The notes under the pieces: generated by a model
What the model was told of the DNA's origin: nothing
The model's input: only the letters and a program-made list of their open reading frames with translations
The model's database searches: none
Virus record (IMG/VR): IMGVR_UViG_3300044535_001062
Span: 1-64,000 of that record
DNA from: a virus
Length of the DNA stretch: 64,000 bases
Strand: one strand, 5' to 3'
Shown here: piece by piece, positions 1 through 64,000 of the stretch
Numbering within the stretch: position 1 is the first letter of the stretch
Layout: every line of letters starts with the position of its first letter
Made by a program: the position numbers and the translations under genes

Positions 1-120
1 TTACATTATTCATTGCAAACATCAATCACCTTATTTAATTTAAAAACAATTCAAAATGGCAGACGAAACTTTATTCGCAGACGGATTCGATGAGGCTATC
101 GTAGGTATAGACTACATCTC
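1..120. repeat. Terminal direct repeat marking circular closure (left copy)
   Basis: Bases 1-120 are identical to 63881-64000. This is what a circular or circularly permuted genome looks like when a linear window overruns its own start, giving a unit of about 63,880 bp. A true physical terminal repeat is possible, but the repeat starts inside one gene and ends inside the next with no packaging-type signal visible. Confidence 0.9.
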
Positions 121-319
121 TTATCCAGCACGTATCATTTACGACAAAAACAAAATGGTTGAAATCCTGGTTGAAAACGATGGCATGTCTCTAGAAGACG
201 CTATCGAGTATCTAGAATACAACACATGGTGTGCATATGTTGGAGAAGGAACACCTATCTTTGCTCACCTGGGAGGTAAATCCGATATCCAGGAACTGAT
301 CGAAATGCACGGTCTATGA
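56..319 (+). CDS. Conserved small acidic phage protein, unknown function
   Basis: An 87-aa acidic protein. Its central segment (about residues 12-70) has the pattern GIDYISYPARIIYD, then a helix with EDAIEYLEYN, then AYVGEGTPIF, which recalls a small uncharacterised protein common in phages of Bacteroidota. No catalytic motif is seen. The stop codon overlaps the start of the next gene (ATGA at 316-319), so the two are translationally coupled. The leader is A-rich with no Shine-Dalgarno sequence. Confidence 0.85.
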   Translation: MADETLFADGFDEAIVGIDYISYPARIIYDKNKMVEILVENDGMSLEDAIEYLEYNTWCAYVGEGTPIFAHLGGKSDIQELIEMHGL

Positions 320-456
320 CATTAGAAGCAACTACAAGAAGCAAACAGTATTGTCCCACTTGTAAAAAAGAAACAATGCACACACCCAAGTTAGGACTTG
401 CAGTTAATAATAAAAGGTTGTGCGAAGTATGTAGAGCAGTAAATGAAGTAAAATGA
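316..456 (+). CDS. 46-aa putative zinc-ribbon protein
   Basis: A 46-aa protein with two CxxC pairs (CPTC at residues 13-16 and CEVC at about 36-39) separated by roughly 20 residues, the spacing of a small zinc ribbon or knuckle. It starts on the ATGA overlap with the upstream gene, and its own stop overlaps another tiny reading frame at 453. The function is unknown; a transcription or nucleic-acid binding role is only inferred from the fold. Confidence 0.65.
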   Translation: MTLEATTRSKQYCPTCKKETMHTPKLGLAVNNKRLCEVCRAVNEVK

Positions 457-533
457 AAATACTCTTGACCATAGTTATATACGAGATAATCAAAACAGCA
501 GCCATGCATTTGTGGTATAAAACAATAAGATAA
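453..533 (+). CDS. 26-aa hydrophobic mini-protein (tentative)
   Basis: A very short frame starting on the ATGA overlap with the zinc-ribbon gene. It begins with a hydrophobic stretch (KILLTIVIYEII) and ends Lys/Arg-rich. Only the tight coupling to its neighbours supports it. Confidence 0.3.
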   Translation: MKILLTIVIYEIIKTAAMHLWYKTIR

Positions 534-537
534 AACA

Positions 538-711
538 ATGAACAAACGCAAGTCATATTTATACGAACGTAATACCAGGGAAGCAATCAAAAGAGAACGC
601 AAGCTTCTGGTTGCCTTTCTCAAAATAAACTCTCCTCGCATAAGACAGCTGTTCAAAGAGATCGAATTGATGTCAACCCGGGAAAAACGCTACATTAGCA
701 TAATGTTGTAA
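538..711 (+). CDS. 57-aa highly basic protein, unknown function
   Basis: A 57-aa Lys/Arg-rich helical protein (many K, R and E residues, with a RERKLLVAFLKI segment) starting 4 nt after the preceding tiny frame. It could be a small nucleic-acid binding protein, but no family is recognised. It is the last gene of this short operon before the structured non-coding stretch at 712-860. Confidence 0.55.
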   Translation: MNKRKSYLYERNTREAIKRERKLLVAFLKINSPRIRQLFKEIELMSTREKRYISIML

Positions 712-767
712 ATTACATTTACCTAATGATAATTATATTTACACATTGTAAAGATATAGCAGAAAGA

Positions 768-844
768 TCGGTATCCTCCCGGTGGATAGTATCCATCGGC
801 CAGCAATCCTAAACTTGTTAATACCGAGAGTTAAGTGGGTTGCT
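768..844 (+). ncRNA. Putative structured RNA with possible pseudoknot
   Basis: Three helices can be drawn by eye. One is a 9-bp hairpin at 779-787/791-799 (one G-T pair, loop AGT). The second is TCGGTAT at 768-774 pairing with ATACCGA at 821-827. The third is AGCAATCC at 802-809 pairing with GGGTTGCT at 837-844 (one T-G pair). The second and third cross each other, so together they make a pseudoknot. The segment contains no reading frame and lies just upstream of the 29-aa membrane peptide at 861. It could be a leader element, a free ncRNA or chance; no known riboswitch class is recognised. Confidence 0.4.
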
Positions 845-860
845 TCTAATAATACTGATA

Positions 861-950
861 ATGGAGAATGATATCGTACTCGGATTCGGGCTGTTCTTTA
901 CCTACGTAGCCGTCCTATTCTTTATATGGGCCTATGTGAAGGACAGGTAA
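861..950 (+). CDS. 29-aa single-pass membrane peptide
   Basis: The peptide is almost entirely one transmembrane helix (about residues 5-25, with FGLFFTYVAVLFFIWAYV) followed by a short charged tail, VKDR. It resembles the tiny membrane proteins phages often carry among early genes. The function is unknown. It lies directly after the structured 768-844 segment. Confidence 0.5.
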   Translation: MENDIVLGFGLFFTYVAVLFFIWAYVKDR

Positions 951-2059
951 CATATATCTAGCCTATATAATTGCTGCACCCCCTGCAACAAATGGCCCCC
1001 CTATTCATTGAACCCCCCGGCTTACTTTTTTGTAAGTTATCTTTCTGTAACACGATCCCTGGAAAATAATGTTCGTGCGAGGGCTGGAGCTTTACGTAGC
1101 GAAAATCTTTCCGCCCGCCCGCAAAAAAACACCCCCGGGCATGCGTCTGGCCTCCCGGCAAGTTCGGAGAACTTGTCGGAGGCTCGTAAGCGTGTCGCAA
1201 AATAAAATTCGAACTTCCCCTCTGGGGAATAACGGCCTTTATAGCCACTTCACAAACATTTGTTGGTGTACTTTGTGCCCTTTGGGCAGAGAAAAGGGCT
1301 TGAAATTTATTTCAAAGGGCTGAAAGCCAACGAAACCAAAGGTTTCAAGGTAGAAAAATGTTCATGTGTTTGATGCAATCAAACACCTCCAAACAACCTC
1401 AAAATATTGTCGATTTTAGTTGACAAAAAAAGCATTGTTCTTTAGAACAAACGCCAAAAAGCTCATACTCAAATACATAAGTATTTGAGAGGGCGATTTG
1501 CTGACCGAACCTCGCACGCCCGTCCGCCAGTTTTTCTGGAAAGAAAAACTTTTGCGGAGACGGAGGGATGTGGCCACGCTACCCCTACGTACGTGCACGC
1601 ATTTCCTACCGCACATTTAATCTTTTTTTTAAAAAAATTTTACGTAGTAAAATATTTTTAAGGTGGCCTATTAAAAACTTGTAGACCAAACTGCCCTATA
1701 ACTTTGTGCTGTCGATTTGCCAAAAACGACTCACGATTTCGGCAGACGACAAACGTTCTTTCCCACACCGAGACTACACCACTGCAGGATACGGCAAAGC
1801 CGCTGTGAAGCGTTCTATCCGAAGTGATTGCCATCACTAAACAGAGTTTAGTCGGGTTCTTTGACATACATTTCCCTTCGGGAACAAGGGAAATTTGGGG
1901 CACTCCTTCGAGGATTGATGTAATCAATGCCAACAGTGCAATCTGTGATACCTTTGGTATCTGTTCTTATCCCTTGGGATAAGTTATCATCAGCGAAGTG
2001 AACCATAAGAAAGCAAACGAAGTTTGGTCTGACACCACAGGCTAAATTTATTTAGCCAT
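951..2059. other. 1.1-kb gene-free region packed with stem-loops
   Basis: I find no convincing gene on either strand. The frames present (for example 1069-1323 plus, 1416-1616 minus, 1658-1933 minus) show no family resemblance and are interrupted by hairpins. Perfect stem-loops include a 14-bp stem with one bulge at 1151-1182, TGCCC/GGGCA at 1276-1288, a 6-bp stem at 1300-1315, GAAACC/GGTTTC at 1332-1346, 9-bp stems at 1366-1386 and 1468-1489, a nested pair at 1523-1558, GATACC/GGTATC at 1947-1961, an 8-bp stem at 1966-1983 and a 7-bp stem at 2040-2057. It is a candidate replication origin or structured transcript; neither is shown by the sequence alone. Confidence 0.6.
1151..1182. repeat. 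Large imperfect palindrome in the non-coding region
   Basis: The arms CCTCCCGGCAAGTTC and GAACTTGTCGGAGG flank a GGA loop and pair over 14 bp with one bulged C and one G-T pair. It is the longest hairpin of the non-coding region and is not followed by a T-run, so it is not an ordinary terminator. Confidence 0.75.
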
Positions 2060-2155
2060 GGTCGGTCTATGGTAGCCTTGCAGTGCTTGAGTCCGCTGCA
2101 TTAAATTTGGGACGGCTCCCAAAGGGAGAGGGTTCGATTCCCTCACCGACCACCA
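2060..2155 (+). tRNA. Divergent tRNA-like element with encoded CCA
   Basis: A perfect 7-bp acceptor stem (GGTCGGT at 2060-2066 with ACCGACC at 2145-2151), discriminator A, encoded CCA (2153-2155) and a canonical 5-bp T-arm (GAGGG/CCCTC, loop TTCGATT at 2133-2139) are visible. The rest is abnormal. Only 14 nt replace the D-arm, and the presumed anticodon hairpin (2079-2085/2094-2100) has an 8-nt loop, CTTGAGTC, that could be read as a Ser UGA anticodon. The variable region (2099-2127) is long, with a 7-bp hairpin. It could be an unusual class II tRNA, a decayed tRNA, or a tRNA-like structure. Confidence 0.45.
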
Positions 2156-2177
2156 AACCATTAACTAAAGTTAAACC

Positions 2178-2348
2178 ATGAAACTATTCTCATTCTTCAT
2201 CATGACACTTTGTGTCACCGCATCGTCAATGTCGTTGATTAATCATTTTGATAAATCAACCGACCAATCTGTGCTACTCGTGATTCTTTGTCACTTTGTG
2301 ACAATTGTTACAATCGGCACTATTTCCTCAAACGTAGTCGAAGACTAA
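2178..2348 (+). CDS. 56-aa small membrane protein
   Basis: Two hydrophobic helices are visible (about residues 3-21 and 32-50), separated by a polar loop, with an acidic C-terminus (VVED). The function is unknown. Its coding sequence carries several of the regional hairpins, for example GACACTTTGTGTC and TGTCACTTTGTGACA. Confidence 0.5.
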   Translation: MKLFSFFIMTLCVTASSMSLINHFDKSTDQSVLLVILCHFVTIVTIGTISSNVVED

Positions 2349-2388
2349 TCCATTCAACCAACAAACCAATTTTTAATACTTAAAAATC

Positions 2389-3111
2389 ATGACAACCAAA
2401 AACATCACCACCGCTGAAGCTATTATAGCTTCAATCTCAGACATGAAAGTTTCAAGCCAAAAGGCTTACATCACCAAAAACATTAATCAGCAAGCTGATT
2501 ACATTAAAACTATCGAAGATAAGTTTTACAACCGAAAGTGGAAGCACTACTATGGTGAACCTCTTAATGAAGAGGTTATCCTTAACGAAATTGCTCAACT
2601 CGAAGAGTTGGTAGGTGCTAAGGCTCTCCTTAACGGAGAGGACTGGCAAAAGGTATCCGCTAAGAAGTCAGCTAAAGCTGTGAAGTCGAAAGCTGTGGTA
2701 TCTGAAACCCCAAAGCCTACGGCTTCAGAAACGGCACTTGCCGAATTGACGAAGTCAATGACAAACCTCACCTCTCAACTCACAGAGTTGACCAAGGTAG
2801 TTGTAAAGAATTCAGTCGACATTGCTTCTATTCAGAAGCAAATTGAAACAATCAATCAGCCCAAAGTTACTAAAGTAACTACACCTGTACGAAAGTCTCA
2901 GCCAAAGGCTGTTGCCTCAAAGAAAGCCGAAATTATCGAAGATAAGCCGGCAATCAAGAAAACAAGCAAGTCTTTGCTTGAGGAATTGTTCGGTTCTTTC
3001 AGAACCGTGAAAGCCGACAAGCCAAAATCAACCAAGCCAAGCCGTAAGGAATATAATCCTTACGGCAACAGCTACAAAGCAAAGAAAATGGCTTACATGG
3101 AAGTTCGTTAA
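2389..3111 (+). CDS. 240-aa Lys/Ala-rich coiled-coil protein, unknown function
   Basis: The N-terminal third (residues 1-90) is helical and charged. A low-complexity Lys/Ala/Val linker follows (about 91-125), then a heptad-like coiled-coil segment (about 125-165, with TKSMTNLTSQLTELTK). The C-terminal tail is Lys/Pro-rich and ends NPYGNSYKAKKMAYMEVR. No enzyme motif is present; a structural or DNA-associated role is inferred only from composition. The gene is one of the densest in short perfect hairpins (2415, 2484, 2558, 2596, 2624, 2775, 2822, 2865, 2963, 2991). Confidence 0.75.
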   Translation: MTTKNITTAEAIIASISDMKVSSQKAYITKNINQQADYIKTIEDKFYNRKWKHYYGEPLNEEVILNEIAQLEELVGAKALLNGEDWQKVSAKKSAKAVKSKAVVSETPKPTASETALAELTKSMTNLTSQLTELTKVVVKNSVDIASIQKQIETINQPKVTKVTTPVRKSQPKAVASKKAEIIEDKPAIKKTSKSLLEELFGSFRTVKADKPKSTKPSRKEYNPYGNSYKAKKMAYMEVR

Positions 3112-3150
3112 TTGTAAACAATTAAAATCACCACTAATCAACACAACAAA

Positions 3151-3234
3151 ATGGAATTTTGTATCTTTTTCGGAACCATCTCATTCATCACCATAACGAT
3201 TTTATCGTTAGCAACTTACTTTATCGAGAAATAA
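3151..3234 (+). CDS. 27-aa single-pass membrane peptide
   Basis: One hydrophobic helix spans nearly the whole peptide, which ends FIEK. The leader before the ATG is A-rich. It resembles the peptide at 861-950 in size and layout but not in sequence. Function unknown. Confidence 0.4.
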   Translation: MEFCIFFGTISFITITILSLATYFIEK

Positions 3235-3238
3235 ATCT

Positions 3239-3358
3239 ATGATTACACTATGCATCATGCCCTCTTTCAGAGGGACTACAATCGAGACATTCAAAGCTTT
3301 GCTTACTTGTCTTGCAATCGACAGCACTTATCTTTTACCCATGTTTAACATCATCTAA
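3239..3358 (+). CDS. 39-aa hypothetical protein (tentative)
   Basis: A short frame beginning 4 nt after the preceding stop and ending 4 nt before the next start, so it fits the tight operon spacing. It is moderately hydrophobic (FKALLTCLAI). It contains the hairpin CCCTCT/AGAGGG at 3260-3274. No family is recognised. Confidence 0.35.
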   Translation: MITLCIMPSFRGTTIETFKALLTCLAIDSTYLLPMFNII

Positions 3359-3362
3359 AATC

Positions 3363-3584
3363 ATGCAAAAACACATCCTACATTTTGACGAGTCTAAAGA
3401 CTTGCTAGTCAGCTACACAATCGAACAAACCGATGAAATCGCTGCTTACACAGAGTATCTAGTGACGTTATACGTCAATGGCGAAGAAACTTTCAGCGAA
3501 AAAGTCCTTTCCGAGGATATGGACTTTGCCCATCGTCATGCTGAAACAATGTACGAAGGCTATAAAGAGTATATCAAATCATGA
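3363..3584 (+). CDS. 73-aa hypothetical protein
   Basis: A small mixed alpha/beta protein beginning MQKHILHFDESKDLLVSY. I take the ATG at 3363, which follows the A-rich leader; a longer frame from 3312 would overlap the preceding gene. The stop overlaps the next start (ATGA). Function unknown. Confidence 0.65.
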   Translation: MQKHILHFDESKDLLVSYTIEQTDEIAAYTEYLVTLYVNGEETFSEKVLSEDMDFAHRHAETMYEGYKEYIKS

Positions 3585-3823
3585 AATCAGAAAAAGAAAA
3601 ACAACTAGAGCATCGCCTTGCAATGGTCAGTGATGACTTGCAATGTATCCGAAGATTTATCTTCGAGAATGGCTTAGCGAAAACCTTTGCAAAGCCGACA
3701 GATGAATGCGATGAATGTTGGACTCACTTAGTGAACATTGAAATCGCCTGCTGTTTATCTAGTGACGAGTCACTATCCTGGAAACCATTCAACAAATTAA
3801 AACAACCAAATCAATCGAGATGA
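3581..3823 (+). CDS. 80-aa hypothetical protein with Cys pair
   Basis: A charged helical N-terminus (SEKEKQLEHRLAMVSDDL) is followed by CDECWTH and a later CC pair, which might bind metal but does not match a known motif. It is coupled by ATGA overlaps to both neighbours (3581 and 3820), indicating one operon with the GP88-like gene. Confidence 0.6.
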   Translation: MKSEKEKQLEHRLAMVSDDLQCIRRFIFENGLAKTFAKPTDECDECWTHLVNIEIACCLSSDESLSWKPFNKLKQPNQSR

Positions 3824-4536
3824 AAAACGTAGTTTTTAGACAAGGTGATACAATCACCCTAGTTACCTTTGGTAAAACTAGTAATGAAAAAATCGCTGAC
3901 AACAATGAGATTGTTGCTCAGACATTTCACTTCAGCCGGGAACAATACGACATTGCCCTTGGCAAAACAACCATGAAAGAATTTTTCTCTCATGATGCTA
4001 AGGTATGTTTCGATTGTCCCTTTGCTGTAAGCAATGGTGCAAAACTTACGGCTTGTTATACTCATAAGCCAATGCAATACATGGGGTTTCGTTCCTCTCT
4101 CAGAGCTATAGCAAAACGATATCCCGAGTATGGTCTGATACCTCAGCTTTCAGCTGATATCGTAGCTGATATTGTCAGCAAATGCTACGGACTTTATGTC
4201 CGCTTTGGTAGCTATGGTGAGCCAACGCTTATGCCGATTGACGTAGTCAAATCTATTGTAGCTGTAGCGAAATCATGGACAGGCTATACTCATCAATGGA
4301 TGAGTCGTCCAGAATATGCACCATATTTCATGGCATCAACACATAGTGTTGGACAAGAAATGCTTGCAAGACAGCTCGGATATCGTAGCTTTGTTGTTAC
4401 CAACAAATCAATCGATGGACTTGTTTCCTGCCCTGCCTCTAAAGAGATGGGCTTCAAATCAAATTGCTCGAAGTGCGGACTCTGTTCGGGGACTGAGGGC
4501 AAAGGTAAAAAATCAATCGTAATACTAGAACATTAA
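3820..4536 (+). CDS. GP88-like Cys-rich phage protein
   Basis: 238 aa. An N-terminal Cys cluster (CFDCPF, then CYTHK at about residues 66-86), a central RFGSYGEPTLMPID segment (about 128-141) and a C-terminal CSKCGLCSG cluster (about 215-223) match the general layout of the phage GP88/DUF7227-type family, whose biochemical role is unknown. The Cys groups suggest a bound metal or iron-sulfur cluster, which is inference. The start is on the ATGA overlap with the previous gene. The coding sequence is full of regional stem-loops, such as the 7-bp one at 4288-4305. Confidence 0.6.
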   Translation: MKNVVFRQGDTITLVTFGKTSNEKIADNNEIVAQTFHFSREQYDIALGKTTMKEFFSHDAKVCFDCPFAVSNGAKLTACYTHKPMQYMGFRSSLRAIAKRYPEYGLIPQLSADIVADIVSKCYGLYVRFGSYGEPTLMPIDVVKSIVAVAKSWTGYTHQWMSRPEYAPYFMASTHSVGQEMLARQLGYRSFVVTNKSIDGLVSCPASKEMGFKSNCSKCGLCSGTEGKGKKSIVILEH

Positions 4537-4571
4537 TCAATCAATCAACAAACTAAATTAAATTTAAAATC

Positions 4572-4931
4572 ATGGGACGTTATTATTCTGGAGACATCGA
4601 AGGCAAATTTTGGTTTGCCGTACAATCAAGTAACGCTGCTGATAGATTTGGCAGCACAGGTTATGAACCTAACTACATCGAATACAATTTCTATGAAGAG
4701 CACCTCGAAGGTGTTCAAGCCGAACTCAAACGTATCGAAGATAAACTCGGTGACAAGATGCTAATCATCACTAAATTCTTTGAAGAGAACAATGGGTACA
4801 CCGATGAGAAACTTGAGAAGGCAGGTATCACACGTTCAGAACTCAGCGAATACGCTGACTATGGCTTAGGTAAGAAGATAGAACAATGCATAATCGACAA
4901 TGGTCAGTGCGAATTCACAGCAGAACTTTAA
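4572..4931 (+). CDS. Conserved phage protein starting MGRYYSGDIEGKF
   Basis: 119 aa. The N-terminus MGRYYSGDIEGKFWFAVQSS followed by ADRFG is a signature I recall from an uncharacterised family shared by many phages and some bacterial genomes. The C-terminal half is helical and acidic. No catalytic motif is recognised. The gene at 8319 also begins MG-x-YYS but is otherwise different. Confidence 0.7.
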   Translation: MGRYYSGDIEGKFWFAVQSSNAADRFGSTGYEPNYIEYNFYEEHLEGVQAELKRIEDKLGDKMLIITKFFEENNGYTDEKLEKAGITRSELSEYADYGLGKKIEQCIIDNGQCEFTAEL

Positions 4932-4941
4932 TCAATATCAT

Positions 4942-5205
4942 ATGAAAAACGTAAACGTAACACAGCTCAGAGTCAGAATTCTTAACAAGTTTATTGTTAA
5001 GATTGTAGTCAGCGAAAGAACTCCCGAAGGATATTTTCTCGGCACAGCCGAGTTATCCCTTTGGGATGCTGTCGGTAATCGTCAGCTATCATGGAAACTT
5101 ATTCACTTAAGTGACCTTGAGTCAGAAGTTCGGGAAATGCTTCCCGAAAATATGTTCGATGACGCTTGGCAAGTAATCAAAATCACAATGGACACTAACT
5201 ATTAA
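4942..5205 (+). CDS. 87-aa hypothetical protein
   Basis: A beta-rich small protein beginning MKNVNVTQLRVRILNKF. I choose the ATG at 4942, just after the upstream stop; a longer frame from 4900 would run into the previous gene. Its coding sequence holds three strong hairpins (4981-5001, 5038-5052, 5129-5148). Function unknown. Confidence 0.65.
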   Translation: MKNVNVTQLRVRILNKFIVKIVVSERTPEGYFLGTAELSLWDAVGNRQLSWKLIHLSDLESEVREMLPENMFDDAWQVIKITMDTNY

Positions 5206-5216
5206 TAATTAAAATC

Positions 5217-5516
5217 ATGACAAAGACAGAAGTAATCAAGACAATCGACAGCGGCAAGATATTCTCTTGCCGTTTTGTAAAACAAAATGGTGAGGCTAGA
5301 TACCTCAAGGGACGAACCGGTGTACGTAAGTACACTGACAAGGACGGCAATGTTCACGAAGTGAAAGGCGTGGGCATGAAGTTCAAGCCAAAAGAACTGG
5401 GCTATCGTGTAGTCTTTGACTTGGGGCTCAGAGAATATCGCATGATCAATTGTATTACAATTGTCGAGTTCAACAAACAATCAGTAGGAAACTTTTTTAT
5501 TCAAGAAACAAAATGA
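5217..5516 (+). CDS. SH3-like beta-barrel phage protein
   Basis: 99 aa. The order GKIFSCRFVKQNGEARYLKGRTGV (residues 12-35), a charged turn, then VVFDLGLREYRMINCITIVEF (about 66-86) is the layout of the short SH3 beta-barrel-fold proteins found in phages and Bacteroidota. Their role is not established. The stop overlaps the start of the next gene at 5513. An 8-bp hairpin lies at 5252-5272. Confidence 0.65.
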   Translation: MTKTEVIKTIDSGKIFSCRFVKQNGEARYLKGRTGVRKYTDKDGNVHEVKGVGMKFKPKELGYRVVFDLGLREYRMINCITIVEFNKQSVGNFFIQETK

Positions 5517-5767
5517 AAACAAGACAATCAATTATTGTAGCTGACGTATCGAGAGATGAACTGAACAGCTCTGTAGACTGGTTCTTTAGAACCTGTGCCG
5601 TAGAATGGCACGATGCAACTAACCTTGCCGAGTGTATCTGTCGCATACAAGATGTCGAAGACATACCCGAGTATGATGATTGGCTGAGTCCCGAGGACAG
5701 AGAGTTAATTCAGAAATTAAAAGCATCCGTAAACGAAATCAACGCATGTTACATCAGAATAATTTAA
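5513..5767 (+). CDS. 84-aa acidic hypothetical protein
   Basis: Begins MKTRQSIIVADVSRDEL at the ATG overlapping the upstream stop. Acidic and predicted helical, with a C-terminal helix LSPEDRELIQKLKASVNEI. No family recognised. Confidence 0.6.
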   Translation: MKTRQSIIVADVSRDELNSSVDWFFRTCAVEWHDATNLAECICRIQDVEDIPEYDDWLSPEDRELIQKLKASVNEINACYIRII

Positions 5768-5775
5768 TTAAAACC

Positions 5776-6048
5776 ATGACACAATTCGAAATCGCACAAC
5801 AACAAGTTAAAGAAAAGCAATTGCAAGCACCAAAGGTGATGACTGAGGGTAAACAAATCGACTACTTCGGCTATCAATTAGCCGTACACCATTTCAATCT
5901 TAAGCTAATGGCTAAGGGTATGGCATGCCGAGGTATCAAGTTTACTGACATCAAGAAGTACTACGGACTTAAAGGTAAGTCCGCTGCTGATTGCTTAGGA
6001 CAATTCGAAGAGATATTCAACAACTACAAACAAAACTTAAACAACTAA
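5776..6048 (+). CDS. 90-aa hypothetical protein
   Basis: A small helical protein. Residues 52-75 (ACRGIKFTDIKKYYGLKGKSAA) look like a small helical DNA- or protein-binding motif but match nothing I recognise. Translation probably starts at the ATG at 5776, after AAAACC. Hairpin GGACTTA/TAAGTCC lies at 5965-5982. Confidence 0.6.
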   Translation: MTQFEIAQQQVKEKQLQAPKVMTEGKQIDYFGYQLAVHHFNLKLMAKGMACRGIKFTDIKKYYGLKGKSAADCLGQFEEIFNNYKQNLNN

Positions 6049-6052
6049 TCAC

Positions 6053-6325
6053 ATGAAAAAAGTAACCATCACCACAAGAGCAGTTTATCACAAAACTGCA
6101 TCGGTAATTGTCAATGTTCCCGAACACATCCCTGCTGACAAAGTACATGATTGGATTTTGGAGAACGACCATCTATTCACAGCTGTGTTAGACAAGAAGT
6201 TAAGCGAAGCACCCTACGAATTCGGCTTCGGTCTCAGCGATGATATGGATTGGATAGACCAAGAGTCGGAGTCACGATACGATGTAGAAGAAAACGGAAA
6301 GATTACATACGGAGGACATTTATAA
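6053..6325 (+). CDS. 90-aa hypothetical protein
   Basis: An N-terminal beta strand pair (VTITTRAVYHKTASVIVNVP), a helix, and an acidic tail (DDMDWIDQESE). It resembles small phage early proteins of unknown role. It starts 4 nt after the previous stop. Confidence 0.6.
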   Translation: MKKVTITTRAVYHKTASVIVNVPEHIPADKVHDWILENDHLFTAVLDKKLSEAPYEFGFGLSDDMDWIDQESESRYDVEENGKITYGGHL

Positions 6326-6341
6326 ATCAATAAACAAAAAC

Positions 6342-6914
6342 ATGGCAAACAATTGTTATAACTTCGCAACCTTAATTGGTTCTAAAGAAAGTTTAGACTT
6401 GCTCGAAGCAAGACTAATCGAAAGCAAAAAAGAAACACGGCACTTGTGGTATGGTTCGTTTCACGAAGTCCTCAACATCCCTATCGTAGAGGATGGCAAT
6501 TCATATCAAGACTTCGGCACACGATGGTTCGATGCGGAATGGAATAGAGAGTCCGATACCGAAGCTACGCTGAGTGGCGATAGTGCATGGTCTCCACCAT
6601 CCGAGTTCTTTCGCAAGTTGTCTGATGTATATCAGTTGACTATCGAGTCAGAATACGAAGAACCAGGATGTGACTTTGCCGGATACTACAATTGTAGTAA
6701 TGGAGATGTACTTCGAGACGATACCTATTCGTACAATATGTTTCATCTACTAGAGAACAGGCAATACTTTATGGAAAAAATATGCGATGACATAACCTAT
6801 GGTACATACGATGACTATGAAGACTTTGCCAAGCACAATAAAGACGTAGCTGAAGTTCTGACACCCCAAGAAATAAATCAAATCAAAGAACATTTTAACG
6901 AAGTAAAACCATGA
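6342..6914 (+). CDS. YubB ferredoxin-like / DUF1281-type protein
   Basis: 190 aa. The protein opens MANNCYNFATLIGS and carries FGTRWFDAEW (about residues 58-67), SGDSAWSPPSEFFRKLS (about 78-94) and the pattern EEPGCDFAGYY (about 105-115). These are the hallmark steps of the Api92/YubB ferredoxin-fold family (DUF1281), common on plasmids and phages and of unknown biochemical role. Its stop overlaps the next gene's start at 6911. Confidence 0.7.
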   Translation: MANNCYNFATLIGSKESLDLLEARLIESKKETRHLWYGSFHEVLNIPIVEDGNSYQDFGTRWFDAEWNRESDTEATLSGDSAWSPPSEFFRKLSDVYQLTIESEYEEPGCDFAGYYNCSNGDVLRDDTYSYNMFHLLENRQYFMEKICDDITYGTYDDYEDFAKHNKDVAEVLTPQEINQIKEHFNEVKP

Positions 6915-7078
6915 ACATCAAAACTAAATTCAACCGACACAACTACACAACTTACTTGTTACCAAGTATCTTACTCGTTCACAATCCAAAAACACACTAC
7001 GCTGCTGAAGATTATGTTTTGCACATCAACTTTCTCAAGCTACATTGGTACATTGTATTCACACTAAACAAAAAATAA
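6911..7078 (+). CDS. 55-aa hypothetical protein
   Basis: A short basic protein overlapping the preceding stop (ATGA). A hydrophobic segment near the C-terminus (INFLKLHWYIVFTL) could be membrane-associated. No family recognised. Confidence 0.5.
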   Translation: MNIKTKFNRHNYTTYLLPSILLVHNPKTHYAAEDYVLHINFLKLHWYIVFTLNKK

Positions 7079-7080
7079 CC

Positions 7081-7302
7081 ATGAGCAACAAACAATTCAA
7101 TGTGCTGAGCCCCGATGGGTTCAGCATTCATCACACCGAGACTTACGACACTATCGAACAAGCCTACGAAGCTATGCAACAATGGGCAAAGCGATACAAA
7201 TCCCAAGGCTACTATAGTAGCGTTAAGTACGGCAGAATTCCAATCCAAGACTTGGACAGATACTGCAGTATCACCATCGAAATAGAAACAATCAACAACT
7301 AA
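7081..7302 (+). CDS. 73-aa hypothetical protein
   Basis: Begins MSNKQFNVLSPDGFSIHH and has YDTIEQAYEAMQQWAKRYKSQGYYSS (residues 22-47), a strand-helix-strand arrangement seen in many small phage and plasmid proteins. I use the ATG at 7081 rather than an upstream frame start at 7045. A 9-bp hairpin occupies codons 8-15 (7104-7125). Confidence 0.65.
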   Translation: MSNKQFNVLSPDGFSIHHTETYDTIEQAYEAMQQWAKRYKSQGYYSSVKYGRIPIQDLDRYCSITIEIETINN

Positions 7303-7323
7303 CAATCACCAATCAAAAAAACC

Positions 7324-7920
7324 ATGAGTTATCTAACAACATTTCAAGACCAATTACTTTCTGACTTAGAAAAAGAATTCAAAAAGTTAAATTCCACTAC
7401 ACCTGCCAAGGGTAAATTCACAATTGACTCTGTCAAAAAAGACATCGAGGAAACGGAAGCATTTAGAAAATCCATACTCGAACACAACAAAGCTATTGCA
7501 CAGCAATTGCGGATAGAGTACAACTCTCAATTGAATGAATTCAATCGTGAGTTCAGTCCGGTCAGTCTTGCTTTGCATTGGAGAAGAAGTTCATCCGGTG
7601 TTTCGAAGATGTTTGAAGACGAGCACGCTATGAAAAATCCTCACAGCGTAGACTTGGCTCTTTACTTTGAAGGAGAAGAAGATGTCAACCTACATAGACT
7701 TCATGTATTGTACGATTATGAAGCAGTAGAAATCAAAACATCTTGCGATTTAATTCGTGGTTTCAAGATCAAAGGATTGCTATGGTCTACTCGTGGCTGG
7801 TTACATAGACACGATGCTGGTGGTTACTTCTACAAAACCTTGGACAACTTTATTCAAGGCACTGAAAACTTCCAACGAACCATCACGCTGAAGTATAAAC
7901 AATTAACAAGCAATGGATAA
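7324..7920 (+). CDS. 198-aa hypothetical protein
   Basis: The N-terminal half is a charged helix (about residues 1-75), probably a coiled coil. The C-terminal half is a beta-rich globular region with RSSSGVSKMFEDEHAMKNPH and a Trp/Gly/His-rich end. No known family. The end overlaps the next gene by 8 nt. A nested hairpin sits at 7522-7553. Confidence 0.65.
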   Translation: MSYLTTFQDQLLSDLEKEFKKLNSTTPAKGKFTIDSVKKDIEETEAFRKSILEHNKAIAQQLRIEYNSQLNEFNREFSPVSLALHWRRSSSGVSKMFEDEHAMKNPHSVDLALYFEGEEDVNLHRLHVLYDYEAVEIKTSCDLIRGFKIKGLLWSTRGWLHRHDAGGYFYKTLDNFIQGTENFQRTITLKYKQLTSNG

Positions 7921-8146
7921 CTACACAATCCAATCCAATCAGTACATACCATTTCGGGCCGAGAGAGGTCCGAGTGGTATGCCACTGGCTACTACATATT
8001 ATTATGTAGCCAACAAAAGTGGACAACCTATCAATAAGAATACGTGCAAGTCGTATCGTGGCAAACAGATGAAGGAATACGCTTTCCGTTCTGAGGCCGA
8101 AGCACAAATATTTTTAAACTATTTAAATCAACATGCAAACAATTAA
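7913..8146 (+). CDS. 77-aa hypothetical protein
   Basis: A small protein beginning MDNYTIQSNQYIPFRAERGP, with a C-terminal helix (EAEAQIFLNYLNQHA). It overlaps both neighbours, by 8 nt upstream and 14 nt downstream. Unknown function. Confidence 0.6.
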   Translation: MDNYTIQSNQYIPFRAERGPSGMPLATTYYYVANKSGQPINKNTCKSYRGKQMKEYAFRSEAEAQIFLNYLNQHANN

Positions 8147-8291
8147 AGTTATCCCATCTAGTATTGTCAAGGCTTACGTCTCTGGCATCATCGAGTGGAG
8201 AGTGTACCACGAGGGACAAATCATTGGTCGCTTTCCTACGGAAGAATGGGCAAAGAAATTTTACGAACTAATCACAAATCAAAACAACTAA
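8133..8291 (+). CDS. 52-aa hypothetical protein
   Basis: A short frame starting inside the end of the previous gene. The sequence (VIPSSIVKAYVSGIIEWRVY, then a helix TEEWAKKFYELI) reads as a folded strand-helix protein like its neighbour at 7081, so I consider it real. Function unknown. Confidence 0.5.
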   Translation: MQTIKVIPSSIVKAYVSGIIEWRVYHEGQIIGRFPTEEWAKKFYELITNQNN

Positions 8292-8318
8292 AATCTAAAC
8301 AATTAAAAATTAAAAATC

Positions 8319-8840
8319 ATGGGACAGTATTATTCAGCAGCCATTTTAGGCGACAACAAAAAGACAGTTAAACATCACGTTTACAGCTGGGATTTCAACA
8401 GCGGTTTGAAACTAATGGAACATTCATGGATGGAGAACCCATTCATCAAATCATTTGAAACCCTTATCCACAACAATCCTCAGCGAGTAGTGTGGGCAGG
8501 GGATTATGCAGATGAATGCCCCGGTAACAAAACGAATGTCTATACAAGATGCACCGACAAAAACAAAGTAAAGCCCGAGCGTGAATTATCTTTGCTCGAC
8601 TCCTTGTATGTTATCAATCACAGCACCAAGCAGTACATAGACAAAACAAAAGTACCTAGTCGTGATGGATGGCGTATTCATCCTCTACCTCTCATGACCT
8701 GTGAAGGTAACGGCAGAGGCGGTGGTGACTATCGTGGTGACGAAGATTATGTCGGCTCCTGGGCAAGAGATATAATCTCTGTATCGAATGTAGTTCCAGA
8801 GGGATATTCTGAATTTATGTTTAACTTAGTAGAACAATAA
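8319..8840 (+). CDS. Conserved phage/plasmid protein starting MGQYYSAAILG
   Basis: 173 aa. The stretch GLKLMEHSWMENPF (residues 31-44) followed by RVVWAGDYADECPG (about 56-69) recalls an uncharacterised family on phages and plasmids of Bacteroidota. There is a His/Asp/Trp-rich core but no assigned activity. It is followed after 1 nt by the gene at 8842. A DnaA-box-like TTATCCACA occurs inside it at 8464-8472. Confidence 0.65.
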   Translation: MGQYYSAAILGDNKKTVKHHVYSWDFNSGLKLMEHSWMENPFIKSFETLIHNNPQRVVWAGDYADECPGNKTNVYTRCTDKNKVKPERELSLLDSLYVINHSTKQYIDKTKVPSRDGWRIHPLPLMTCEGNGRGGGDYRGDEDYVGSWARDIISVSNVVPEGYSEFMFNLVEQ

Positions 8841-8841
8841 A

Positions 8842-9243
8842 ATGACTTACAAAATTTATCGCAACCTACACAAGAACTGCTTCAGTGTACTGAAGTATGA
8901 CAAAGAAAAGAAAGGCTATCGTCTATATGCACATGTAGACGAAGCCATCATCTCTCAAGTTAAGACCAAGGTATCTGAGGCCGGGCGCAGGCGTGTACTC
9001 AAAGAGAAGTCAAAGAATGTGCATGCATTTATCCTAGCCAAGTCTTTCTCTCCGCTTCCCTCCGGTACGTTACGTCTGATACCCCACGCTTATCCGGATG
9101 AATTGTACTACAATCCGTACACCACGGAACAATTTATCAACAAGACAAGCGGTCAACCTGTCATGTCTCATACATCGGTGATGCTCAAGAACTGCAAGGC
9201 TTACCTCATTAATGAGACCACCGCAATTGACATCGTAATTTAA
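8842..9243 (+). CDS. 133-aa conserved hypothetical protein
   Basis: A basic N-terminal domain (about 1-65, including SEAGRRRVLKEKSKNVHAF) and a C-terminal part with YYNPYTTEQFINK, then QPVMSHTSVMLKN. The pattern recalls an uncharacterised phage/plasmid family. The hairpin CTTCAG/CTGAAG lies near the start. It is the last gene before the promoter at 9261. Confidence 0.6.
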   Translation: MTYKIYRNLHKNCFSVLKYDKEKKGYRLYAHVDEAIISQVKTKVSEAGRRRVLKEKSKNVHAFILAKSFSPLPSGTLRLIPHAYPDELYYNPYTTEQFINKTSGQPVMSHTSVMLKNCKAYLINETTAIDIVI

Positions 9244-9260
9244 AATAACTTCAAAATAAA

Positions 9261-9294
9261 TTTGGAAAAATCAAAACAATCACATTACATTTGC
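9261..9294 (+). promoter_or_regulatory. Bacteroidota-type promoter upstream of the DUF932 gene
   Basis: The -33 element TTTG (9261-9264) and the -7 element TACATTTGC (9286-9294) are separated by 21 nt, matching the TTTG / TAnnTTTG consensus of Bacteroidota. It points at the gene at 9347, leaving a leader of about 45 nt. Confidence 0.75.
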
Positions 9295-9346
9295 AACAAT
9301 CAAAAAACTAACTCACAAAAAATTAACAACTAAAAATCAAACTATC

Positions 9347-10321
9347 ATGAACAATCAAAATTTTATCAACAACAACTCAACAAACATTTCAAACATGGAC
9401 GCACCTGCACTGAACCTCGACAACTTCGAGCGCACAATGAACCTGCTCGAAAGAACCGGACTTAACTGGGAAGTTAAGAAAGAACAATTCACTCATCCCT
9501 CGGGATTGATTACTGACCACTATGGTATCTTCCGATACAACCACGGAGACGATGCACCAATCGATTGTCTCGGCTCTGTTAAAGGTAGGTACACACCATT
9601 CCAAAACTGGGAACTTGCCGACACCGTTGTCCGTGCCACTGAGGGTATCGGTATCTCTACTGACAGAGGTGGTACTTTGAATGGCGGTCGCAAAGTTTAT
9701 CTACAAGCTCAGTTACCGGAAGAGTACATCGGCAAGTCCGGTGTTAAACGCTGGGTGACTTGTATCAACAGCCACGATGGTAGCAGTTCAATTGCTTTTG
9801 GTTCTACCAACACCGTTATCGTATGTCAGAATACTTTCTATCGTGCTTACAAAGAAAGCAGTAGGTTCAGACATACTGAGTCAGCCAAGTCACGTATCGA
9901 GATTGCTATTCAGCAATTCCAAGAAACGATTAACGCTGACAAGAATCTGTTCGATACATTCAAACGGATGAGCGAGATGGCTCCGAACGAAAATCTTGTA
10001 CAGGCTGTATTGAATTCTATCTTCGAGGTAGATGTACTCAAGACAAAAGCCGATGACATATCTACTCGTAAAGCTAATCAGATGAAGCAATTCGCTTCAG
10101 CGTACAGCATTGAGAGAGACTTGGAAGGCGATACTGTATGGGGACTATTCAACGCAGTAACTCGTTACACTAACCACATCACAGCCCCTGCTACAGCAGA
10201 CCGCAAGACGGACTACATCATGGGTGGTACTGGTTACACGATAAACAATAATGCATATGATACTATCATGGCATGGATTGAAGAGAACACACAACCTAAG
10301 TCAATGGTTTTTGTTGGTTAA
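9347..10321 (+). CDS. DUF932 phage/plasmid-like protein
   Basis: 324 aa. It matches the DUF932 (TIGR03299, phage/plasmid-like) family by length and by its typical steps: GRYTPFQNWELADTV (about residues 81-95), GRKVYLQAQLPEE (about 109-121), a CINSHDGSSSIAFGSTNTVIVCQNT core (about 139-163) and a C-terminal RYTNHITAPATADRKTDYIM region. The family is often carried by phages and plasmids and its activity is not established. The gene has its own promoter (9261-9294) and a strong terminator (10334), so it forms a single-gene unit, perhaps highly expressed. Confidence 0.8.
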   Translation: MNNQNFINNNSTNISNMDAPALNLDNFERTMNLLERTGLNWEVKKEQFTHPSGLITDHYGIFRYNHGDDAPIDCLGSVKGRYTPFQNWELADTVVRATEGIGISTDRGGTLNGGRKVYLQAQLPEEYIGKSGVKRWVTCINSHDGSSSIAFGSTNTVIVCQNTFYRAYKESSRFRHTESAKSRIEIAIQQFQETINADKNLFDTFKRMSEMAPNENLVQAVLNSIFEVDVLKTKADDISTRKANQMKQFASAYSIERDLEGDTVWGLFNAVTRYTNHITAPATADRKTDYIMGGTGYTINNNAYDTIMAWIEENTQPKSMVFVG

Positions 10322-10333
10322 GTTTCATGGTTT

Positions 10334-10366
10334 GCACCTCGGTCTTTGACCGGGGTGCTTTTAATT
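10334..10366 (+). terminator. Rho-independent terminator after the DUF932 gene
   Basis: An 11-bp stem (GCACCTCGGTC with GACCGGGGTGC, one T-G pair, loop TTT) spans 10334-10358 and is followed by TTTTAATTTT. It marks the end of the hairpin-rich early block. Confidence 0.9.
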
Positions 10367-10401
10367 TTACATCATCACAATTCACAATTAATAAATAAAA
10401 A

Positions 10402-10605
10402 ATGGAATCAGAAAAAACATTCAGAGAAATGTCAGAGCATGACCGCAGGGTTTACATCACGCACATTATTCAACACATCCTTTACGATGACACAAAGTTC
10501 AAACAGATGACTAATCTGTTAGATGACTGGCGTATGATAGATGTCCTAAAAGAAGGTGTATCAATAGTTAATATCGGTGCATATGGAGATCAACTTGACG
10601 CTTGA
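10402..10605 (+). CDS. 67-aa acidic hypothetical protein
   Basis: A helical, charged small protein (ESEKTFREMSEHDRRVYITHI). The first gene after the terminator. It overlaps the next tiny frame at 10583. No family recognised. Confidence 0.6.
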   Translation: MESEKTFREMSEHDRRVYITHIIQHILYDDTKFKQMTNLLDDWRMIDVLKEGVSIVNIGAYGDQLDA

Positions 10606-10672
10606 AGATTATCTTCTGTCACTGGGAGTAGCTACAATTTGTGCACAAATATTTTACCACTTAATAAATTAA
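10583..10672 (+). CDS. 29-aa hydrophobic peptide (tentative)
   Basis: It overlaps the end of the preceding gene and ends one base before the next ATG. It has a hydrophobic core (YLLSLGVATICAQIFYHLI) able to cross a membrane. Supported only by tight spacing. Confidence 0.35.
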   Translation: MEINLTLEDYLLSLGVATICAQIFYHLIN

Positions 10673-10673
10673 T

Positions 10674-11027
10674 ATGACACAGCAAACTAATCAACTGGAC
10701 CTATTCGAAGGAATCTCAAACAAGGACTTCTTAGAGTATCACAAAACAAATCCACATCTCTACGCAGCATTCAAGAACATTGCGCTTAGAGCCATTCGTC
10801 TCGGCTTCACCAACTATGGTGCAAAGGGTATCTTTGAAATCATACGATGGGAGAGAGCAGAGAGAGGCGATGGTGAATTCAAAATCAATAACAACTTCGC
10901 ACCATTATTCACCCGGTTGTTTGAGAACGAATTCCCTCAGCACAAGAACTTCTTTCGGAAGAGAAGAAGTGCGTTCGATAACTACGTGGACAAAGATTCA
11001 AGGAAGGAGTCCGAAGTCACCTCATAA
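10674..11027 (+). CDS. Conserved hypothetical protein (FEIIRWERA motif)
   Basis: 117 aa. The pattern FLEYHKTNPHLYAAFKNIAL, then GAKGIFEIIRWERA, then KINNNFAPLFTRLFENEFPQ resembles a family frequent in prophages and phages of Bacteroidota and other bacteria. No activity is assigned. The stop touches the following small frames. Confidence 0.65.
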   Translation: MTQQTNQLDLFEGISNKDFLEYHKTNPHLYAAFKNIALRAIRLGFTNYGAKGIFEIIRWERAERGDGEFKINNNFAPLFTRLFENEFPQHKNFFRKRRSAFDNYVDKDSRKESEVTS

Positions 11028-11069
11028 TGCTTGCATTAATCTTGTCCTTAAACTATATTGCACAACGAA

Positions 11070-11237
11070 ATGTGTATGCTAAATGTTTATGACATATTCG
11101 AGATGGAGTCCGACATGGGAACCGTGTTCATGGTTGTCCTGTCGGACAACATTCTCGGGTATTTTGATACTCTTGCAGAAGCTGATGAGTGTGTAAAGAA
11201 GCATATGGACCAAGCCGAAAAAATTTTATTAAATTAA
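11070..11237 (+). CDS. 55-aa hypothetical protein
   Basis: A compact acidic protein (beta hairpin VFMVVLSDNILGYF, then helix TLAEADECVKKHMDQAEKIL). The helix and strand pattern support a real small domain. A shorter 21-aa frame at 11027 overlaps it and is less convincing. Confidence 0.5.
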   Translation: MCMLNVYDIFEMESDMGTVFMVVLSDNILGYFDTLAEADECVKKHMDQAEKILLN

Positions 11238-11240
11238 ACT

Positions 11241-11339
11241 ATGACAACATTTCTAATTGACTGCGGTCCGATTACCTATTACGGAACTGCCACCCATTTC
11301 GCCATCATAAGATACGTTTATACTCATGAATACAATTAA
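11241..11339 (+). CDS. 32-aa hypothetical peptide (tentative)
   Basis: A short frame (TTFLIDCGPITYYGTATHFA) between two better supported small genes, overlapping the next start by 14 nt. No family recognised. Confidence 0.3.
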   Translation: MTTFLIDCGPITYYGTATHFAIIRYVYTHEYN

Positions 11340-11481
11340 AAAACTCAGACAAAAAATCAAAAACATTCTCGAATGCATCGATGGTCCTGTTGACGAACAA
11401 TACCTAGACTATGTCTTGGTGGGCATTGTTTATTTCATTCTCTGGGCTATCATCTACATCATCTACCGGGTAGTATTGTAA
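11326..11481 (+). CDS. 51-aa single-pass membrane protein
   Basis: A basic N-terminus (NTIKKLRQKIKNIL) and one strong transmembrane helix (about residues 29-50, VLVGIVYFILWAIIYIIYRVV). The function is unknown. Confidence 0.5.
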   Translation: MNTIKKLRQKIKNILECIDGPVDEQYLDYVLVGIVYFILWAIIYIIYRVVL

Positions 11482-11490
11482 TCTTCAATC

Positions 11491-11868
11491 ATGCGAGCCA
11501 AAAAGAAACGAGACAACATCGTGCAGTTGTTTGTTCGTGTCAGTGCTAATCAACGACAGGCGATAAAAGACATCAGTAAGCAATACGGATACCAGGAGTA
11601 TAGTCTATTGATTGATGATTTGGTTCACACGTATCTCAACAAGAGAAGACGAAGTATGGCAAAATCTATCAAAGAATTTACTGAAGGAGATACAGCAGTT
11701 CCGGTACAATTGGCACGAAACAACCACAGGTTATTGGTGGAGTATTGTTCAGCAATGGACTTGTCTCCAAACATCGTAATACTTTCGATAATACGAGAGT
11801 CAGTTAACAAAATCAACAAACTTAAAAACACTAACATTGAAAATGAAGACACAACCGAATCAGATTAA
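11491..11868 (+). CDS. Putative ribbon-helix-helix-type DNA-binding protein
   Basis: 125 aa. The N-terminal region (residues 1-52) reads as a basic strand (NIVQLFVRVS), then two helices (ANQRQAIKDISKQYG and YSLLIDDLVHTYLNK), as in ribbon-helix-helix regulators. A second similar strand-helix unit appears at about 70-115. The gene overlaps the recombinase that follows by 26 nt, so it may regulate or act with it; that link is inferred from position only. Confidence 0.45.
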   Translation: MRAKKKRDNIVQLFVRVSANQRQAIKDISKQYGYQEYSLLIDDLVHTYLNKRRRSMAKSIKEFTEGDTAVPVQLARNNHRLLVEYCSAMDLSPNIVILSIIRESVNKINKLKNTNIENEDTTESD

Positions 11869-12553
11869 ACGAGCTGTGTATTACACTAGGGTTTCTCACG
11901 AAAACCAAGTAGATGACGGCTCGTCTCTGGACAACCAACAAGACAGGATCGAAGCATTCTGTAAAATTCACAACTACGAAATCGTAAAGTCTTTTTCAGA
12001 TCCCGGGGTATCCGGCAGAAAATTCGAGAACCGGCCACAGTTTATGCAAATGATGGACATGGTAAAGAAAAAGCAAGTCGACATCGTTGTAGTTTACAGC
12101 CTATCTCGTTTCGGTCGTAACACCAAAGACACACTGAAATGGATTTCTTTTCTCGAGAACCACGGAGTATCTTTCTACACTCTAGACTTTCAGTTCGACA
12201 CATCGACATCTCACGGCAAACTGATGCTCCAGATGATAGCAGCATTCGCTGAGTTCGAATCAAACCAGAGGGGTGAACTGATATCCTCAGTTATGAAGTA
12301 TCTCAAGAAAGAAGAGAAAGTGTACTGCGGTCCGGTTCCTATCGGATTTGACAAGATAGATGGTAAACTCAAGGTCAACGAAAACGAAATGCAACTTGTG
12401 AGAAAAATTTATCTCTGGAACAAATCATTCGGACCTTTCAAAACCGCCATGCATGCTAACGAAAACGGATACAGGTCAAAGAAAGGAGGCAAGTTTCACA
12501 CCACAACAATTCAAAAAATTGTTAATAATGACCTTTATTCTAAGTATCTTTGA
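11843..12553 (+). CDS. Serine recombinase (resolvase/invertase family)
   Basis: 236 aa. The N-terminal resolvase domain (about residues 7-150) has the nucleophile motif YYTRVSHENQ (Ser in RVS), the SLSRFGRN segment, and AAFAEFESNQRGE in the E-helix region, so the active site looks intact. A shortened recombinase domain follows (about 160-236, GFDKIDGKLKVNENE to the end), without the zinc ribbon and coiled coil of large serine integrases. I start at the ATG at 11843 rather than a TTG at 11837. Roles may be DNA inversion, dimer resolution or integration; no partner sites or excisionase could be identified. Confidence 0.85.
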   Translation: MKTQPNQIKRAVYYTRVSHENQVDDGSSLDNQQDRIEAFCKIHNYEIVKSFSDPGVSGRKFENRPQFMQMMDMVKKKQVDIVVVYSLSRFGRNTKDTLKWISFLENHGVSFYTLDFQFDTSTSHGKLMLQMIAAFAEFESNQRGELISSVMKYLKKEEKVYCGPVPIGFDKIDGKLKVNENEMQLVRKIYLWNKSFGPFKTAMHANENGYRSKKGGKFHTTTIQKIVNNDLYSKYL

Positions 12554-12571
12554 ACCCTAATTTAAAAAAAT

Positions 12572-12793
12572 ATGCCACCAATTCAATTAACCCACACCCA
12601 AAAAGTCCAGTACCTCATCATGGCTCTGGCATTACAGCAAGTTCAAGTTAACGAGGTAGTAGCTGATGCTATTGTAACCACTTACGAAGGTATCCTTGAA
12701 AAAGGTGGTGAGTACAGCCTCAACGATATCGCAAAAGTATTTGTCGATGTATCAGAAAGAAACAAACCAGAACAAACCGAAAAGCAGTCGTAA
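12572..12793 (+). CDS. 73-aa hypothetical protein
   Basis: An all-helical small protein (VQYLIMALALQQVQVNEVVADAIV) with a polar C-terminus. The end overlaps the next gene. No family recognised. Confidence 0.6.
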   Translation: MPPIQLTHTQKVQYLIMALALQQVQVNEVVADAIVTTYEGILEKGGEYSLNDIAKVFVDVSERNKPEQTEKQS

Positions 12794-13130
12794 AAATCCT
12801 GTCGCCCGTATCCGGATCTACACTCCGCATGGATTTGTGTTTGACATACCCTTTGACTGGGTTTATGCTTCGATGAAGGACATCGACATAGACCAGGTTC
12901 CATACAATGTGCCAAACCACAACATCTACGATACAATCGAATACTTGAGGAAAATGTCTTGGTGTGAAATCCAAGATAAACTACAGTTTGTCGGCATCAT
13001 CGATAGTCCAATGATAGACTCTCTGGCTTCCTCGGTATTCGATTTACCGGATAGACCATTCAATTACCCATTAACCGAACACAAAAATTTCAAATTATTC
13101 CTAAGTAAAAAACAAAAAGATGAAGACTAA
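12747..13130 (+). CDS. 127-aa hypothetical protein
   Basis: I choose the Met at 12747 (MYQKETNQNKPKSSRK); a longer frame from 12696 would overlap the upstream gene by about 100 nt. A basic N-terminus leads to a folded domain (VARIRIYTPHGFVFDIPFDWVYASM). The gene lies in the replication operon, overlapping the next by 11 nt. Function unknown. Confidence 0.6.
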   Translation: MYQKETNQNKPKSSRKNPVARIRIYTPHGFVFDIPFDWVYASMKDIDIDQVPYNVPNHNIYDTIEYLRKMSWCEIQDKLQFVGIIDSPMIDSLASSVFDLPDRPFNYPLTEHKNFKLFLSKKQKDED

Positions 13131-13455
13131 CTCAGCATTAATCCGGGCCATTGCAGAAGCAATCATTCAACTAAACGATGTGCCTTACGAAACAAAACAA
13201 AACATTGCTACACTTTTAAACCAAACTGAAAAGGAACCCCGGGAGAAATTCATAGAGCCTGCTCCCGAAGAAGTAGAGCAGATATTCTTTGAATATAATG
13301 TTCTGAACCCCCGGGACAACGCAATTAAATTTACCACGTTCTACGGCTCGAAAGGATGGATGGTAGGCAAAAACAAAATGAAATCTTGGAAACTAGCAGC
13401 TATCCGGTGGGCACTCGACTTACCAAAAGCTGTGGCTAAAGCTCCGGTAGTATGA
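13120..13455 (+). CDS. Replication-operon accessory protein, unknown role
   Basis: 111 aa. A C-terminal motif (about residues 70-105, FYGSKGWMVGKNKMKSWKLAAIRW) is of the kind found at the ends of phage and plasmid replication or primosomal proteins, where a short basic helix follows a GW turn. The gene overlaps the primase-helicase start (ATGA), so the two are co-translated. A helicase-loader or initiator role is a guess from position. Confidence 0.5.
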   Translation: MKTNSALIRAIAEAIIQLNDVPYETKQNIATLLNQTEKEPREKFIEPAPEEVEQIFFEYNVLNPRDNAIKFTTFYGSKGWMVGKNKMKSWKLAAIRWALDLPKAVAKAPVV

Positions 13456-15191
13456 GTTATCAGAGCGAGCTATCCAGAATTGGAATTGACACCAAAGGAT
13501 ATTTTTCTGGACTACACAAGTTTAAGTGTCCGAGGTGTTCACATTCAAGAAAGAAAACGAGCGATCCATGTTTGTCCGTAAACATTGACAGCGGTGAGTA
13601 CAAATGCCACCATTGCAACTGGAAGGGTAATGTGAGAAACGAAAAGCAATACGTTAAACCACAGATAAAGGCTGCGGAAATTGACAATGCGATTGTTCAG
13701 TATTTTGCAGCCCGGGGCATCAACGAACAAACGATACGCCACTTCGGTATTACACAGAGCATCGAAGTAATGCCACAGGACAGGAAACAGCACAAGACTA
13801 TCAACTTCAACTACTGGAAAGGTAGCGAACTGGTAAACGTAAAGTTTAAAACCAGAGAGAAGTATTTCAAGATGGTCACCGATGCCGAAAAGATTCCGTA
13901 CAACTATAATTCTATTCTCCAATCAGACAAGATAATTATCTGTGAAGGCGAAGAGGAAACAATGTGCTGGCATCAAGCCGGGTATCCGTTCGCAGTATCG
14001 TGTCCTAGCGGAGCGAGCAAAGGCAACAACAATCTTGAATGGCTAGACGGAGTCTATTACACGTTCGAGAACAAAAAGATATTCCTTGCCACTGACAACG
14101 ATGTTCCCGGTAAGAAACTTGCCGAAGATATTGCACGTAGATTTGAACCGGAGAATCTTTTCAAAATAGATTTCGGTGAATTCAAAGATGCAAACGATGT
14201 ACTGAAGGCTCACGGAGAGACAGCCCTGCAGGATTTGTACAACGCAGCAAAGCCTTTACCTATCCCGGAAGTATCTAGCGTAGCTGATTTCAGAGATGAA
14301 CTTGTCAACATTTACAATAGTAACTATCCAAAGGGTAGCGTAATCGGATACCCCGAGCTAGACAAATTGATTTCATGGAAACGTGGTCAGTTCGTTATTG
14401 GTTCGGGCATCCCAGGTCACGGTAAAACTACGTTCGTAGATCAAGTCTGCATACGATTGGCCTTTAGAGAAAACTGGAAGTTCGCAATCTTTTCACCGGA
14501 AAACGACAATGTCCTAAAAAGTGTACGCATGGCAGAACAGATATCCGGAAAGCCACTTCATGGTTACAACCGGATGACTAAAGATCAGTTCGATAGATGC
14601 CTGTCCATGATAGATAGTCATTTCAGTTTCTTTGATACTGACAATCTCGAGGATTACAAAATCGACAACCTTTTAAGAATAGCCAAGAGTCTGGTAAGAC
14701 AGAAGGGAATCGATGCGGTTATCTTCGATCCATTCAACTACATAGACAATGACTCTGAGTCTGATTCTGGTAACGAAAGGATTGGTAAGATGCTTGTGAA
14801 ACTCAAGAAGTTTGCGAAGGTTAACAACGTGCTTGTGATTTTGATTGCACATCCACGTAAGATGCAGAGAGACAAATCGACCGGGGAGTACGAGATACCC
14901 AGGTTATACGATATTTCCGGTAGCCATCACTTTGCAAACGTAGCAGATAACGGTTTTGTCGTTCATCGTGACTTCAAAAGTGGACTTGTGGATATCTATG
15001 TGCAAAAGATTAAGCACTATTTCATGGGTAAAGTCGGATTTGTTACTATGGAATTCGATCCCATTACCGGAAGATACAAAGAACAGGAGCAGGATTGGGA
15101 GACAGAGTTTTATACAAGAGTGAGTGAAGATTTATTTGACACTCCAGAGCAGGATATTAATAGTTGGACTAATTTACAAATCGGACAATAA
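13452..15191 (+). CDS. Bifunctional DNA primase-helicase (T7 gp4 / DnaB type)
   Basis: 579 aa. An N-terminal zinc finger (CPRC at 26-29 and CHHC at 52-55) precedes a Toprim domain with the Glu motif IICEGEEE (about 162-169) and the acidic motif ATDNDVPG (213-220). A RecA-like DnaB-type helicase follows, with Walker A GSGIPGHGKTT (317-327), a Walker B-like AVIFDPFNY and a later HPRKMQRDK segment. It would make RNA primers and unwind the fork at phage replication forks. It is packed between the upstream accessory gene and the polymerase, sharing bases with both. Confidence 0.92.
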   Translation: MSYQSELSRIGIDTKGYFSGLHKFKCPRCSHSRKKTSDPCLSVNIDSGEYKCHHCNWKGNVRNEKQYVKPQIKAAEIDNAIVQYFAARGINEQTIRHFGITQSIEVMPQDRKQHKTINFNYWKGSELVNVKFKTREKYFKMVTDAEKIPYNYNSILQSDKIIICEGEEETMCWHQAGYPFAVSCPSGASKGNNNLEWLDGVYYTFENKKIFLATDNDVPGKKLAEDIARRFEPENLFKIDFGEFKDANDVLKAHGETALQDLYNAAKPLPIPEVSSVADFRDELVNIYNSNYPKGSVIGYPELDKLISWKRGQFVIGSGIPGHGKTTFVDQVCIRLAFRENWKFAIFSPENDNVLKSVRMAEQISGKPLHGYNRMTKDQFDRCLSMIDSHFSFFDTDNLEDYKIDNLLRIAKSLVRQKGIDAVIFDPFNYIDNDSESDSGNERIGKMLVKLKKFAKVNNVLVILIAHPRKMQRDKSTGEYEIPRLYDISGSHHFANVADNGFVVHRDFKSGLVDIYVQKIKHYFMGKVGFVTMEFDPITGRYKEQEQDWETEFYTRVSEDLFDTPEQDINSWTNLQIGQ

Positions 15192-17041
15192 TGGAGACAG
15201 TAGTTTATGACGTGGAAAACTTTCCGAACTTTATTAGTTATTATGATGTAAACATCGATACCGGAGAAGAACATGAATTTGTAATTCACGAAAGCAGAAA
15301 TGATTACGATGAATTGTACAAGTATCTTTCAACTCCACGATATTACGTAGGATATAACAATGCGTTCTACGACCGGGAAGTCAAAGAAAGGCTCGTGGAT
15401 AATTATCACACGAACAAAAAGATGCCGATCAAAATGTTCTTGAATCACTTTCACCGGGGCATGCAGGAATACATTGCAAACGATGAGAGAGTGTTCTACA
15501 ATGGCGAAGAAGAAATTGATTTGTATCTCATTAATCACTTCAACAATAAAGCCAGAAGCACATCGCTGAAAGCTTTACAGGTATCTATCTTCTGGCCAAA
15601 CGTACAGGATATGCCAATCGGACATAATTCCATAATCACAGAAGATATGATTCCGATGATTCTGGAGTACAATCGAAACGATGTATTGAGTACCAAGGCT
15701 TTTTATGAACTGTGCTTGAAGCAAATTGAGTTTCGTGTACAACAAGGTAAAGCATACAAGAAAAACCTTATCAACAAACCGGATACAGCAATCGGTGAGG
15801 AAATCTTCATGCACTATCTTTATGAGAAATCCGGACTGACCAAAAAGAAACTCAAAGAGATGGTCAAAGAGGATCACAACATCGAGCTATCGAAGTGTAT
15901 TCTACCATACGTTAAATTCAAAAGCCACGAATTCAACAGACTTCTTGACCAGGTAAGATGGACTGTAGTCAATCAGAATCAGAAACTGATTTACTCAGTG
16001 AATTACAAAGGCTTCAAGTATGATTATGGTGTAGGCGGTATTCACGGATGCGTTAGCCCGGGGATCTATGATTCAACAATCGACAAAGTTATTATTGACT
16101 TCGATGTGAAGTCATACTATCCTAACCTAGCTATCGAGAATGGCCTGCATCCAAAGCATATCCCAAAAGATGTATTCATTGATACGTACAAAAAAATATT
16201 TTTAGAACGTGTAGAATCTCAAAAGAAAAAAGACAAGACCAAGGATGCCGGATTGAAACTGGCTTTGAATGGTATCTTTGGAAAGACCGGAGAACAAACG
16301 AGTGCATTTTATGACAGATATTACTTCTATTCGATTACACTGAACGGTCAATTACTCTTGTCCATGCTTGCCGAGAGATACTCAGATGAAGTCGATGGGC
16401 TTCAGATTCTCCAAATCAATACCGATGGTATTACAATCCGAGTCCCCAGGCGCAATTTGAAGCAGGTCATGGACATCAACGATCGCTGGATGAAAGTCAC
16501 CAATCTGATACTCGAACACAAAGAGTACAAGAAGATGGTAATTCGTGATGTAAATAATTATTTAGCGGTCGATATTGATGGAGATGTCAAGAAAAAAGGT
16601 ATCTTTGAAACCGTAAAACAATACCACAAAGACAACAGTTTTCTAGTGGTTCCAATGGCTCTTGAAAAATTTTATCTTGACGGCACTCCGGTGGAAGAAA
16701 CGATACGCAGCAACAAAAACATTTACGATTTTTGCGGTAGGTACAAAGCATACAAAGGATGGCATGCTCAGTACAACTACTCTAAAGAGGGAGAAGTAAT
16801 AACCGAGAATCACGGCAGGATATTGCGTTTCTTTCCGATAACGATTGGTGGAGGGGTATCATTCAAAATCAATCAAGATGGAAGAATACATCATCTTCTA
16901 GCCGGACAAAGAACAATGATCTTTAACAGATACTTCGAAGTAGATAAGTTCGAGAATTACAATGTAAACTACGACTTCTACGTGGAAGAGTGCAGAAAAA
17001 TAATGGACGAAATAGAACCTAAACAACTAACCTTTTTTTAA
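15191..17041 (+). CDS. Family B DNA polymerase with 3'-5' exonuclease
   Basis: 616 aa, short for family B. Exo I is DVE (D7, E9), Exo II has N56 to D61 (NNAFYD), and Exo III is YNRND (160-164). The YxGG-like segment YGVGGIHG (279-286) precedes motif A IDFDVKSYYPN (302-312), motif B KLALNGIFGK (356-365) and motif C INTDGI (409-414). In motif C the usual DTD reads NTD, a variant seen in several phage polymerases. It replicates the phage genome with the primase-helicase. No terminal-protein gene was recognised, so RNA priming by the upstream enzyme is more likely than protein priming. Confidence 0.92.
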   Translation: METVVYDVENFPNFISYYDVNIDTGEEHEFVIHESRNDYDELYKYLSTPRYYVGYNNAFYDREVKERLVDNYHTNKKMPIKMFLNHFHRGMQEYIANDERVFYNGEEEIDLYLINHFNNKARSTSLKALQVSIFWPNVQDMPIGHNSIITEDMIPMILEYNRNDVLSTKAFYELCLKQIEFRVQQGKAYKKNLINKPDTAIGEEIFMHYLYEKSGLTKKKLKEMVKEDHNIELSKCILPYVKFKSHEFNRLLDQVRWTVVNQNQKLIYSVNYKGFKYDYGVGGIHGCVSPGIYDSTIDKVIIDFDVKSYYPNLAIENGLHPKHIPKDVFIDTYKKIFLERVESQKKKDKTKDAGLKLALNGIFGKTGEQTSAFYDRYYFYSITLNGQLLLSMLAERYSDEVDGLQILQINTDGITIRVPRRNLKQVMDINDRWMKVTNLILEHKEYKKMVIRDVNNYLAVDIDGDVKKKGIFETVKQYHKDNSFLVVPMALEKFYLDGTPVEETIRSNKNIYDFCGRYKAYKGWHAQYNYSKEGEVITENHGRILRFFPITIGGGVSFKINQDGRIHHLLAGQRTMIFNRYFEVDKFENYNVNYDFYVEECRKIMDEIEPKQLTFF

Positions 17042-17042
17042 A

Positions 17043-17555
17043 ATGATAACCATAAAAGAATACACCGAAGAAGTAGTCAAGACGATTACTAAAAAACTAA
17101 AACTTGATTCGTTTCAGAGACTGGAATTACTCAAAGAAGTTCGCAACTTGGAAAACTACAAAATCTATCGCAACAAAATCGTCAGCCCTACGGTCAAGTA
17201 CAATCCAAACAAGAACCGCAAAAAATCCTCACATATCAATATGTATTCGTTAATCGAAGCCGACAGAAAGCTTATGGAAGATGCGGTGCGAATCAGTCAT
17301 CTGGACATTGATAAATATGTGATCAATAGCCGGGAAGGTGAATACGTAGATTGTCGCAGAATGATTATGGCTGTGATGAGAATACACCTTGGTTACTCTC
17401 TGAGTAAAGTCGGAAAAATATTTAACAAGGATCACTCGAGTATCATCCACAATGTTAAAAAGCACAATGACTTTTTGATTACCGATAAAGTATACTCAAG
17501 GAGATTTCAAAAATATTTGGATTGCGTTAAAGAAAGCAGTCCGGTTTTCATGTGA
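17043..17555 (+). CDS. DnaA domain IV-like DNA-binding protein
   Basis: 170 aa. The C-terminal third (about residues 100-160, VDCRRMIMAVMRIHLGYSLS, then GKIFNKDHSSIIHNVKKH) is a DnaA domain IV-type helix-turn-helix including the DHSS signature loop, but the AAA+ ATPase domain is absent. It probably binds DnaA boxes, perhaps at the phage origin or as a competitor of host DnaA. The single TTATCCACA seen is at 8464. It is the last gene of the plus arm, ending at the convergent terminator. Confidence 0.8.
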   Translation: MITIKEYTEEVVKTITKKLKLDSFQRLELLKEVRNLENYKIYRNKIVSPTVKYNPNKNRKKSSHINMYSLIEADRKLMEDAVRISHLDIDKYVINSREGEYVDCRRMIMAVMRIHLGYSLSKVGKIFNKDHSSIIHNVKKHNDFLITDKVYSRRFQKYLDCVKESSPVFM

Positions 17556-17570
17556 TTTGTTGGTTTGAAG

Positions 17571-17603
17571 TGGAGAGGTTGGTTACCTCTCCATTTTTAT
17601 TTC
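17571..17603 (+). terminator. Convergent terminator between replication and late arms
   Basis: A 9-bp stem, TGGAGAGGT with ACCTCTCCA (17571-17593, loop TGGTT), is followed on the plus strand by TTTTTATTTC. It ends the replication operon, and the stop codon of the terminase gene on the other strand lies inside the stem. Confidence 0.85.
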
Positions 17604-19421
17604 TTTCCAAACACGCACTGCCTTGCCATCAACCATTTCAATCATAGGAATCTTTTTGGTTACCGTTTCCGGTCCTACATCACGTTTACCCTTTTCAATT
17701 ATCTGGCGGTGATATATTTCACACGATACCATTGCATCCACGATGTCAGTGTTATCTGCTAGATAATTTTTAGCCTCTTCGATCATCTCAATAAAGTACA
17801 CTGAGTCATAATACTTTCTGAAGTAATCAATAATATAAGCATTTGCCCTTTCGCCTGTGTGGTCATTCTTGTACCAACCAAATCCTTTGTCACCAGAATA
17901 GAAAGACTTTCCTAAGAGGGACGGTTTTGGAGCCAGCAAATCAAGTCTGTTCTGTGACTTGTATTGATCAAGTATCACACCTCCCCGGTTAACTTCTATC
18001 ATGACTTTTGCTCTTCCGTAGTAATCCTGCAGCAAGATATTGTTACGCATGATTATATCCGGATCCAGGGCCCTTTCTTTATAGAAAGCCACGTATCGAT
18101 TTGTATCAATGTTCTTGATGGTTATGCAGTTATCGGAGCCGTCATTCAGTTTAGAAGACACGAATGGAATTGGATCCATTCCGGCAACATACTTGTGCAA
18201 TGGATTGTATCTTTCAAGAATATAAATTTTACCGCCTTTCATGGGGGTAACATCAATTTTTTCTGTATTTATATTTCTGACCAATTCGCATTTCTCAATT
18301 GGCGGTGGATTGCCCAATAATATTCTTTCCTGGTGCTGAAGCTTACTCATTACATCTGCCGGCATAGCACCCTTGGCATTCGCACTAAACACCTCTTGGA
18401 TATCCAAAGGATACTGTTTGATAAATGATTCCAGATGCGACTTATCTTCGAGCTTGTCGAGGTTTTCTCTGGTTCTCATTATCCATTCAGTAGCCATCTT
18501 TTCATCGCTGTGTCCATTGGGACAGAGATTTAGTATGTTTCCTGTCTCTTTACCTTTTTCGTCTAGCTCTGGAGCAGCAGTAATACCCATCCATCCCGGA
18601 AGAAAAACAGTGAGCATCTTAATGATCTCTGCGTTCTTCCATAGTTCAGAACCTTTTTTCTGACCAATAACCGAAGATTCCCCGGCACTTCCCCCCATTA
18701 CAATGGGAGCCACTTTCATAAAACCCTTTTTAGTAGAAGCCTGTGCTGACCTATGAACTACGTCTGCTTTCGGATGCAAAAAGAACTCATCTAAGAAGAT
18801 ATGCATCGCACGGAATGCTTCCAGTGATTGAGGTGAATCTACCGTGTCCCTGGTGATAATCTTTGAGTCCAATCCGGATATCGTTCCGGTTTTTGTATCC
18901 AGTCGCCCCATGTGCAGATAACCGCTCTGTCTAGTAGAGATAATAGCCGGACGGATAAACTCATCCAGTCCGTCAAAGATTACCCTTGTCTTATCTTTAT
19001 ACATTTCCTCCAGACGTGTTTTGTCTGCCGAGGTAAGAAGTGAAGTCGAGCCGGGGTTTGTCAGAGCGATCCAGACGGGTATCACGCCTCCGAATGTCAA
19101 TGACAACCCGGCTTCCCTTCGTTTTGTTACCATTAAATCCCAAAAAGTTTTTCTAGCGTTCTCATAAGAACCATAGATCAAATCATCTAAATCACGCCAC
19201 TGCGGTCTCATCCTACGACCAGTAGCATCTTTGATAATAGCCTGTGTTAAAAAGAAGTAGTGTGCTCCGGTCAGACCGAACTTACCTTCTATCCAATGCT
19301 CGTTTGTCTCTCTTCCCCACCAAAGTTCTTTTTCTTTTCTGGTAGCGTTCGGATCGAGAGCATGCTTTGCAGCCCACTTTTCATAGACAAACTTAGATGA
19401 ATTTGATTTTTCTAGAATCAT
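17583..19421 (-). CDS. terL: Terminase large subunit
   Basis: 612 aa. The ATPase domain has a deviant Walker A, VTKRREAGLS (98-107), and Walker B HIFLDE (207-212). The RNase H-like nuclease domain is marked by VAGMDP (D416), VMIEVN (E476) and a late Asp near DIVDAM (about 559-562). It packages DNA into the prohead through the portal. It sits at the far end of the late arm, away from portal and capsid, and overlaps the upstream gene by 4 nt. Start ATG at 19421. Confidence 0.92.
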   Translation of the reverse strand: MILEKSNSSKFVYEKWAAKHALDPNATRKEKELWWGRETNEHWIEGKFGLTGAHYFFLTQAIIKDATGRRMRPQWRDLDDLIYGSYENARKTFWDLMVTKRREAGLSLTFGGVIPVWIALTNPGSTSLLTSADKTRLEEMYKDKTRVIFDGLDEFIRPAIISTRQSGYLHMGRLDTKTGTISGLDSKIITRDTVDSPQSLEAFRAMHIFLDEFFLHPKADVVHRSAQASTKKGFMKVAPIVMGGSAGESSVIGQKKGSELWKNAEIIKMLTVFLPGWMGITAAPELDEKGKETGNILNLCPNGHSDEKMATEWIMRTRENLDKLEDKSHLESFIKQYPLDIQEVFSANAKGAMPADVMSKLQHQERILLGNPPPIEKCELVRNINTEKIDVTPMKGGKIYILERYNPLHKYVAGMDPIPFVSSKLNDGSDNCITIKNIDTNRYVAFYKERALDPDIIMRNNILLQDYYGRAKVMIEVNRGGVILDQYKSQNRLDLLAPKPSLLGKSFYSGDKGFGWYKNDHTGERANAYIIDYFRKYYDSVYFIEMIEEAKNYLADNTDIVDAMVSCEIYHRQIIEKGKRDVGPETVTKKIPMIEMVDGKAVRVWKEIKMER

Positions 19422-19741
19422 TTTTTAGTTTTTGAAGCTGTCCTGTCTAGAAACGAACCTTCTTTTTCGTCTGGCTCATCATCCGGATATGCTTCTAGAA
19501 GTGCTAGCTTGAGAGATTTATTTATTTTGTCACCAGCCTGTAGCAACTGAAACAATGCTTTGAAGTACGGATCGTCCAGATCAATTGTTTTTGTTTTTAC
19601 ACCATCCATCAACTGCTTGGAAGCAGATACTAGAGTAGCATAAAAATCCTTTGCCGGATCAAACATTTGAACCTGCAGACGGTCAATTGCTTCCTGTTCA
19701 GATATTCCTTCAGTCTGTAGGAATTTTTTAAGCTTGTCCAT
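19418..19741 (-). CDS. Candidate terminase small subunit
   Basis: 107 aa, mostly helical (MDKLKKFLQTEGISEQEAID), with an acidic/basic C-terminus. Its position, overlapping the large subunit start by 4 nt, is the usual one for TerS, but no helix-turn-helix could be defined with confidence. It overlaps the 55-aa gene upstream by 14 nt. Confidence 0.45.
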   Translation of the reverse strand: MDKLKKFLQTEGISEQEAIDRLQVQMFDPAKDFYATLVSASKQLMDGVKTKTIDLDDPYFKALFQLLQAGDKINKSLKLALLEAYPDDEPDEKEGSFLDRTASKTKK

Positions 19742-19895
19742 TCTTCAGTGACTTAATGTACTTCTTTTGATTTTCGATTTCTTTCTGTGTCTTGTTGGCT
19801 TCGATAGGATTATCGCTAGCTTTGTAATACTCGTGCCAACAAATTAACTGTTCGAGTTTTTTAAACTCATCATCGATCTTCTTTTTGTTGCTCAT
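19728..19895 (-). CDS. 55-aa hypothetical helical protein
   Basis: A short charged protein (MSNKKKIDDEFKKLEQLICW), probably one or two helices. Frame and spacing fit the operon: it ends 14 nt inside the next gene. Function unknown. Confidence 0.55.
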   Translation of the reverse strand: MSNKKKIDDEFKKLEQLICWHEYYKASDNPIEANKTQKEIENQKKYIKSLKNGQA

Positions 19896-19905
19896 GCTTA
19901 GAAAC

Positions 19906-20217
19906 TTATTTGATTTGTTTTACCTTCAATAAAATTAAATATCCGATTAAATCGGTAATCGTGTCTTCTGCGTCATCTGATTGCTGATTCATTAAACGAT
20001 TCAGCTTGTCATCGATTCTTACCTTCAATTGTTCTTCGCTGCTGGATTTACTGAAAACCCTAACCGGGTTCAGTGCAGAATTTCCGTACTTTCTGTTCTT
20101 TTCCAACAGAAGTTCTTTGATGTTATCACAAACAAGTGCGATTTTTTCTTTGGTAGTGTCTACCTCTTCCTGTTTAGAATCAGTCCTAGAACTAACCCTA
20201 CTATCAAAATAATCCAT
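19906..20217 (-). CDS. DUF1599 / nucleotide-modification-associated domain protein
   Basis: 103 aa from the ATG at 20217, which is preceded by GGAG at a suitable distance; an in-frame TTG lies at 20229. The segment LLLEKNRKYGNSALNPVRVFS (about residues 36-56), then a DKLNRLMN helix and DAEDTITDLIGYLILLK is the pattern of DUF1599 (Nmad1-type, MazG-like helical) proteins found in Bacteroidota and their phages. A nucleotide-handling role is family-level inference. Its 5' part overlaps the spanin gene by 58 nt in another frame. Confidence 0.7.
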   Translation of the reverse strand: MDYFDSRVSSRTDSKQEEVDTTKEKIALVCDNIKELLLEKNRKYGNSALNPVRVFSKSSSEEQLKVRIDDKLNRLMNQQSDDAEDTITDLIGYLILLKVKQIK

Positions 20218-20576
20218 AATAAACTCCAATTTGTCTTTGAAACATAAACTACCTTCCCGGGAACCGGCACGTTTAATTTTAATGTATCTCTGTACAGTAA
20301 TGTGTCGGCCTTGTAAATAACTTTGAATTTGTCCTTGTATTTGGTTACAATGAAACGCTTGGTTTCAATAACAGTGTCTCTGTCGATTATAAATGAGTCC
20401 CGGTATTCCGGAACGATGATTTTCTTTTCGATGTAAAACGTATCTCTGAACCAAGTTGTATCACGCTCTATGAACTCCGGATGCTTTTTCACAATTCTAT
20501 CGAAACGCTTTCTCGCATCACACGAAACGAGTATCAATAGCGTTGATAGTAGAATGAAAAATCTAGAAAAATTCAT
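20160..20576 (-). CDS. Putative unimolecular spanin (u-spanin)
   Basis: 138 aa from the ATG at 20576. A lipoprotein signal (MNFSRFFILLSTLLILVSC, lipobox LVSC with Cys19) is followed by a charged beta-rich periplasmic region with repeated RDT/YRD segments. A C-terminal transmembrane helix (about 118-134, SLLWIILIVGLVLGLIL) and a basic tail end it. An outer-membrane lipid anchor plus an inner-membrane helix in one chain is the defining layout of u-spanins (T1 gp11 type), which fuse the two membranes in the last step of lysis of Gram-negative hosts. The -7 element lies 3 nt before the ATG. Confidence 0.8.
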   Translation of the reverse strand: MNFSRFFILLSTLLILVSCDARKRFDRIVKKHPEFIERDTTWFRDTFYIEKKIIVPEYRDSFIIDRDTVIETKRFIVTKYKDKFKVIYKADTLLYRDTLKLNVPVPGKVVYVSKTNWSLLWIILIVGLVLGLILNRKR

Positions 20577-20579
20577 GCA

Positions 20580-20587
20580 CAAATATA
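20580..20587 (-). promoter_or_regulatory. -7 element TATATTTG 3 nt before the spanin ATG
   Basis: A perfect TAnnTTTG on the minus strand, with a near-consensus -33 (TTTC) about 19 nt upstream. Transcription would begin at or next to the ATG. Confidence 0.55.
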
Positions 20588-20618
20588 TTGAATAATGATG
20601 AGTGTGGAAAGAAAAGAT

Positions 20619-20894
20619 TTATTTTTTTGTTGATTTTCCGTTTGCTCCCTGGCGTGCACGGTTTGTTTTTCTTTTCTCTAAGACCATCTTTCCGTCCTTA
20701 GTATGACTTAAGTCTTTTCCGGCAGCGTGACGCTTGCCATAAATGCCACGTTTTCTTGCTTCTCTGTTTAATTCTACTCTACGGTCTACTTCTTCTGACT
20801 TTTTATTGTATTCTTTCTGATACCCCAGATCACGCCCAGTAGCTTTGTTCGAGCCCGGACGTTTATTTTTTCCTACGATTGCGTTCTTTGCCAT
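20619..20894 (-). CDS. Small basic phage protein with SHTKDG motif
   Basis: 91 aa, strongly Lys/Arg-rich. The C-terminal pattern RHAAGKDLSHTKDGKMVLEK followed by NRARQGANGKSTKK matches short basic proteins I associate with tailed-phage virions and terminase neighbourhoods. The role is unproven; DNA or capsid binding is inferred from charge. Confidence 0.55.
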   Translation of the reverse strand: MAKNAIVGKNKRPGSNKATGRDLGYQKEYNKKSEEVDRRVELNREARKRGIYGKRHAAGKDLSHTKDGKMVLEKRKTNRARQGANGKSTKK

Positions 20895-20955
20895 TTGTTA
20901 TTACAAACATAATCCCGGAAATGAACAATATGATAACAATTCCGGACAACTCATA

Positions 20956-21342
20956 CTATTTTCTAAATTTTGCCACCTTCTTTGCAATTGTTTTTGGTTG
21001 CGATACAAATTGCTTTCCGGCTTTATTTCCTGCGGCCTTAACTCTATTGGTCGCAGCCTTTTCTCCTGCGCTCAGTGATTTCCAAGCTGCATCTGGAAGA
21101 TATCTTTTCTTGCCTTTGCTTGGTGTGTTGTCTGATGTGCGCCATTTTTCTTTTGTCCACTTGGATAAAGATGTTTCTGATTTTGGACCAGAGTAACTTC
21201 CTCCGGACTTTTTATATTTCTGAACTGCGAGCTGTGCTTTGCGAGCTGACCATTCACCAGGATCACCGCCTTTACTACTGGCCTTCACTTCGGAAACAAT
21301 ACGTTTCCATTTTGCCGGATCCTTTTTTACTGCGGTTTTCAT
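20956..21342 (-). CDS. DUF5872-like basic protein
   Basis: 128 aa. The order GDPGEWSARKAQLAVQKYKK (about residues 25-44), SLSKWTKEKWRT, then RYLPDAAWKSLSAGEKAATN (about 84-103) is the pattern of the DUF5872-type family found in phages and some giant viruses. The basic C-terminus suggests nucleic-acid contact in the virion. Its start overlaps the stop of the 48-aa gene upstream. Confidence 0.65.
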   Translation of the reverse strand: MKTAVKKDPAKWKRIVSEVKASSKGGDPGEWSARKAQLAVQKYKKSGGSYSGPKSETSLSKWTKEKWRTSDNTPSKGKKRYLPDAAWKSLSAGEKAATNRVKAAGNKAGKQFVSQPKTIAKKVAKFRK

Positions 21343-21485
21343 CGACCTTGACCTCGATAAGCTTTTTTGTAGTTCTTGCTGCTCTTCAGTGAGCTATTTT
21401 TCTTTTTGGAAACAACCCCCGGTCTTTTAACCGAGGGCTTTGGTTTCCATTTACTTAGTTCTTTTGTGGCTTTAGCTTTAGCCAT
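21339..21485 (-). CDS. 48-aa Lys-rich protein
   Basis: A very basic small protein (MAKAKATKELSKWKPKPSVK) ending in KKAYRGQGR. ATGA-coupled to the DUF5872-like gene. One of the run of tiny basic proteins. Confidence 0.55.
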   Translation of the reverse strand: MAKAKATKELSKWKPKPSVKRPGVVSKKKNSSLKSSKNYKKAYRGQGR

Positions 21486-21486
21486 T

Positions 21487-21771
21487 TTATTTCTTTTTCT
21501 TCTTGCCTATTGGAATTCTGACACCTACTTCAGCACTGTATCCACCATACGAACCATAACCATCTTTACCGAAATTGCTACCCAGTTTTACATCTACGTT
21601 TTTCTTAACTGGTATAGTTACGTTCATTCCACCACCCATTTCTTTCCTACCACCGGAACCATAGATTTCAGCCTGGGGCTTTGGTTTAGAAGATTTGGAT
21701 TTTGGACCGTCTTCGGTAAAAATCTTCTTCATGTACTTTTCAGTAGATTTTATAGATTTGCTATTTTTCAT
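21487..21771 (-). CDS. 94-aa Lys/Gly-rich protein
   Basis: From the ATG at 21771 (MKNSKSIKSTEKYMKKIF). A basic N-terminus, a Gly-rich middle (GSGGRKEMGGG), a beta-rich C-terminal segment (NVTIPVKKNVDVKLGSNF) and a Lys tail. A longer frame from 21864 would cover the membrane-protein gene upstream and is rejected. Confidence 0.55.
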   Translation of the reverse strand: MKNSKSIKSTEKYMKKIFTEDGPKSKSSKPKPQAEIYGSGGRKEMGGGMNVTIPVKKNVDVKLGSNFGKDGYGSYGGYSAEVGVRIPIGKKKKK

Positions 21772-21941
21772 TTCTCTTTGATTTTCTTGATGTAGTAAAT
21801 TGCTGCCAACGTACCGGAAATAATTGCGATAAATGCAGCACACATAGAAAATACTGGAAGCCAAGTCGTAGCAAAGTGTATCATTGCTGATGTACCGGAT
21901 ACAACTACCAGTGAATTTGCCGTGGTGTCAGACTGATACAT
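21768..21941 (-). CDS. 57-aa small membrane protein, second holin candidate
   Basis: Two adjoining hydrophobic segments (about 10-30 and 31-50, ending ISGTLAAIYYIKKIKEK) and a basic C-terminal tail. Size and layout fit a small holin or antiholin. It starts on the ATGA overlap with the 74-aa basic gene and ends overlapping the 94-aa gene. Confidence 0.45.
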   Translation of the reverse strand: MYQSDTTANSLVVVSGTSAMIHFATTWLPVFSMCAAFIAIISGTLAAIYYIKKIKEK

Positions 21942-22165
21942 CACTTCTTACTTCCTTTTTTCTTGGTTAAAGCTGTCCACATTTGTTTTGCTGCGGTAGC
22001 TTTTCCAATTTCTTCTGCCTTCTTAGCAGATACACCTTTCTTCTTGTAAGAAGCAGCAACTTTAGAGGCAACAGTTTTAAACTCTTTGCCTTTCCCTTGA
22101 AGATCCTTACCAGCTACTGCTTTCTTAACAATAGCACTGCGCTGTTTTTTAGTTCCGAATGCCAT
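21941..22165 (-). CDS. 74-aa basic protein (GKDLQGKGKEF motif)
   Basis: Lys/Ala-rich. The motif KKAVAGKDLQGKGKEFKTVA (about residues 14-33) followed by KKAEEIGKATAAKQMW resembles a widespread small basic phage protein of unknown role. Likely virion-associated by context. Confidence 0.55.
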   Translation of the reverse strand: MAFGTKKQRSAIVKKAVAGKDLQGKGKEFKTVASKVAASYKKKGVSAKKAEEIGKATAAKQMWTALTKKKGSKK

Positions 22166-22169
22166 GCTA

Positions 22170-22493
22170 TTACTTAATGTATCTTCCTATGCCGAGACCA
22201 GTTTTCTTTTCGGCCTTCTCGATAGTTTTCTGAGCTTTGTTTTGGGCTCTCATTTTAACACCACCTGTTGCAGTAGCACCTCTTTTTTCAATTTTAAAAG
22301 CTTTAGAAGTAGCTTTTTCCATGATCTTATTTGCTCTTTTATATGGCTTTTCAATGGCTTTAACAGCTTTTTTCTGTGAGGATAATTTCACGCCTCCAGT
22401 TGCAGTAGCACCTCTTTTTTCAATTTTATCAGCTTTGGCAATAGCTTTAGACATAATTGATTTGGGCTTAACAGGTTTCATCATATTTTTCAT
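22170..22493 (-). CDS. Lys-rich protein with internal duplication
   Basis: 107 aa from the ATG at 22493; a TTG at 22499 is in frame but overlaps the -7 element. The segment KIEKRGATATGGVK occurs twice (about residues 19-32 and 63-76), each followed by a Lys/Ala-rich helix ending in AIEK or TIEK, so the protein is an internal tandem duplication. At the DNA level a 30-bp direct repeat is exact (22267-22296 and 22399-22428). Function unknown. Confidence 0.6.
   Translation of the reverse strand: MKNMMKPVKPKSIMSKAIAKADKIEKRGATATGGVKLSSQKKAVKAIEKPYKRANKIMEKATSKAFKIEKRGATATGGVKMRAQNKAQKTIEKAEKKTGLGIGRYIK
22267..22428 (-). repeat. 30-bp exact direct repeat inside the Lys-rich gene
   Basis: Copies at 22267-22296 and 22399-22428 encode the repeated GATATGG segment, indicating a recent internal duplication. 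Confidence 0.85.
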
Positions 22494-22496
22494 ACT

Positions 22497-22504
22497 CAAA
22501 TATA
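22497..22504 (-). promoter_or_regulatory. -7 element TATATTTG 3 nt before the ATG at 22493
   Basis: A perfect TAnnTTTG on the minus strand. A GTTG resembling the -33 element lies 20 nt upstream. Confidence 0.55.
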
Positions 22505-22507
22505 AAA

Positions 22508-22621
22508 TTATTTTTTCTTTTTTGCAACTTTCTTCATCATGGCCTTTTTGCTGCCATACATTTCCATACCACCGTACTCAGACATTTTCTTTCCGGCAGC
22601 TTTTTTCATTGGTTTTTTCAT
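22508..22621 (-). CDS. 37-aa Lys/Met-rich peptide
   Basis: Begins MKKPMKKAAGKKMSEYGGME and ends KKVAKKKK. The gene fills the space between its neighbours. Too small for family assignment, but composition matches the basic cluster. Confidence 0.5.
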   Translation of the reverse strand: MKKPMKKAAGKKMSEYGGMEMYGSKKAMMKKVAKKKK

Positions 22622-22634
22622 GTAATCTTTAACT

Positions 22635-23099
22635 TTAAAAATTTTGATCACCTTGTCTTGTTTTACAAGCTTTTGCACTTCCTCCGCAACCAGTTAGCCG
22701 TGCACTCATAACTTTATGAGTTTTCTTAAATGCTTCTTTCACATCTCTTTTAACTCTTCTGAGTTTTGCTCCTGTTTTAGTAGGAGAAGTTGCACGAACT
22801 CTTTTTTTACTCTGTTCTGTAGCTGCAGCTGCCATCTTCACACGTTGTGCTCTACTATAACCAGTTTCTTGACGCATTTCTTTTGTAGATTTGCCTAACT
22901 TACCCCCGACAATTCCTATGGTAGTGCCACCTTTGTTCATTCTTGTTGCACCAAGGGTAGCATCTTTTGAATTCGCCTTATACTTAATAAGACTATTTCC
23001 GCTCTGTGGGTTCAGCTTCTGATTGAAAGAAGCTCTTTTTTCAAATTTGCTAGGTTTAGGTTCACCAGACAATTTTTTATTTGATTTCATTGATTTCAT
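22635..23099 (-). CDS. 154-aa basic protein of the Lys-rich cluster
   Basis: Highly basic throughout, with a Gly/Thr turn region (MNKGGTTIGIVGGKLGK, about residues 54-70), a helical ETGYSRAQRVKMAAAATEQS segment and a C-terminal CGGSAKACK. No family recognised. A DNA-condensing or capsid-lining role is only suggested by charge. It overlaps the preceding gene's stop by 4 nt. Confidence 0.55.
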   Translation of the reverse strand: MKSMKSNKKLSGEPKPSKFEKRASFNQKLNPQSGNSLIKYKANSKDATLGATRMNKGGTTIGIVGGKLGKSTKEMRQETGYSRAQRVKMAAAATEQSKKRVRATSPTKTGAKLRRVKRDVKEAFKKTHKVMSARLTGCGGSAKACKTRQGDQNF

Positions 23100-23458
23100 A
23101 ACGGTCTCTTTTTTGTTTTATGTTTAATATCAACAAGGACAGTTCCGGCAGTAGCAGCAAGCCCACCAGCTAGCATCGCAAGATTTTCTCTGCGGTTTCT
23201 TTTTTTAGCAGCTTTTCTTTCTTTACTGGCAGCAATACTCCTTTCTACCATTTTACCTGTATTCAATTTCTTGGGCAAAGGTTTATCCATTTTAGCTGCT
23301 TTAGCAATACCCATTGGTTTAATGTTTTCAGATTTTTTAGAAACAAGTGTCGATGTGTATTTTTTCATTTTCATCGCAGGTTTCATGTCTTTCATGGTAG
23401 ACTTTTTCATGTCTTTCATCATGGACTTTGGTTTACCGGGGCCAGTTATCTTTTTCAT
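23096..23458 (-). CDS. 120-aa Lys/Met-rich protein with C-terminal membrane helix
   Basis: An N-terminal Lys/Met-rich low-complexity half (KSMMKDMKKSTMKDMKPAMK) is followed by an Arg/Lys segment and a hydrophobic helix (about 92-110, LAMLAGGLAATAGTVLVDI) before a basic tail. It may be an inner-membrane-associated or virion protein. It has a -7 element 4 nt before the ATG. Confidence 0.5.
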   Translation of the reverse strand: MKKITGPGKPKSMMKDMKKSTMKDMKPAMKMKKYTSTLVSKKSENIKPMGIAKAAKMDKPLPKKLNTGKMVERSIAASKERKAAKKRNRRENLAMLAGGLAATAGTVLVDIKHKTKKRPL

Positions 23459-23462
23459 ATTT

Positions 23463-23470
23463 CAAATATA
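23463..23470 (-). promoter_or_regulatory. -7 element TATATTTG 4 nt before the ATG at 23458
   Basis: A perfect TAnnTTTG on the minus strand; the -33 region is weak. Confidence 0.45.
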
Positions 23471-23489
23471 ATTAATTATTATTAAACTT

Positions 23490-23798
23490 TCACCATTTAA
23501 CTTTGTCAGCCCACCATGCAGCTGACATCTTACCTTTAGCTATGTTCTTGGCGTGGCGTGCTTTGAATGAAGCTCTTTTTGCTTTCATACGATCTGACTC
23601 CCCAGCCTTTGGTTTTCCGGCAGTTCCTGTTACAGAACCAACTTTTTTACCCTGTTGACCAAAACGAATAGTTTTAATCTTGTCACCCTCTTTGGCAACA
23701 ACGATGTGACTCTTCTTGGGATGGTCTGGGGTTGCCTTGGGTTTATTGTAACCGGATACCCCAGCCTTAGTTAATCTGCTGTCCTTCTTTATCGGCAT
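23490..23798 (-). CDS. Basic phage protein with IRFGQQG...WWADKVKW signature
   Basis: 102 aa from the ATG at 23798 (MPIKKDSRLTKAGVSGYNK). The series HPKKSHIVVAKEGDKIKTIRFGQQG (about residues 26-50), KAGESDRMKAKRASFKARHAKN and the end MSAAWWADKVKW match a conserved small phage family (possibly DUF6321) found with structural genes. The function is unknown. It overlaps the holin-like gene upstream by 32 nt; the longer frame from 23891 lies inside that gene and is rejected. Confidence 0.65.
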   Translation of the reverse strand: MPIKKDSRLTKAGVSGYNKPKATPDHPKKSHIVVAKEGDKIKTIRFGQQGKKVGSVTGTAGKPKAGESDRMKAKRASFKARHAKNIAKGKMSAAWWADKVKW

Positions 23799-23991
23799 AC
23801 TTCTTAGCAAATTTTTCTGCAACAGTTCCCAGGCCGTAAGCAATGGTAACATATTCCACTGCCTCGACTGCTCTATCGCACTTACAAACAAACATATAAA
23901 TCAATAGGCTTATAAAGCCCATTGCTCCAAGAACTCTCTTGTGAGAAATGCCCTCAGACGAGGAGAACATATCTACGAGAAACTTTTTCAT
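23767..23991 (-). CDS. Probable holin
   Basis: 74 aa. After a short N-terminus with SSSEGISHKRVLG, there is a first membrane helix (about 20-36, GAMGFISLLIYMFV) and a second (about 46-60, YVTIAYGLGTVAEKF), then a charged tail (KKYADKEGQQIN). The SS-G-S-KR start and two-helix layout fit the small holins of Bacteroidota phages, which form the membrane lesion that releases the endolysin. The endolysin gene is about 3.5 kb upstream in the same operon. Confidence 0.65.
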   Translation of the reverse strand: MKKFLVDMFSSSEGISHKRVLGAMGFISLLIYMFVCKCDRAVEAVEYVTIAYGLGTVAEKFAKKYADKEGQQIN

Positions 23992-24239
23992 TCAAATGGC
24001 GGTGCTGGTTTTGGATTGTAGGGAATAAGCGGTAAGTTTTGCACCCACATAAAATCAGGGTTAACGCACTGACTGATTTCTTCAACGGAAATCACCCACC
24101 TATCGTCATTGTCCTGAATGGGGTTAAAATAGCTGTCATCCATGTACCATTGGCCGACAATCAAATCTTTGTCAGTTTCAGTTAACAGCCCAACATAAAG
24201 GGCATACTCTTCGGGTGCTATTTCGGATAGTTTATACAT
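23988..24239 (-). CDS. 83-aa hypothetical protein
   Basis: A small acidic, aromatic-rich protein (LIVGQWYMDDSYFNPIQDND) placed between the fibre gene and the holin, overlapping both by a few bases. This size and position recall tail-fibre chaperones, but no homology is recognised. Confidence 0.6.
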   Translation of the reverse strand: MYKLSEIAPEEYALYVGLLTETDKDLIVGQWYMDDSYFNPIQDNDDRWVISVEEISQCVNPDFMWVQNLPLIPYNPKPAPPFE

Positions 24240-25050
24240 TTCGTGAAAGGGTTGTTTGGTATGCTTGTACTGCGGTATAAAGATTGGCTGCTTCGGTGTC
24301 GGTTAGGCCAGAACCGATGGATGAGAAAGCGCACTCTCTATTTGAATAGATAAAAAGTACATTATCCGTGAAAGCACCTATTCGAATTTGTCCATTACTT
24401 GGCAAACTACTTGTGATTGTATTTGTATTTGTTGAACCAATTTGTCCCGAATTTCTATATGCTTTTTGTAGATTGTTTGCTGTTCTACTTGTAAGAAATA
24501 ATCCTGTTGAATTAGTTGATGCCATTGAAAAAGTTATCCTTCCATTTGTATTATTATTTTGGTCATAAAAGGCAGTTCCTGAAGATTTTATGCCCATAAC
24601 TATTCTACTTGTAGCAGGACCAAAACCCATTTCAAAATAAGGACCATCATTGTTTGTTCTTGAATAATAACTTAAATGTGTGCTAAATTGTGATAAAGTA
24701 TTAGGAACAATAAAAGTATTTGCAATACCATTTGTTCCATTTGGTGTTGCACCATTTGAACTATGTGTCCACCCACCTGAAAACACCAACCTGAATGCAG
24801 CATCCAAATCTCTTGGGTCTTTCAAGTTCCATTTGTGAGTTGTAGCAGTTCCACCAACAAAAGGATATATGGCTTTCATTTTTGTCCAAATGCCGTATGT
24901 TTTGAGGTCAACCACCAAAGTATTGATTGCACTCTGTTGGGTGGCATCAGTTATACCAGCGGCTGTGATAAATGCAGTTGCATCGGGATCAAGCGGTGCT
25001 GCACCACTACCGAAAAATTTCGGCCTTATATTTACTCCGATTCCTATCAT
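24232..25050 (-). CDS. Tail fibre / receptor-binding protein, LamG-like
   Basis: 272 aa. The N-terminal part (about residues 20-95) carries DATAFITAAGITDATQQSAI, then GIWTKMKAIYPFVGGTATTHK, then LKDPRDLDAAFRLVFSGG, a module that recurs in fibre proteins of many phages. A jelly-roll, concanavalin-like beta domain rich in Ser, Thr and Asn follows. It is probably the host-recognition tip. The last gene of the fibre group. Confidence 0.7.
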   Translation of the reverse strand: MIGIGVNIRPKFFGSGAAPLDPDATAFITAAGITDATQQSAINTLVVDLKTYGIWTKMKAIYPFVGGTATTHKWNLKDPRDLDAAFRLVFSGGWTHSSNGATPNGTNGIANTFIVPNTLSQFSTHLSYYSRTNNDGPYFEMGFGPATSRIVMGIKSSGTAFYDQNNNTNGRITFSMASTNSTGLFLTSRTANNLQKAYRNSGQIGSTNTNTITSSLPSNGQIRIGAFTDNVLFIYSNRECAFSSIGSGLTDTEAANLYTAVQAYQTTLSRNV

Positions 25051-25328
25051 TTAAAGTATGCAATAACGCTACCACTTGTTAATGTAATTGAAGAAAAATG
25101 AGAACCTTTAGCGGCACTAATAAGCATACCTTGTTTGATAGTTACACTTGTTAATCCAATTGCTGATGTAATATCAACGCCAGCTGGATCTAAAACTTGT
25201 GCTACAACGGCATCTGCGTTAACAACAAAACCTTGAAAACCACCGGTAACTGCTGAAACACCACTTATAACTCTGCAACCTGTAAGGCCACTATTAAAAT
25301 CCAAACTTCTTGAGAATATTTCTTGCAT
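25047..25328 (-). CDS. 93-aa small beta-rich tail protein
   Basis: A beta-strand-rich, Gly/Ser/Val-rich protein (SGVSAVTGGFQGFVVNADAV) of the kind placed between fibre genes. It overlaps the LamG-like gene by 4 nt. Likely a fibre tip or connector; unproven. Confidence 0.55.
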   Translation of the reverse strand: MQEIFSRSLDFNSGLTGCRVISGVSAVTGGFQGFVVNADAVVAQVLDPAGVDITSAIGLTSVTIKQGMLISAAKGSHFSSITLTSGSVIAYFK

Positions 25329-25332
25329 AATT

Positions 25333-25340
25333 CAAATATA
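25333..25340 (-). promoter_or_regulatory. -7 element TATATTTG 4 nt before the ATG at 25328
   Basis: A perfect TAnnTTTG on the minus strand; the -33 region is weak. Confidence 0.4.
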
Positions 25341-25356
25341 CAAAATTTTTTTTGAT

Positions 25357-26598
25357 TTACCTAATCTCTCTGAATTTTACAGCACCATAGACTATGGGAG
25401 TTCCTGTAAGAGAAGTGAGCTTAAGTGTAAGTGAACCTAATATTCTATTATTACCAGCAGCATCTAATGTCATTGGGTATCGAGATATAACTGCTGTATT
25501 TATTACTGTGGATGTATTAGCACCAACTGAGGCCCAACCAGCATCAATTACAATCGCAGGAGAGCCGGATAAAGTTCCTCCTGTATTTACTTCTACCCCA
25601 GAATAGGTAGTATTCACATCAGCCCAGGTTCCACCTGTAATGGCTTGTCCTATACATAAATCCCACCTAACGTGTTGGTTAGTAGATCCTGTATTGAAAA
25701 TTTCAACATCGATGTACGCCACACGCATTCTATTGGTTATCCCATTGAACGTAAGTTTGGGCCTCAGAGTCATTAGCTGAACCCCAGCCGTAGAAGTAGT
25801 AACACTTGCAGCAGTTTGAAAGGTATATCCAAATACGTTTATATCTTCACTACCACCCTCTGATATTACAGCAGAGCATATAAAGTCCATTGTTGTACTA
25901 GATAGTGCTGAACACGTCATACCACACCTCACAGGCAAATTAGCAGATTGAATATAAGGATGAGTCTCGTTATTGGCGTGTTTAAACTCGTGAGCATAAA
26001 TAATTTGACCGCCCAAATCAAAACCTATACGAACACGACCTACATAAAGAGCTTGAATATCTATAACTAAAATCTGAGTCTTGGTAATATCAAGCGTAAT
26101 TCCGCTCGGTCCTGTACCATCCAATTTATCTAGGTTCCAAGATGATTGCGTAACGGTCTCATTGCCTGCTCCACTTCCAGAATAAATGTGGAATTGTTTA
26201 GTTGTTCCGTTAAGTTGAAATTCTATACCATTAACACCATCTGAGTATCCGGCAAATTTAACTACGTTTGCTACAGCCGCAATCATATTGAATGTTACGA
26301 ATATGAGCTGAGACCGCCCCGGTTGGTACGGCAAATACTCATAGCTCTGCATAAAACTCTTACCTCCTGCTCCTGTTCCGGCAAAAGTTAAAGTAGCACA
26401 TCTATTGGTTGCGTCATGCGCTATAACAGCCCCGGCTCCATTTGTAATTTGCTCAAATAGAATCGGATTAAGATCGTAAGTAAATTGGCTATTAAACAGA
26501 ATCAAAGGATTGCTCACACGCAAACGGCTAAATGCATCTAAATTAGCCGAATCTTTAATCGTTACTGCGTCTGATGGTTTGGTAAATCCTTGTGCCAT
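25357..26598 (-). CDS. Phage tail protein (DAFSRLRVSNP family)
   Basis: 413 aa. The N-terminus DSANLDAFSRLRVSNPLILF (about residues 16-35) followed by a beta-rich body with VRIGFDLGGQIIYAHEFKH and a Thr/Ala-rich C-terminal half is a pattern shared by virion tail proteins of many phages. It probably belongs to the tail fibre or baseplate periphery. Confidence 0.7.
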   Translation of the reverse strand: MAQGFTKPSDAVTIKDSANLDAFSRLRVSNPLILFNSQFTYDLNPILFEQITNGAGAVIAHDATNRCATLTFAGTGAGGKSFMQSYEYLPYQPGRSQLIFVTFNMIAAVANVVKFAGYSDGVNGIEFQLNGTTKQFHIYSGSGAGNETVTQSSWNLDKLDGTGPSGITLDITKTQILVIDIQALYVGRVRIGFDLGGQIIYAHEFKHANNETHPYIQSANLPVRCGMTCSALSSTTMDFICSAVISEGGSEDINVFGYTFQTAASVTTSTAGVQLMTLRPKLTFNGITNRMRVAYIDVEIFNTGSTNQHVRWDLCIGQAITGGTWADVNTTYSGVEVNTGGTLSGSPAIVIDAGWASVGANTSTVINTAVISRYPMTLDAAGNNRILGSLTLKLTSLTGTPIVYGAVKFREIR

Positions 26599-26599
26599 A

Positions 26600-26929
26600 T
26601 TATGATATTTCTGAACCGAATAAATTAAAACTTAAATCTGCTGTAGTTGCATACACTCTTACAACATCTGTGTTTCCCAAGGTAATACCTACAGTAGCAA
26701 CAAAAGTGTCTCCTGTACCAATGGGAACATTATAATAAATGTAATCTTTATTAGCCGTAGCTGCTCCAGATGCAGAAACACTAATTCTAAAAGTAGCAGA
26801 TGAAGTGCCTCTATTACATACCATAATTGAGCTGGCGATTGTAGAAGTAGAAACTGGAACAGTATACAGAACAGTTTCTGTAGTTGCCACCGGGCTTGAT
26901 TGTGCTAATATTTTATAACTTGTTGCCAT
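26600..26929 (-). CDS. 109-aa Ig-like beta-sandwich tail protein
   Basis: Thr/Ser/Ala-rich, with alternating strands (TETVLYTVPVSTSTIASSIM, then TFRISVSASG). It is the size of a single beta-sandwich domain, as in fibre-associated proteins. It shares one base with the gene upstream. Confidence 0.6.
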   Translation of the reverse strand: MATSYKILAQSSPVATTETVLYTVPVSTSTIASSIMVCNRGTSSATFRISVSASGAATANKDYIYYNVPIGTGDTFVATVGITLGNTDVVRVYATTADLSFNLFGSEIS

Positions 26930-27294
26930 TATGCTCCCATTAATAAGAAAGGATTAACTATTTCTGCACTAGATGCAGTTAAATACGTATTGTTATCTAC
27001 ACTTCCATCGGCTTTTAAAAACTGAGTAGATACTCCGTCAAGTCGTATGAAAGCATTTGCTGTTATATTATTACTAATAGTTACAGCGTTTGTTGTAGTA
27101 GCTCCGTTATCAGTTACATCTTGAAGATCCTGGTCTACAACATCTGCAGAAAACTGCGTAAAATTTACTGCGAGTCTACGCAGATAAACTTCACGTTGTT
27201 TGTATAACATGTTTTTAGTCGTGGCATATAGTTTTGCATTGTCAATTGCCAAATCCAAAATAGCAGTTATTATATTTTCAGATACAGTAGCCAT
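26929..27294 (-). CDS. 121-aa tail-fibre-associated protein
   Basis: The C-terminal half has LQDVTDNGATTTNAVTISNN and STQFLKADGSVDNNTYL (about residues 55-110), repeat units often seen in fibre shafts. The N-terminus is helical. Likely part of the fibre network. Confidence 0.65.
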   Translation of the reverse strand: MATVSENIITAILDLAIDNAKLYATTKNMLYKQREVYLRRLAVNFTQFSADVVDQDLQDVTDNGATTTNAVTISNNITANAFIRLDGVSTQFLKADGSVDNNTYLTASSAEIVNPFLLMGA

Positions 27295-27911
27295 TAAATC
27301 AGAATCAAATTTACTTCATCTCCGTTAATAAAGTGAGAACAAACTTTTTCCCAGATTGGTCTTGGGGCAACAAAGCATCCGGCAGACCATCTGTCTATGA
27401 TAGTTCCAAAACCAGCGTGGTGGAAGTTTATACCATACATGCCTTTGGTTATAATGTCGGTGTCTATCTTATCGTCTTTGGTTCCGTCTCTGTAGATTTC
27501 TATTGGTCGTATCTGCTGAAAGTACGGAGCCCCCAGCCACAAGGTTTTCCAGTTAGAAGATGTCACAAACCTGTGAGAAGCTGTGACAAATTGTTTTTTA
27601 GCTACAGCAGTACCAGTTATTCCACCAACCGTAATCGGATTGTACACATAAAAGTTTCCGGCTGTAGTGCTACAACCAAAAACCATCTGAGCCACAGACT
27701 TGTTAAACACAACAGCGAAGTCATCAAAAGTGTTTGTCAACTTCTCGTCTGTTCTAACCCAAATAATTCCTTTTGCCGGAACCCTCAAGCCCATTGAATT
27801 ACACTTGGTTACAACATATTCTCTAGCTGCAGTCAGTGTCTTTGGACCAAGAACTCCGTCTTCAACAAGTCCGTATCCATGTTTGTTCAAAAATGTCTGT
27901 ATGTGCTTCAT
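27294..27911 (-). CDS. Endolysin: peptidoglycan-binding domain plus YkuD-like catalytic domain
   Basis: 205 aa from the ATG at 27911 (MKHIQTFLNKHGYG), which overlaps the upstream stop; a TTG at 27932 is less likely. Residues 1-35 form a peptidoglycan-binding repeat (EDGVLGPKTLTAA). The C-terminal region has GINFHHAGFGTIIDRWSAGCFV (about 165-186), a His...SxGC arrangement like L,D-transpeptidase (YkuD-type) folds used by phage lysins. It would cleave or remodel peptidoglycan at lysis, working with the holin and u-spanin. Confidence 0.7.
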   Translation of the reverse strand: MKHIQTFLNKHGYGLVEDGVLGPKTLTAAREYVVTKCNSMGLRVPAKGIIWVRTDEKLTNTFDDFAVVFNKSVAQMVFGCSTTAGNFYVYNPITVGGITGTAVAKKQFVTASHRFVTSSNWKTLWLGAPYFQQIRPIEIYRDGTKDDKIDTDIITKGMYGINFHHAGFGTIIDRWSAGCFVAPRPIWEKVCSHFINGDEVNLILI

Positions 27912-28114
27912 GAATGTGGAAATAATGTGCAAAAATAATCATAAATCTGATCGACTTGTTCTTGCTCTTTGTCGGTCATTTCTTCATACTTGTGTTTTTT
28001 TCTAAGAAAGTTGCGAAACTCTTCTATGTTACAATAACTTTCCATAGCTTTCGAGAATATTTCAAACTCTTCGTTTTCTTCCGGCAGATTAAATTCAAAA
28101 GTTACTTTGCTCAT
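27908..28114 (-). CDS. 68-aa acidic hypothetical protein
   Basis: An acidic helical protein starting MSKVTFEFNLPEENEEFEIF, a pattern common in small phage proteins. It overlaps both neighbours by 4 nt. Function unknown. Confidence 0.6.
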   Translation of the reverse strand: MSKVTFEFNLPEENEEFEIFSKAMESYCNIEEFRNFLRKKHKYEEMTDKEQEQVDQIYDYFCTLFPHS

Positions 28115-28965
28115 ATTGCTCTGTATGTATATGCGTCCATTTGTTTATCAGATAAGGTAGATTGATCTCTTCTGCAGTTTATTGTCAACCATCTACCACC
28201 CAGTGTTTTTGGAGAAGCACCTCGTTCTACATGCCATCCGCCTTTACCTTCATTGTACTCTTCTTTGTAGGTAGAGGTTCTAACCATGAGAATGTTCTTA
28301 AGCTCTACATTATGTCTATGCGTCAAACTTTCAGTCACATAAACAACCTCATTGTCTTCATGAACGTGTCCCATCCAAATCATATCAGCATGCTCTACAA
28401 AGGTAGCCATACGATTGAACTGTATCACACCCTTCGTTACTGGTCCGCCACCACCGCTTCCGTGGAAGTACTTGATTCTAAAGCATCCGGTGGTTCTGTC
28501 CGGATCATTTTTCCTATGGAAAGAATAAACAATCCAACCACCGTATCCACCGGCTTTGATGTCAGTTCCGCACTCTCTGTTTAATCCAAATACAAACCTT
28601 TCAATTAAGTCTGTTTCTTGATATTTCAGAATGGCTGTCTCGTGGTTTCCGTAGCCAACTACCTTGATGATACCTGCGTATGGTTTGAACCAGTCGATTG
28701 CATCGTTTACCACTGCATCGAAGTAGTTGTCTTTCTGATGCTCCGGCCTTACGGTTGACTTCGTTCCTCGTCTATCGGCTTTTCCGCCCATGACACAAAA
28801 CAAATCACCATTGATCAAAACATCTGCATTGATTTCCAATGCTTCGTCCAGGTGTTTTTTGAGTAACTTCCTGTCACAATGCGGATTATCCCAATGGATA
28901 TCACTGATTAATAGTACCTTTTTTTCTCCTTCGGGTACATTAAAAATGTGTACGTTATTGTTCAT
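28111..28965 (-). CDS. Calcineurin-like metallophosphoesterase
   Basis: 284 aa. All core motifs are in order: DIHWDN (about residues 22-27), NGDLFCV (about 52-58), GYGNHE (about 104-109), a mid HGSG segment, and GHVHED (about 199-204). This is a complete two-metal phosphoesterase site. The substrate may be a phosphoester or nucleic-acid end. Its place among fibre and lysis genes is unusual for a replication enzyme and suggests a virion or late-stage role, such as acting on surface phosphates, which is inference. Confidence 0.85.
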   Translation of the reverse strand: MNNNVHIFNVPEGEKKVLLISDIHWDNPHCDRKLLKKHLDEALEINADVLINGDLFCVMGGKADRRGTKSTVRPEHQKDNYFDAVVNDAIDWFKPYAGIIKVVGYGNHETAILKYQETDLIERFVFGLNRECGTDIKAGGYGGWIVYSFHRKNDPDRTTGCFRIKYFHGSGGGGPVTKGVIQFNRMATFVEHADMIWMGHVHEDNEVVYVTESLTHRHNVELKNILMVRTSTYKEEYNEGKGGWHVERGASPKTLGGRWLTINCRRDQSTLSDKQMDAYTYRAI

Positions 28966-28968
28966 AAA

Positions 28969-29325
28969 TTAATTTACAGCTTCAACGATGTCTGGAATAC
29001 CGTCAGCGTCTGCATCTACCAAGAACTCCTGTCCAGCGTTACTGTGTATGAAAGCAATTCTTTCTGCTTCTGTTACATAGTATCCGGAACCACAAACGCT
29101 AAATACTTTACCCAGTAGTTCATTTACTTGGTCAGAAGAGAAGTATCCTACGTGCTGAATAGCGAATAGATATTCAATAGCTAGTTTTTGATTGTTTAAT
29201 TTTCCTTCACACGGAGCATCGTACTGCGATTCTATAATCAGTTCGTTTCCGCTAGTAGATAAATACTTGCGGAGAATGATGTAAGCATCAATCAGTTTGG
29301 TCAGTTGAAAGGTTGTCATTGCCAT
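28969..29325 (-). CDS. 118-aa structural-region protein with Ca-binding-like end
   Basis: Helical body followed by the C-terminal motif DADADGIPDIVEAVN, which has the alternating Asp pattern of a calcium-binding loop (EF-hand or thrombospondin type 3 like). It shares one base with the tail gene upstream. Function unknown; calcium binding is inferred. Confidence 0.55.
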   Translation of the reverse strand: MAMTTFQLTKLIDAYIILRKYLSTSGNELIIESQYDAPCEGKLNNQKLAIEYLFAIQHVGYFSSDQVNELLGKVFSVCGSGYYVTEAERIAFIHSNAGQEFLVDADADGIPDIVEAVN

Positions 29326-29864
29326 TAGCAGCTACATCCTCCGCTTAAACCTGTAGGTCCACAGCCTGCTACGTAGTTATTGAAGTCTGTAAGTAGTGCC
29401 TGTGCCAGTGTAAAGTTTTCAGCATCCTCTGCGTAAACCATTTTGTCGAAAATGAATTTTGCCTCCTGGAACTTATCGCTGTTTTCAAGAGCTAGTCCAG
29501 CTAGGGTTTTCTTTGCGTCTTCGTAACGCAGGAAATAAAACGTATCAACAAACTGGCTACCACCAGGATTGAATGTTACCGTAACAGTGTACAGACCATC
29601 TACTATTGCAGGAAGCTGAGTGAATATGTCTGTTTGACGATACGCTGCAGTCCAGAAAGTAGATGTGTACAATCCTGTGATGGTGTTAGCAACTGTTTGA
29701 GATGGACGCAATACAGTACAGTCAATTGCTGTTACAGATGCTCTAGTCGTGTTCGGAGAACCCCAGCCTTCGGGATTCGTGGTTGCGTTATAGTCACCAG
29801 TAAAATCAGACAGCAACATCTGAAACTGATTATTAATAACGTCCAACTTTAAATTCAGTGCCAT
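29325..29864 (-). CDS. 179-aa tail-associated protein
   Basis: The N-terminal part (YNATTNPEGWGSPNTTRASV, about residues 25-44) and a beta-rich middle (DGLYTVTVTFNPGGSQFVDT) recall tail proteins of Bacteroidota phages. The C-terminus ends in a Gly/Cys-rich CGPTGLSGGCSC. Role unproven. Confidence 0.6.
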   Translation of the reverse strand: MALNLKLDVINNQFQMLLSDFTGDYNATTNPEGWGSPNTTRASVTAIDCTVLRPSQTVANTITGLYTSTFWTAAYRQTDIFTQLPAIVDGLYTVTVTFNPGGSQFVDTFYFLRYEDAKKTLAGLALENSDKFQEAKFIFDKMVYAEDAENFTLAQALLTDFNNYVAGCGPTGLSGGCSC

Positions 29865-29900
29865 ATTTCAAAATTAATGATTATTTTTCTTTGTTCCAAA

Positions 29901-32900
29901 TTATTCGTACTCTAGAATGTAGCCATCGAGACCAGTATTACTCTGACCAGCTTCTTTTTTCTGTTCGATTACCTTCTGCTGAACCTTTGTTGGCTTTTTT
30001 CCTTTTCCTTCATAATCTAGATCATACTGCTCTAGAATATTGGAATCATTCATGTTACTTTGATTATTAGGTGTAATAATAGCTGTACTGGGGTTTTCAT
30101 TGAATTTTTTCATTTCTTCAATTAGACCAGTACTAAACTGAGCAAAGTAATTAGGATCTTTGAGTATTTTAGAAACAATATCCATGTCAATTTTATATGG
30201 AGTTTCGACCTGACCATTTCTTTGTTTTCTAACAAAGTTTTCATAATCCTCTCCGGTTTCTTGACCACCATAAGTAGCAGCAGGCAATTCACTCATGATA
30301 CTACGCATTTCAACTTCCTGCATAGCAAAGAATCTATCCTTGTCTTCGGTATACATCTTGTATCTCTCTTTATCAATAAGAGTCCATGTACCAAGCATTG
30401 TTATTGCATCCGCAGCCGAGTAAATCTTAGACAACAAAGAACCAAGCTGTTCGTATCCAAACAAAATATTAGGATTATTCATGCCACCAATAGGTGTTTT
30501 TTTATCTGCATCATAGTTTAGTTCAGAGTCCATATCAATGAACTTTTTGTAAATACCATTATCAATTATATACTTTTGAACTAAATCTCTACGAACGTTT
30601 GCATTGAATATCAAAAAATTATTGTATTCTTCTGTTCCAAGTTTATACTGGTTTCCGGATCTATCGACCAACATCTTGGGCAATTGAGTAGGAAGTGCTT
30701 GCCATGCATCGCCTTTTTTACAAGCCAAGTACACCAATGCTTCCCAGTCTGGGGTTTCATATCCGGCTACACCACGAGTTGCCCTGGTAATGTCGAATGT
30801 GTTGTATAAGAATTTGCCAAACATTGCTCCTTCCGGTGTCTGCAACACAGGCTTACCAAACGCATCAACTTTTACTGGCATTTTATCGAGTTCTGCTTCA
30901 ACAAACGGAAGATCAACCATCTTGTCCGGATCACCAATTGGCCAGCGTTCTGACATTTTAATACCCAATTTAGTAAAGAATGTGGTCAAGAATGGACTTT
31001 CTACTTTTTGACCAAACGCTTTGAATGGAGCGGCATCTTTCGCATCGTAATCAACCACATATTTACGATTCATTTTGTCAATAAACGACAGTGAGTTAGG
31101 AAGTATTCCAGAAGATAGCGTGGTAACCAAATCTCCTAAACCAGTAGCTAACTTGTTATCATCTTCTGCATCTGCGATTGTTTTGGCAAAAGATTGTATA
31201 CCACGTACAAACGTTTGGTCTAAGATGTAGCTACCAGCGGATCCATAGTTACCAAATATTGAGAAACCACCATCTTCCATAGCATCTTCAATAATCCCAC
31301 GATTAACAAATCGATTTTTCTTATTGCCTTCTTTTTCTTTATACTCTCTGAACTGAACATATGTAGCAGCACCGAATACACCAAACCCACGATAGTCAAT
31401 AATCAAATCGTTTTTCATATCCCACAATCCGCTCTGACGATTCTGATCACCTCTCAACATAGCTCTTAACAATGTGATGTTTATTGAGTACGGTCTTTCT
31501 AAAGAATATACGTAAGTATTTGATTTCTTTTTGTCTTCCTCATTTTCATCAGATGGAGAACCGGTTGCTGCACCTGCTCTTGCGATAAGAGATGCGACAT
31601 ACTGAACACCAATTCCGACCAAGGCCCTAGCTAGGATTCTATCCATATCCCTGGAGTTAACTCTTGCTCTTTCAGACATTTCTGCACCTTCGATTGCCTT
31701 TCCGGAAACTTTTCTTTTTACAGACTTTGCTCCAATCACAGCCAATTTAGCAAGAGCATATTCCGGCATCAAAAATTCCATAAGTTCGATTGCATAGTTA
31801 GATGGAATTCTTGTGAACGGAACTACACCTGTTCCAATAAGTCTAAACATTCTACTAATCAACTTACCATTGCCTTCATCTACCTTTGTTACTCTTTTTA
31901 CACGACTCATCCAGTCAGTAATGGCGTTGTCATTAGAGTAAACAAAACGAAGTGCTTCTGTATTTGCATTAGCATTTCCATAATCAGAATTGATTTTGAT
32001 GTATGCATCACGCATAGCATCCATCTCCTTTTTGATTGCAGCTTTTTCAGCAGAAGAGACAGCATTTGCCATTTTCTTTTTGAGATTCAAATAAGTAGGA
32101 GTGAATTTGAAATCTTCTGAAACCGCAGAGTAATAAGCGAAATCACGGAAAACAGCATCCACGGAAGACAAAGCTCTGAAAATAATATCCGGAATCACAC
32201 CAAACGTACCCTGCATACCAGAAATCAACTGACCTTTTTTGCTGATTTTTCCAACTTCATTCAATTTATATCCGTACTTGTCAGCAATTTCTTCATTTGT
32301 GAAATTGTTATAACCCAAACTTCTAGCAGCCAACGTAGTCCAAAGCTGTACAGATTTTGACATTGCTTTAAATGAATTGAATCCCATCGCATAGTTTTGT
32401 GGAGTCTGATACGACTGAACAAGTGTTCCGTCCTTCAGAATACGGTAAGCTGTTGCAAATCCCTTTGGCATGCCATATGTAACTCCAGTCCAGAAATCAC
32501 GGAGATTTTTCTTCGTGGTCGGTTCCATTTTGACACCAGTTACCAGTGATTTTACTTTTGCAGGAACCCAGCTTATCGCAGAACTCAACGGATCTGTAAC
32601 CAAGGTAACCATGAATTTAACAATGTTAGAGAGGTTGTTTACAGCCAATGACGATGGTGTCATCAAACCGCCTTTTACGAAACTTATATACGTTTCTGTA
32701 ACAGAATCATCTCCTTCGAATCTAGAACGCTCATTTACGTAGTTTTCGGCAGCTTGCATGTACTGATTGTACATGTCCTGGTTATACTCTAGATTTGTTT
32801 TGTTTGGGTTAAATCTAGATACTCCATATGGATTGGCTTCTGCATCAGCTTTAGATAGTTTATACTGTTCTTTTGCGTTGTCGAGCTGACTCGCCAGATC

Positions 32901-35900
32901 AAGAATTCTCTTTTTTGCTTCCTCCGGGATAGTAAGTCCTTTTTTCTCGGCTCTATTAAACAAGGCTCTAGTGCTAGATAAGAAACTATCTTTAGTCAGT
33001 TGTCTAAACAACTGAAGCATCCTACCAATATCAGTACCGGCTTTTAGAATTTTAGCATATTGATTTCTAACAAACTCTGGATCATCGTTTCTTTGTTTGG
33101 CATCAATCAAATCTTTGATAGCCATTGCCAACGGAACATCTCCGTTTTCAATTTGGTCAAACAGCGTCTGAAGAATTACCGGGTAATCAATAGGATCGAT
33201 GTTCTCGATTTCGTCCATCAGTGCCTTCTGGTCTCTGACAACACGGATTGCTTCTTGTTCATTTTCAAGCACATCAGCTTCTTCTTTGAACATTCCACCC
33301 ATTCTCTGCTGCTTTTCGATATTTGCACGCTGTCTCAGAGAGAAATAATCCTGCAAATCAACCGGATCAAAGCCAGTTTTCAGTAGAGCAGAATACAGCT
33401 CATCATCGGTTATTCCTTTGAATTCTGGATTAGCTTTAGTTTCATCGATAAATTTAGCAATTTCATCAAAGATATTCTGTGCCGGACTTTGTTTCTTAGG
33501 TGCTGCGGTGGTCTTTGCTTCACCCAACATTGAATCGTAGATTCTACGCATACCATCACTCAGAGGTACATCAATTTCACTTCCTTGAATATACTGATAA
33601 ATGTAGTACATCCATTTTTTAAAGTCTTCAAATATCTTCTGAAGCTTGCTGCTCGGAGCTTTGCCTTCTGCTAGGTATCTTTCAAATCCACGAGCAAACA
33701 ACTCAGATGTTTCTCTTGTCCAAACATCATGACCTACACTTTGTAAAAATTCCAAACGTTCATCCGGTGTCAAGAACTTCTCACGAACGTGAGCTAATTC
33801 GTGCATAGCCGTAAATACGTTTGGATTGGTAAGTGCAAACATGATTGTTTTACCGGTATCCATATTCACAGTTGCACCATGAGCTCCAGTTGCGTTTCGA
33901 CTAAACATTGCCATACCTTCAGCGACAATGCGATTGGTCTGAGGTGTCAAATCTATGGCCAGAAAATCTGGATTAGGAACTATGAACTTAAGCTTTTCTT
34001 TTTCGTAAAAACTATCCTTTATTTTGTCAAATTCAGAAGAAAGAAAACTAGTTTCCTGTGAAGATAAAGATGTCAATTGACTGATATCTTTTAGTTTAAA
34101 ATAAATATCTATTTCATTTTTATCAAATCCGCTTTTTTCTAATTCACTCACTAACGATTCTTTACTCAGTCCTCTATAATTAGGATTTTCGTTTTTATTT
34201 TTAGTGTTTATTTCTTTAACCCTATTTGATACTTTACGGTATTCAGCAGATTCTTTTTTAACAATATTCACTACGTTTTGCACTCCTGCTTCAGAAACAT
34301 AGCTATCGAAACTACCCATTTGATTCATGTAATTGAACAAAGGCTGTATTGCAGGATTCAAAGAATCTACAAAAGGCTGGTATCCAGTAATTTTAGTTCT
34401 GCTTGTCTGAAACCCAAGTTTTTGTTTTAAAGCTTCAATTCTTTTAGGTATAGTTTCATTATAAAATCTATTCAATCCGCTAACTTGTTTTTGAACATCT
34501 TCTTCACGTGAATCTGGTGTCATTTGTAAAACAACAGGAGCAATATTTGCCGGATCGGTTATAATTATTCTTGACAATCCTTTATCGGCAGCAACTTTTA
34601 ATAGTTGTTTTACAACCAAATCTGTAAATTTTTCTGTGTCTGAAAATGGAGTGCTTTCTTTTAATGCTGTTCTAATTTCTCTTGATATTTTTTCATAATC
34701 AGCTTTTTCATTTTCTGTCAAAACTATATCTTTATCAAAATAATCAACTATTATTTCTCGAATATCAGAATTCTGCTGACTCGAACGATTCTTATAATAG
34801 TTCAATACACTTTTTATTTCTTTTGCGGTAGCTCCTCTTTCTTTCAATTCTTTTTTGTGTCTTTCTTGAATTGCATCAAGCATGCCCCACAAGGTATATC
34901 CGGGATAAAAATTTATTTTTATATAATCTAATTTTTGTTTAGTCTCTTTGTTTCGTATTTCCTGCGTCTGATCTGACTGCAGTTCATGTACAAACAAAGC
35001 CAAATTACCATTTTCATCTACTACAATTTCTGTTCTTGCGTGAGCCAATACATGTCTTGGATTTTTAGTGAAGTGTTTTCGATCTACATATTTCTGAACA
35101 AATGAATTTCTTTGTTCAACCAATGTCTGTAAAGCCCTATTAAGCTGTTCGTTTTCTTTTACAGCACTCGTGTATTCAGTTCTGAAGTTTCCATTTTCAT
35201 CCAAAAGTTGGTCTTGAGGAATTTCAGCCGTAATCGACATCTTTTCTAGCAGTTTATTTATCATGCTATTAAGATTTTTGATATACGGATGATTTGTTAC
35301 CGGAATAGTCAAAAGATGTTCTTGATATGTATTTGGTAATGCTGCATTATTAATAAAGCCTTTGAAACCTTCAAATTCCTGTCCAAAATCAGCTTTGTAA
35401 AAATCTTTTCTATCGAGTTCTTCTTTTAATTCAACGTATATTTTTATTAATTTTTCAAGAGATTTTTTATTTTCGCTGTCTAAATTTAAAACTTGTCCGT
35501 CTTTTCCTATTGAATTTTTTATATCATTAATAGTTTTAGCTAATTCAGCATATTTGGCAGGATCCGAAGCAACATATTTGCTGTAAACCTCGAGTTCTTC
35601 GCTAGATATATCTGTCAAGTCTATAAGCCTGTAATTACCATCAGAAAAGTAAACAAATACCCCTGCCATGCTAACACCTTCTGTTTCTTGTGTTAAGTCT
35701 AAAGCAACTTCTTTTGAAAGGTTTATAGCAGCAGAGTTTATATTTATATTATTAAGTATGAATACTTTTTCTACATTCCTAACCTGGGCTTCTGAAAACC
35801 TATCGTAAGAAACAAGTTCCGGTCTCGTAGTAGCCCAATCTAACAGTTCCTGTTTACTTATCGTTGTTACTGGATTTCCATCTATATCAACTCTAGAACG

Positions 35901-38900
35901 CATAGTTTCAATAAAGGCATCCAGTCCCATGAATTTAAGTTCCACTTCCTTTGCACCTGCGGTAAGCAGTTCTTTTTTCAAGTTGTTTAGCTCTATTGGC
36001 TTATCGTTTCTAAACTTATCTAATATTGCAACATCAACATTATTATAAAACGCAGTACCCAAATTCTTAGCGTAGTTGTTACGCATCTGAATGGCTATGA
36101 ACTGTTTCTTTTGCAAATCAGCCATTTGTTTAGCATTCATGTTCTTTGGCAATACGTTCTGATCCAAAAATATACTAGCAGCAGATTTGTTATTAAGTTC
36201 TGGTTTGTTTTGATATTCAGAATATCTTTCTTCGAATTGTTGTTTAGATATTAAATTTTGACCAACGAATGCGTCTTCAAGTTCTTGTTTTGTGAATTCT
36301 GAAACTGGCTTATACGAATCAAATACGCCACCCATATATTTTTCAATCCCTGGGAACATTTGATAGTATATTTGTCTAGCTTCATTATCTGATGAAACAT
36401 CCTCTTGTAATCCGGCTAATGTTTTATCGACATCCAAACGACTCATTTCGTCAACAATGTCAACCACACTAGATAAATAATTAGAAAGTTCACCGGCATC
36501 AAAAGTAAGCGTTTCTGGATCTCTATAAAGAGTATTTATTACGTTACCATACTCATCTTCTACATCTACAGAACCATATCCAATTACATCCGAAATAGCA
36601 TCCTGCAACTCGTTTGCACTTTGTAAAACTTCTAAAGCACTATTGTAATCAAAGCCGCCATTGAAATATTTTTCATCAGCAATTGACTGTTTTAAATCTT
36701 GGAGCATATTTACAACTTTTAGTGCTTTTGCTTTTTCCTCTTTGCTAAAATTAGGATCGTTACTTAGATTTTCAAGCCTAGTAATAGATATGTCAATAGC
36801 TTCCGATATGTCAGTTTTGTTGTTTTCAACATAATCAATTACAGCGTTAACAACAGTAGCTTTATCCGGAACAACTACAGATTTAGTAACTAACTTAGGA
36901 TCAAAATTATATGCAAAATTTTCATCTAGCATTTGTGATTCGTCTAGATTTGCTAGTCTCAAAGCAGTAGAGAAAAATATATTAACATTTTCTCCATTGC
37001 TTTTCATATCATCAATATGCTTGAATATTTTATTTTTGAATTCTTGAATTTCTTGATCTGACAAACCATATGTATATCCAATGTCATCAACAACGGTAGT
37101 GCTATTCAAATCTTTTGAATTCGAATAAAATAGAATTCTAGCCAAGTCAGAAAATACACTCTTATACTGAGCATACTGGAATATGTTTTTGTCTTTGTAA
37201 AAATCTATCATATCGCCGATAGCATTTACTTGTGCCTCAGTTAATTTACCATTAGCTTGTAATTCCAAAGATGCAGAAAGAAGCGTGGATGGAGAAACAA
37301 AAGTATCCGCAGTAGCTGGAATATATTCGTTTTCAATAAACTGTGCACCCTTGCGAACAGCTCTTGTAAGACCAGGAAGTAAATCGTTTTGGTCTTTTAT
37401 CGTAGCCATGTTAATTACGATATCTCCCGGGCGAGATACTTCGGTTTCTTTTGCGCCACGAGAGTAAGCAAAATTAGGAACAAACTGAAACGCAGGTGTT
37501 CCGGGTTCATATACAATCCTTACGTTAGCTAACTGTAAATCCGGATATCTCTTTATAATTCTGTCGTCTCCAACAAGTTCCGATAATTTATATATAAAGT
37601 TCTTTTGATCAAATCCTTCTGCTTTATATGCTCTTCCCAAGAATGTACCAAAAACTTTGACTACTTTATTGTCAATGAATATTGATTTTCCTGCACTACC
37701 TTTTACAGTATATCGTGACGAAAAAAAGTTTTTTTGCATGTTTCCAAATTCACCACTAACTTCAAGCATGGGCGAAGTGGGAATAGGGTTACCAAACGCA
37801 TCGAAGCTAATACCAGTGAGTAGCTCAATTCGATAAGTATCGATGCCTTTTTTCTGAAGTTCGAGTGCTTTGTTTAGATCAGCAGCAAGCTGTGCAGGAG
37901 TAAGTGAATTTTGAAAGAATGGAACCAAGCCTGGATTCTCAGACAACCACACGTTGAATTGCTCTTCGGTCATCTTCTTGGTTTCAATCATGTTGTTCAT
38001 GTAATCATCCAGAGTCATTCCTGCTCTCTGTGCGTTAGCTTCAAATGCACGTATAGCAATCTCAGCATTTGCTTTTCTTTCTTTTCTTGCTTTGATAGAT
38101 TTAAAGGGATTCATGGACTTGAAGCCCCAGATATTACCTGCGTCACGATTCAATTTTCTCTTCCACTTTGTACGAACCAAATCATTAGCTGCTTTTCTTT
38201 CAAGAGCTTCGCTATACTTCTGCATATCAACAGCATTTTCAGATTTAGTTTTTGCTTCACTTGCAATCTGTTGCTGTGTCATATTGGTCAAATCTACTCC
38301 AGTATTTTCAAGATATTCCACCGGAGTAATCTCACCTAGAATAAGTCGAACTGCATCAACTTGTTCAGCATCAATTTTTTGGCCAGTAGCATCCAATATC
38401 GTAGCTACTTCGTTTCTTCTCATCTGTTCTTTAGTTACAGCTTCTGCTGTTTTGGCCATGTCAGCTTTACGGTTTTTTGCCGTAGTTTTTGACATCATCG
38501 TGCCTGTAAGAAACTTTTCAGTTTTTCCAAATGACTGAGAGCCAGTATATTTAACTGCAACAAAGTTGTTGAAGTCGTTTCGCAGGTCACGGAACGATTG
38601 TATAGCCTCAGTATCGTTACCAAAGACTTCTTTGATTTTGTCAAGTTTATTTAGCAAAAAACTGGACACCAAGTTATCAATGGCATCTTCCTGTGTCACC
38701 TTGCCTTCGTCAACAAGTTTCTTCATTGTCTCGTTATAGAAATTAGAACGAGCAACCGCTGCACGGAATTTATCTAGATTGTTTGTTTTTCTTTCACTAA
38801 TAGACTGTCCAGTATTTGGATCGGTGTCTGTTTTTGTGAACAAACTTGAGTCGTAATCTTTAAGAAGAGGTGCGATATAATCAGCAATTTTTGCTGCTTT

Positions 38901-41900
38901 ATTCCTAACGTTATTTGTAATCAAAGCTTTTCCGTTTAAGAAAAACGATGATAAATTTATTTTAATCCTAGAGCCAATATTCCTAGATAGATCAAATGCT
39001 GCGTTTTTTACTTCGTCTGTAGTTTCATCTACGTTCTCGGCAATTCCAGTAAACAATGCGATGCTTTGTGTGGCGTTTTCATTTAGAGTTCTTTTGAACT
39101 TAGCTTGGCTAGAAGCCGTTGCTTTGTCAACACGTTCTTTCTTTCTTCTAGAAGATTCGTTCTGCGTAGTTTGATATACTACCTTTCCGTCACGTTCGTT
39201 TATCTTTTCTTCGGTCTCGGTGATACCAAGATTTTTACGAGCAATGGTCTCAGCTTTTTGTCTTGATACAATACCATTGTTCTTTGCTTTAGTTTCTACG
39301 TAATCTCTGGTTCTATCGTTTAATGGAACAAATTCATCAGTAGTTGATGTGAGTCCCCGGGCTTGAAGAACACCAGTCTCAGAATCGTATCGATAAACAA
39401 CTTTATTATCTACAACACCATTCTTGTCTGCTACATAAAACTCTTCTCCTAAATTACCTGTTCTTTTTTCTACTTTTACTTGATCGTTTCCAACTGAGCC
39501 ATCTACCGAACTTCCGGTGGTAGTCTTCATGTTGTTTGGAGCATCTGCTTCTGTCATATTAACTGCGTATTCAACAGGAACAGTAGCTCTAGCTGTATTC
39601 TGATTTATGTTGACAGGAGCAGCAGCCACGGTCATGCCAGACGGTGTTGAGTTATTTGCATTGGTATTTTTAATAGTATTATCCAAAAGGCGAATAATTT
39701 CTTCGTCTGTACTAGATGTATTTTCTCCATATACTTTGTCAAGATGCGCTTGAAACTTTTGTCGTGTTGCATACAAAAGATTTAGATTTTCAAAATTTAA
39801 AGTAGAAAAAGTAAAACACATCAAAGCAGTAGCTCTCAAATTCAATAATCGTTCATCTGTTGTAGTTCCATATGAATTCTTAGTTGCATCTACAAAATCA
39901 TATCCATTTTGTTTTGCATATTCCCAAACATTAGAAAAAGTCTCTTCTGTCAAACTAGCTGTACCCATGGACAGCTTTTTACCCATCACATATAAAAGAG
40001 CACCAATTTTATTCGATGGAATCAATTTTCCGAGCTTTAGTACTCCTGTAGTTTTATCAAATACCTTCGATCCAATTTTTTCTGCAACACCCATTCCTCC
40101 AGGTTGGCCAGATACTTCATAAGCAAAGAAAGGAACACCATAATCAACAACAGCTTTTTCAATTACATTAAATACTCCAATACCTGTTTTTCCATATCTA
40201 TCAGCCATGTAGGACCTAACCGCTACTGCGGACTTTCCTGTGAAAAGTTGTTGTAAGTTCTTTGTCGCACCACTACCTCTCATGCTAATCAAAAATCCTA
40301 TTTTCATAGATTCCAGTATTCCGTCTGAAATACTTTGGTTCTCTATGATTTTTTGTTGTGCATTTAGAACTTCCGGATTTACATACAATCCGTTTTCTCC
40401 TAAGAACTTTGCTGCACGAACAATTTCTTCATTGGGTGTAAGATATACATCATCTGAAAAAATGTTTTTTGTTTCATTGATTGTCTTTGAAAACGCACCG
40501 GAAAATACACCTTCAGATTCGCCCTTGGTCAAATCAACATTCAAATGAATAAGCGTATTTGCAGCTTTTAACTGAGCATCTACTTCGGTCATTTGTTGAT
40601 TAAGTTTCATCAACTTATACGCATATATCTTTTGACCAAGCGAACGCATATCAGGTTGACCTAGCTGACCGAGCGTATTAGCATATAAATTAAACCAGAA
40701 GCCACGATTTTGTTCCAGTGCTGCATCTATATCGTCTTCTGTCATACCTGCCGGAAGAATAGCAGGTTGATCTAAAGATTGTAATCCAGAAGTCGATCCT
40801 AGTTTCGATATTTGATTTTCAATCCAATCTCTCTTTTCAAAAAGGACGTTTCGCTTTTCTTTGATTATGGCTAAATCTGTTTTCTTTTCAGCAGCTAACG
40901 TAGAGTTATATACTTTTTGTGCGAAATCTTTTTGTTCTCCTTCGTATCTTTTGCCGGAAGCATCGTAAAATTCTATACCTGATACCCCAAGCTCTTTTTT
41001 CAATTGTTCAATCTGGGATTTCAGACTATTAATTTGAGCCAAACTCTGTGGAGATATCGCTGTCTTCTTTTTGTCTTTGGTTTGGGCAGTAGCCATGATA
41101 TCACCAATCTGTTTGTACAAAGTAGCTATCTTCTGTTCTTTTGGTGACAGACTTGATATAGCTCTTTGATCCATGGCTTGATCATACTTGGAATATTCTA
41201 TTCCAGTTGTAGGATCAACAAAGAAACCCTGTTTAAGTCTCTTTTCATTGTATTTTCCCTGTGTTACTTTAGTTAGATACTTGGTCTTATAGTATTCTAA
41301 TCTTTCTGGAATCTCATCTCCTTCTAAACCAGATTGTTCTAGTTTTTTAACGAGTTGATCATAGTCAAAACTACCGTATCTAACCGTAGAATATTCTAGG
41401 TTTGGAGTGGTCGATCCAGCAAGGTCAACATCGTAGCTAACGTAGTTACCAACTTCTTGTTCCCAAACCAATTTACCAAGGTTTTCTTCTTCTATGCTAG
41501 CGATCGATTTGTTTTCACCATCGTTAAAAACAGTAGCTGCATTACCAATTAAGTCCTGGGCTATCAGATCATCTGCCTTGGCAATACGCATGTTTGTCTG
41601 ATCTTCAGCACGAGCCAAACCAGCACCAAGAGCAGCATCGATGAATATGTTACTGTCCTTTAAAATCTTTTGTGCGCTTTCTAATCCGGCAGCTTTTATC
41701 TCTTTATTGTACTTTCTACCATAAGCATCACGATTAATAGGATCCAAAATGTAATCGTAATACTTTTTGTAATCACTTATATTTTCGCCATAAGCAGTTT
41801 TGTTCAATCCCTTCTGAACAACCATGTCGAACATCTGTCTAGCTTGATAGTCTCTTTGAGCTATTTTGTATTTCTGAGACACTGGATCGACATTCATCTT

Positions 41901-42614
41901 GTCAAACTCTGGTCTATAGCCGGGCATTCCAACACCTACTTCTTTGCCGTAGTATGTCTCATATTTTCTAGTAAATTCTGGATCAAATATAGTTCTACCT
42001 ACACCACCTTCTGCAGCAGTTCTAAATGCACCTTTGTCGTACATGCTGACACCACCGGACAAAACATTCTGAAAATCAGAATCGTTTGCTATTTTAAAGT
42101 ACTGGCCAATTTTGTCTTTGTACTGAAAAAACAGCGGTCTTATATTCCCGGGGTTCTGAAGATAAGAATCCAATTCTTCAGAACTTCTTATACGTGAACC
42201 ACCACCTAAATCAATCTGACCTGTTTCATCGTTTTTCAGAACCGTGTAAAGATTTTCCACGTTCATGTAACCCAACTCGCTTATTTTGGAAAGTTCTGTT
42301 TCTCGTTCCAGTTGACGAGCTTCTGCTTCCTTTATACCTTTTTTGAATTCTTGAGGTGTACCAAACAATTCAGTTGTTTTGGTACTGGTTTTTGTCAATA
42401 AAGATTTTTGCTCTGATGTGAGAGGTTTTACTTTAGCCTCTTCCTTGAATCCACCTCCAGTCGTTATCCTGGGTTTAGGCTTAAGTTCATCTTCAGTGGT
42501 ACTAGTGCCAACAGCACCACCGGTAAATCTCTTTAAAATGGCTTCTTGTTCTGGAGTAGTTTTTTTATTTGCAGAAACGATAGGTTTCGGTTGAGGTTTT
42601 TTATCTTCTGGCAT
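29901..42614 (-). CDS. Giant polyvalent virion protein with zincin metallopeptidase motif
   Basis: 4237 aa, one fifth of the genome. The N-terminal part is charged and helical. In the middle, HVLAHARTE...FVHELQSDQ (HELQSDQ at about residues 2543-2549) and a FYNETIPKRIEALKQKLG segment are typical of the large polyvalent proteins of phages and conjugative elements. A zinc metallopeptidase motif, MHELAHVREKF (HELAH at about 2938-2942), follows, preceded by AMFSRNA and FALTNPN. The C-terminal part has hydrophobic stretches (for example GIGVQYVASLIARAG). Such proteins are thought to be carried in the virion and ejected with DNA to act early in the host. It has its own promoter. Confidence 0.8.
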   Translation of the reverse strand: MPEDKKPQPKPIVSANKKTTPEQEAILKRFTGGAVGTSTTEDELKPKPRITTGGGFKEEAKVKPLTSEQKSLLTKTSTKTTELFGTPQEFKKGIKEAEARQLERETELSKISELGYMNVENLYTVLKNDETGQIDLGGGSRIRSSEELDSYLQNPGNIRPLFFQYKDKIGQYFKIANDSDFQNVLSGGVSMYDKGAFRTAAEGGVGRTIFDPEFTRKYETYYGKEVGVGMPGYRPEFDKMNVDPVSQKYKIAQRDYQARQMFDMVVQKGLNKTAYGENISDYKKYYDYILDPINRDAYGRKYNKEIKAAGLESAQKILKDSNIFIDAALGAGLARAEDQTNMRIAKADDLIAQDLIGNAATVFNDGENKSIASIEEENLGKLVWEQEVGNYVSYDVDLAGSTTPNLEYSTVRYGSFDYDQLVKKLEQSGLEGDEIPERLEYYKTKYLTKVTQGKYNEKRLKQGFFVDPTTGIEYSKYDQAMDQRAISSLSPKEQKIATLYKQIGDIMATAQTKDKKKTAISPQSLAQINSLKSQIEQLKKELGVSGIEFYDASGKRYEGEQKDFAQKVYNSTLAAEKKTDLAIIKEKRNVLFEKRDWIENQISKLGSTSGLQSLDQPAILPAGMTEDDIDAALEQNRGFWFNLYANTLGQLGQPDMRSLGQKIYAYKLMKLNQQMTEVDAQLKAANTLIHLNVDLTKGESEGVFSGAFSKTINETKNIFSDDVYLTPNEEIVRAAKFLGENGLYVNPEVLNAQQKIIENQSISDGILESMKIGFLISMRGSGATKNLQQLFTGKSAVAVRSYMADRYGKTGIGVFNVIEKAVVDYGVPFFAYEVSGQPGGMGVAEKIGSKVFDKTTGVLKLGKLIPSNKIGALLYVMGKKLSMGTASLTEETFSNVWEYAKQNGYDFVDATKNSYGTTTDERLLNLRATALMCFTFSTLNFENLNLLYATRQKFQAHLDKVYGENTSSTDEEIIRLLDNTIKNTNANNSTPSGMTVAAAPVNINQNTARATVPVEYAVNMTEADAPNNMKTTTGSSVDGSVGNDQVKVEKRTGNLGEEFYVADKNGVVDNKVVYRYDSETGVLQARGLTSTTDEFVPLNDRTRDYVETKAKNNGIVSRQKAETIARKNLGITETEEKINERDGKVVYQTTQNESSRRKKERVDKATASSQAKFKRTLNENATQSIALFTGIAENVDETTDEVKNAAFDLSRNIGSRIKINLSSFFLNGKALITNNVRNKAAKIADYIAPLLKDYDSSLFTKTDTDPNTGQSISERKTNNLDKFRAAVARSNFYNETMKKLVDEGKVTQEDAIDNLVSSFLLNKLDKIKEVFGNDTEAIQSFRDLRNDFNNFVAVKYTGSQSFGKTEKFLTGTMMSKTTAKNRKADMAKTAEAVTKEQMRRNEVATILDATGQKIDAEQVDAVRLILGEITPVEYLENTGVDLTNMTQQQIASEAKTKSENAVDMQKYSEALERKAANDLVRTKWKRKLNRDAGNIWGFKSMNPFKSIKARKERKANAEIAIRAFEANAQRAGMTLDDYMNNMIETKKMTEEQFNVWLSENPGLVPFFQNSLTPAQLAADLNKALELQKKGIDTYRIELLTGISFDAFGNPIPTSPMLEVSGEFGNMQKNFFSSRYTVKGSAGKSIFIDNKVVKVFGTFLGRAYKAEGFDQKNFIYKLSELVGDDRIIKRYPDLQLANVRIVYEPGTPAFQFVPNFAYSRGAKETEVSRPGDIVINMATIKDQNDLLPGLTRAVRKGAQFIENEYIPATADTFVSPSTLLSASLELQANGKLTEAQVNAIGDMIDFYKDKNIFQYAQYKSVFSDLARILFYSNSKDLNSTTVVDDIGYTYGLSDQEIQEFKNKIFKHIDDMKSNGENVNIFFSTALRLANLDESQMLDENFAYNFDPKLVTKSVVVPDKATVVNAVIDYVENNKTDISEAIDISITRLENLSNDPNFSKEEKAKALKVVNMLQDLKQSIADEKYFNGGFDYNSALEVLQSANELQDAISDVIGYGSVDVEDEYGNVINTLYRDPETLTFDAGELSNYLSSVVDIVDEMSRLDVDKTLAGLQEDVSSDNEARQIYYQMFPGIEKYMGGVFDSYKPVSEFTKQELEDAFVGQNLISKQQFEERYSEYQNKPELNNKSAASIFLDQNVLPKNMNAKQMADLQKKQFIAIQMRNNYAKNLGTAFYNNVDVAILDKFRNDKPIELNNLKKELLTAGAKEVELKFMGLDAFIETMRSRVDIDGNPVTTISKQELLDWATTRPELVSYDRFSEAQVRNVEKVFILNNININSAAINLSKEVALDLTQETEGVSMAGVFVYFSDGNYRLIDLTDISSEELEVYSKYVASDPAKYAELAKTINDIKNSIGKDGQVLNLDSENKKSLEKLIKIYVELKEELDRKDFYKADFGQEFEGFKGFINNAALPNTYQEHLLTIPVTNHPYIKNLNSMINKLLEKMSITAEIPQDQLLDENGNFRTEYTSAVKENEQLNRALQTLVEQRNSFVQKYVDRKHFTKNPRHVLAHARTEIVVDENGNLALFVHELQSDQTQEIRNKETKQKLDYIKINFYPGYTLWGMLDAIQERHKKELKERGATAKEIKSVLNYYKNRSSQQNSDIREIIVDYFDKDIVLTENEKADYEKISREIRTALKESTPFSDTEKFTDLVVKQLLKVAADKGLSRIIITDPANIAPVVLQMTPDSREEDVQKQVSGLNRFYNETIPKRIEALKQKLGFQTSRTKITGYQPFVDSLNPAIQPLFNYMNQMGSFDSYVSEAGVQNVVNIVKKESAEYRKVSNRVKEINTKNKNENPNYRGLSKESLVSELEKSGFDKNEIDIYFKLKDISQLTSLSSQETSFLSSEFDKIKDSFYEKEKLKFIVPNPDFLAIDLTPQTNRIVAEGMAMFSRNATGAHGATVNMDTGKTIMFALTNPNVFTAMHELAHVREKFLTPDERLEFLQSVGHDVWTRETSELFARGFERYLAEGKAPSSKLQKIFEDFKKWMYYIYQYIQGSEIDVPLSDGMRRIYDSMLGEAKTTAAPKKQSPAQNIFDEIAKFIDETKANPEFKGITDDELYSALLKTGFDPVDLQDYFSLRQRANIEKQQRMGGMFKEEADVLENEQEAIRVVRDQKALMDEIENIDPIDYPVILQTLFDQIENGDVPLAMAIKDLIDAKQRNDDPEFVRNQYAKILKAGTDIGRMLQLFRQLTKDSFLSSTRALFNRAEKKGLTIPEEAKKRILDLASQLDNAKEQYKLSKADAEANPYGVSRFNPNKTNLEYNQDMYNQYMQAAENYVNERSRFEGDDSVTETYISFVKGGLMTPSSLAVNNLSNIVKFMVTLVTDPLSSAISWVPAKVKSLVTGVKMEPTTKKNLRDFWTGVTYGMPKGFATAYRILKDGTLVQSYQTPQNYAMGFNSFKAMSKSVQLWTTLAARSLGYNNFTNEEIADKYGYKLNEVGKISKKGQLISGMQGTFGVIPDIIFRALSSVDAVFRDFAYYSAVSEDFKFTPTYLNLKKKMANAVSSAEKAAIKKEMDAMRDAYIKINSDYGNANANTEALRFVYSNDNAITDWMSRVKRVTKVDEGNGKLISRMFRLIGTGVVPFTRIPSNYAIELMEFLMPEYALAKLAVIGAKSVKRKVSGKAIEGAEMSERARVNSRDMDRILARALVGIGVQYVASLIARAGAATGSPSDENEEDKKKSNTYVYSLERPYSINITLLRAMLRGDQNRQSGLWDMKNDLIIDYRGFGVFGAATYVQFREYKEKEGNKKNRFVNRGIIEDAMEDGGFSIFGNYGSAGSYILDQTFVRGIQSFAKTIADAEDDNKLATGLGDLVTTLSSGILPNSLSFIDKMNRKYVVDYDAKDAAPFKAFGQKVESPFLTTFFTKLGIKMSERWPIGDPDKMVDLPFVEAELDKMPVKVDAFGKPVLQTPEGAMFGKFLYNTFDITRATRGVAGYETPDWEALVYLACKKGDAWQALPTQLPKMLVDRSGNQYKLGTEEYNNFLIFNANVRRDLVQKYIIDNGIYKKFIDMDSELNYDADKKTPIGGMNNPNILFGYEQLGSLLSKIYSAADAITMLGTWTLIDKERYKMYTEDKDRFFAMQEVEMRSIMSELPAATYGGQETGEDYENFVRKQRNGQVETPYKIDMDIVSKILKDPNYFAQFSTGLIEEMKKFNENPSTAIITPNNQSNMNDSNILEQYDLDYEGKGKKPTKVQQKVIEQKKEAGQSNTGLDGYILEYE

Positions 42615-42617
42615 ATT

Positions 42618-42651
42618 ACAAATATACTACCTAAAAATAAAAATTCACAAT
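42618..42651 (-). promoter_or_regulatory. Promoter for the giant virion protein
   Basis: The -7 element TATATTTGT (42618-42626, minus strand) is spaced 21 nt from a -33-like ATTG (42648-42651). The -7 ends 4 nt before the ATG, implying a leaderless transcript. Confidence 0.6.
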
Positions 42652-42663
42652 GCTCAACTATAA

Positions 42664-44229
42664 TTACTGAGGAACAATTGCTTCATTGGAATCTCGAACA
42701 GGAGCCATCAATTTCTGATACGCTTCTCTCCATCTGATTATTTCTGTTTTATCGAGTTTTTGATTCTGGAACAATGCACCTAAAATCAAAGAAGCACCTT
42801 CAATTTTATCTCCTGTGCGATATTCTTTTGGAATAATTATTTTAGTTTTTCCATCTTCAACAGTGGGTTCAAACAATGGAATCGCATACGTAGCCTTTCC
42901 AATTGTAGGAAGAGTGCTGATATTTAATTGCTGTTCGTCAGCTAAAGCCCAAGGTAAATAAACAATTTTCGCTCTTGCATTTTTGAACGCTGCCACTTCC
43001 TTTTCCCCAATAGGTTTAAATGTTCCATCTGCGGTCTGTGCGCTGGGCATAACTGCTACAGTAGAGATATAGAAATTAGCTTGAGTAGCATCAGTTGCCT
43101 TGAATGCACTTTTACCAGTTTCCATGTTAATTATGTACTTGTTCTTGGGTATCAGAACTTTTGTTCCAGATGGATCTTTTGAAAGGACCGTTGCTCTTTT
43201 AGCTACTACATTATCTCCACCGGAATAATTGATTGTGTATTTGTCTGCAACCTGGAAGCTAGATGGAGTAGATGCAGCCGGAACATTAAATACATTTATG
43301 CTTCTTCCTCCTACGTACTGGGTTCCGGTTTTGTCGTAACTAGGTATATTTGGAAGAACATAGTCCTTATAAAAACTTTCATATAACTCCGCTGGAGTTT
43401 TATCAATTGCAGTTGCGTCACCTTGATCAAGCTTGATTGCAGCGTATTGTGAAACAGCAGTAGGGTTATTTACAAACCAGTTATATCCTAAATCATATGC
43501 ATTGTCAACATTTTGAAGATTCTCTCCGGTTCTTTTTCTATGAAGTTCCTTTAATGACTCAGCTTCTATTCTATTAGCAGGTATTGTAGTAATTGTAACA
43601 GTTCTTTGAATTTTTGTAACAGGATCTGGCTCCCCAATCGATTCAGCTGATACTTTTGCCTTGTCTTTTGTGAGAATTTCTTTTCTCATGTAACTTTCAA
43701 AATCAAGAGCTTTTTCTAACCTAGGAACTATCATTCCAGTATTTTGATCTACAGTAACATATCCATCAATAAGAAGTTGTGGATTTTTACTAAGTTTATC
43801 TTTTAGGTCAGCTTCGCTTTTTGCATTTTTAGTTAAATTCGAAGCAAAGATTACTGACTGCGGTACAAAAAACCCTTTGCTTCTTCCTTCGCTTGCTAGT
43901 TCTTCGAGTGCAAATAAATTCTTACTTTTTGAGACAAGTAAATCTGTATTTTCATCCCAATTGTTTTTATCCATGTATGTAGATTCAACGATATTGGGAT
44001 CTCTTTGTCTGGCTCTATCAAAATAACTTTTGTAAAACGCAGCAGTAGTATTTTTTACATCGTTCAAATAAGCACTATGATAGAGCTTTTTATCTGCTGC
44101 TACCATACCTTTTAAACGATCTAATTCGCCTCTGTCTTTTTCGTCAAAAGCTTCTTTTTGTTCGGGTGCGGTATATTTTGGAAATTTACCTGTTGCCCCT
44201 ATTGCTGCGCCTAATGAAAATTCTGCCAT
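42664..44229 (-). CDS. 521-aa internal virion / structural protein
   Basis: Mixed helical and beta protein with a charged N-terminal region (APEQKEAFDEKDRGELDRLK) and many Lys residues. No enzyme motif is seen. The position between the paralogous internal proteins and the giant protein suggests an ejected or internal virion component, as in podovirus modules. Confidence 0.55.
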   Translation of the reverse strand: MAEFSLGAAIGATGKFPKYTAPEQKEAFDEKDRGELDRLKGMVAADKKLYHSAYLNDVKNTTAAFYKSYFDRARQRDPNIVESTYMDKNNWDENTDLLVSKSKNLFALEELASEGRSKGFFVPQSVIFASNLTKNAKSEADLKDKLSKNPQLLIDGYVTVDQNTGMIVPRLEKALDFESYMRKEILTKDKAKVSAESIGEPDPVTKIQRTVTITTIPANRIEAESLKELHRKRTGENLQNVDNAYDLGYNWFVNNPTAVSQYAAIKLDQGDATAIDKTPAELYESFYKDYVLPNIPSYDKTGTQYVGGRSINVFNVPAASTPSSFQVADKYTINYSGGDNVVAKRATVLSKDPSGTKVLIPKNKYIINMETGKSAFKATDATQANFYISTVAVMPSAQTADGTFKPIGEKEVAAFKNARAKIVYLPWALADEQQLNISTLPTIGKATYAIPLFEPTVEDGKTKIIIPKEYRTGDKIEGASLILGALFQNQKLDKTEIIRWREAYQKLMAPVRDSNEAIVPQ

Positions 44230-44231
44230 GT

Positions 44232-44879
44232 TTATGCTACTTCTTTTGCTCCACCTAATATCATTGCTGACTTAGCTAGATTTTCTGTTCCAGATTTAAT
44301 CGCTGCCCCTGCTGCTTTTTGAGCTAGGAGTTTATATTCACGCTGTTCTGATATGTCTTTGAGTCCCAACGAAGTCAATCCAGCTCTGATTCTCTCGAGT
44401 CCGGTTAATGCCTGTTGCTTTGCTTGGATGTCTGCTTGAACGATTCCTTGTTCAGCCTGTAATCCACTGAGTCCAGCAGTACGAGAAACAAACTGAGACG
44501 CTTGTGGTGATCTTTCTGATACGTTACGCATTGCTTGTGAAAACTGCGTAGCTGCGTTCGATCTCATGATTCCTTCCATTTCACTACCAATTCCCATTTG
44601 ATATTGTCTAGCGTATATGTCTTCCAATGTTTCGAGAGGTTTCGCTGCTTCTCGATAACTAGGAAAAGGAAGTCTTTTGGCTTTTTTCAACTGGTTCAAT
44701 CCTACTGCCATTTGGACTAAACCAAGTCCGCCTGCAGCTGCTGCACCAACTCCTGTGAGTTTGTCAATTCCCTGCGAAGTAGATTGATTTCCAGTAGCTG
44801 CACTAATCAAATCCGCAATATCGCCAGATTGTCCATATGCGCTAAACGGTGTAGTTTTATCTTGTATTGGTCCTGCCAT
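44232..44879 (-). CDS. Internal virion-type protein, paralogue B
   Basis: 215 aa. Gly/Ala-rich hydrophobic N-terminal third (VGAAAAGGLGLVQMAVGLNQ) followed by a long helical region with Gln/Ala-rich heptads. It shares the spaced pattern GLxQLxKAxxLPFPxY and a conserved C-terminus (AGAAIKSGTENL...ILGG) with the gene upstream, so the two arose by tandem duplication. A membrane-active ejection role, as for T7 gp14, is inferred from composition. Confidence 0.65.
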   Translation of the reverse strand: MAGPIQDKTTPFSAYGQSGDIADLISAATGNQSTSQGIDKLTGVGAAAAGGLGLVQMAVGLNQLKKAKRLPFPSYREAAKPLETLEDIYARQYQMGIGSEMEGIMRSNAATQFSQAMRNVSERSPQASQFVSRTAGLSGLQAEQGIVQADIQAKQQALTGLERIRAGLTSLGLKDISEQREYKLLAQKAAGAAIKSGTENLAKSAMILGGAKEVA

Positions 44880-44881
44880 AA

Positions 44882-45463
44882 TTAACCTGTTGTATAACCT
44901 CCTAAAATTTGACCGGCTCTCATGACGTTTTCACTTCCGGTTTTGATTGCTTCTCCTGCTGCCATCTCAGCCTGTGTTTTATATTGTCTCTTGGCTGCAA
45001 TGTCTGTTTTTAAAATATCAGATATCTCTGCACCTGTTCTAGTCAATCCTCCCAACTGAGATTGTCTGTAAGAGTAATCCATCTGAGCTAATGCTTTTTC
45101 TGTGTTTATTCTATCCAGTGCAGTAACTCTTCCATATGAGCTTGCTAACTGGGGTGCATTTTCAAATACGTTTCTGTAATTCTGTATGCTCTGAGCCCCC
45201 ACGTTACGCCTCATCATGTCCATTTTTTCTTGACCAAGTCCCTTTTCAAAATTCTCTTTGTAGAGACGATTTGTGTCTTGTGCGTACTTCAGTCCTTCAC
45301 TGTAGTTAGGAAACGGAAGCTTGTTTGCTTTGCGTAATTGACTAAGACCAGTAGCCAACTGAAGAACACCACCGAGTGCGGCAGTGGCTCCACCAATGAC
45401 TTTGCCGGATGCGAGTAATCCGAGAATAGCAGCCGGAATAACTAAAATGGTACTTATTATCAT
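44882..45463 (-). CDS. Internal virion-type protein, paralogue A
   Basis: 193 aa. A hydrophobic N-terminal segment (IISTILVIPAAILGLLASGK) then ALGGVLQLATGLSQLRKANK and LPFPNYSEG, then helices ending GEAIKTGSENV...ILGG. Paralogous to the next gene. A TAACTTTG (-7 type) lies 13 nt before the ATG (45477-45484). Confidence 0.65.
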   Translation of the reverse strand: MIISTILVIPAAILGLLASGKVIGGATAALGGVLQLATGLSQLRKANKLPFPNYSEGLKYAQDTNRLYKENFEKGLGQEKMDMMRRNVGAQSIQNYRNVFENAPQLASSYGRVTALDRINTEKALAQMDYSYRQSQLGGLTRTGAEISDILKTDIAAKRQYKTQAEMAAGEAIKTGSENVMRAGQILGGYTTG

Positions 45464-45492
45464 ATCGTAAACATTACAAAGTTAACGCATTA

Positions 45493-48400
45493 TCACTTAT
45501 TATACAATCGGTGATTTGGTCTATACTTGATTATGTAGTTAAACAACTTCTGAAATATACCAGCTTGGAATTTCAGCTTTATCTTCATGTACTTACCCCA
45601 CAATCTACTTGTGTCGGAACTATTCACTCCACTGACAGTAGAATCGTTTTTAACCGGGGCGTAGTAATAATCTTCAAGTTCTTCAAACTCAACATCATCC
45701 AGATACGAAATGTGGTCTCTCGTTCCAAAATCAATTCGTTTTGGAGTAGTGTGAGTTACAGCTTGTACTGCCTCATAAGTCTTGGAAAGGTTTGGATCGA
45801 TGTTTACAACACCTTCGATATATCCATCGTACCCTGTTCCATAAAACGTATTGTATGAGCCAGTATTCTGAACATAAATTTTGTTCTGTTCGTTTGGCTT
45901 ACTCGAGTAGAAAGTATTTGTGCGAGTGGTCATGATGTTTGGCCACATACTCAACTTACTTATGAATCCGTTTTTAACCTCGTCATAAACAAGAGAAAAC
46001 ATCGTATAGTATTGAGGATGAGTCTCTGGGGTAAGTTGCTCCCAGTAAGTAGGCCAGAAGAATCCCATACCCGGAATGTCGGTTCCAGAAGAAGTGTGAT
46101 TTACTTTACAACGATAAACGTAGCTCATACCACTAACGTGCCTAGGGGCAACGAGATTGTTTCCTGGATAAAGAGTAGTATTCACATCACCAAGAAAATT
46201 ATTTATCACCAAGTTACCAACAGTATAAGAAGTTCCAAGTGTATGTTGCTGTAAAGTAGGATCGATTCCCTTGAACGCAAAGATTACTTCGTAAAACTGA
46301 TTGTTAAATCCAGCGCATACACCGTATCCTGTGATTGGCTGAATCCCCAGGTTAACCCATTTAGCATTGTTTAGAAGAAACGACAGCATGCCTTTGTCGG
46401 AAATAACACTAACTCCGTTTCCACTGAGTCGCACTACCTTGCGTATTTCAGAGTTATACCAATAAAGATTTTCGTCTCCGGTAAAAGTCTTTCCTTTAAC
46501 AACAGCGAATTTATCTGTAGCACCGTAGCCACTTAACTGTGGACCTGGAATTTTTAGAACATCCCCACTACCAAGAACAATATCAGTTCCTGCGCTAGTA
46601 GTAAACAACTGACCTTCGTTGATAAACTGTCTTCTAACTGAATATGGTTGCAGTGTATACAAACTACCATTAATAACTTCCATTTCTGTTATTTCTCCTT
46701 GATTGGTATCAAGATCAACAACATCAATAGGCTTGAATATTCGATAATTGTCTTTTTGTGATCCGGTGGTCTTTACTTGAGACCAGCGTATAGATGCTGG
46801 TCTTTTTCCATCCCATTCGTTTGCTTCATCGTAACCATTTTCTAAAATCGTATTGTCAATAATACTATACTGAGAATCGTAATTATTTTGATTTTCAATT
46901 TCGGGCCACTGCTCAAGCCAAGAAATCAATCCTGTCGCAAGGCTTCCTGCGGCAAGTAATCTGGGTGAGTTAGCAATACTCCAATCTCGAATATAAACAT
47001 CGAAAGTACCTTTTTTTGCATTTTTGTCTACGTACTGAGGATAAATGTAGCCAGAACCTGTTTCAGATCCATCGTAATCAACAGTGTAAAACATTTGAGT
47101 ATTAGAAACGTTCTGAGAATAAAAAGAAAACCCTAAACCAAAACCATTCGTTCTACCAAATCCATCTGCTTGTTGATTATTGGTCGATCTAATTTTCATG
47201 TGTGTTTTTTGTGTAAACACATCTCCACCAAAAACATCATCGGTTAATGTTTGTCTATCACCGGAACCAAGTATTCTAATGTGACCAGTTGATTCATACA
47301 AAGTTTCGTTTTTGTTTTTAGCGTATTTTAAATTAGCACCGAGGTTTCTAAATATCTGACCATAAACACAACCCTCTCTCAAAAACGTACCAGAACCTGT
47401 TGCCGGAAATGTGCCAACAGCTCCTTGAATAGTTGGGTAAAGTTTAGTGGAAAGTTTAAATATATGACAATTGAGATTATTGCTATAAAACTGATTCACT
47501 GTTCCAACAGTTCTTCCCGATGGCGGAACAGAAATTCCATTTTTTATAACAGTAGTACCACCCCAACCAGACAGCAATTCTCCAGTGACAAATGGTCTAG
47601 AATCGGTTATATTAAAATTAGTGTAATTAATAAGGGAAGATCCAAACCAACCTGTATATTCTTGATGTACGGATTCATATTCTCCGACAACATGACCTTG
47701 TATAGTATACTCGTCATACGGAAGAGGAACACTAAGAACTTTGATAATATCTGTATTAGAATAATTATACTGAGTAGTGTTGAAATAAATATCCGGAGAA
47801 TAAAAATAAACAAATTCCGATCTATCTGCTGATCCCAATTGTACACTAATCTGCGGTTGGCCGGTATTACCGTCTCTTCTACATTGATTGTTGGGATAAA
47901 CACTAAATACATACGGATTAAATGTAATGTCCTTGTTGTATGGTATTACATTGTTATCAGTAGACGGCACTGTATCTTCTTTGACACCAGCTAAAAAAAT
48001 ACCAGTAGCTAAAACCTCGGGTATTCTTTCTGCTCTAACGATTCTATATGATTTTACTAAATCAAATAAAGACTGTCCGTTTACGACATATTGTAAATTG
48101 ATGTTTGAAAATTTTGGATAAACAATATTTACATATTCTGAATCAAAATCAGTAAAGTTTGTTGTCGTTATATTATTTGCGGTTCTCCTATTGGGCAACG
48201 TAACATTGTCAACAGCAGTATCAAATCTAATATCATCAAGCCAATATGCATTACTCCATTTTCCTGTGGTTTTCCACTGAACTTGAATACCGAAACGATA
48301 GGTATCGTTCATCATGTATCCAACATAATTATTAACATTTTTTGGATCTTGATATTCTCCATAACGATACGAAGGATATTGCTTAGCTATGTCATTCCAA

Positions 48401-50202
48401 CCAAATCTGTTTCCTCTCCAGATACTTGGTATTTGTCTTATTTCTAAACTATGTGTAATTTGCGAAGCCCATTCTGATAAATCTTCATCTATCTTTTCGT
48501 CAAAATTAGACACGAAGAGTCTATTCGATACTATTTTTAAATTTTTTGCCTTGGTTACTTTTGCGGTCAAAGCCAGTATGTCAGCAGGAGCAAGTGTTAT
48601 GTTGTCCTCTCCTACTCCAGTGTGAGAAATATTTAATTCAGTTTCATCTCCTATTTTAAATCTTTGAACCAATTTCGCAGTAAATGTTTCTCCCTCATAT
48701 TCAATTGCAACCAATTCAAAATAAGCAAATTCTCCACTAGGTATCGAAGTTAATTTTAAATTCACACCTTTACCTGTAATTGTTCCAGGAGCATCTCCTC
48801 GAACTTCGCTAGGAGTTGATATTTTTTTGCTAAATATATTTATTGGGCTAGTGGGATATAAATAATCCGTTCCTATGAAATCATCTGTCAAAAATCTACC
48901 AGTATATCTTTTGTTTCCACAAGTCAAAGTTCCACCGCCCTCAGCAATGCTAACAAATTCAATTTTTGCTGCCGGATTCTCAACAAATAACGATGTTTGC
49001 CTATCTACATCAGACAAATCAATAGATCCTCCGTTAATAGTTAAAACGTTATCTTGTGAATATGGATACGGTATTGTAAGAGTTCTTGGTTTATTGAAAT
49101 CATCGGTCCAGTATATATTTACATCTTGCCCTCTTTTTTCAACTACACACTGCACTTGATGCGATTTATCGAAGCCAAGAAGCTTAGAACGAAGTATTCT
49201 AGTATAAGTGTATGCATTCGTACTGTCATTGTATTGAACAACACCAATTTCACTTATAGTTCTAGTCGGAGTCCCCGAAACAATTTTTGCAGTAGTAGAA
49301 AAAACAACAGTATCCGTACCAACACTTTCCATTCCGATAATCTGAAAAGGCTGAACGTCATCGATGAATTCTGAAACCTTTACAATACTTTCAACTAAAT
49401 CTAACGTGCCCGGTGTAGTTGTTGTGTTTCCACTGCTGAAAATAGAAAAATCATTATCAAGAGCAGTAGCCGGAGTTTTAACTACTTCTAAATATCCAGT
49501 GGTAGCTGATGTACGATAAAGAACACTTGATGTCAAATTTGCAGACAATGTTGTCAAAGTAGAAACAACCGTATTGTACAAATTGATTAAGGTAACAGCT
49601 GCAAATCCATTTATTCCAGCACCTGCAGATGTAAGATTTATCTTATATAAAGGATCGAATGTAACACTAGGAGAAGGACTAGTAACGTAAGTTACTTGTG
49701 AATATAACTCTATGATTGTAGGAGAAATGACTCTTATATAATAAAAGTTGGTATTTACTAGTCCTCCAATGGCAGTACCACCAAATGTAACAACATAGTT
49801 TACATATTCCCCATCTGTAAAACCATGAGGAGCAGTCGTAGTAATACGATCATTCAAGGTATCTACTGATGCTACTATTGCTGAAGTTCCTGCTGTACCA
49901 AGAGTTACTGTTTGTTGTGTAATAGTACTGAAGTTCTGCAGATAAAGAGTTCCGTTGTAATTTGCAGTAGGTTTAGCTGGACATTCCAGATTCACACGAA
50001 ACTTTGCTACAGATAGATCCGGATTCGGAATGGTTACTTTCAAATCGTTTCCATTCACCGGAGAAATTGCTACCATGTTATTTCCAGCAGAATCTCTGTG
50101 TCTTATGTTAAGAGCGTCAATATAGTTACCCTGACCAACCGCTTGTAGGTCAGAGTCAGAGTCCATTATTCCATTTTGAAGTAATCTTACGAATTGAGAC
50201 AT
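45493..50202 (-). CDS. Large tail protein (hub/stabilisation type)
   Basis: 1569 aa. N-terminus MSQFVRLLQNGIMDSDSDLQ followed by GQGNYIDALNIRHRD, a start seen in large tail/stabilisation proteins of crAss-like and related podoviruses. The rest is beta-rich with repeated strand-turn units and many Asn, Thr and Tyr. It is the second largest protein and is located between the ring/adaptor genes and the internal proteins, so it is probably the tail hub or tubular assembly. Confidence 0.65.
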   Translation of the reverse strand: MSQFVRLLQNGIMDSDSDLQAVGQGNYIDALNIRHRDSAGNNMVAISPVNGNDLKVTIPNPDLSVAKFRVNLECPAKPTANYNGTLYLQNFSTITQQTVTLGTAGTSAIVASVDTLNDRITTTAPHGFTDGEYVNYVVTFGGTAIGGLVNTNFYYIRVISPTIIELYSQVTYVTSPSPSVTFDPLYKINLTSAGAGINGFAAVTLINLYNTVVSTLTTLSANLTSSVLYRTSATTGYLEVVKTPATALDNDFSIFSSGNTTTTPGTLDLVESIVKVSEFIDDVQPFQIIGMESVGTDTVVFSTTAKIVSGTPTRTISEIGVVQYNDSTNAYTYTRILRSKLLGFDKSHQVQCVVEKRGQDVNIYWTDDFNKPRTLTIPYPYSQDNVLTINGGSIDLSDVDRQTSLFVENPAAKIEFVSIAEGGGTLTCGNKRYTGRFLTDDFIGTDYLYPTSPINIFSKKISTPSEVRGDAPGTITGKGVNLKLTSIPSGEFAYFELVAIEYEGETFTAKLVQRFKIGDETELNISHTGVGEDNITLAPADILALTAKVTKAKNLKIVSNRLFVSNFDEKIDEDLSEWASQITHSLEIRQIPSIWRGNRFGWNDIAKQYPSYRYGEYQDPKNVNNYVGYMMNDTYRFGIQVQWKTTGKWSNAYWLDDIRFDTAVDNVTLPNRRTANNITTTNFTDFDSEYVNIVYPKFSNINLQYVVNGQSLFDLVKSYRIVRAERIPEVLATGIFLAGVKEDTVPSTDNNVIPYNKDITFNPYVFSVYPNNQCRRDGNTGQPQISVQLGSADRSEFVYFYSPDIYFNTTQYNYSNTDIIKVLSVPLPYDEYTIQGHVVGEYESVHQEYTGWFGSSLINYTNFNITDSRPFVTGELLSGWGGTTVIKNGISVPPSGRTVGTVNQFYSNNLNCHIFKLSTKLYPTIQGAVGTFPATGSGTFLREGCVYGQIFRNLGANLKYAKNKNETLYESTGHIRILGSGDRQTLTDDVFGGDVFTQKTHMKIRSTNNQQADGFGRTNGFGLGFSFYSQNVSNTQMFYTVDYDGSETGSGYIYPQYVDKNAKKGTFDVYIRDWSIANSPRLLAAGSLATGLISWLEQWPEIENQNNYDSQYSIIDNTILENGYDEANEWDGKRPASIRWSQVKTTGSQKDNYRIFKPIDVVDLDTNQGEITEMEVINGSLYTLQPYSVRRQFINEGQLFTTSAGTDIVLGSGDVLKIPGPQLSGYGATDKFAVVKGKTFTGDENLYWYNSEIRKVVRLSGNGVSVISDKGMLSFLLNNAKWVNLGIQPITGYGVCAGFNNQFYEVIFAFKGIDPTLQQHTLGTSYTVGNLVINNFLGDVNTTLYPGNNLVAPRHVSGMSYVYRCKVNHTSSGTDIPGMGFFWPTYWEQLTPETHPQYYTMFSLVYDEVKNGFISKLSMWPNIMTTRTNTFYSSKPNEQNKIYVQNTGSYNTFYGTGYDGYIEGVVNIDPNLSKTYEAVQAVTHTTPKRIDFGTRDHISYLDDVEFEELEDYYYAPVKNDSTVSGVNSSDTSRLWGKYMKIKLKFQAGIFQKLFNYIIKYRPNHRLYNK

Positions 50203-50204
50203 AT

Positions 50205-50696
50205 TTAAAAATTAGCTGCTCTTTGAAATTGAAATTCTTTTCTGTAACTTTCCATTATTGCACCGTAGCGATCGAAGTGTCTGCGACAATACTTCCAGCC
50301 AACATAAGCAACAAGCATTCTTTCCCATTCTTGCTTTAAGTAAACGTGACCATCTTCTGTGATAGGAAAGCCTTTGTACTGAACTTGGAATCTGGTGTTA
50401 TCTGTAATATTCAAAGCACTCTTGAAGATTATGTAATCGTTCTGGATTTCAAAATCAATTCCCTCGCAATATCTATCACCGTCACAAAGCTTTACAATTT
50501 TCACAGACATTACACCTTCCGGCAGTTTTAGACGTGAGTCCTCAGCCTCTAAAACAACATCGTAAAATCTCTGCACACTAGCAGCACGAAAGGTTTTCAG
50601 TGCTTGGTTTACCAAGACTTTAAACCACAGAGCATTCTCAGAATAACTAGCTTGTAATTCTTCGCATGCTGCAGATATAACGTCTTCAATTTTCAT
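50205..50696 (-). CDS. Head-tail adaptor/ring-type protein 1
   Basis: 163 aa. A helical N-terminus (MKIEDVISAACEELQASY), a beta middle (LKLPEGVMSVKIVKLCDG) and a helical C-terminus (EWERMLVAYVGWKYCRRHF). Size, layout and position just downstream of other ring-like genes fit a head-tail connector. Not proven by motif. Confidence 0.55.
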   Translation of the reverse strand: MKIEDVISAACEELQASYSENALWFKVLVNQALKTFRAASVQRFYDVVLEAEDSRLKLPEGVMSVKIVKLCDGDRYCEGIDFEIQNDYIIFKSALNITDNTRFQVQYKGFPITEDGHVYLKQEWERMLVAYVGWKYCRRHFDRYGAIMESYRKEFQFQRAANF

Positions 50697-50699
50697 TTA

Positions 50700-51356
50700 T
50701 TATTGTGGTTTATTTGGAATGGTATCCTGGGAATCAGAAATAGCATCTGCTACTCTAACCGCTTTTCTCAAAAGATCAGTGCTAATAGCTTCAACGATTT
50801 CGTTTTCCATTGCTGCGTCAATTGGATATTGATCCACATCAATACGATAGTTTGGTACATCCGTTGGATCGTTAAATATCGCACGCACCAAAAGTTTTCT
50901 TAGCTTGGTGTTTTTGTAAACATTGATGTAGCTGTAGCCATCGTAATCTACAATGTAATCCCACACAACCTCTTTTTCTTTTTGAAAAATAGAATGCATA
51001 GACAAAGCCGTAAAGTTTGATCTAAGACGAATAAATGGTTTCTGTTGGTTAACGTGCCCAACATAAATAAAACCGTCTTGTCTATCGTCAAGTCTAATAA
51101 CAGAAGGACATGGAAAACGAACCACGTCACAATCAGTCTGTATGTCATCATCGAGTATTTCAACACTAATTGCCTGTACACATGCTTCGTTTATTCTGTC
51201 GCTGTAAGGTTGTTTGTAACCTGCTGACAATATGGATGCTCTGGCCGTATGAATCTTTGATTCTATAAATGCATCGTCATATCTAACTTCATCTGTGGTT
51301 ATTCCACCACTCACGTTAGATATGATTCGCTGTGTAATTTCTCTGAGCGTGCTCAT
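50700..51356 (-). CDS. Ring/connector-type protein 2
   Basis: 218 aa. An N-terminal helix (STLREITQRIISNVSGGI), strand-rich middle (CDVVRFPCPSVIRLDDRQ) and a helical end with ENEIVEAISTDLLRKAVRVAD. The pattern resembles podovirus ring or tubular proteins. One of three consecutive such genes. Confidence 0.55.
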   Translation of the reverse strand: MSTLREITQRIISNVSGGITTDEVRYDDAFIESKIHTARASILSAGYKQPYSDRINEACVQAISVEILDDDIQTDCDVVRFPCPSVIRLDDRQDGFIYVGHVNQQKPFIRLRSNFTALSMHSIFQKEKEVVWDYIVDYDGYSYINVYKNTKLRKLLVRAIFNDPTDVPNYRIDVDQYPIDAAMENEIVEAISTDLLRKAVRVADAISDSQDTIPNKPQ

Positions 51357-51359
51357 CTA

Positions 51360-52187
51360 TTAGGGGTTAATTGCAATATCCTGTGCAGAACTGTTTCGTA
51401 ATTCATTATCACGAACCTGTCCGGCATATGTAAATACACATTCGTCAACTAAACGGTAAAGAAACTTTTCCGTGTAAGCTGTGATTTGTGTCGAACCAGT
51501 TGACGTAAATATCTGTCCGTTTGTAGAAGTCGGCTGTGCCATGTAATCTACTTTTATAGACTTGGGTGTCGGAAACAAATACAATGATTTGGTGTTGCCT
51601 GTTCCAAGAATACGATTCTGTAGCTGATACTTCGGGCTGAAAATTGTAGGAGTATGATAAACATCAATTTTTCTATCTGAAAAATACGGCTTAGCTTCTC
51701 TTTCAATAACTATTCTAACAGGCTCTCCGGTGTTCATCGTGAGATTGCTAGATACTGTAAAAGTAGTACGTGTTACTTTTGTGCATGTTCCAACCTGTCC
51801 TGCAAAATCGGAAATTGAATCACCTTTTCTAACCACATGACCAGGAGCTACGAATACGTAAACATACGGCCCAACACCGGTAAATGTAACACTGTCAAAA
51901 GATTGTAGTTTGTGGAACGTAAACGCAACTCTAAACAAGTGCATGTAAGTCCTATCTAATCCAACTAAGTCATAGTATGGATTACTCACCGGCTTTACTT
52001 CGTCTTTTATCAAAAGACTCCAAAGCTCATCGTATTCTTTCTGCAAGTCCAAATCTCTGTAAATTTTTTCACAGAGTCTGTAAATAGTTTCCTCAATAAT
52101 TCGGTCGGCTTTTCCGGTATCGATATACGCACTGTAAGCCTTATCTATCTTTTGCTGAAGAAGTGTATAAAATTGTGCGCCAGTCAT
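51360..52187 (-). CDS. Ring/connector-type protein 3
   Basis: 275 aa. N-terminal helices (YTLLQQKIDKAYSAYIDTGK), a beta domain with VAPGHVVRKGDSISDFAGQV, and a C-terminal helix (FLYRLVDECVFTYAGQVRDN). Likely part of the portal collar or tail tube; assignment by context. A -7 element ends 5 nt before the ATG. Confidence 0.5.
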   Translation of the reverse strand: MTGAQFYTLLQQKIDKAYSAYIDTGKADRIIEETIYRLCEKIYRDLDLQKEYDELWSLLIKDEVKPVSNPYYDLVGLDRTYMHLFRVAFTFHKLQSFDSVTFTGVGPYVYVFVAPGHVVRKGDSISDFAGQVGTCTKVTRTTFTVSSNLTMNTGEPVRIVIEREAKPYFSDRKIDVYHTPTIFSPKYQLQNRILGTGNTKSLYLFPTPKSIKVDYMAQPTSTNGQIFTSTGSTQITAYTEKFLYRLVDECVFTYAGQVRDNELRNSSAQDIAINP

Positions 52188-52192
52188 TAATA

Positions 52193-52200
52193 CAAATATA
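52193..52200 (-). promoter_or_regulatory. -7 element TATATTTG 5 nt before the ATG at 52187
   Basis: A perfect TAnnTTTG on the minus strand, with no clear -33 element. It would restart transcription after the NinG-type gene. Confidence 0.45.
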
Positions 52201-52211
52201 CGAAAATTAAA

Positions 52212-52802
52212 TCAATCCCATATATTTTTACTCTTCCTCAAAAATTGAACGTGATCTTCAGTTTCATGTATTTTTTCCAGTAGTTCGTCAGCAGTAAATT
52301 TTGTTATGACTTTTGATAACGAAACAATCTCATCAGCCATGCCTTTTCCATATCGTGCATCTAATCTTTTGCCGTATTCATACTGCATTCCACTCATACC
52401 AACATTACAAGCATAACACTGAGGAGCACAATTTCCAACGTGAAACCGGGTTGACATGAATCTTCTTGACTGAAAATGACCATTTTGTATCTTTCTCCAG
52501 TATTCCAGTCTGTCGCAAGTAAAACATTTTACCATGCCATTGTTATCTGCATGCAACAAACGAATGTAAACTGAAAACACGGTGTCCAGTTTTTTGGTCA
52601 AAGACGATATACTTAGTTTCTTTTTTGTTTTTAGGATTTCGGCTCGTTCCTTCTTTTTTTGAAGATTATATTTTTTTAAACAAGTTATGCACAGTTTTTT
52701 TGTCTTGTTGGCAAACGGTCTATTTCTACCACAAGAAGAACAAGTGGTTACTTTTTCAACCGGTTCTTTTTTCGATGCTGTAAATTTTTTTCTGGGTAAC
52801 AT
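52212..52802 (-). CDS. NinG/Rap-type recombination nuclease
   Basis: 196 aa from the ATG at 52802 (MLPRKKFTASKK); an upstream in-frame start would lie across a terminator. A first zinc-finger-like pair (CSSC, then CITC) precedes the NinG core: DTVFSVYIRLLHADNNG (about 82-98), CFTCDR, NGHFQSRRFMSTRFH (about 117-131), CAPQCYACN (about 135-143) and MQYEYGKRLDARYG. NinG (lambda Rap) cleaves recombination intermediates. It lies inside the structural module rather than with the recombination genes at 60-62 kb. Confidence 0.8.
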   Translation of the reverse strand: MLPRKKFTASKKEPVEKVTTCSSCGRNRPFANKTKKLCITCLKKYNLQKKKERAEILKTKKKLSISSLTKKLDTVFSVYIRLLHADNNGMVKCFTCDRLEYWRKIQNGHFQSRRFMSTRFHVGNCAPQCYACNVGMSGMQYEYGKRLDARYGKGMADEIVSLSKVITKFTADELLEKIHETEDHVQFLRKSKNIWD

Positions 52803-52806
52803 AGAT

Positions 52807-52841
52807 AAAAACAAAAACCCCCTCCGATTTCTCGAAGGGGG
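52807..52841 (-). terminator. Strong Rho-independent terminator upstream of the NinG-type gene
   Basis: On the minus strand, CCCCCTTCGA pairs with TCGGAGGGGG around a GAAA loop (52818-52841), followed by TTTTTGTTTTT (52817-52807). It ends transcription coming from the 287-aa gene. Confidence 0.9.
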
Positions 52842-52855
52842 AAACAAAATGAATA

Positions 52856-53719
52856 TTACGGAACTAATTTATCAACGAGCTCTTTCTTTCTTGCTCTTTT
52901 CTCTCTAACTGATTTCAACTTATCGTTAATGATGTTTGTCACATCTTTCGAGTCAAAATCATTTAAGTCTTCTGATGGATCAACGATGTGTTTGTCACAC
53001 TCCGGAACGATGAAGCCATAGAAGAAGTCTTTATCGCTGTTGCACATGTCAACAACATCTCTTTCCTGGGATCCAAGTGTACGACCACCAACACGGAAGT
53101 ATCCATTTTCCTGCTTGATGATACCCAGAGAAATTGCTTTATTTACATAAACTTTGACTTTGCGATCGGTGTCGATAGAATCATAATAATGTTCAAAAAC
53201 ATTTTTACGAGTAATCGCATCTCCTGCCAAGTTTGCACCAATCAAACGACTGATCAGTTCCCGGTGAGTCATGCCTCTAGCATCAATACCTAAAGCAAAT
53301 GCTAGGTCATGCTTTTCCTCAAACGACAACGATAAACACTTGAGTGCAATATCAAGGTTTTCGTTCATTGCTTCGATTTCATTGTCAATCACTTTATGCT
53401 GAAGCACCAGTGTAAACAAAGGGCTGATAGAATTAGGATTGGTGTGACCAACACAATAAACCAATGGGTGATTGATGTAGAAATCAACTACAGCCAATTC
53501 GTCTTTACTGTTGTCATCGTATTCCAACGTGTACATTGCACCATCGGAAAGAAGAACATCGAACTGTTTGTAGGAGCCATCATTCTCAAAATCTGAAATA
53601 ACACGCTTACCGTTTTCTACAACGTACAAGTGCTTTCTGCTAACCTTGTCATAGTAACTCCCCTGGAGCGTGTAAGTACCTTTAGGGGATTTTGCTGATA
53701 ATAGAATTTTACGAATCAT
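52856..53719 (-). CDS. 287-aa protein of unknown function
   Basis: A beta-rich N-terminal third (MIRKILLSAKSPKGTYTLQG, then YDKVSRKHLYVVENGKR) and a helical remainder with YYDSIDTDRKVKVYVNKAI and a basic C-terminus (REKRARKKELVDKL). No family recognised. The gene is bounded by terminators on both sides, so it is a single transcription unit between capsid genes and NinG. Confidence 0.55.
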   Translation of the reverse strand: MIRKILLSAKSPKGTYTLQGSYYDKVSRKHLYVVENGKRVISDFENDGSYKQFDVLLSDGAMYTLEYDDNSKDELAVVDFYINHPLVYCVGHTNPNSISPLFTLVLQHKVIDNEIEAMNENLDIALKCLSLSFEEKHDLAFALGIDARGMTHRELISRLIGANLAGDAITRKNVFEHYYDSIDTDRKVKVYVNKAISLGIIKQENGYFRVGGRTLGSQERDVVDMCNSDKDFFYGFIVPECDKHIVDPSEDLNDFDSKDVTNIINDKLKSVREKRARKKELVDKLVP

Positions 53720-53755
53720 ATATTTTTCTTTGGCGAATATAGTTCTAATTTAGGG

Positions 53756-53786
53756 AAAAAAGAAAGGGGAGGACGAATCCTCCCCT
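53756..53786 (-). terminator. Terminator after the capsid genes
   Basis: A perfect 9-bp stem AGGGGAGGA/TCCTCCCCT with a TTCG loop on the minus strand (53765-53786), followed by TTTCTTTTTT. It closes the portal-scaffold-capsid unit. Confidence 0.9.
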
Positions 53787-53799
53787 AAAAAGTAACGAA

Positions 53800-54540
53800 T
53801 TACAGGTTGTAAGCAGCAGGTGAAGTGAACGGAGCAGCGATGAATGCGTCAATAGCAGTAATCAAAGTCGATTGAGTTGTGTTAACCCAAACGGTCTGTT
53901 CCATTAAGTTGTCACCAGCACCAGCAAAACCAGAGTTAGTGCTAGCTTTTACTTTGAAAACATACTGAGTGTACAGGTTTCCAGCGATAGCTGAAGTGTA
54001 ACCCAGAGCAGTCAAGTAAGAAGCAAGACCGTAAGGCTTTGTGAAAGCTACAGTCTGAGCAATAGCCAGAGTACCAGCACCGCTACTAACGATGTTGATG
54101 TTCTGAGGAATTGTGGTGTTAGAAGTAACAGTAACCAGAGTAGTACCATCGGTAGCAGTTACACCGAAAGCAGCACCAATTGCATTGATTGAAGCGGTCA
54201 AGCCGGCAGTAATCTCAGCAACAGTAGCAGTAGCATCAGAAGTGTAAGAAGCAGTGAAGGTAACCAGCTGAGGACCGAAGTAGCCCCAATCAGACTCTTT
54301 GTACACACTAACAGTTACACTGTAATCAGTGTTGTTAGCAGCAGTAGGAGTGATAGTCATAGAACGGCTCGCACCAGCTTGTCCAGCCTGTTTGGTCACG
54401 GTAAAGATACCGGGGATCTCCATAGGTACATACTTAAGAGCATCGATGTTGGTAATATCCACACCAACTTTGGTGAAGAATAATTTACCTTGGTCAACGG
54501 CCAAAGTAGAAGCACCATTAAAAACACATGTAGTTTGCAT
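53800..54540 (-). CDS. Capsid-associated / decoration-type protein
   Basis: 246 aa. Ala/Thr/Gly/Val-rich with long beta-strand runs (ADNT-type turns, for example AANNTDYSVTVSVYKESDWG) and a helical-poor composition, typical of an abundant virion beta protein. It lies directly behind the major capsid gene and before a terminator. The start is preceded by a rare good Shine-Dalgarno (AGGAG, 9 nt before ATG). Likely capsid decoration or auxiliary protein. Confidence 0.6.
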   Translation of the reverse strand: MQTTCVFNGASTLAVDQGKLFFTKVGVDITNIDALKYVPMEIPGIFTVTKQAGQAGASRSMTITPTAANNTDYSVTVSVYKESDWGYFGPQLVTFTASYTSDATATVAEITAGLTASINAIGAAFGVTATDGTTLVTVTSNTTIPQNINIVSSGAGTLAIAQTVAFTKPYGLASYLTALGYTSAIAGNLYTQYVFKVKASTNSGFAGAGDNLMEQTVWVNTTQSTLITAIDAFIAAPFTSPAAYNL

Positions 54541-54561
54541 TGTTGTAATCTCCTTTTAAAA

Positions 54562-55923
54562 TTAAGCGATAAGTTCGATCAGTCCCATACGCTCAGAAGC
54601 GCAATAAAGACCGCAGTCAGACAAAATGTGGAAATCCACACCATCAACGTCACTTGAAGCAAGTGAACCGCTGAGGCCATTAGCAAGAGCTTGCTTAACG
54701 CTAGAAGGATTGCTGTCCTGCAGACCAATCAGACCAGGTACGTAAGCAGCAAGCAGCTCGTCACTGTTAAAGTGATACTTCTGCAGAGGAGACAGGTTTC
54801 CGCTACCGTCAGCAGCAGGAATAGCAGTCAAGTCAACTACGTAGATAGAGTGAGACATACGAGGCTTACCAGTAACGCTAGAAAGATCACCTTTGAAAGC
54901 ATCGTCATCGAGCAGAGCCCAACGAACGAAATCGATCTTCATACCAGCGTAGCTGTAAGTCATAACGTTCAAACCTTCAACGCTAACACCACCCAAGGTG
55001 TTATTACTACCACCGTACTGGATGTAAGGAGACAGCAGAGTCTGAAGACGAGCCATAGCAGCAGTACCCATAAGAGCAACCAGGTTACGTCCGTTTTCAG
55101 CACTCTTGCGAACCAGATTTTCCAGGAAGTCGTTGAACTGAGACTGAGTGAACTCAGTAGTCATAGGCAGGTAAGTACCACCATTGTTGATGATAGACCA
55201 ACGCAGACCACCGGTAGTGTAAGCTTCGCCTTGAGGACCAGCTACAACAGCACGCTCAGAGAAAGCATATTTGAACTCCAAGCTCTTAGAGAACTTACGC
55301 AGAGCCAAATCATCATAGCTACGATACCAGAAATCACCCTGCCACTTTACGAAAGAAGCAGTGCGGTCACGCCTAGCTTGGCTAGAGCTTTCACGAGTGA
55401 TAGCAGTGTAGGTATAGTCGGTCTGAGGAACGATGCTCAGAGGACTTTTACCATTGCTATAGCGGTTAGCAGAAGAGTCAAACAGAACCTTAGCGATGCT
55501 TCCACTCAAGAAGTGAGTAGCAGTGCTAAGAGAAACGCTTACACGCTTGATAACTACCAAATTTCCACCACCAGAAGGTTTGTCTACGATGATACCTTGA
55601 ACCAGGTTAGCATCAGCGATGATATCACCGATACGGAAGTTAGAGGCATCGTCCAGAGTCAGCAACAGGGCTTCGCCAGTTGCATAGCCGGTAGGAACGG
55701 TAGGAGCTGCAGCAATACGAGAATATACGCTGAAGTTACCAAGGGCACTGATTTCTACTTTGGGTTGGTTGGTAGAAATTGAAGATGCCAGCTTGGAAGT
55801 CAACTGCGTCAATACATTGTACCCATAATCTTGGGCATAAACCATCGCCATTTTGTTAGGCAGGCTCAACCCCCGGAGGAGGAGCGACTGGTTTAAATCG
55901 AGGTTAGTAATTGGACTTGCCAT
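54562..55923 (-). CDS. Major capsid protein (HK97-fold type)
   Basis: 453 aa. N-terminal helix region, then a beta-rich body and C-terminal domain with LMGTAAMARLQTLLSPYIQY (about 284-303), in the position of the HK97 A-domain helix. The codon choice is strongly biased to a small set, as for an abundant protein, leaving a long spurious open frame on the opposite strand. Position between scaffold and decoration gene supports the call. Confidence 0.8.
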   Translation of the reverse strand: MASPITNLDLNQSLLLRGLSLPNKMAMVYAQDYGYNVLTQLTSKLASSISTNQPKVEISALGNFSVYSRIAAAPTVPTGYATGEALLLTLDDASNFRIGDIIADANLVQGIIVDKPSGGGNLVVIKRVSVSLSTATHFLSGSIAKVLFDSSANRYSNGKSPLSIVPQTDYTYTAITRESSSQARRDRTASFVKWQGDFWYRSYDDLALRKFSKSLEFKYAFSERAVVAGPQGEAYTTGGLRWSIINNGGTYLPMTTEFTQSQFNDFLENLVRKSAENGRNLVALMGTAAMARLQTLLSPYIQYGGSNNTLGGVSVEGLNVMTYSYAGMKIDFVRWALLDDDAFKGDLSSVTGKPRMSHSIYVVDLTAIPAADGSGNLSPLQKYHFNSDELLAAYVPGLIGLQDSNPSSVKQALANGLSGSLASSDVDGVDFHILSDCGLYCASERMGLIELIA

Positions 55924-55935
55924 TGTTTAATTTGT

Positions 55936-56919
55936 TTATCTTTTTTTGGCGTTGAGGTAGGATGAGAACGCATCGTCAGCAGTTAAGCCTTGGAAACCAT
56001 TATTGGTGTTTGATGGTCCTCTTCCATCGGACGGATTTGTTGTCGCCTCCAACATTTCTCTCCGTCCGCTATTTTTTGCCTTGGTCACATTGGTACGCAC
56101 GATATCTTTACCGTACAGTCTCCATAATGCAAAGTCAGCAAGTAAGTCGGCATCGATGGATCCATCGTTGCGATTAAGATTAATTTCGCTTGTCAAAAAG
56201 TTCTTAATCTTGGAAGACATTTCGTCTGTAACCTTAAGACCGTAAACTTCTTTACCCGAAAGTTCTTTCGCAATAGAATCTACTTCAGCCTGAAAACGCA
56301 TCAGAGTCTGTGTCGTTTCTTCTTTCTGTTTCGCTGGTGCTGAGGTTAACCGTTTCAGTTTATCCTCGTTCCTTGAAATAAAAGCATTTCGATACTCCGA
56401 TACAAGTTTTTTCCTTTGGAAAAGACTCATTTGATTGAACTCTTCAACGGCTGCGTTATAGTCGTCACCAGTGAATCCTTCTAATTCTTTGAGTCCCATT
56501 TCAATGATACTAACTTCGTCAAGGTTGGCATAATCTGGAAGATCAAACTCCTTAACGAACTCTTTCAAAGTCTTTCCGGACTTCTTGAATTCTTTCAGCA
56601 GTTTAACGTCTTCGTCATCATCTTCCTTAACTTCTTCTAAAGTAGGCTTTGTCTCAGCAGCTTTTTCACCGGGCTTAGCTTCTTCATCAAGTTCGTACCA
56701 TTCTTTTTCTAGTTTCTGTTCTTCGTTGTTTTGATTTTCCTCTTTTGTAGTTTGAACATTTTGTTCTTTGTTTTCTTCTGCAGGGGTTTCTGAAACCACA
56801 GGTTTGGCTTCTTGCTTCTCTACAGGAGTTTCTGGTTTGGCTTCTTCGGCCGGTTTAACGTTAGTTTTAGCAAGTTTGTCGTCCTGCTCTTTTAACTGTT
56901 GTTCGATTTGATCGTACAT
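55936..56919 (-). CDS. Scaffolding protein
   Basis: 327 aa from the ATG at 56919 (MYDQIEQQLKEQDDK); a TTG at 56928 is also in frame. The first 110 residues are a Glu/Lys/Pro-rich disordered stretch (with EEAKPETPVEKQEAKP), then a helical, acidic middle and a shorter basic C-terminus. This acidic coiled layout next to portal and capsid genes is typical of capsid scaffolds, which are removed during maturation. Confidence 0.7.
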   Translation of the reverse strand: MYDQIEQQLKEQDDKLAKTNVKPAEEAKPETPVEKQEAKPVVSETPAEENKEQNVQTTKEENQNNEEQKLEKEWYELDEEAKPGEKAAETKPTLEEVKEDDDEDVKLLKEFKKSGKTLKEFVKEFDLPDYANLDEVSIIEMGLKELEGFTGDDYNAAVEEFNQMSLFQRKKLVSEYRNAFISRNEDKLKRLTSAPAKQKEETTQTLMRFQAEVDSIAKELSGKEVYGLKVTDEMSSKIKNFLTSEINLNRNDGSIDADLLADFALWRLYGKDIVRTNVTKAKNSGRREMLEATTNPSDGRGPSNTNNGFQGLTADDAFSSYLNAKKR

Positions 56920-56925
56920 ATTTTG

Positions 56926-56933
56926 CAAATTTA
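56926..56933 (-). promoter_or_regulatory. -7 element TAAATTTG 6 nt before the scaffold ATG
   Basis: A TAnnTTTG match on the minus strand between portal and scaffold genes; the -33 region (CTTT) is only partly conserved. Confidence 0.45.
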
Positions 56934-56951
56934 GTGATTTTTATTCTAATT

Positions 56952-59204
56952 TTAAAGAGCACCAGCTGCTTCTGGTCCGGCAACTACTTCGTCACCAGGC
57001 TGAGGTTCTTCTGCCACGGCCTGATTGGCAGCTTCTTCCATAGCTCCTGGGGTTTCCGGAACACCTTGTTCAATTGGACTAGCATTTTTAACTGCCTCAG
57101 AAGCGGCCTTGAGTTCTTGACGATAGTTCGAACCTTCTTGTGCAACTTGTGCTTGTTGCATTTGAGCTTGCATCATGGCTTCTTGTTGAGCAGCCTGCAT
57201 GATCTGTTGTCTACGCATCTCTTCTTTTTTCTCCATATCTTTCTTAGCCATAGAGTATTCAAGTTCTTTGAGAAGTTCTGTGTAAGACTTAGATGTTTCG
57301 ATCTTAATATAATCACGCATGTCAATAAGACCGTTCTGCATTGCAGCTTGTGCGATAGCGAGTAATCTTTCTTTTGCCTGTTCGTCCAAAAAGTCTTTTA
57401 CCTTTATGTATACACCAAAATCTTCGAACTTAACTTCATCGGTAATTTCTAAGAAGTCATATCCTCTGTCGTCAAGTAATCCAACTCCCTCTTCTTTGAG
57501 AGAAAGAAGAGAAACTTTATATTGATTCAATGCGTACTGAAGATCCTTTTCAATGAAACGAATAAAACCTTGGTAAAGGTAAGCTGTACCTAGGTTTGAC
57601 TGGGCAATGGAACCTGCCTGTGTTTTAGCACCAAGATAGCCTTGCTGCTGTCCCATAGCTATTTTTGGAACGTTAACAATCTCTTCCATGATACGTTCTT
57701 CTTCTCTCTTCAAGTTGATAAGTTCACGAACGTTTGGATCAAGTGTCATGTCAACTACTTCTACAATACGGTTATTGTCATTGTTATTGTAATCTTCACC
57801 TGTGGCGTTTCCGTCTGTAATATGAATACCCATTCTCTCAAAGTCGTTGAGAACTTCTTGGGGGGTAGCAGAGCCAAGTTTGTGTTTGTTTAGAATAAAC
57901 ACTTTTCCCTTGGCCCGGTCAGTAGCTTTTGTGATTTCGTAGTTCAGATAGTCAATTCTATCCTGGTGTTTATGAAGCCTCGATGCAATAGAACGTGTTT
58001 CGCCCATAACCATGTTAGGAAGAAACACACTAATTGGAAGTTCAACTTCATTCTTATCATCAAAGTTTCTAACGATGTTATTTGTTTCACCCCAATTGAC
58101 CATATACTTGTTGGCTATGAGGGTTCCTTTATAAACAGTCTTAACCCAGTATTGAGAGTTACTTCTCTTTCTAGTTTTAGAGAAGTGTTCATTGCCATAC
58201 TGATCTTTGGTTTTTTCGTAACGTAGTTCTTTGTAGCCAACCCAGTAACCGGTAACACATGCCATCTTAGGTACACCGCTCCAGTTATACCACCAGCGAA
58301 GTTGGTTTGAACTGATGTATTCTTCTCCGAGCATTTTGTCGATTGTCTGAGTATTTACAGTTTTAATCTCTTCTATATCTGCCGGAGAAAGATAAGCCAT
58401 GAAGTCAGGATTAGAAAGAATTTCACCTGGTGTGTACCAGTCAACTTTTCCTACAAACTGAGCTCTTGAATTATAATCATCATCGACTGTGTTATCCCAA
58501 ATCAAGTTGTAAGGAAGGATAACTTCTTTGATCTGTCTTCCTTTTTTAATGTAGTTCTCAATACCAATTACACCACCAAGAGTTAAATACAGGAAAGCCT
58601 GTTTGTATTTCTCGATAAACTTGTTTCTGTAAAGAATGTCTTCAGCCAACCTTTGAGCAATTTCTTCTGAGTACTCTTTGTAATCATACGTCATGTACTT
58701 CTGAAGATCCTGTTCGTTTTCAAAATTAACCATTCCGGTAGGATTGAATTCAACGCCTTTTTCTGACATTGCATCTGCAATTTCTTTAAGAATGATTTTA
58801 CTCAAAGCCATTTGATAGATTTCATTTTTCTTTGAAATCAAAGCTTTGGATGTACCACGAACTGTAGGCTCGATATTTTCAATCATTTTGATAGCACTTC
58901 CTAACATGAAGTCTATCATTGAAGTTAATTTTTGACCGTTTATCCAGACGTGAGGTAACTTGCAGTTATCAGCGTCTTGTGTTGAATAGTAGTAATCACG
59001 GTTTTCTTGTTTACCTAGGTAGTAGGTAAACATGCGGATCATTTCATCTATTGGTTTGTCCCAAGATTGAGGTGTCCGATACCCCAGCTGATTTTGTTGT
59101 GTATTATACTTTTCGGCTATGTATTGTATGTTCTCTTTGAACCAAATAGCGTTCTTGTCTTTCTCGGGTACAAATTGTTTTGGTTGGTCTTTTATTGATA
59201 ACAT
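56952..59204 (-). CDS. Portal protein
   Basis: 750 aa. Early region with QENRDYYYSTQDADNC and VWINGQKLTSMIDF, a long helical core, and C-terminal Gln/Ala/Met-rich helices (QEAMMQAQMQQAQVAQEG), as in P22-like and crAss-like portals. It forms the dodecameric ring at the capsid vertex through which DNA is packaged. The C-terminus is Ala/Glu/Pro-rich and probably disordered. The first gene of the capsid unit, with its own promoter at 59227-59260. Confidence 0.8.
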   Translation of the reverse strand: MLSIKDQPKQFVPEKDKNAIWFKENIQYIAEKYNTQQNQLGYRTPQSWDKPIDEMIRMFTYYLGKQENRDYYYSTQDADNCKLPHVWINGQKLTSMIDFMLGSAIKMIENIEPTVRGTSKALISKKNEIYQMALSKIILKEIADAMSEKGVEFNPTGMVNFENEQDLQKYMTYDYKEYSEEIAQRLAEDILYRNKFIEKYKQAFLYLTLGGVIGIENYIKKGRQIKEVILPYNLIWDNTVDDDYNSRAQFVGKVDWYTPGEILSNPDFMAYLSPADIEEIKTVNTQTIDKMLGEEYISSNQLRWWYNWSGVPKMACVTGYWVGYKELRYEKTKDQYGNEHFSKTRKRSNSQYWVKTVYKGTLIANKYMVNWGETNNIVRNFDDKNEVELPISVFLPNMVMGETRSIASRLHKHQDRIDYLNYEITKATDRAKGKVFILNKHKLGSATPQEVLNDFERMGIHITDGNATGEDYNNNDNNRIVEVVDMTLDPNVRELINLKREEERIMEEIVNVPKIAMGQQQGYLGAKTQAGSIAQSNLGTAYLYQGFIRFIEKDLQYALNQYKVSLLSLKEEGVGLLDDRGYDFLEITDEVKFEDFGVYIKVKDFLDEQAKERLLAIAQAAMQNGLIDMRDYIKIETSKSYTELLKELEYSMAKKDMEKKEEMRRQQIMQAAQQEAMMQAQMQQAQVAQEGSNYRQELKAASEAVKNASPIEQGVPETPGAMEEAANQAVAEEPQPGDEVVAGPEAAGAL

Positions 59205-59226
59205 TTCAGCCTGTTAGTAAAGTTGT

Positions 59227-59260
59227 ACAAATATAGTGAAATAAGTTTATAAAAAACAAA
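59227..59260 (-). promoter_or_regulatory. Late promoter upstream of portal gene
   Basis: On the minus strand TTTG (59260-59257) and TATATTTGT (59235-59227) are separated by 21 nt, a full match to the Bacteroidota consensus. It leaves a leader of about 20 nt before the portal ATG. Confidence 0.8.
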
Positions 59261-59271
59261 TTCACATTTTC

Positions 59272-59541
59272 TCAGCTCATGCAGTCTTTGATTTTTTGAG
59301 ATAGTTCCATTTTGGAACACTTTACAAGATAATGTTCTAAACCAATGCAGATTACTGTAAGTGGTTTGTTGAAGGTACTCCTCTCATCTGAAAAGTAATA
59401 GTCGATTCTCCAAAAGTGAATAGGAAAAGTTGGCGAATCATAAATATCTGAGAAGCCATTATCTTCTAGATATTCTTTGTTGTCCTCGTCTTCATCTGGA
59501 TCGAGAGCCAGCACTTCTAGAATAAGTGGTTTTTTCAGCAT
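59272..59541 (-). CDS. 89-aa hypothetical acidic protein
   Basis: Begins MLKKPLILEVLALDPDEDED, then an Asp/Tyr-rich middle (YDSPTFPIHFWRIDYYF) and a C-terminal helix. No family recognised. A TAAATTTG -7 type element ends 4 nt before its ATG. Confidence 0.55.
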   Translation of the reverse strand: MLKKPLILEVLALDPDEDEDNKEYLEDNGFSDIYDSPTFPIHFWRIDYYFSDERSTFNKPLTVICIGLEHYLVKCSKMELSQKIKDCMS

Positions 59542-59545
59542 AAAA

Positions 59546-59553
59546 CAAATTTA
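59546..59553 (-). promoter_or_regulatory. -7 element TAAATTTG 4 nt before the ATG at 59541
   Basis: A TAnnTTTG match on the minus strand; the expected -33 element is unclear. It lies just downstream of the ncRNA terminator. Confidence 0.4.
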
Positions 59554-59569
59554 ATAAAAAAAAGAATAC

Positions 59570-59596
59570 AAAAAAAAGAATACGAAGTATTCTTTT
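59570..59596 (-). terminator. Terminator of the putative ncRNA
   Basis: A perfect 10-bp stem, AAAAGAATAC with GTATTCTTTT and loop TTC on the minus strand (59596-59574), followed by more T. It could act in both directions. Confidence 0.8.
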
Positions 59597-59901
59597 AATA
59601 CACATAAGAGTGTATTTGTATTATCCAATATGCATCTTTGGGGTGTTCTCCGGCATACAGTGAGCTATCCCGATAAAAGTCTATCGAGTTAGTCACCGTT
59701 GCTGTGGGTACATCTTCGTACACGCCCCCCAACATACACCAATAAGTCGTGCTTGCTTATTGGCTTGAGATCCACTTTCGAGAGTTTTGCACCTCCCTTT
59801 CAGTCCTACGGCTCATCTCTTTGTGCCACCGCTGCGCTTTGCTGAAATCCCATGGTAACGCTTTACACCGGAACGCCATCGTTATTTTTCCGCCCATTCC
59901 G
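59570..59901 (-). ncRNA. Putative 330-nt structured non-coding RNA
   Basis: The stretch has its own promoter (59907-59937) and terminator (59570-59596) but no plausible reading frame on either strand. On the minus strand several helices can be drawn: GGAATG with CGTTCC near the 5' end, CCAATAAG/CTTATTGG with a 9-nt loop, a GTAC/GTAC hairpin with loop GAAGAT, and GTGA...TCAC enclosing CGATA/TATCG. I recognise no match to tmRNA, RNase P, 6S or group I intron cores. It might be a virion or regulatory RNA. Confidence 0.6.
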
Positions 59902-59906
59902 ACACC

Positions 59907-59937
59907 GCAAATATAAAGTCAGTTTTCAAAAATCAAA
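59907..59937 (-). promoter_or_regulatory. Promoter of the putative ncRNA
   Basis: On the minus strand TTTG (59937-59934) and TATATTTGC (59915-59907) are 18 nt apart. The downstream transcript has no nearby ORF. Confidence 0.7.
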
Positions 59938-60352
59938 ACGTTCCTACGAAATTTTTTTTCTCAAGGTAGTCCAAACGATATAAGATAAGGTCCAGAAAGC
60001 TTATGTTGAAAGTGAATCCGAACGCCATGGCAAACTTTAGAATGTTGTGCGTATTGTAGTGTTCTGGATTGTACAGCTGATAGTCGCTGAACGCATAATC
60101 AAATATTCCGGTTTTATCATAAACCCTGGCGTGAAGCATGCCCTTTACGATGTTATGCTTCTTGACTAAGTAGTCTAGATTGAAAGCAAGGTTCTTAGCC
60201 ATGAGTGAAAATCTTTTATCTACCATTTCGTAGTAGTACCCTTTCTTCAACTCGCTAATTTTCTTGTTTTCTACGGCTAGAAAAAACTCTTGTGACTTGA
60301 TCTCAGAAATTTTTTTATCGATTTCTTCTAAAGAAATTTTGTTTTTCGACAT
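59933..60352 (-). CDS. 139-aa hypothetical protein
   Basis: From the ATG at 60352 (MSKNKISLEEIDKKISEIKS); an upstream non-ATG extension to 60397 overlaps the opposite promoter. The N-terminal half is a charged coiled coil, the C-terminal half has Tyr/Phe-rich helices (FTFNISFLDLILYRLDYLEK). The first gene of the minus arm, divergent from SSB. Function unknown. Confidence 0.6.
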   Translation of the reverse strand: MSKNKISLEEIDKKISEIKSQEFFLAVENKKISELKKGYYYEMVDKRFSLMAKNLAFNLDYLVKKHNIVKGMLHARVYDKTGIFDYAFSDYQLYNPEHYNTHNILKFAMAFGFTFNISFLDLILYRLDYLEKKNFVGTF

Positions 60353-60368
60353 AAAGTTGTATATTTGC
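60338..60368 (+). promoter_or_regulatory. Promoter of the SSB-exonuclease early operon
   Basis: TTTG (60338-60341) and TATATTTGC (60360-60368) are spaced 18 nt on the plus strand. It overlaps the start codon of the divergent gene, so the two could interfere with each other. Confidence 0.75.
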
Positions 60369-60412
60369 AAAGGTAAGGATACTAAAAGAAAAAACACTAA
60401 AACTATATATTA

Positions 60413-61087
60413 ATGGCACTTGGTAACAATTCGTCTGCGATCTACGTGGACATTCGTAACGGAAAGGTTTTCCGTTATTCGAAAACAGAACAGGACGGCA
60501 CTACAGCGGTTCTAAATTCAAAAGGAGAAAAGAAACACTATTTCATCTACGACTTCATTGAAGGTAACGTAACCGGTTTCTCTACTCGTGAAGAAGACAT
60601 GCAAGGTAACAAGAAACTTGTGTTTCAGATTCACATGACAGACGGTAATGACAATTACATTGTTAAGATGGGAGTTGAGACAGCTTACTTCCGTATGTTT
60701 TGCTCGGTAGTTCCGAACATCGACTTTAATTACACTGTGAGGCTCATTCCTCGTTTGAAAGAAGAGAACGGAGTTAAAAAGTCGAGCATGATCGTAGTAA
60801 ATAAGGATCTTCCTATGAAGTTTGCGTTTACTGCTGACAATCCCAACGGAAAACCTCAAATTCAAATTACCAAAAACAAGAAAGGTGAGATCGTTGACAT
60901 CGATCGTGAAGAAGAAACACAGTTTTTCATGAACCTGATCAACCAGACCAGACAAAAACTTGTTCATCCGGCTGTATCACTGTCTACTACAGTGGACACA
61001 TCAGTTGAAGAAAAAGTAAAATCTCCTAAAAAATCAATTACGGTACTTGACGAAGAGCCATTGGGTTCTGATGATCTGCCGTTCTAG
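60413..61087 (+). CDS. ssb: Single-stranded DNA-binding protein
   Basis: 224 aa. A beta-rich OB-type core is followed by a disordered, charged linker (about 185-210) and the acidic C-terminal tip DDLPF, the hallmark through which SSBs recruit partner proteins. It is much longer than bacterial SSB cores and diverged in the N-terminal domain, so the OB fold is inferred. It protects ssDNA at replication and recombination, in an operon with the recombination exonuclease. Confidence 0.75.
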   Translation: MALGNNSSAIYVDIRNGKVFRYSKTEQDGTTAVLNSKGEKKHYFIYDFIEGNVTGFSTREEDMQGNKKLVFQIHMTDGNDNYIVKMGVETAYFRMFCSVVPNIDFNYTVRLIPRLKEENGVKKSSMIVVNKDLPMKFAFTADNPNGKPQIQITKNKKGEIVDIDREEETQFFMNLINQTRQKLVHPAVSLSTTVDTSVEEKVKSPKKSITVLDEEPLGSDDLPF

Positions 61088-61115
61088 TCTCACATTTTTT
61101 AATTCAAGCTGAGTA

Positions 61116-61391
61116 ATGTCAAAAATCGCTAATCCCAAGTTAGCAAGCGTGATTGCTGATGGGATTGTAAAAACAAAAGCTGAGATGTCAGCCCTTTCTA
61201 AGAAAGAAACAGACGTTGTATATGAACATATGCAACATCACTACGACAAAGAGGAAAAAATCATCCGTCAGAGTTGTATGAAAGCTGCTGCGTCTTGCTA
61301 CAATCCTCCGTTCGGAGAACAGCCAAAGGAAATTGCTTCTAAAATTATCGAAATATCTGAAATCCTTTTCTCATGGGTGACTTCAAAATAG
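61116..61391 (+). CDS. 91-aa hypothetical protein
   Basis: A helical small protein (SKIANPKLASVIADGIVKTK, then ETDVVYEHMQHHYDKEEKII) overlapping the exonuclease start by 19 nt. Its location between SSB and exonuclease hints at a recombination role, but no annealing-protein signature is present. Confidence 0.55.
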   Translation: MSKIANPKLASVIADGIVKTKAEMSALSKKETDVVYEHMQHHYDKEEKIIRQSCMKAAASCYNPPFGEQPKEIASKIIEISEILFSWVTSK

Positions 61392-62371
61392 TATCGATAG
61401 ACAAGAACACCGATTACCAGGGTTGGCTTGACTTCAGACAGAATGGAATAGGAGCATCTGAGATTGGTACATTACTCGGCTTGAATCCTTACAAGTCCAA
61501 GATAGAACTTTTCTATCAGAAGCTTGGTGTTATTCCTCAGATGCAAGAGGAGAACGTGGTTATGTTTTACGGAAACCGTCTCGAAGATTTCGTTGCTTCG
61601 ATGTGGGAGTACTATTCTGGAACCCCGGAGTCAATTGTTTCGAATTTTAATTCCGGCTCCAAGCAAAGACATGCCAAGTCGGTTAGTGGATATATACTAA
61701 ATAGTGATTATCCGGAAATGTTCTTTTCCCCGGATAGACTCATTGTATCCAAAGATACAGATAAAGTTTTGTATAAAGAAAAGCTTGTCGCAAAAAACAT
61801 CAAAGGTATTTTAGAGATCAAGACTATTTCCGGATTTGCTTCCAAGCAGTGGGACGGTGGTATACCTCCTAGCTACATCATACAGGTAACCGCATATATG
61901 ATCGGTCTTGAACAGAACTACGCTGAGATAGCATTGTTTGAAGACGGAAGAAAGTTCAGCGTTCTGCCGGTAGAAAGAAATCCCTCGCTGGTTGATAAGA
62001 TACTGCGAGAGGTAAGAGACTTTACTGATAGGGTTCAAGCAGCCAAGAATGATATGGCAAACGTACACCTGTACGAACCGGAACCAGATGGAACACAGGC
62101 ATTCGAACAGTTCTTGAACAAGAAGTACGCACTGTCCGAAGACAAGACAATACAGGGAAACAAAGAACTTCTTGAGTTGGCTATCCGACACAAGATGTTG
62201 TCCGAAACGATAAAGGAAAGCGAATCGCAACTTCGTGAGTACACGAACATGCTCAAGAATTACATGAAAGAGTTTGAAGCAATTGATTTTGGAGATACCG
62301 GTAAGGTAGTGTGGAGAACAGACTCTCGTGGAATAAGGGCTCTGAAAAATAACATCACACTAAAAAAATAA
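61373..62371 (+). CDS. YqaJ-type viral recombination exonuclease
   Basis: 332 aa. The nuclease core is well preserved: GIGASEIGTLLGLNPYKS (25-42), GNRLEDFVA (67-75, with E71), FFSPDRLIV (117-125, with D121), GILEIKT (145-151, E148 and K150) and PPSYIIQVTAYM (165-176, with Q171). This is the lambda-exonuclease/RecB-like fold of YqaJ proteins that resect dsDNA ends for annealing-type recombination. A C-terminal helical region follows (about 240-332). It works with SSB; no annealase was identified in the operon. Confidence 0.88.
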   Translation: MGDFKIVSIDKNTDYQGWLDFRQNGIGASEIGTLLGLNPYKSKIELFYQKLGVIPQMQEENVVMFYGNRLEDFVASMWEYYSGTPESIVSNFNSGSKQRHAKSVSGYILNSDYPEMFFSPDRLIVSKDTDKVLYKEKLVAKNIKGILEIKTISGFASKQWDGGIPPSYIIQVTAYMIGLEQNYAEIALFEDGRKFSVLPVERNPSLVDKILREVRDFTDRVQAAKNDMANVHLYEPEPDGTQAFEQFLNKKYALSEDKTIQGNKELLELAIRHKMLSETIKESESQLREYTNMLKNYMKEFEAIDFGDTGKVVWRTDSRGIRALKNNITLKK

Positions 62372-62373
62372 TC

Positions 62374-62559
62374 ATGGCAAAAAAAGACATCGCTGTTAAA
62401 ACCTCTATCGAGAATCTTGAACAGCAACTCTGGTTGGATCCTAGCTTGTTTCATTACATTTACAATGCACTGTATGAAATGTACGAAGCCGGATATAACG
62501 ACCGAATCGAAGAAGAAAAAGCACAATTTAAACCAATCGTAAATGAGCAACAAGACTAA
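62374..62559 (+). CDS. 61-aa hypothetical protein
   Basis: A charged helical protein (AKKDIAVKTSIENLEQQLWL, then YEMYEAGYNDRIEEEKAQF). It overlaps the next gene by 17 nt. Function unknown. Confidence 0.55.
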   Translation: MAKKDIAVKTSIENLEQQLWLDPSLFHYIYNALYEMYEAGYNDRIEEEKAQFKPIVNEQQD

Positions 62560-62785
62560 AGTAATCGCAAAATTATCGGCAAGAATGAATTTGTCTGAAA
62601 CCGATCCATTCGCCAGCACATCGGACTTTGTTGAAGTGACAGAGTGGGCGAAAGAAGAAGGTTTCGATATTTGCATTCATACTGAAATCGGAACACAAAC
62701 GTTCTCTCTTACCCACTGCGAACTTCAGACAATCAAAAAACTGATCAAAACACTCAAAGATTTCAAACAAGATGAGCCAGAATAA
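62543..62785 (+). CDS. 80-aa hypothetical protein
   Basis: An N-terminal KLSARMNLSETDPF and a strand-helix C-terminal half (EIGTQTFSLTHCELQTIKKL). No family recognised. It overlaps both neighbours. Confidence 0.55.
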   Translation: MSNKTKVIAKLSARMNLSETDPFASTSDFVEVTEWAKEEGFDICIHTEIGTQTFSLTHCELQTIKKLIKTLKDFKQDEPE

Positions 62786-62993
62786 TAAAGTTGGAAGAGA
62801 AGTCCGCAGGATTTTAAACTATCGAAACGACATTGCCTTGTACTTGGTTAAGCATGACCGCACGCTGGCTGAAGAACATGCGTTGATATTGGAAAAGAAA
62901 TCCAATCTTACGTTATCACAACGTAATTACATTTTGACCTATTACGAAGAACTAGAAAACACGGAGGCTGAGGTTTCAGATACAGAACAATGA
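62772..62993 (+). CDS. 73-aa hypothetical protein
   Basis: A basic N-terminus and two helices (RRILNYRNDIALYLVKHDRT, then LEKKSNLTLSQRNYILTYYE). The arrangement resembles small helix-turn-helix-like early proteins, but this is not certain. It overlaps both neighbours. Confidence 0.5.
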   Translation: MSQNNKVGREVRRILNYRNDIALYLVKHDRTLAEEHALILEKKSNLTLSQRNYILTYYEELENTEAEVSDTEQ

Positions 62994-63361
62994 AAGGATA
63001 TCTATACAAAGTAAACACTTCTTGGGTTATGGAATACTTCCACGAAGAAGACACTCCGGAAGGAACCGTAATGAACTGGAAGACAACTGCTGTTATGCCT
63101 GAGTTTAGCCACGTACTTGATAGTACCTTTGATCCCAATGGAAACAAAGATGTTGAATTTACTGAAGTTACAGTAAAGACTGAACTGTCAACACAGAGAT
63201 ACGCATTCATTGATCTCACCACCATTACACAAAAGGTAAAGCTCTCACCACTTGACTGGAAAGAAGTCTGGAGTAAGTGGGAAGAAGACAGGGGTTTCTT
63301 TGATGGATTCTGGGAACTGAAGAACTGGCTCAAAAAGAACTTTCTACTTTATAAAATTTAA
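62990..63361 (+). CDS. 123-aa hypothetical protein
   Basis: A beta-rich small protein (MKGYLYKVNTSWVMEYFHEE, with TTITQKVKLSPLDWKEVWSK) and Trp-rich C-terminal helix. No family recognised. Confidence 0.55.
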   Translation: MKGYLYKVNTSWVMEYFHEEDTPEGTVMNWKTTAVMPEFSHVLDSTFDPNGNKDVEFTEVTVKTELSTQRYAFIDLTTITQKVKLSPLDWKEVWSKWEEDRGFFDGFWELKNWLKKNFLLYKI

Positions 63362-63372
63362 AACACATTCTA

Positions 63373-63918
63373 ATGAAAAGCATAAACTCTAGATCGCTAC
63401 CTATTATCGAAAAGGCAACAAATCACTTCTATGACGAGTTGGTACAAATACCGTCATACACAGACATGATTCTGATCAGAAACAAAAGCCACGCATCAAG
63501 TGAGATGACTGATGTGTTGTACATTCCGGACTTGTCTAGAAACGAACAGGACACGTATTACTATCCGGTTATCTGTAACTCGTATCCGAGCGAGCGTCAT
63601 TTGTTGATTCCAGGCAAGTATGATTATAGGCTGGGGATGAAGTACGGAGCCATCTATGGTCAGCAGATGTCCTTGGCTTTCATATATGACTCAGAAACAG
63701 ATATTACCAATAGCGACTTTGGAAAACAAAAGCTGTCCGGTTTTAGCCTGTTGTTCAATCCGATTCACCGGTTGTTGAAACCCACGTCACCCATAAGCAA
63801 TCACTCTCCCGGATCCATAAAAGTTTCCAAAGATGGATACTTTATTATAGAAAGAATGTGGGAAGAGCATCGCACCGAGTTTACATTATTCATTGCAAAC
63901 ATCAATCACCTTATTTAA
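63373..63918 (+). CDS. 181-aa hypothetical protein spanning the genome join
   Basis: Basic/aromatic, mixed alpha/beta (RNKSHASSEMTDVLYIPDLS, then YPSERHLLIPGKYDYRLGMK). No family recognised. Its last codons (63881-63918) lie in the terminal repeat, confirming that the genome closes here, and its stop is about 17 nt before the next gene. Confidence 0.6.
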   Translation: MKSINSRSLPIIEKATNHFYDELVQIPSYTDMILIRNKSHASSEMTDVLYIPDLSRNEQDTYYYPVICNSYPSERHLLIPGKYDYRLGMKYGAIYGQQMSLAFIYDSETDITNSDFGKQKLSGFSLLFNPIHRLLKPTSPISNHSPGSIKVSKDGYFIIERMWEEHRTEFTLFIANINHLI

Positions 63919-64000
63919 TTTAAAAACAATTCAAAATGGCAGACGAAACTTTATTCGCAGACGGATTCGATGAGGCTATCGTAGGTATAGACTACATCTC
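63881..64000. repeat. Terminal direct repeat (right copy)
   Basis: Exact second copy of bases 1-120. It contains the last codons of the 181-aa gene (stop at 63916-63918) and the first 65 nt of the 87-aa gene that starts at 56 in the left copy. Confidence 0.9.
63936..64000 (+). CDS. Partial copy of the 87-aa gene (repeat of 56-120)
   Basis: The first 65 nt of the gene that starts at 56 are repeated here because of the circular overlap. It is not a second gene. Confidence 0.85.
   Translation, partial: MADETLFADGFDEAIVGIDYI

Follow-up and report, generated by a model that had tools for sequence, protein, structure and literature searches.

A dense field of small DNA hairpins beside a probable replication origin in a group of crAss-like phages

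This phage genome carries about 100 tiny perfect hairpins in the 5 kb or so that adjoin a probable replication origin, covering genes and gaps alike. The window, by which we mean the whole 64,000-nucleotide stretch analysed, has a crAss-like affiliation through a Crassvirus muzzle protein (PF25731, E 2e-44) encoded in 45493-50202, and no near DNA match to it was found among named relatives. The reading that we favour, with confidence slightly better than even, is that selection maintains a field of DNA mini-hairpins, folded in single strands or as cruciforms and tied to the probable origin, and that these structures are not selected as RNA.

Extent and density of the field

Relative to dinucleotide shuffles, stems of at least 7 bp (loops of 2-8 nt) are enriched 15-fold at both 1-2 kb and 2-4 kb, 10.5-fold at 4-6 kb and about 3.8-fold at 6-10 kb; in the rest of the window they mostly lie at about one to two times the shuffle level (range 0-4.5). 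Codon-preserving shuffles had been proposed as a check in an earlier note on this DNA, which described a hairpin-saturated block. Under these shuffles, the genes at 2.3-6.05 kb hold 37 stems of at least 6 bp against 7.9 expected (sd 2.7; two short genes were shuffled out of frame, with a small effect). The corresponding counts are 14 against 5.5 at 6.05-10.4 kb, 12 against 7.5 at 10.4-17.6 kb, and 69 against 52.7 (sd 6.0) in the late genes. The saturation is real and stronger than had been claimed (10-15 times shuffle level at 1-6 kb for stems of at least 7 bp), and the late arm is indeed unlike the block. Chance and base composition are ruled out as causes by the excess over both kinds of shuffle. 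The proposed extent of 1.15-10.1 kb holds in part: the field proper spans about 1.15-6.1 kb, and the remainder is a weak tail (Table 1). Hairpins take up about one-third of the bases between 1149 and 3320. Their spacing is random (CV about 1), with no regularity found.

All 11 stems of 8-9 bp listed previously were recovered, one with corrected ends (4981-5001 becomes 4980-5002, where 9 bp enclose a loop of 5 nt), and the accompanying chance estimate is correct, at 0.68 such stems per 8.95 kb at equal base use. Further stems of 8-10 bp absent from that list lie at 1870-1894, 2040-2057, 2369-2387, 3041-3066 (10 bp), 3108-3125 and 5964-5983. A search of Rfam with window positions 1-12000 gave no match at E<=1, and a known RNA family was rejected on this basis. 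The first large gene has no match in Pfam or PHROGs. Homologues of the gene at 3820-4536 in phages without a field contain 0-2 stems of at least 6 bp, and no relative of the gene at 5217-5516 was found in bacterial genomes.

Table 1. Features of the hairpin field and its surroundings, in window coordinates (W, the window's own genome)
Feature	Position	Strand	Details
Conserved non-coding element, sharp left field boundary	1071..1145	+	GTTYGTGYGAGnGnTGGAGnTT...CAAAAAAACACCCCC; aligned in W, L069, L063, L064, L070
Core hairpin field	1149..6100	.	Perfect 5-10 bp stems, 2-4-nt loops, one per ~50 bp
Hairpin-dense leader, putative replication-origin region	1149..2388	+	One short ORF only
Hairpin ttccccTCTggggaa	1215..1229	.	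Position kept, pairs differ: L069 ttgccctAAagggcaa; L063/L064 tgaccTTCggtca; L070 tgaccTTTggtca
AT-rich 60-mer (83% AT), possible unwinding element	1616..1675	.	In leader
First large gene, 240 aa	2389..3111	+	Densest coding hairpins; 13 stems of at least 6 bp vs 1.6 expected
Hairpin tgaagctaTTAtagcttca	2415..2433	.	Sister phage L015: T-A pair replaced by C-G (aagccaTTCtggctt)
Longest stem, 10 bp, loop 6, gccgtaaggaATATAAtccttacggc	3041..3066	.	Within first gene
Gene, 238 aa, PHROG 2554	3820..4536	+	8 stems of at least 6 bp
Weak field tail	6101..10100	.	Stem excess in genes; relatives plateau at ~4/kb
DnaA domain IV-like protein	17043..17555	+	PF08299, E 6.5e-10; DnaA-box-binding fold; motif KDHSSIIHN

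Loop rule and conservation among relatives

The earlier statement that the hairpins share no consensus applies to the stems alone, as there is strong bias in loop length and in the closing pair. The excess lies in loops of 2-4 nt, with 3-nt loops reaching 13-fold at 6 bp and 31-fold at 7 bp, and loops of 7-8 nt show no enrichment. Inside fields, stems close with C-G (141), T-A (75), G-C (11) and A-T (9); outside them the counts show no bias (T-A 102, A-T 97, C-G 43, G-C 42). The excess hairpins follow a minimal-loop Y-NNN-R rule, with a 5' pyrimidine and a 3' purine closing the loop. A C-G closing preference is also known in some RNA tetraloops (PMC5815330). Among 3-nt loops, GNA occurs 37 times and its complement TNC 23 times; these counts roughly track the sequence's own strand bias and reveal no clear preference for either strand.

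Five related crAss-like water phages (about 65-75% DNA identity) each carry one field in the homologous place, giving one field apiece in six genomes (W and G001-G005). Over their first 50 kb, neither phi14:2 nor cr53_1 shows a comparable field. In blocks 63-84% identical between the window and the sister phage L015, both alleles are hairpin-dense with mostly different stems; divergent alleles of equal density indicate that density is kept, not particular sequences, and one inherited ancestral stem set is insufficient as an account.

The earlier question of whether stems are conserved, created or lost has a divided answer, as they are conserved in the first gene and their positions turn over between phages in downstream genes. 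Stems were ascertained in one phage and conservation was scored between two others, which avoids ascertainment bias. By this measure, synonymous sites of the first gene are conserved at 0.84 within stems versus 0.54 outside them (P 1e-5 to 4e-4 in single comparisons). In other genes the values are 0.70 versus 0.63, or 0.67 versus 0.64 with stems of at least 6, and synonymous conservation is clear only in the first gene. In L064 the leader and the beginning of the first gene hold 12 hairpins, all of which are retained in L063. Hairpin pairs compared between these two phages comprise 74 that are the same, 5 compensatory, 0 broken and 1 gapped, at a background identity of 69%; the compensatory changes that had been suggested as a check do occur. 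The L064-L065 pair is too alike to inform. Homologous stems covary at fixed positions in their paired bases. Covariation of this kind cannot tell DNA pairing from RNA pairing.

The leader and the field boundary

Hairpin density leaps from about 1 per kb to 9-23 per kb at the conserved element in the four genomes profiled, and no Bacteroidetes-type promoter pattern was found near this boundary. Judged by its sequence features, the leader is probably a replication origin. Leaders of the relatives contain paired DnaA boxes, or repeats, beside an AT-rich stretch. In G001, G003 and G004 the boxes lie 32-35 bp apart with a covarying hairpin between them; AT-rich leader stretches occur in W and G002. 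In G002 (L069), the counterpart of the AT-rich 60-mer (+529) is the most AT-rich 60-mer of its genome. The window's own leader has no exact DnaA box, and homologues of the DnaA domain-IV protein occur in 5 of 5 field-bearing relatives. Bacterial-type origins combine DnaA boxes with an AT-rich unwinding element, for which the possible counterparts here are the paired boxes of three relatives and the AT-rich stretches of two other genomes, with a DnaA domain-IV protein encoded here too. We know of no origin, however, that is followed by kilobases of hairpin-saturated coding DNA. An early transcription unit could equally well begin at the leader, because relatives have a terminator-like hairpin immediately before it; a promoter-linked cause is also possible.

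Competing explanations and significance

Mutation alone could in principle build such a field. A polymerase folding back or switching template near the origin would perfect near-palindromes, leaving hairpins as by-products and compensatory changes as traces of the same repair, an account that we regard as unlikely. Fold-back synthesis is compatible with stems that are perfectly Watson-Crick, with minimal loops and with a zone close to the origin. Template switching creates and maintains perfect stems (PMC8794818), and for some polymerases two base pairs of self-pairing at a 3' end are enough to allow extension (PMC11292364). The turnover of stem positions agrees with it, as does the gene at 3820-4536, where protein conservation is 0.50 at stem codons versus 0.68 elsewhere. 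Yet the expected one-arm footprint, a preserved arm opposite a rewritten one, was absent from 164 hairpins in five genomes compared with hairpin-lacking homologues (mean arm difference 0.213 versus a null of 0.203, sd 0.013), a comparison of limited power given how distant the homologues are. These hairpins show no left or right arm bias, and the idea of older left arms, hinted at by gene 3820 alone, was dropped. Neutral repair also predicts stems as diverged as the background, whereas first-gene stems are synonymously conserved and their flanks more variable. The field resembles the products of quasipalindrome mutagenesis (PMC8794818, PMC7202029) in its perfect stems and paired compensatory changes, but departs from it in the missing footprint and the conserved stems. 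Template switching, one of three causes raised but not claimed in the earlier note, may supply or repair stems; it does not explain their synonymous conservation. Selection on RNA structure, also raised there, would have a hairpin-covered early transcript resist host RNases, RNA-targeting CRISPR or toxins, or slow ribosomes. The start of the field right after the terminator-like hairpin in relatives is consistent with this, as are its waning along the direction of transcription, the shared strand of its genes and a predicted RNA more structured than shuffles. The excess in MFE is equal for sense and antisense RNA, however, and once composition is allowed for, loop sequences differ little in strand preference. 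Stem ends show no preference for G.U (36 versus 32.9 expected), nor do intermediates (49 G.U versus 78 A.C among single changes), and within stems G.U pairs are not enriched much beyond A.A and T.T mismatches. Unfavoured G.U pairs and equal folding of both strands make RNA structure an improbable target, and we rate it rather low.

Promoters of a virion RNA polymerase, multiplied over the early region, would place the hairpins at the DNA level, as in phage N4. There, the leftmost part of the genome, which is injected first, contains the early promoters as small DNA hairpins with 3-nt loops, whose extrusion requires negative supercoiling (PMC4496689), and some crAss-like phages have virion RNA polymerases (annotated in phi14:2). 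The field shares with them the 3-nt loops, Watson-Crick stems of partly free sequence and confinement to one early region. N4, however, has three promoters with conserved stem and loop bases, unlike the roughly 100 hairpins here, many of them intragenic, which have only loop and closing-pair preferences, lack a flanking consensus and occur to either side of gene boundaries. The crAss-type DxDGD motif was absent from the giant and other late proteins, no RNA polymerase domain was found in the large proteins scanned, and we consider this explanation very unlikely. Even less credible is a small mobile palindrome family inserted repeatedly, comparable to REP or Rickettsia palindromic elements. A repeated unit, caaccAAAggttg, coding QPKVV, does recur many times within the first gene of both L063 and L070, but outside it the stems share no sequence and homologous stems covary at fixed positions; a repeat family is largely refuted by the absence of shared stem sequence. 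The target hairpin or cruciform of phage diversity-generating retroelements (DGRs; PMC3240598) also acts at the DNA level, with a stem free to vary if pairing is kept and a more constrained loop. It is, however, a single GC-rich stem of 7-10 bp with a 4-nt GRNA loop beside one variable repeat, not a multi-kb field of ordinary GC, and the hairpins here differ from it in having loops mostly of 3 nt and stems whose GC, leaving out the closing pair, is mostly about 0.3-0.4. Perfect inverted repeats surveyed genome-wide (PMC13155455) are enriched in viral genomes, as here, but those repeats are reported as mostly intergenic and had arms of at least 10 bp, whereas the present ones have shorter arms and are dense in coding DNA.

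Initiation sites on single-stranded DNA, the remaining cause named earlier, come nearest to the evidence, given the Watson-Crick, strand-symmetric pairing and a leader with origin features. One end of the field would be anchored on the conserved element in the probable-origin leader. Hairpins may fold once origin-proximal DNA turns single-stranded or negatively supercoiled at the start of replication, and could then serve priming or protein loading, or hold the exposed strand in a folded state. New stems may arise mutationally through template switching.

The hairpin field matches no described system that we found. Somewhat more tentatively, at a little under even confidence, we propose an undescribed genome feature: an origin-linked mini-hairpin field that selection on Watson-Crick pairing and loop type has preserved throughout a phage group, acting on single-stranded or cruciform DNA as replication starts and overriding synonymous codon freedom in the genes that it covers. 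If true, the secondary structure of coding DNA can itself be strongly selected across several kilobases, and this selection would be set by genome position and not by any one gene. The field would lend itself to studies of the in vivo role of DNA hairpins at replication origins, of the trade-off between DNA-structure selection and protein sequence, and of how much template switching contributes to the supply of palindromes. It would further caution against reading synonymous conservation and covariation as necessarily signs of RNA structure.

Extent and conservation of the hairpin field

All 11 stems listed in the earlier note were found in the window sequence, and the same block contains six further stems of at least 8 bp. 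Between 1 and 6 kb, stems of at least 7 bp occur at 10-15 times the dinucleotide-shuffle expectation, whereas the late arm lies near expectation. Under codon-preserving shuffles, 37 stems were observed against 7.9 expected in the genes at 2.3-6.05 kb, and 14 against 5.5 in those from 6.05 up to 10.4 kb; the late genes have 69 where 52.7 are expected. The block described earlier is therefore real and the late arm is indeed unlike it. The field proper covers about 1.15-6.1 kb, followed by a weak tail.

Searching viral contigs with proteins encoded in the region recovered L003, which is nearly identical to the window, a sister phage (L004/L006/L015/L067), and a further five phages at greater distance (L069=G002, L063=G001, L070=G003, L064=G004, and L077=G005). 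In every distant phage (5/5) there is just one field dense in hairpins, at the homologous place, that of L077 being cut by the contig end. No field was present in G006 and G007, which have single genes in common, but their contigs are shorter. At a conserved non-coding boundary element (1071-1145 in the window), hairpin density rises from about 1 to 9-23 per kb in the window, L063, L070, and L064; in these four it drops after about 2.5 kb and then levels off near 4 per kb as far as about 10 kb.

Relative to the window, the sister contig L015 is a mosaic of long 97-99% identical stretches alternating with 63-84% blocks, a pattern suggesting that the early region recombines often. In divergent blocks within the field, both alleles are dense (8.2 and 10.0 stems of at least 6 bp per kb) and the stems are mostly not the same ones; past 6.1 kb, neither allele of such blocks is hairpin-dense. 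Hairpin density is kept while stem positions change.

The window covers nearly all of the 64,054-base IMG/VR record. Its identical ends, together with L003 spanning the end junction, indicate a circular genome of about 63.9 kb; the record is complete and circular, yet it is classed as linear. A 1,569-aa protein matching the Crassvirus muzzle family (PF25731, E 2e-44) assigns the phage to the crAss-like group. Other genes code for a primase-helicase, a DNA polymerase, and a YqaJ/RecE-type exonuclease, and DNA-level comparison with named phages found none close to the window.

Coordinates of features in the window and in related phages
Sequence	Positions	Feature
Window	1-120; 63881-64000	Identical 120-base ends
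Window	1616-1675	83% AT stretch
Window	2059-2155	tRNA-like element ending ...AGGGTTCGATTCCCTCACCGACCACCA; 7-bp acceptor-like stem with compensatory changes in L069 (4331-4410); uncalled by ARAGORN; Rfam weak tRNA-Sec, 19.1 bits (cut-off 47)
Window	2155-6922	Fine mosaic against L015, blocks of a few hundred bases
Window	11888-12553	Early-arm serine recombinase/invertase-like gene (PHROG 95 and 125)
Window, minus strand	29901-42614	4,237-aa protein; only PHROG 9880 (unknown function) matches, over a short stretch; no Pfam domain or crAss RNA polymerase motif
Window	45493-50202	1,569-aa muzzle-matching protein
Window	54001-56000	46-47% GC (39% in rest of genome)
Window	54691-55782	Antisense long ORF (363 aa) overlapping a minus-strand gene in the GC-high region
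L063	4292-5227	Many QPKVV repeats in first-gene protein
L070	2578-3516	Many QPKVV repeats in first-gene protein
L064	5524-6384	Many QPKVV repeats in first-gene protein
L069	2687-2748	tRNA-like gene with acceptor, D, and T arms, anticodon arm almost absent; Rfam tRNA 40.2 bits (above gathering); no ARAGORN call
L069	3746-3878	About ten imperfect CRCAC-rich repeats immediately before the AT-richest 60 bases; origin-like
L069	5147-5197	Acceptor plus T-arm minihelix-like sequence between two genes (ACCTAGG...GAGGGTTCGATTCCCTCACTAGGT)

Loop rule and covariation of stems

Over the five fields, enrichment falls on loops of 2-4 nt and is strongest at 3 nt (65 against 5.0 at 6 bp; 37 against 1.2 at 7 bp), with none for 7-8-nt loops. 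The pair closing 3-nt loops is C-G in 141 cases, T-A in 75, G-C in 11, and A-T in 9 inside fields, compared with T-A 102, A-T 97, C-G 43, and G-C 42 outside, so the excess is almost wholly Y-NNN-R. d(GNA) triloops closed by C-G are a known stable DNA motif. Here, GNA accounts for 37 of 139 loops and the complementary TNC for 23; since this ratio of 1.6 compares with a background of 1.24, there is no clear preference for either strand. Beyond the closing pair, the GC content of stems is only modestly above expectation.

Homologous stems covary between the window and L069 (cggttctTTCagaaccg / cggtacTTTTgtaccg; ttgcttctATTCagaagcaa / ttgctgtAATacagcaa). In the leader (1149-2388 in the window) and first-gene start of L064, 12 of 12 hairpins are intact in L063, with 74 pairs unchanged, 5 compensatory, 0 broken, and 1 gapped; identity between the two is 69% outside hairpins and 64% in loops. 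Because picking perfect stems in a compared phage biases the comparison, synonymous sites were assessed by picking stems in one of L063, L064, and L070 and comparing the other two. In the first gene, same-amino-acid codons are identical at 0.84 of stem sites versus 0.54 of others (P 1.3e-5, 6.1e-5, and 3.9e-4 for comparisons taken singly); in other genes the difference is weak. Protein conservation in gene 3820-4536 is 0.50 for stem codons versus 0.68 for other codons, so hairpins come at a price in amino acids or else lie where that price is lowest. Every QPKVV is encoded by the palindrome CAACC-RAA-GGTTG, the protein repeat doubling as a hairpin repeat.

RNA pairing and mutation as possible causes

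GNRA RNA tetraloops also prefer a C-G closing pair (PMC5815330), and thus the loop rule cannot by itself tell DNA from RNA. RNA structure prediction gives more folding than for shuffles, to an equal degree in sense and antisense. The pair directly outside perfect stems is G.T in 36 cases (32.9 expected) and A.C in 47 (44.3 expected). Among stems interrupted by a single mismatch, G.T is in excess (12 against 2.2), but so are A.A (9 against 2.5) and T.T (7 against 1.6). Where a relative differs at one side of a pair, the summed, non-independent counts are 49 for G.U and 78 for A.C. The G.T and G.U counts and the strand-equal folding speak against selection for RNA pairing, one of the causes suggested in the earlier note. 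Template-switch mutagenesis, also suggested there, predicts that one arm is conserved and the other rewritten. This footprint was not seen in 164 hairpins compared with hairpin-lacking homologues, which showed neither arm asymmetry (0.213 against 0.203, sd 0.013) nor left/right side bias. As these homologues are distant, the result is evidence against mutation alone, short of proof.

The leader as a probable origin

In L063, L070, and L064, a pair of DnaA boxes with a spacing of 32-35 bp lies in the leader, about 550-600 bp past the boundary element (TTATCCACA and TTATTCACA in two phages, TTATCCACA and TTGTCCACA in the third). A covarying hairpin sits between them (ttaccTATggtaa, ttaccTTTAggtaa, ttatccTTTaggataa). 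At the equivalent place in L069, short GC-rich repeats precede the 60 bases with the highest AT content in its genome; the leader of the window has an 83% AT stretch (1616-1675) but no exact DnaA box. Genes for a DnaA domain-IV-like protein occur in the window and in all five distant phages. From these boxes, AT-rich stretches, and protein, the leader is probably an origin. A terminator-like hairpin, visible in the sequence just upstream of the boundary in L063, L064, and L070, suggests that the leader may also begin a transcription unit.

The nearest known systems are N4 promoter hairpins, diversity-generating retroelement (DGR) target hairpins, and template-switch mutagenesis. The first two act at the DNA level, but as single sites, and the features tested did not assign the field to any of the three. 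A search of the open-access literature turned up no account of a comparable field. We propose that selection acts on DNA hairpins, for which template switching may supply raw material. They would form once origin-proximal DNA becomes single-stranded or negatively supercoiled, and could serve as start sites for complementary-strand synthesis, load a hairpin-binding protein, or keep displaced DNA folded.
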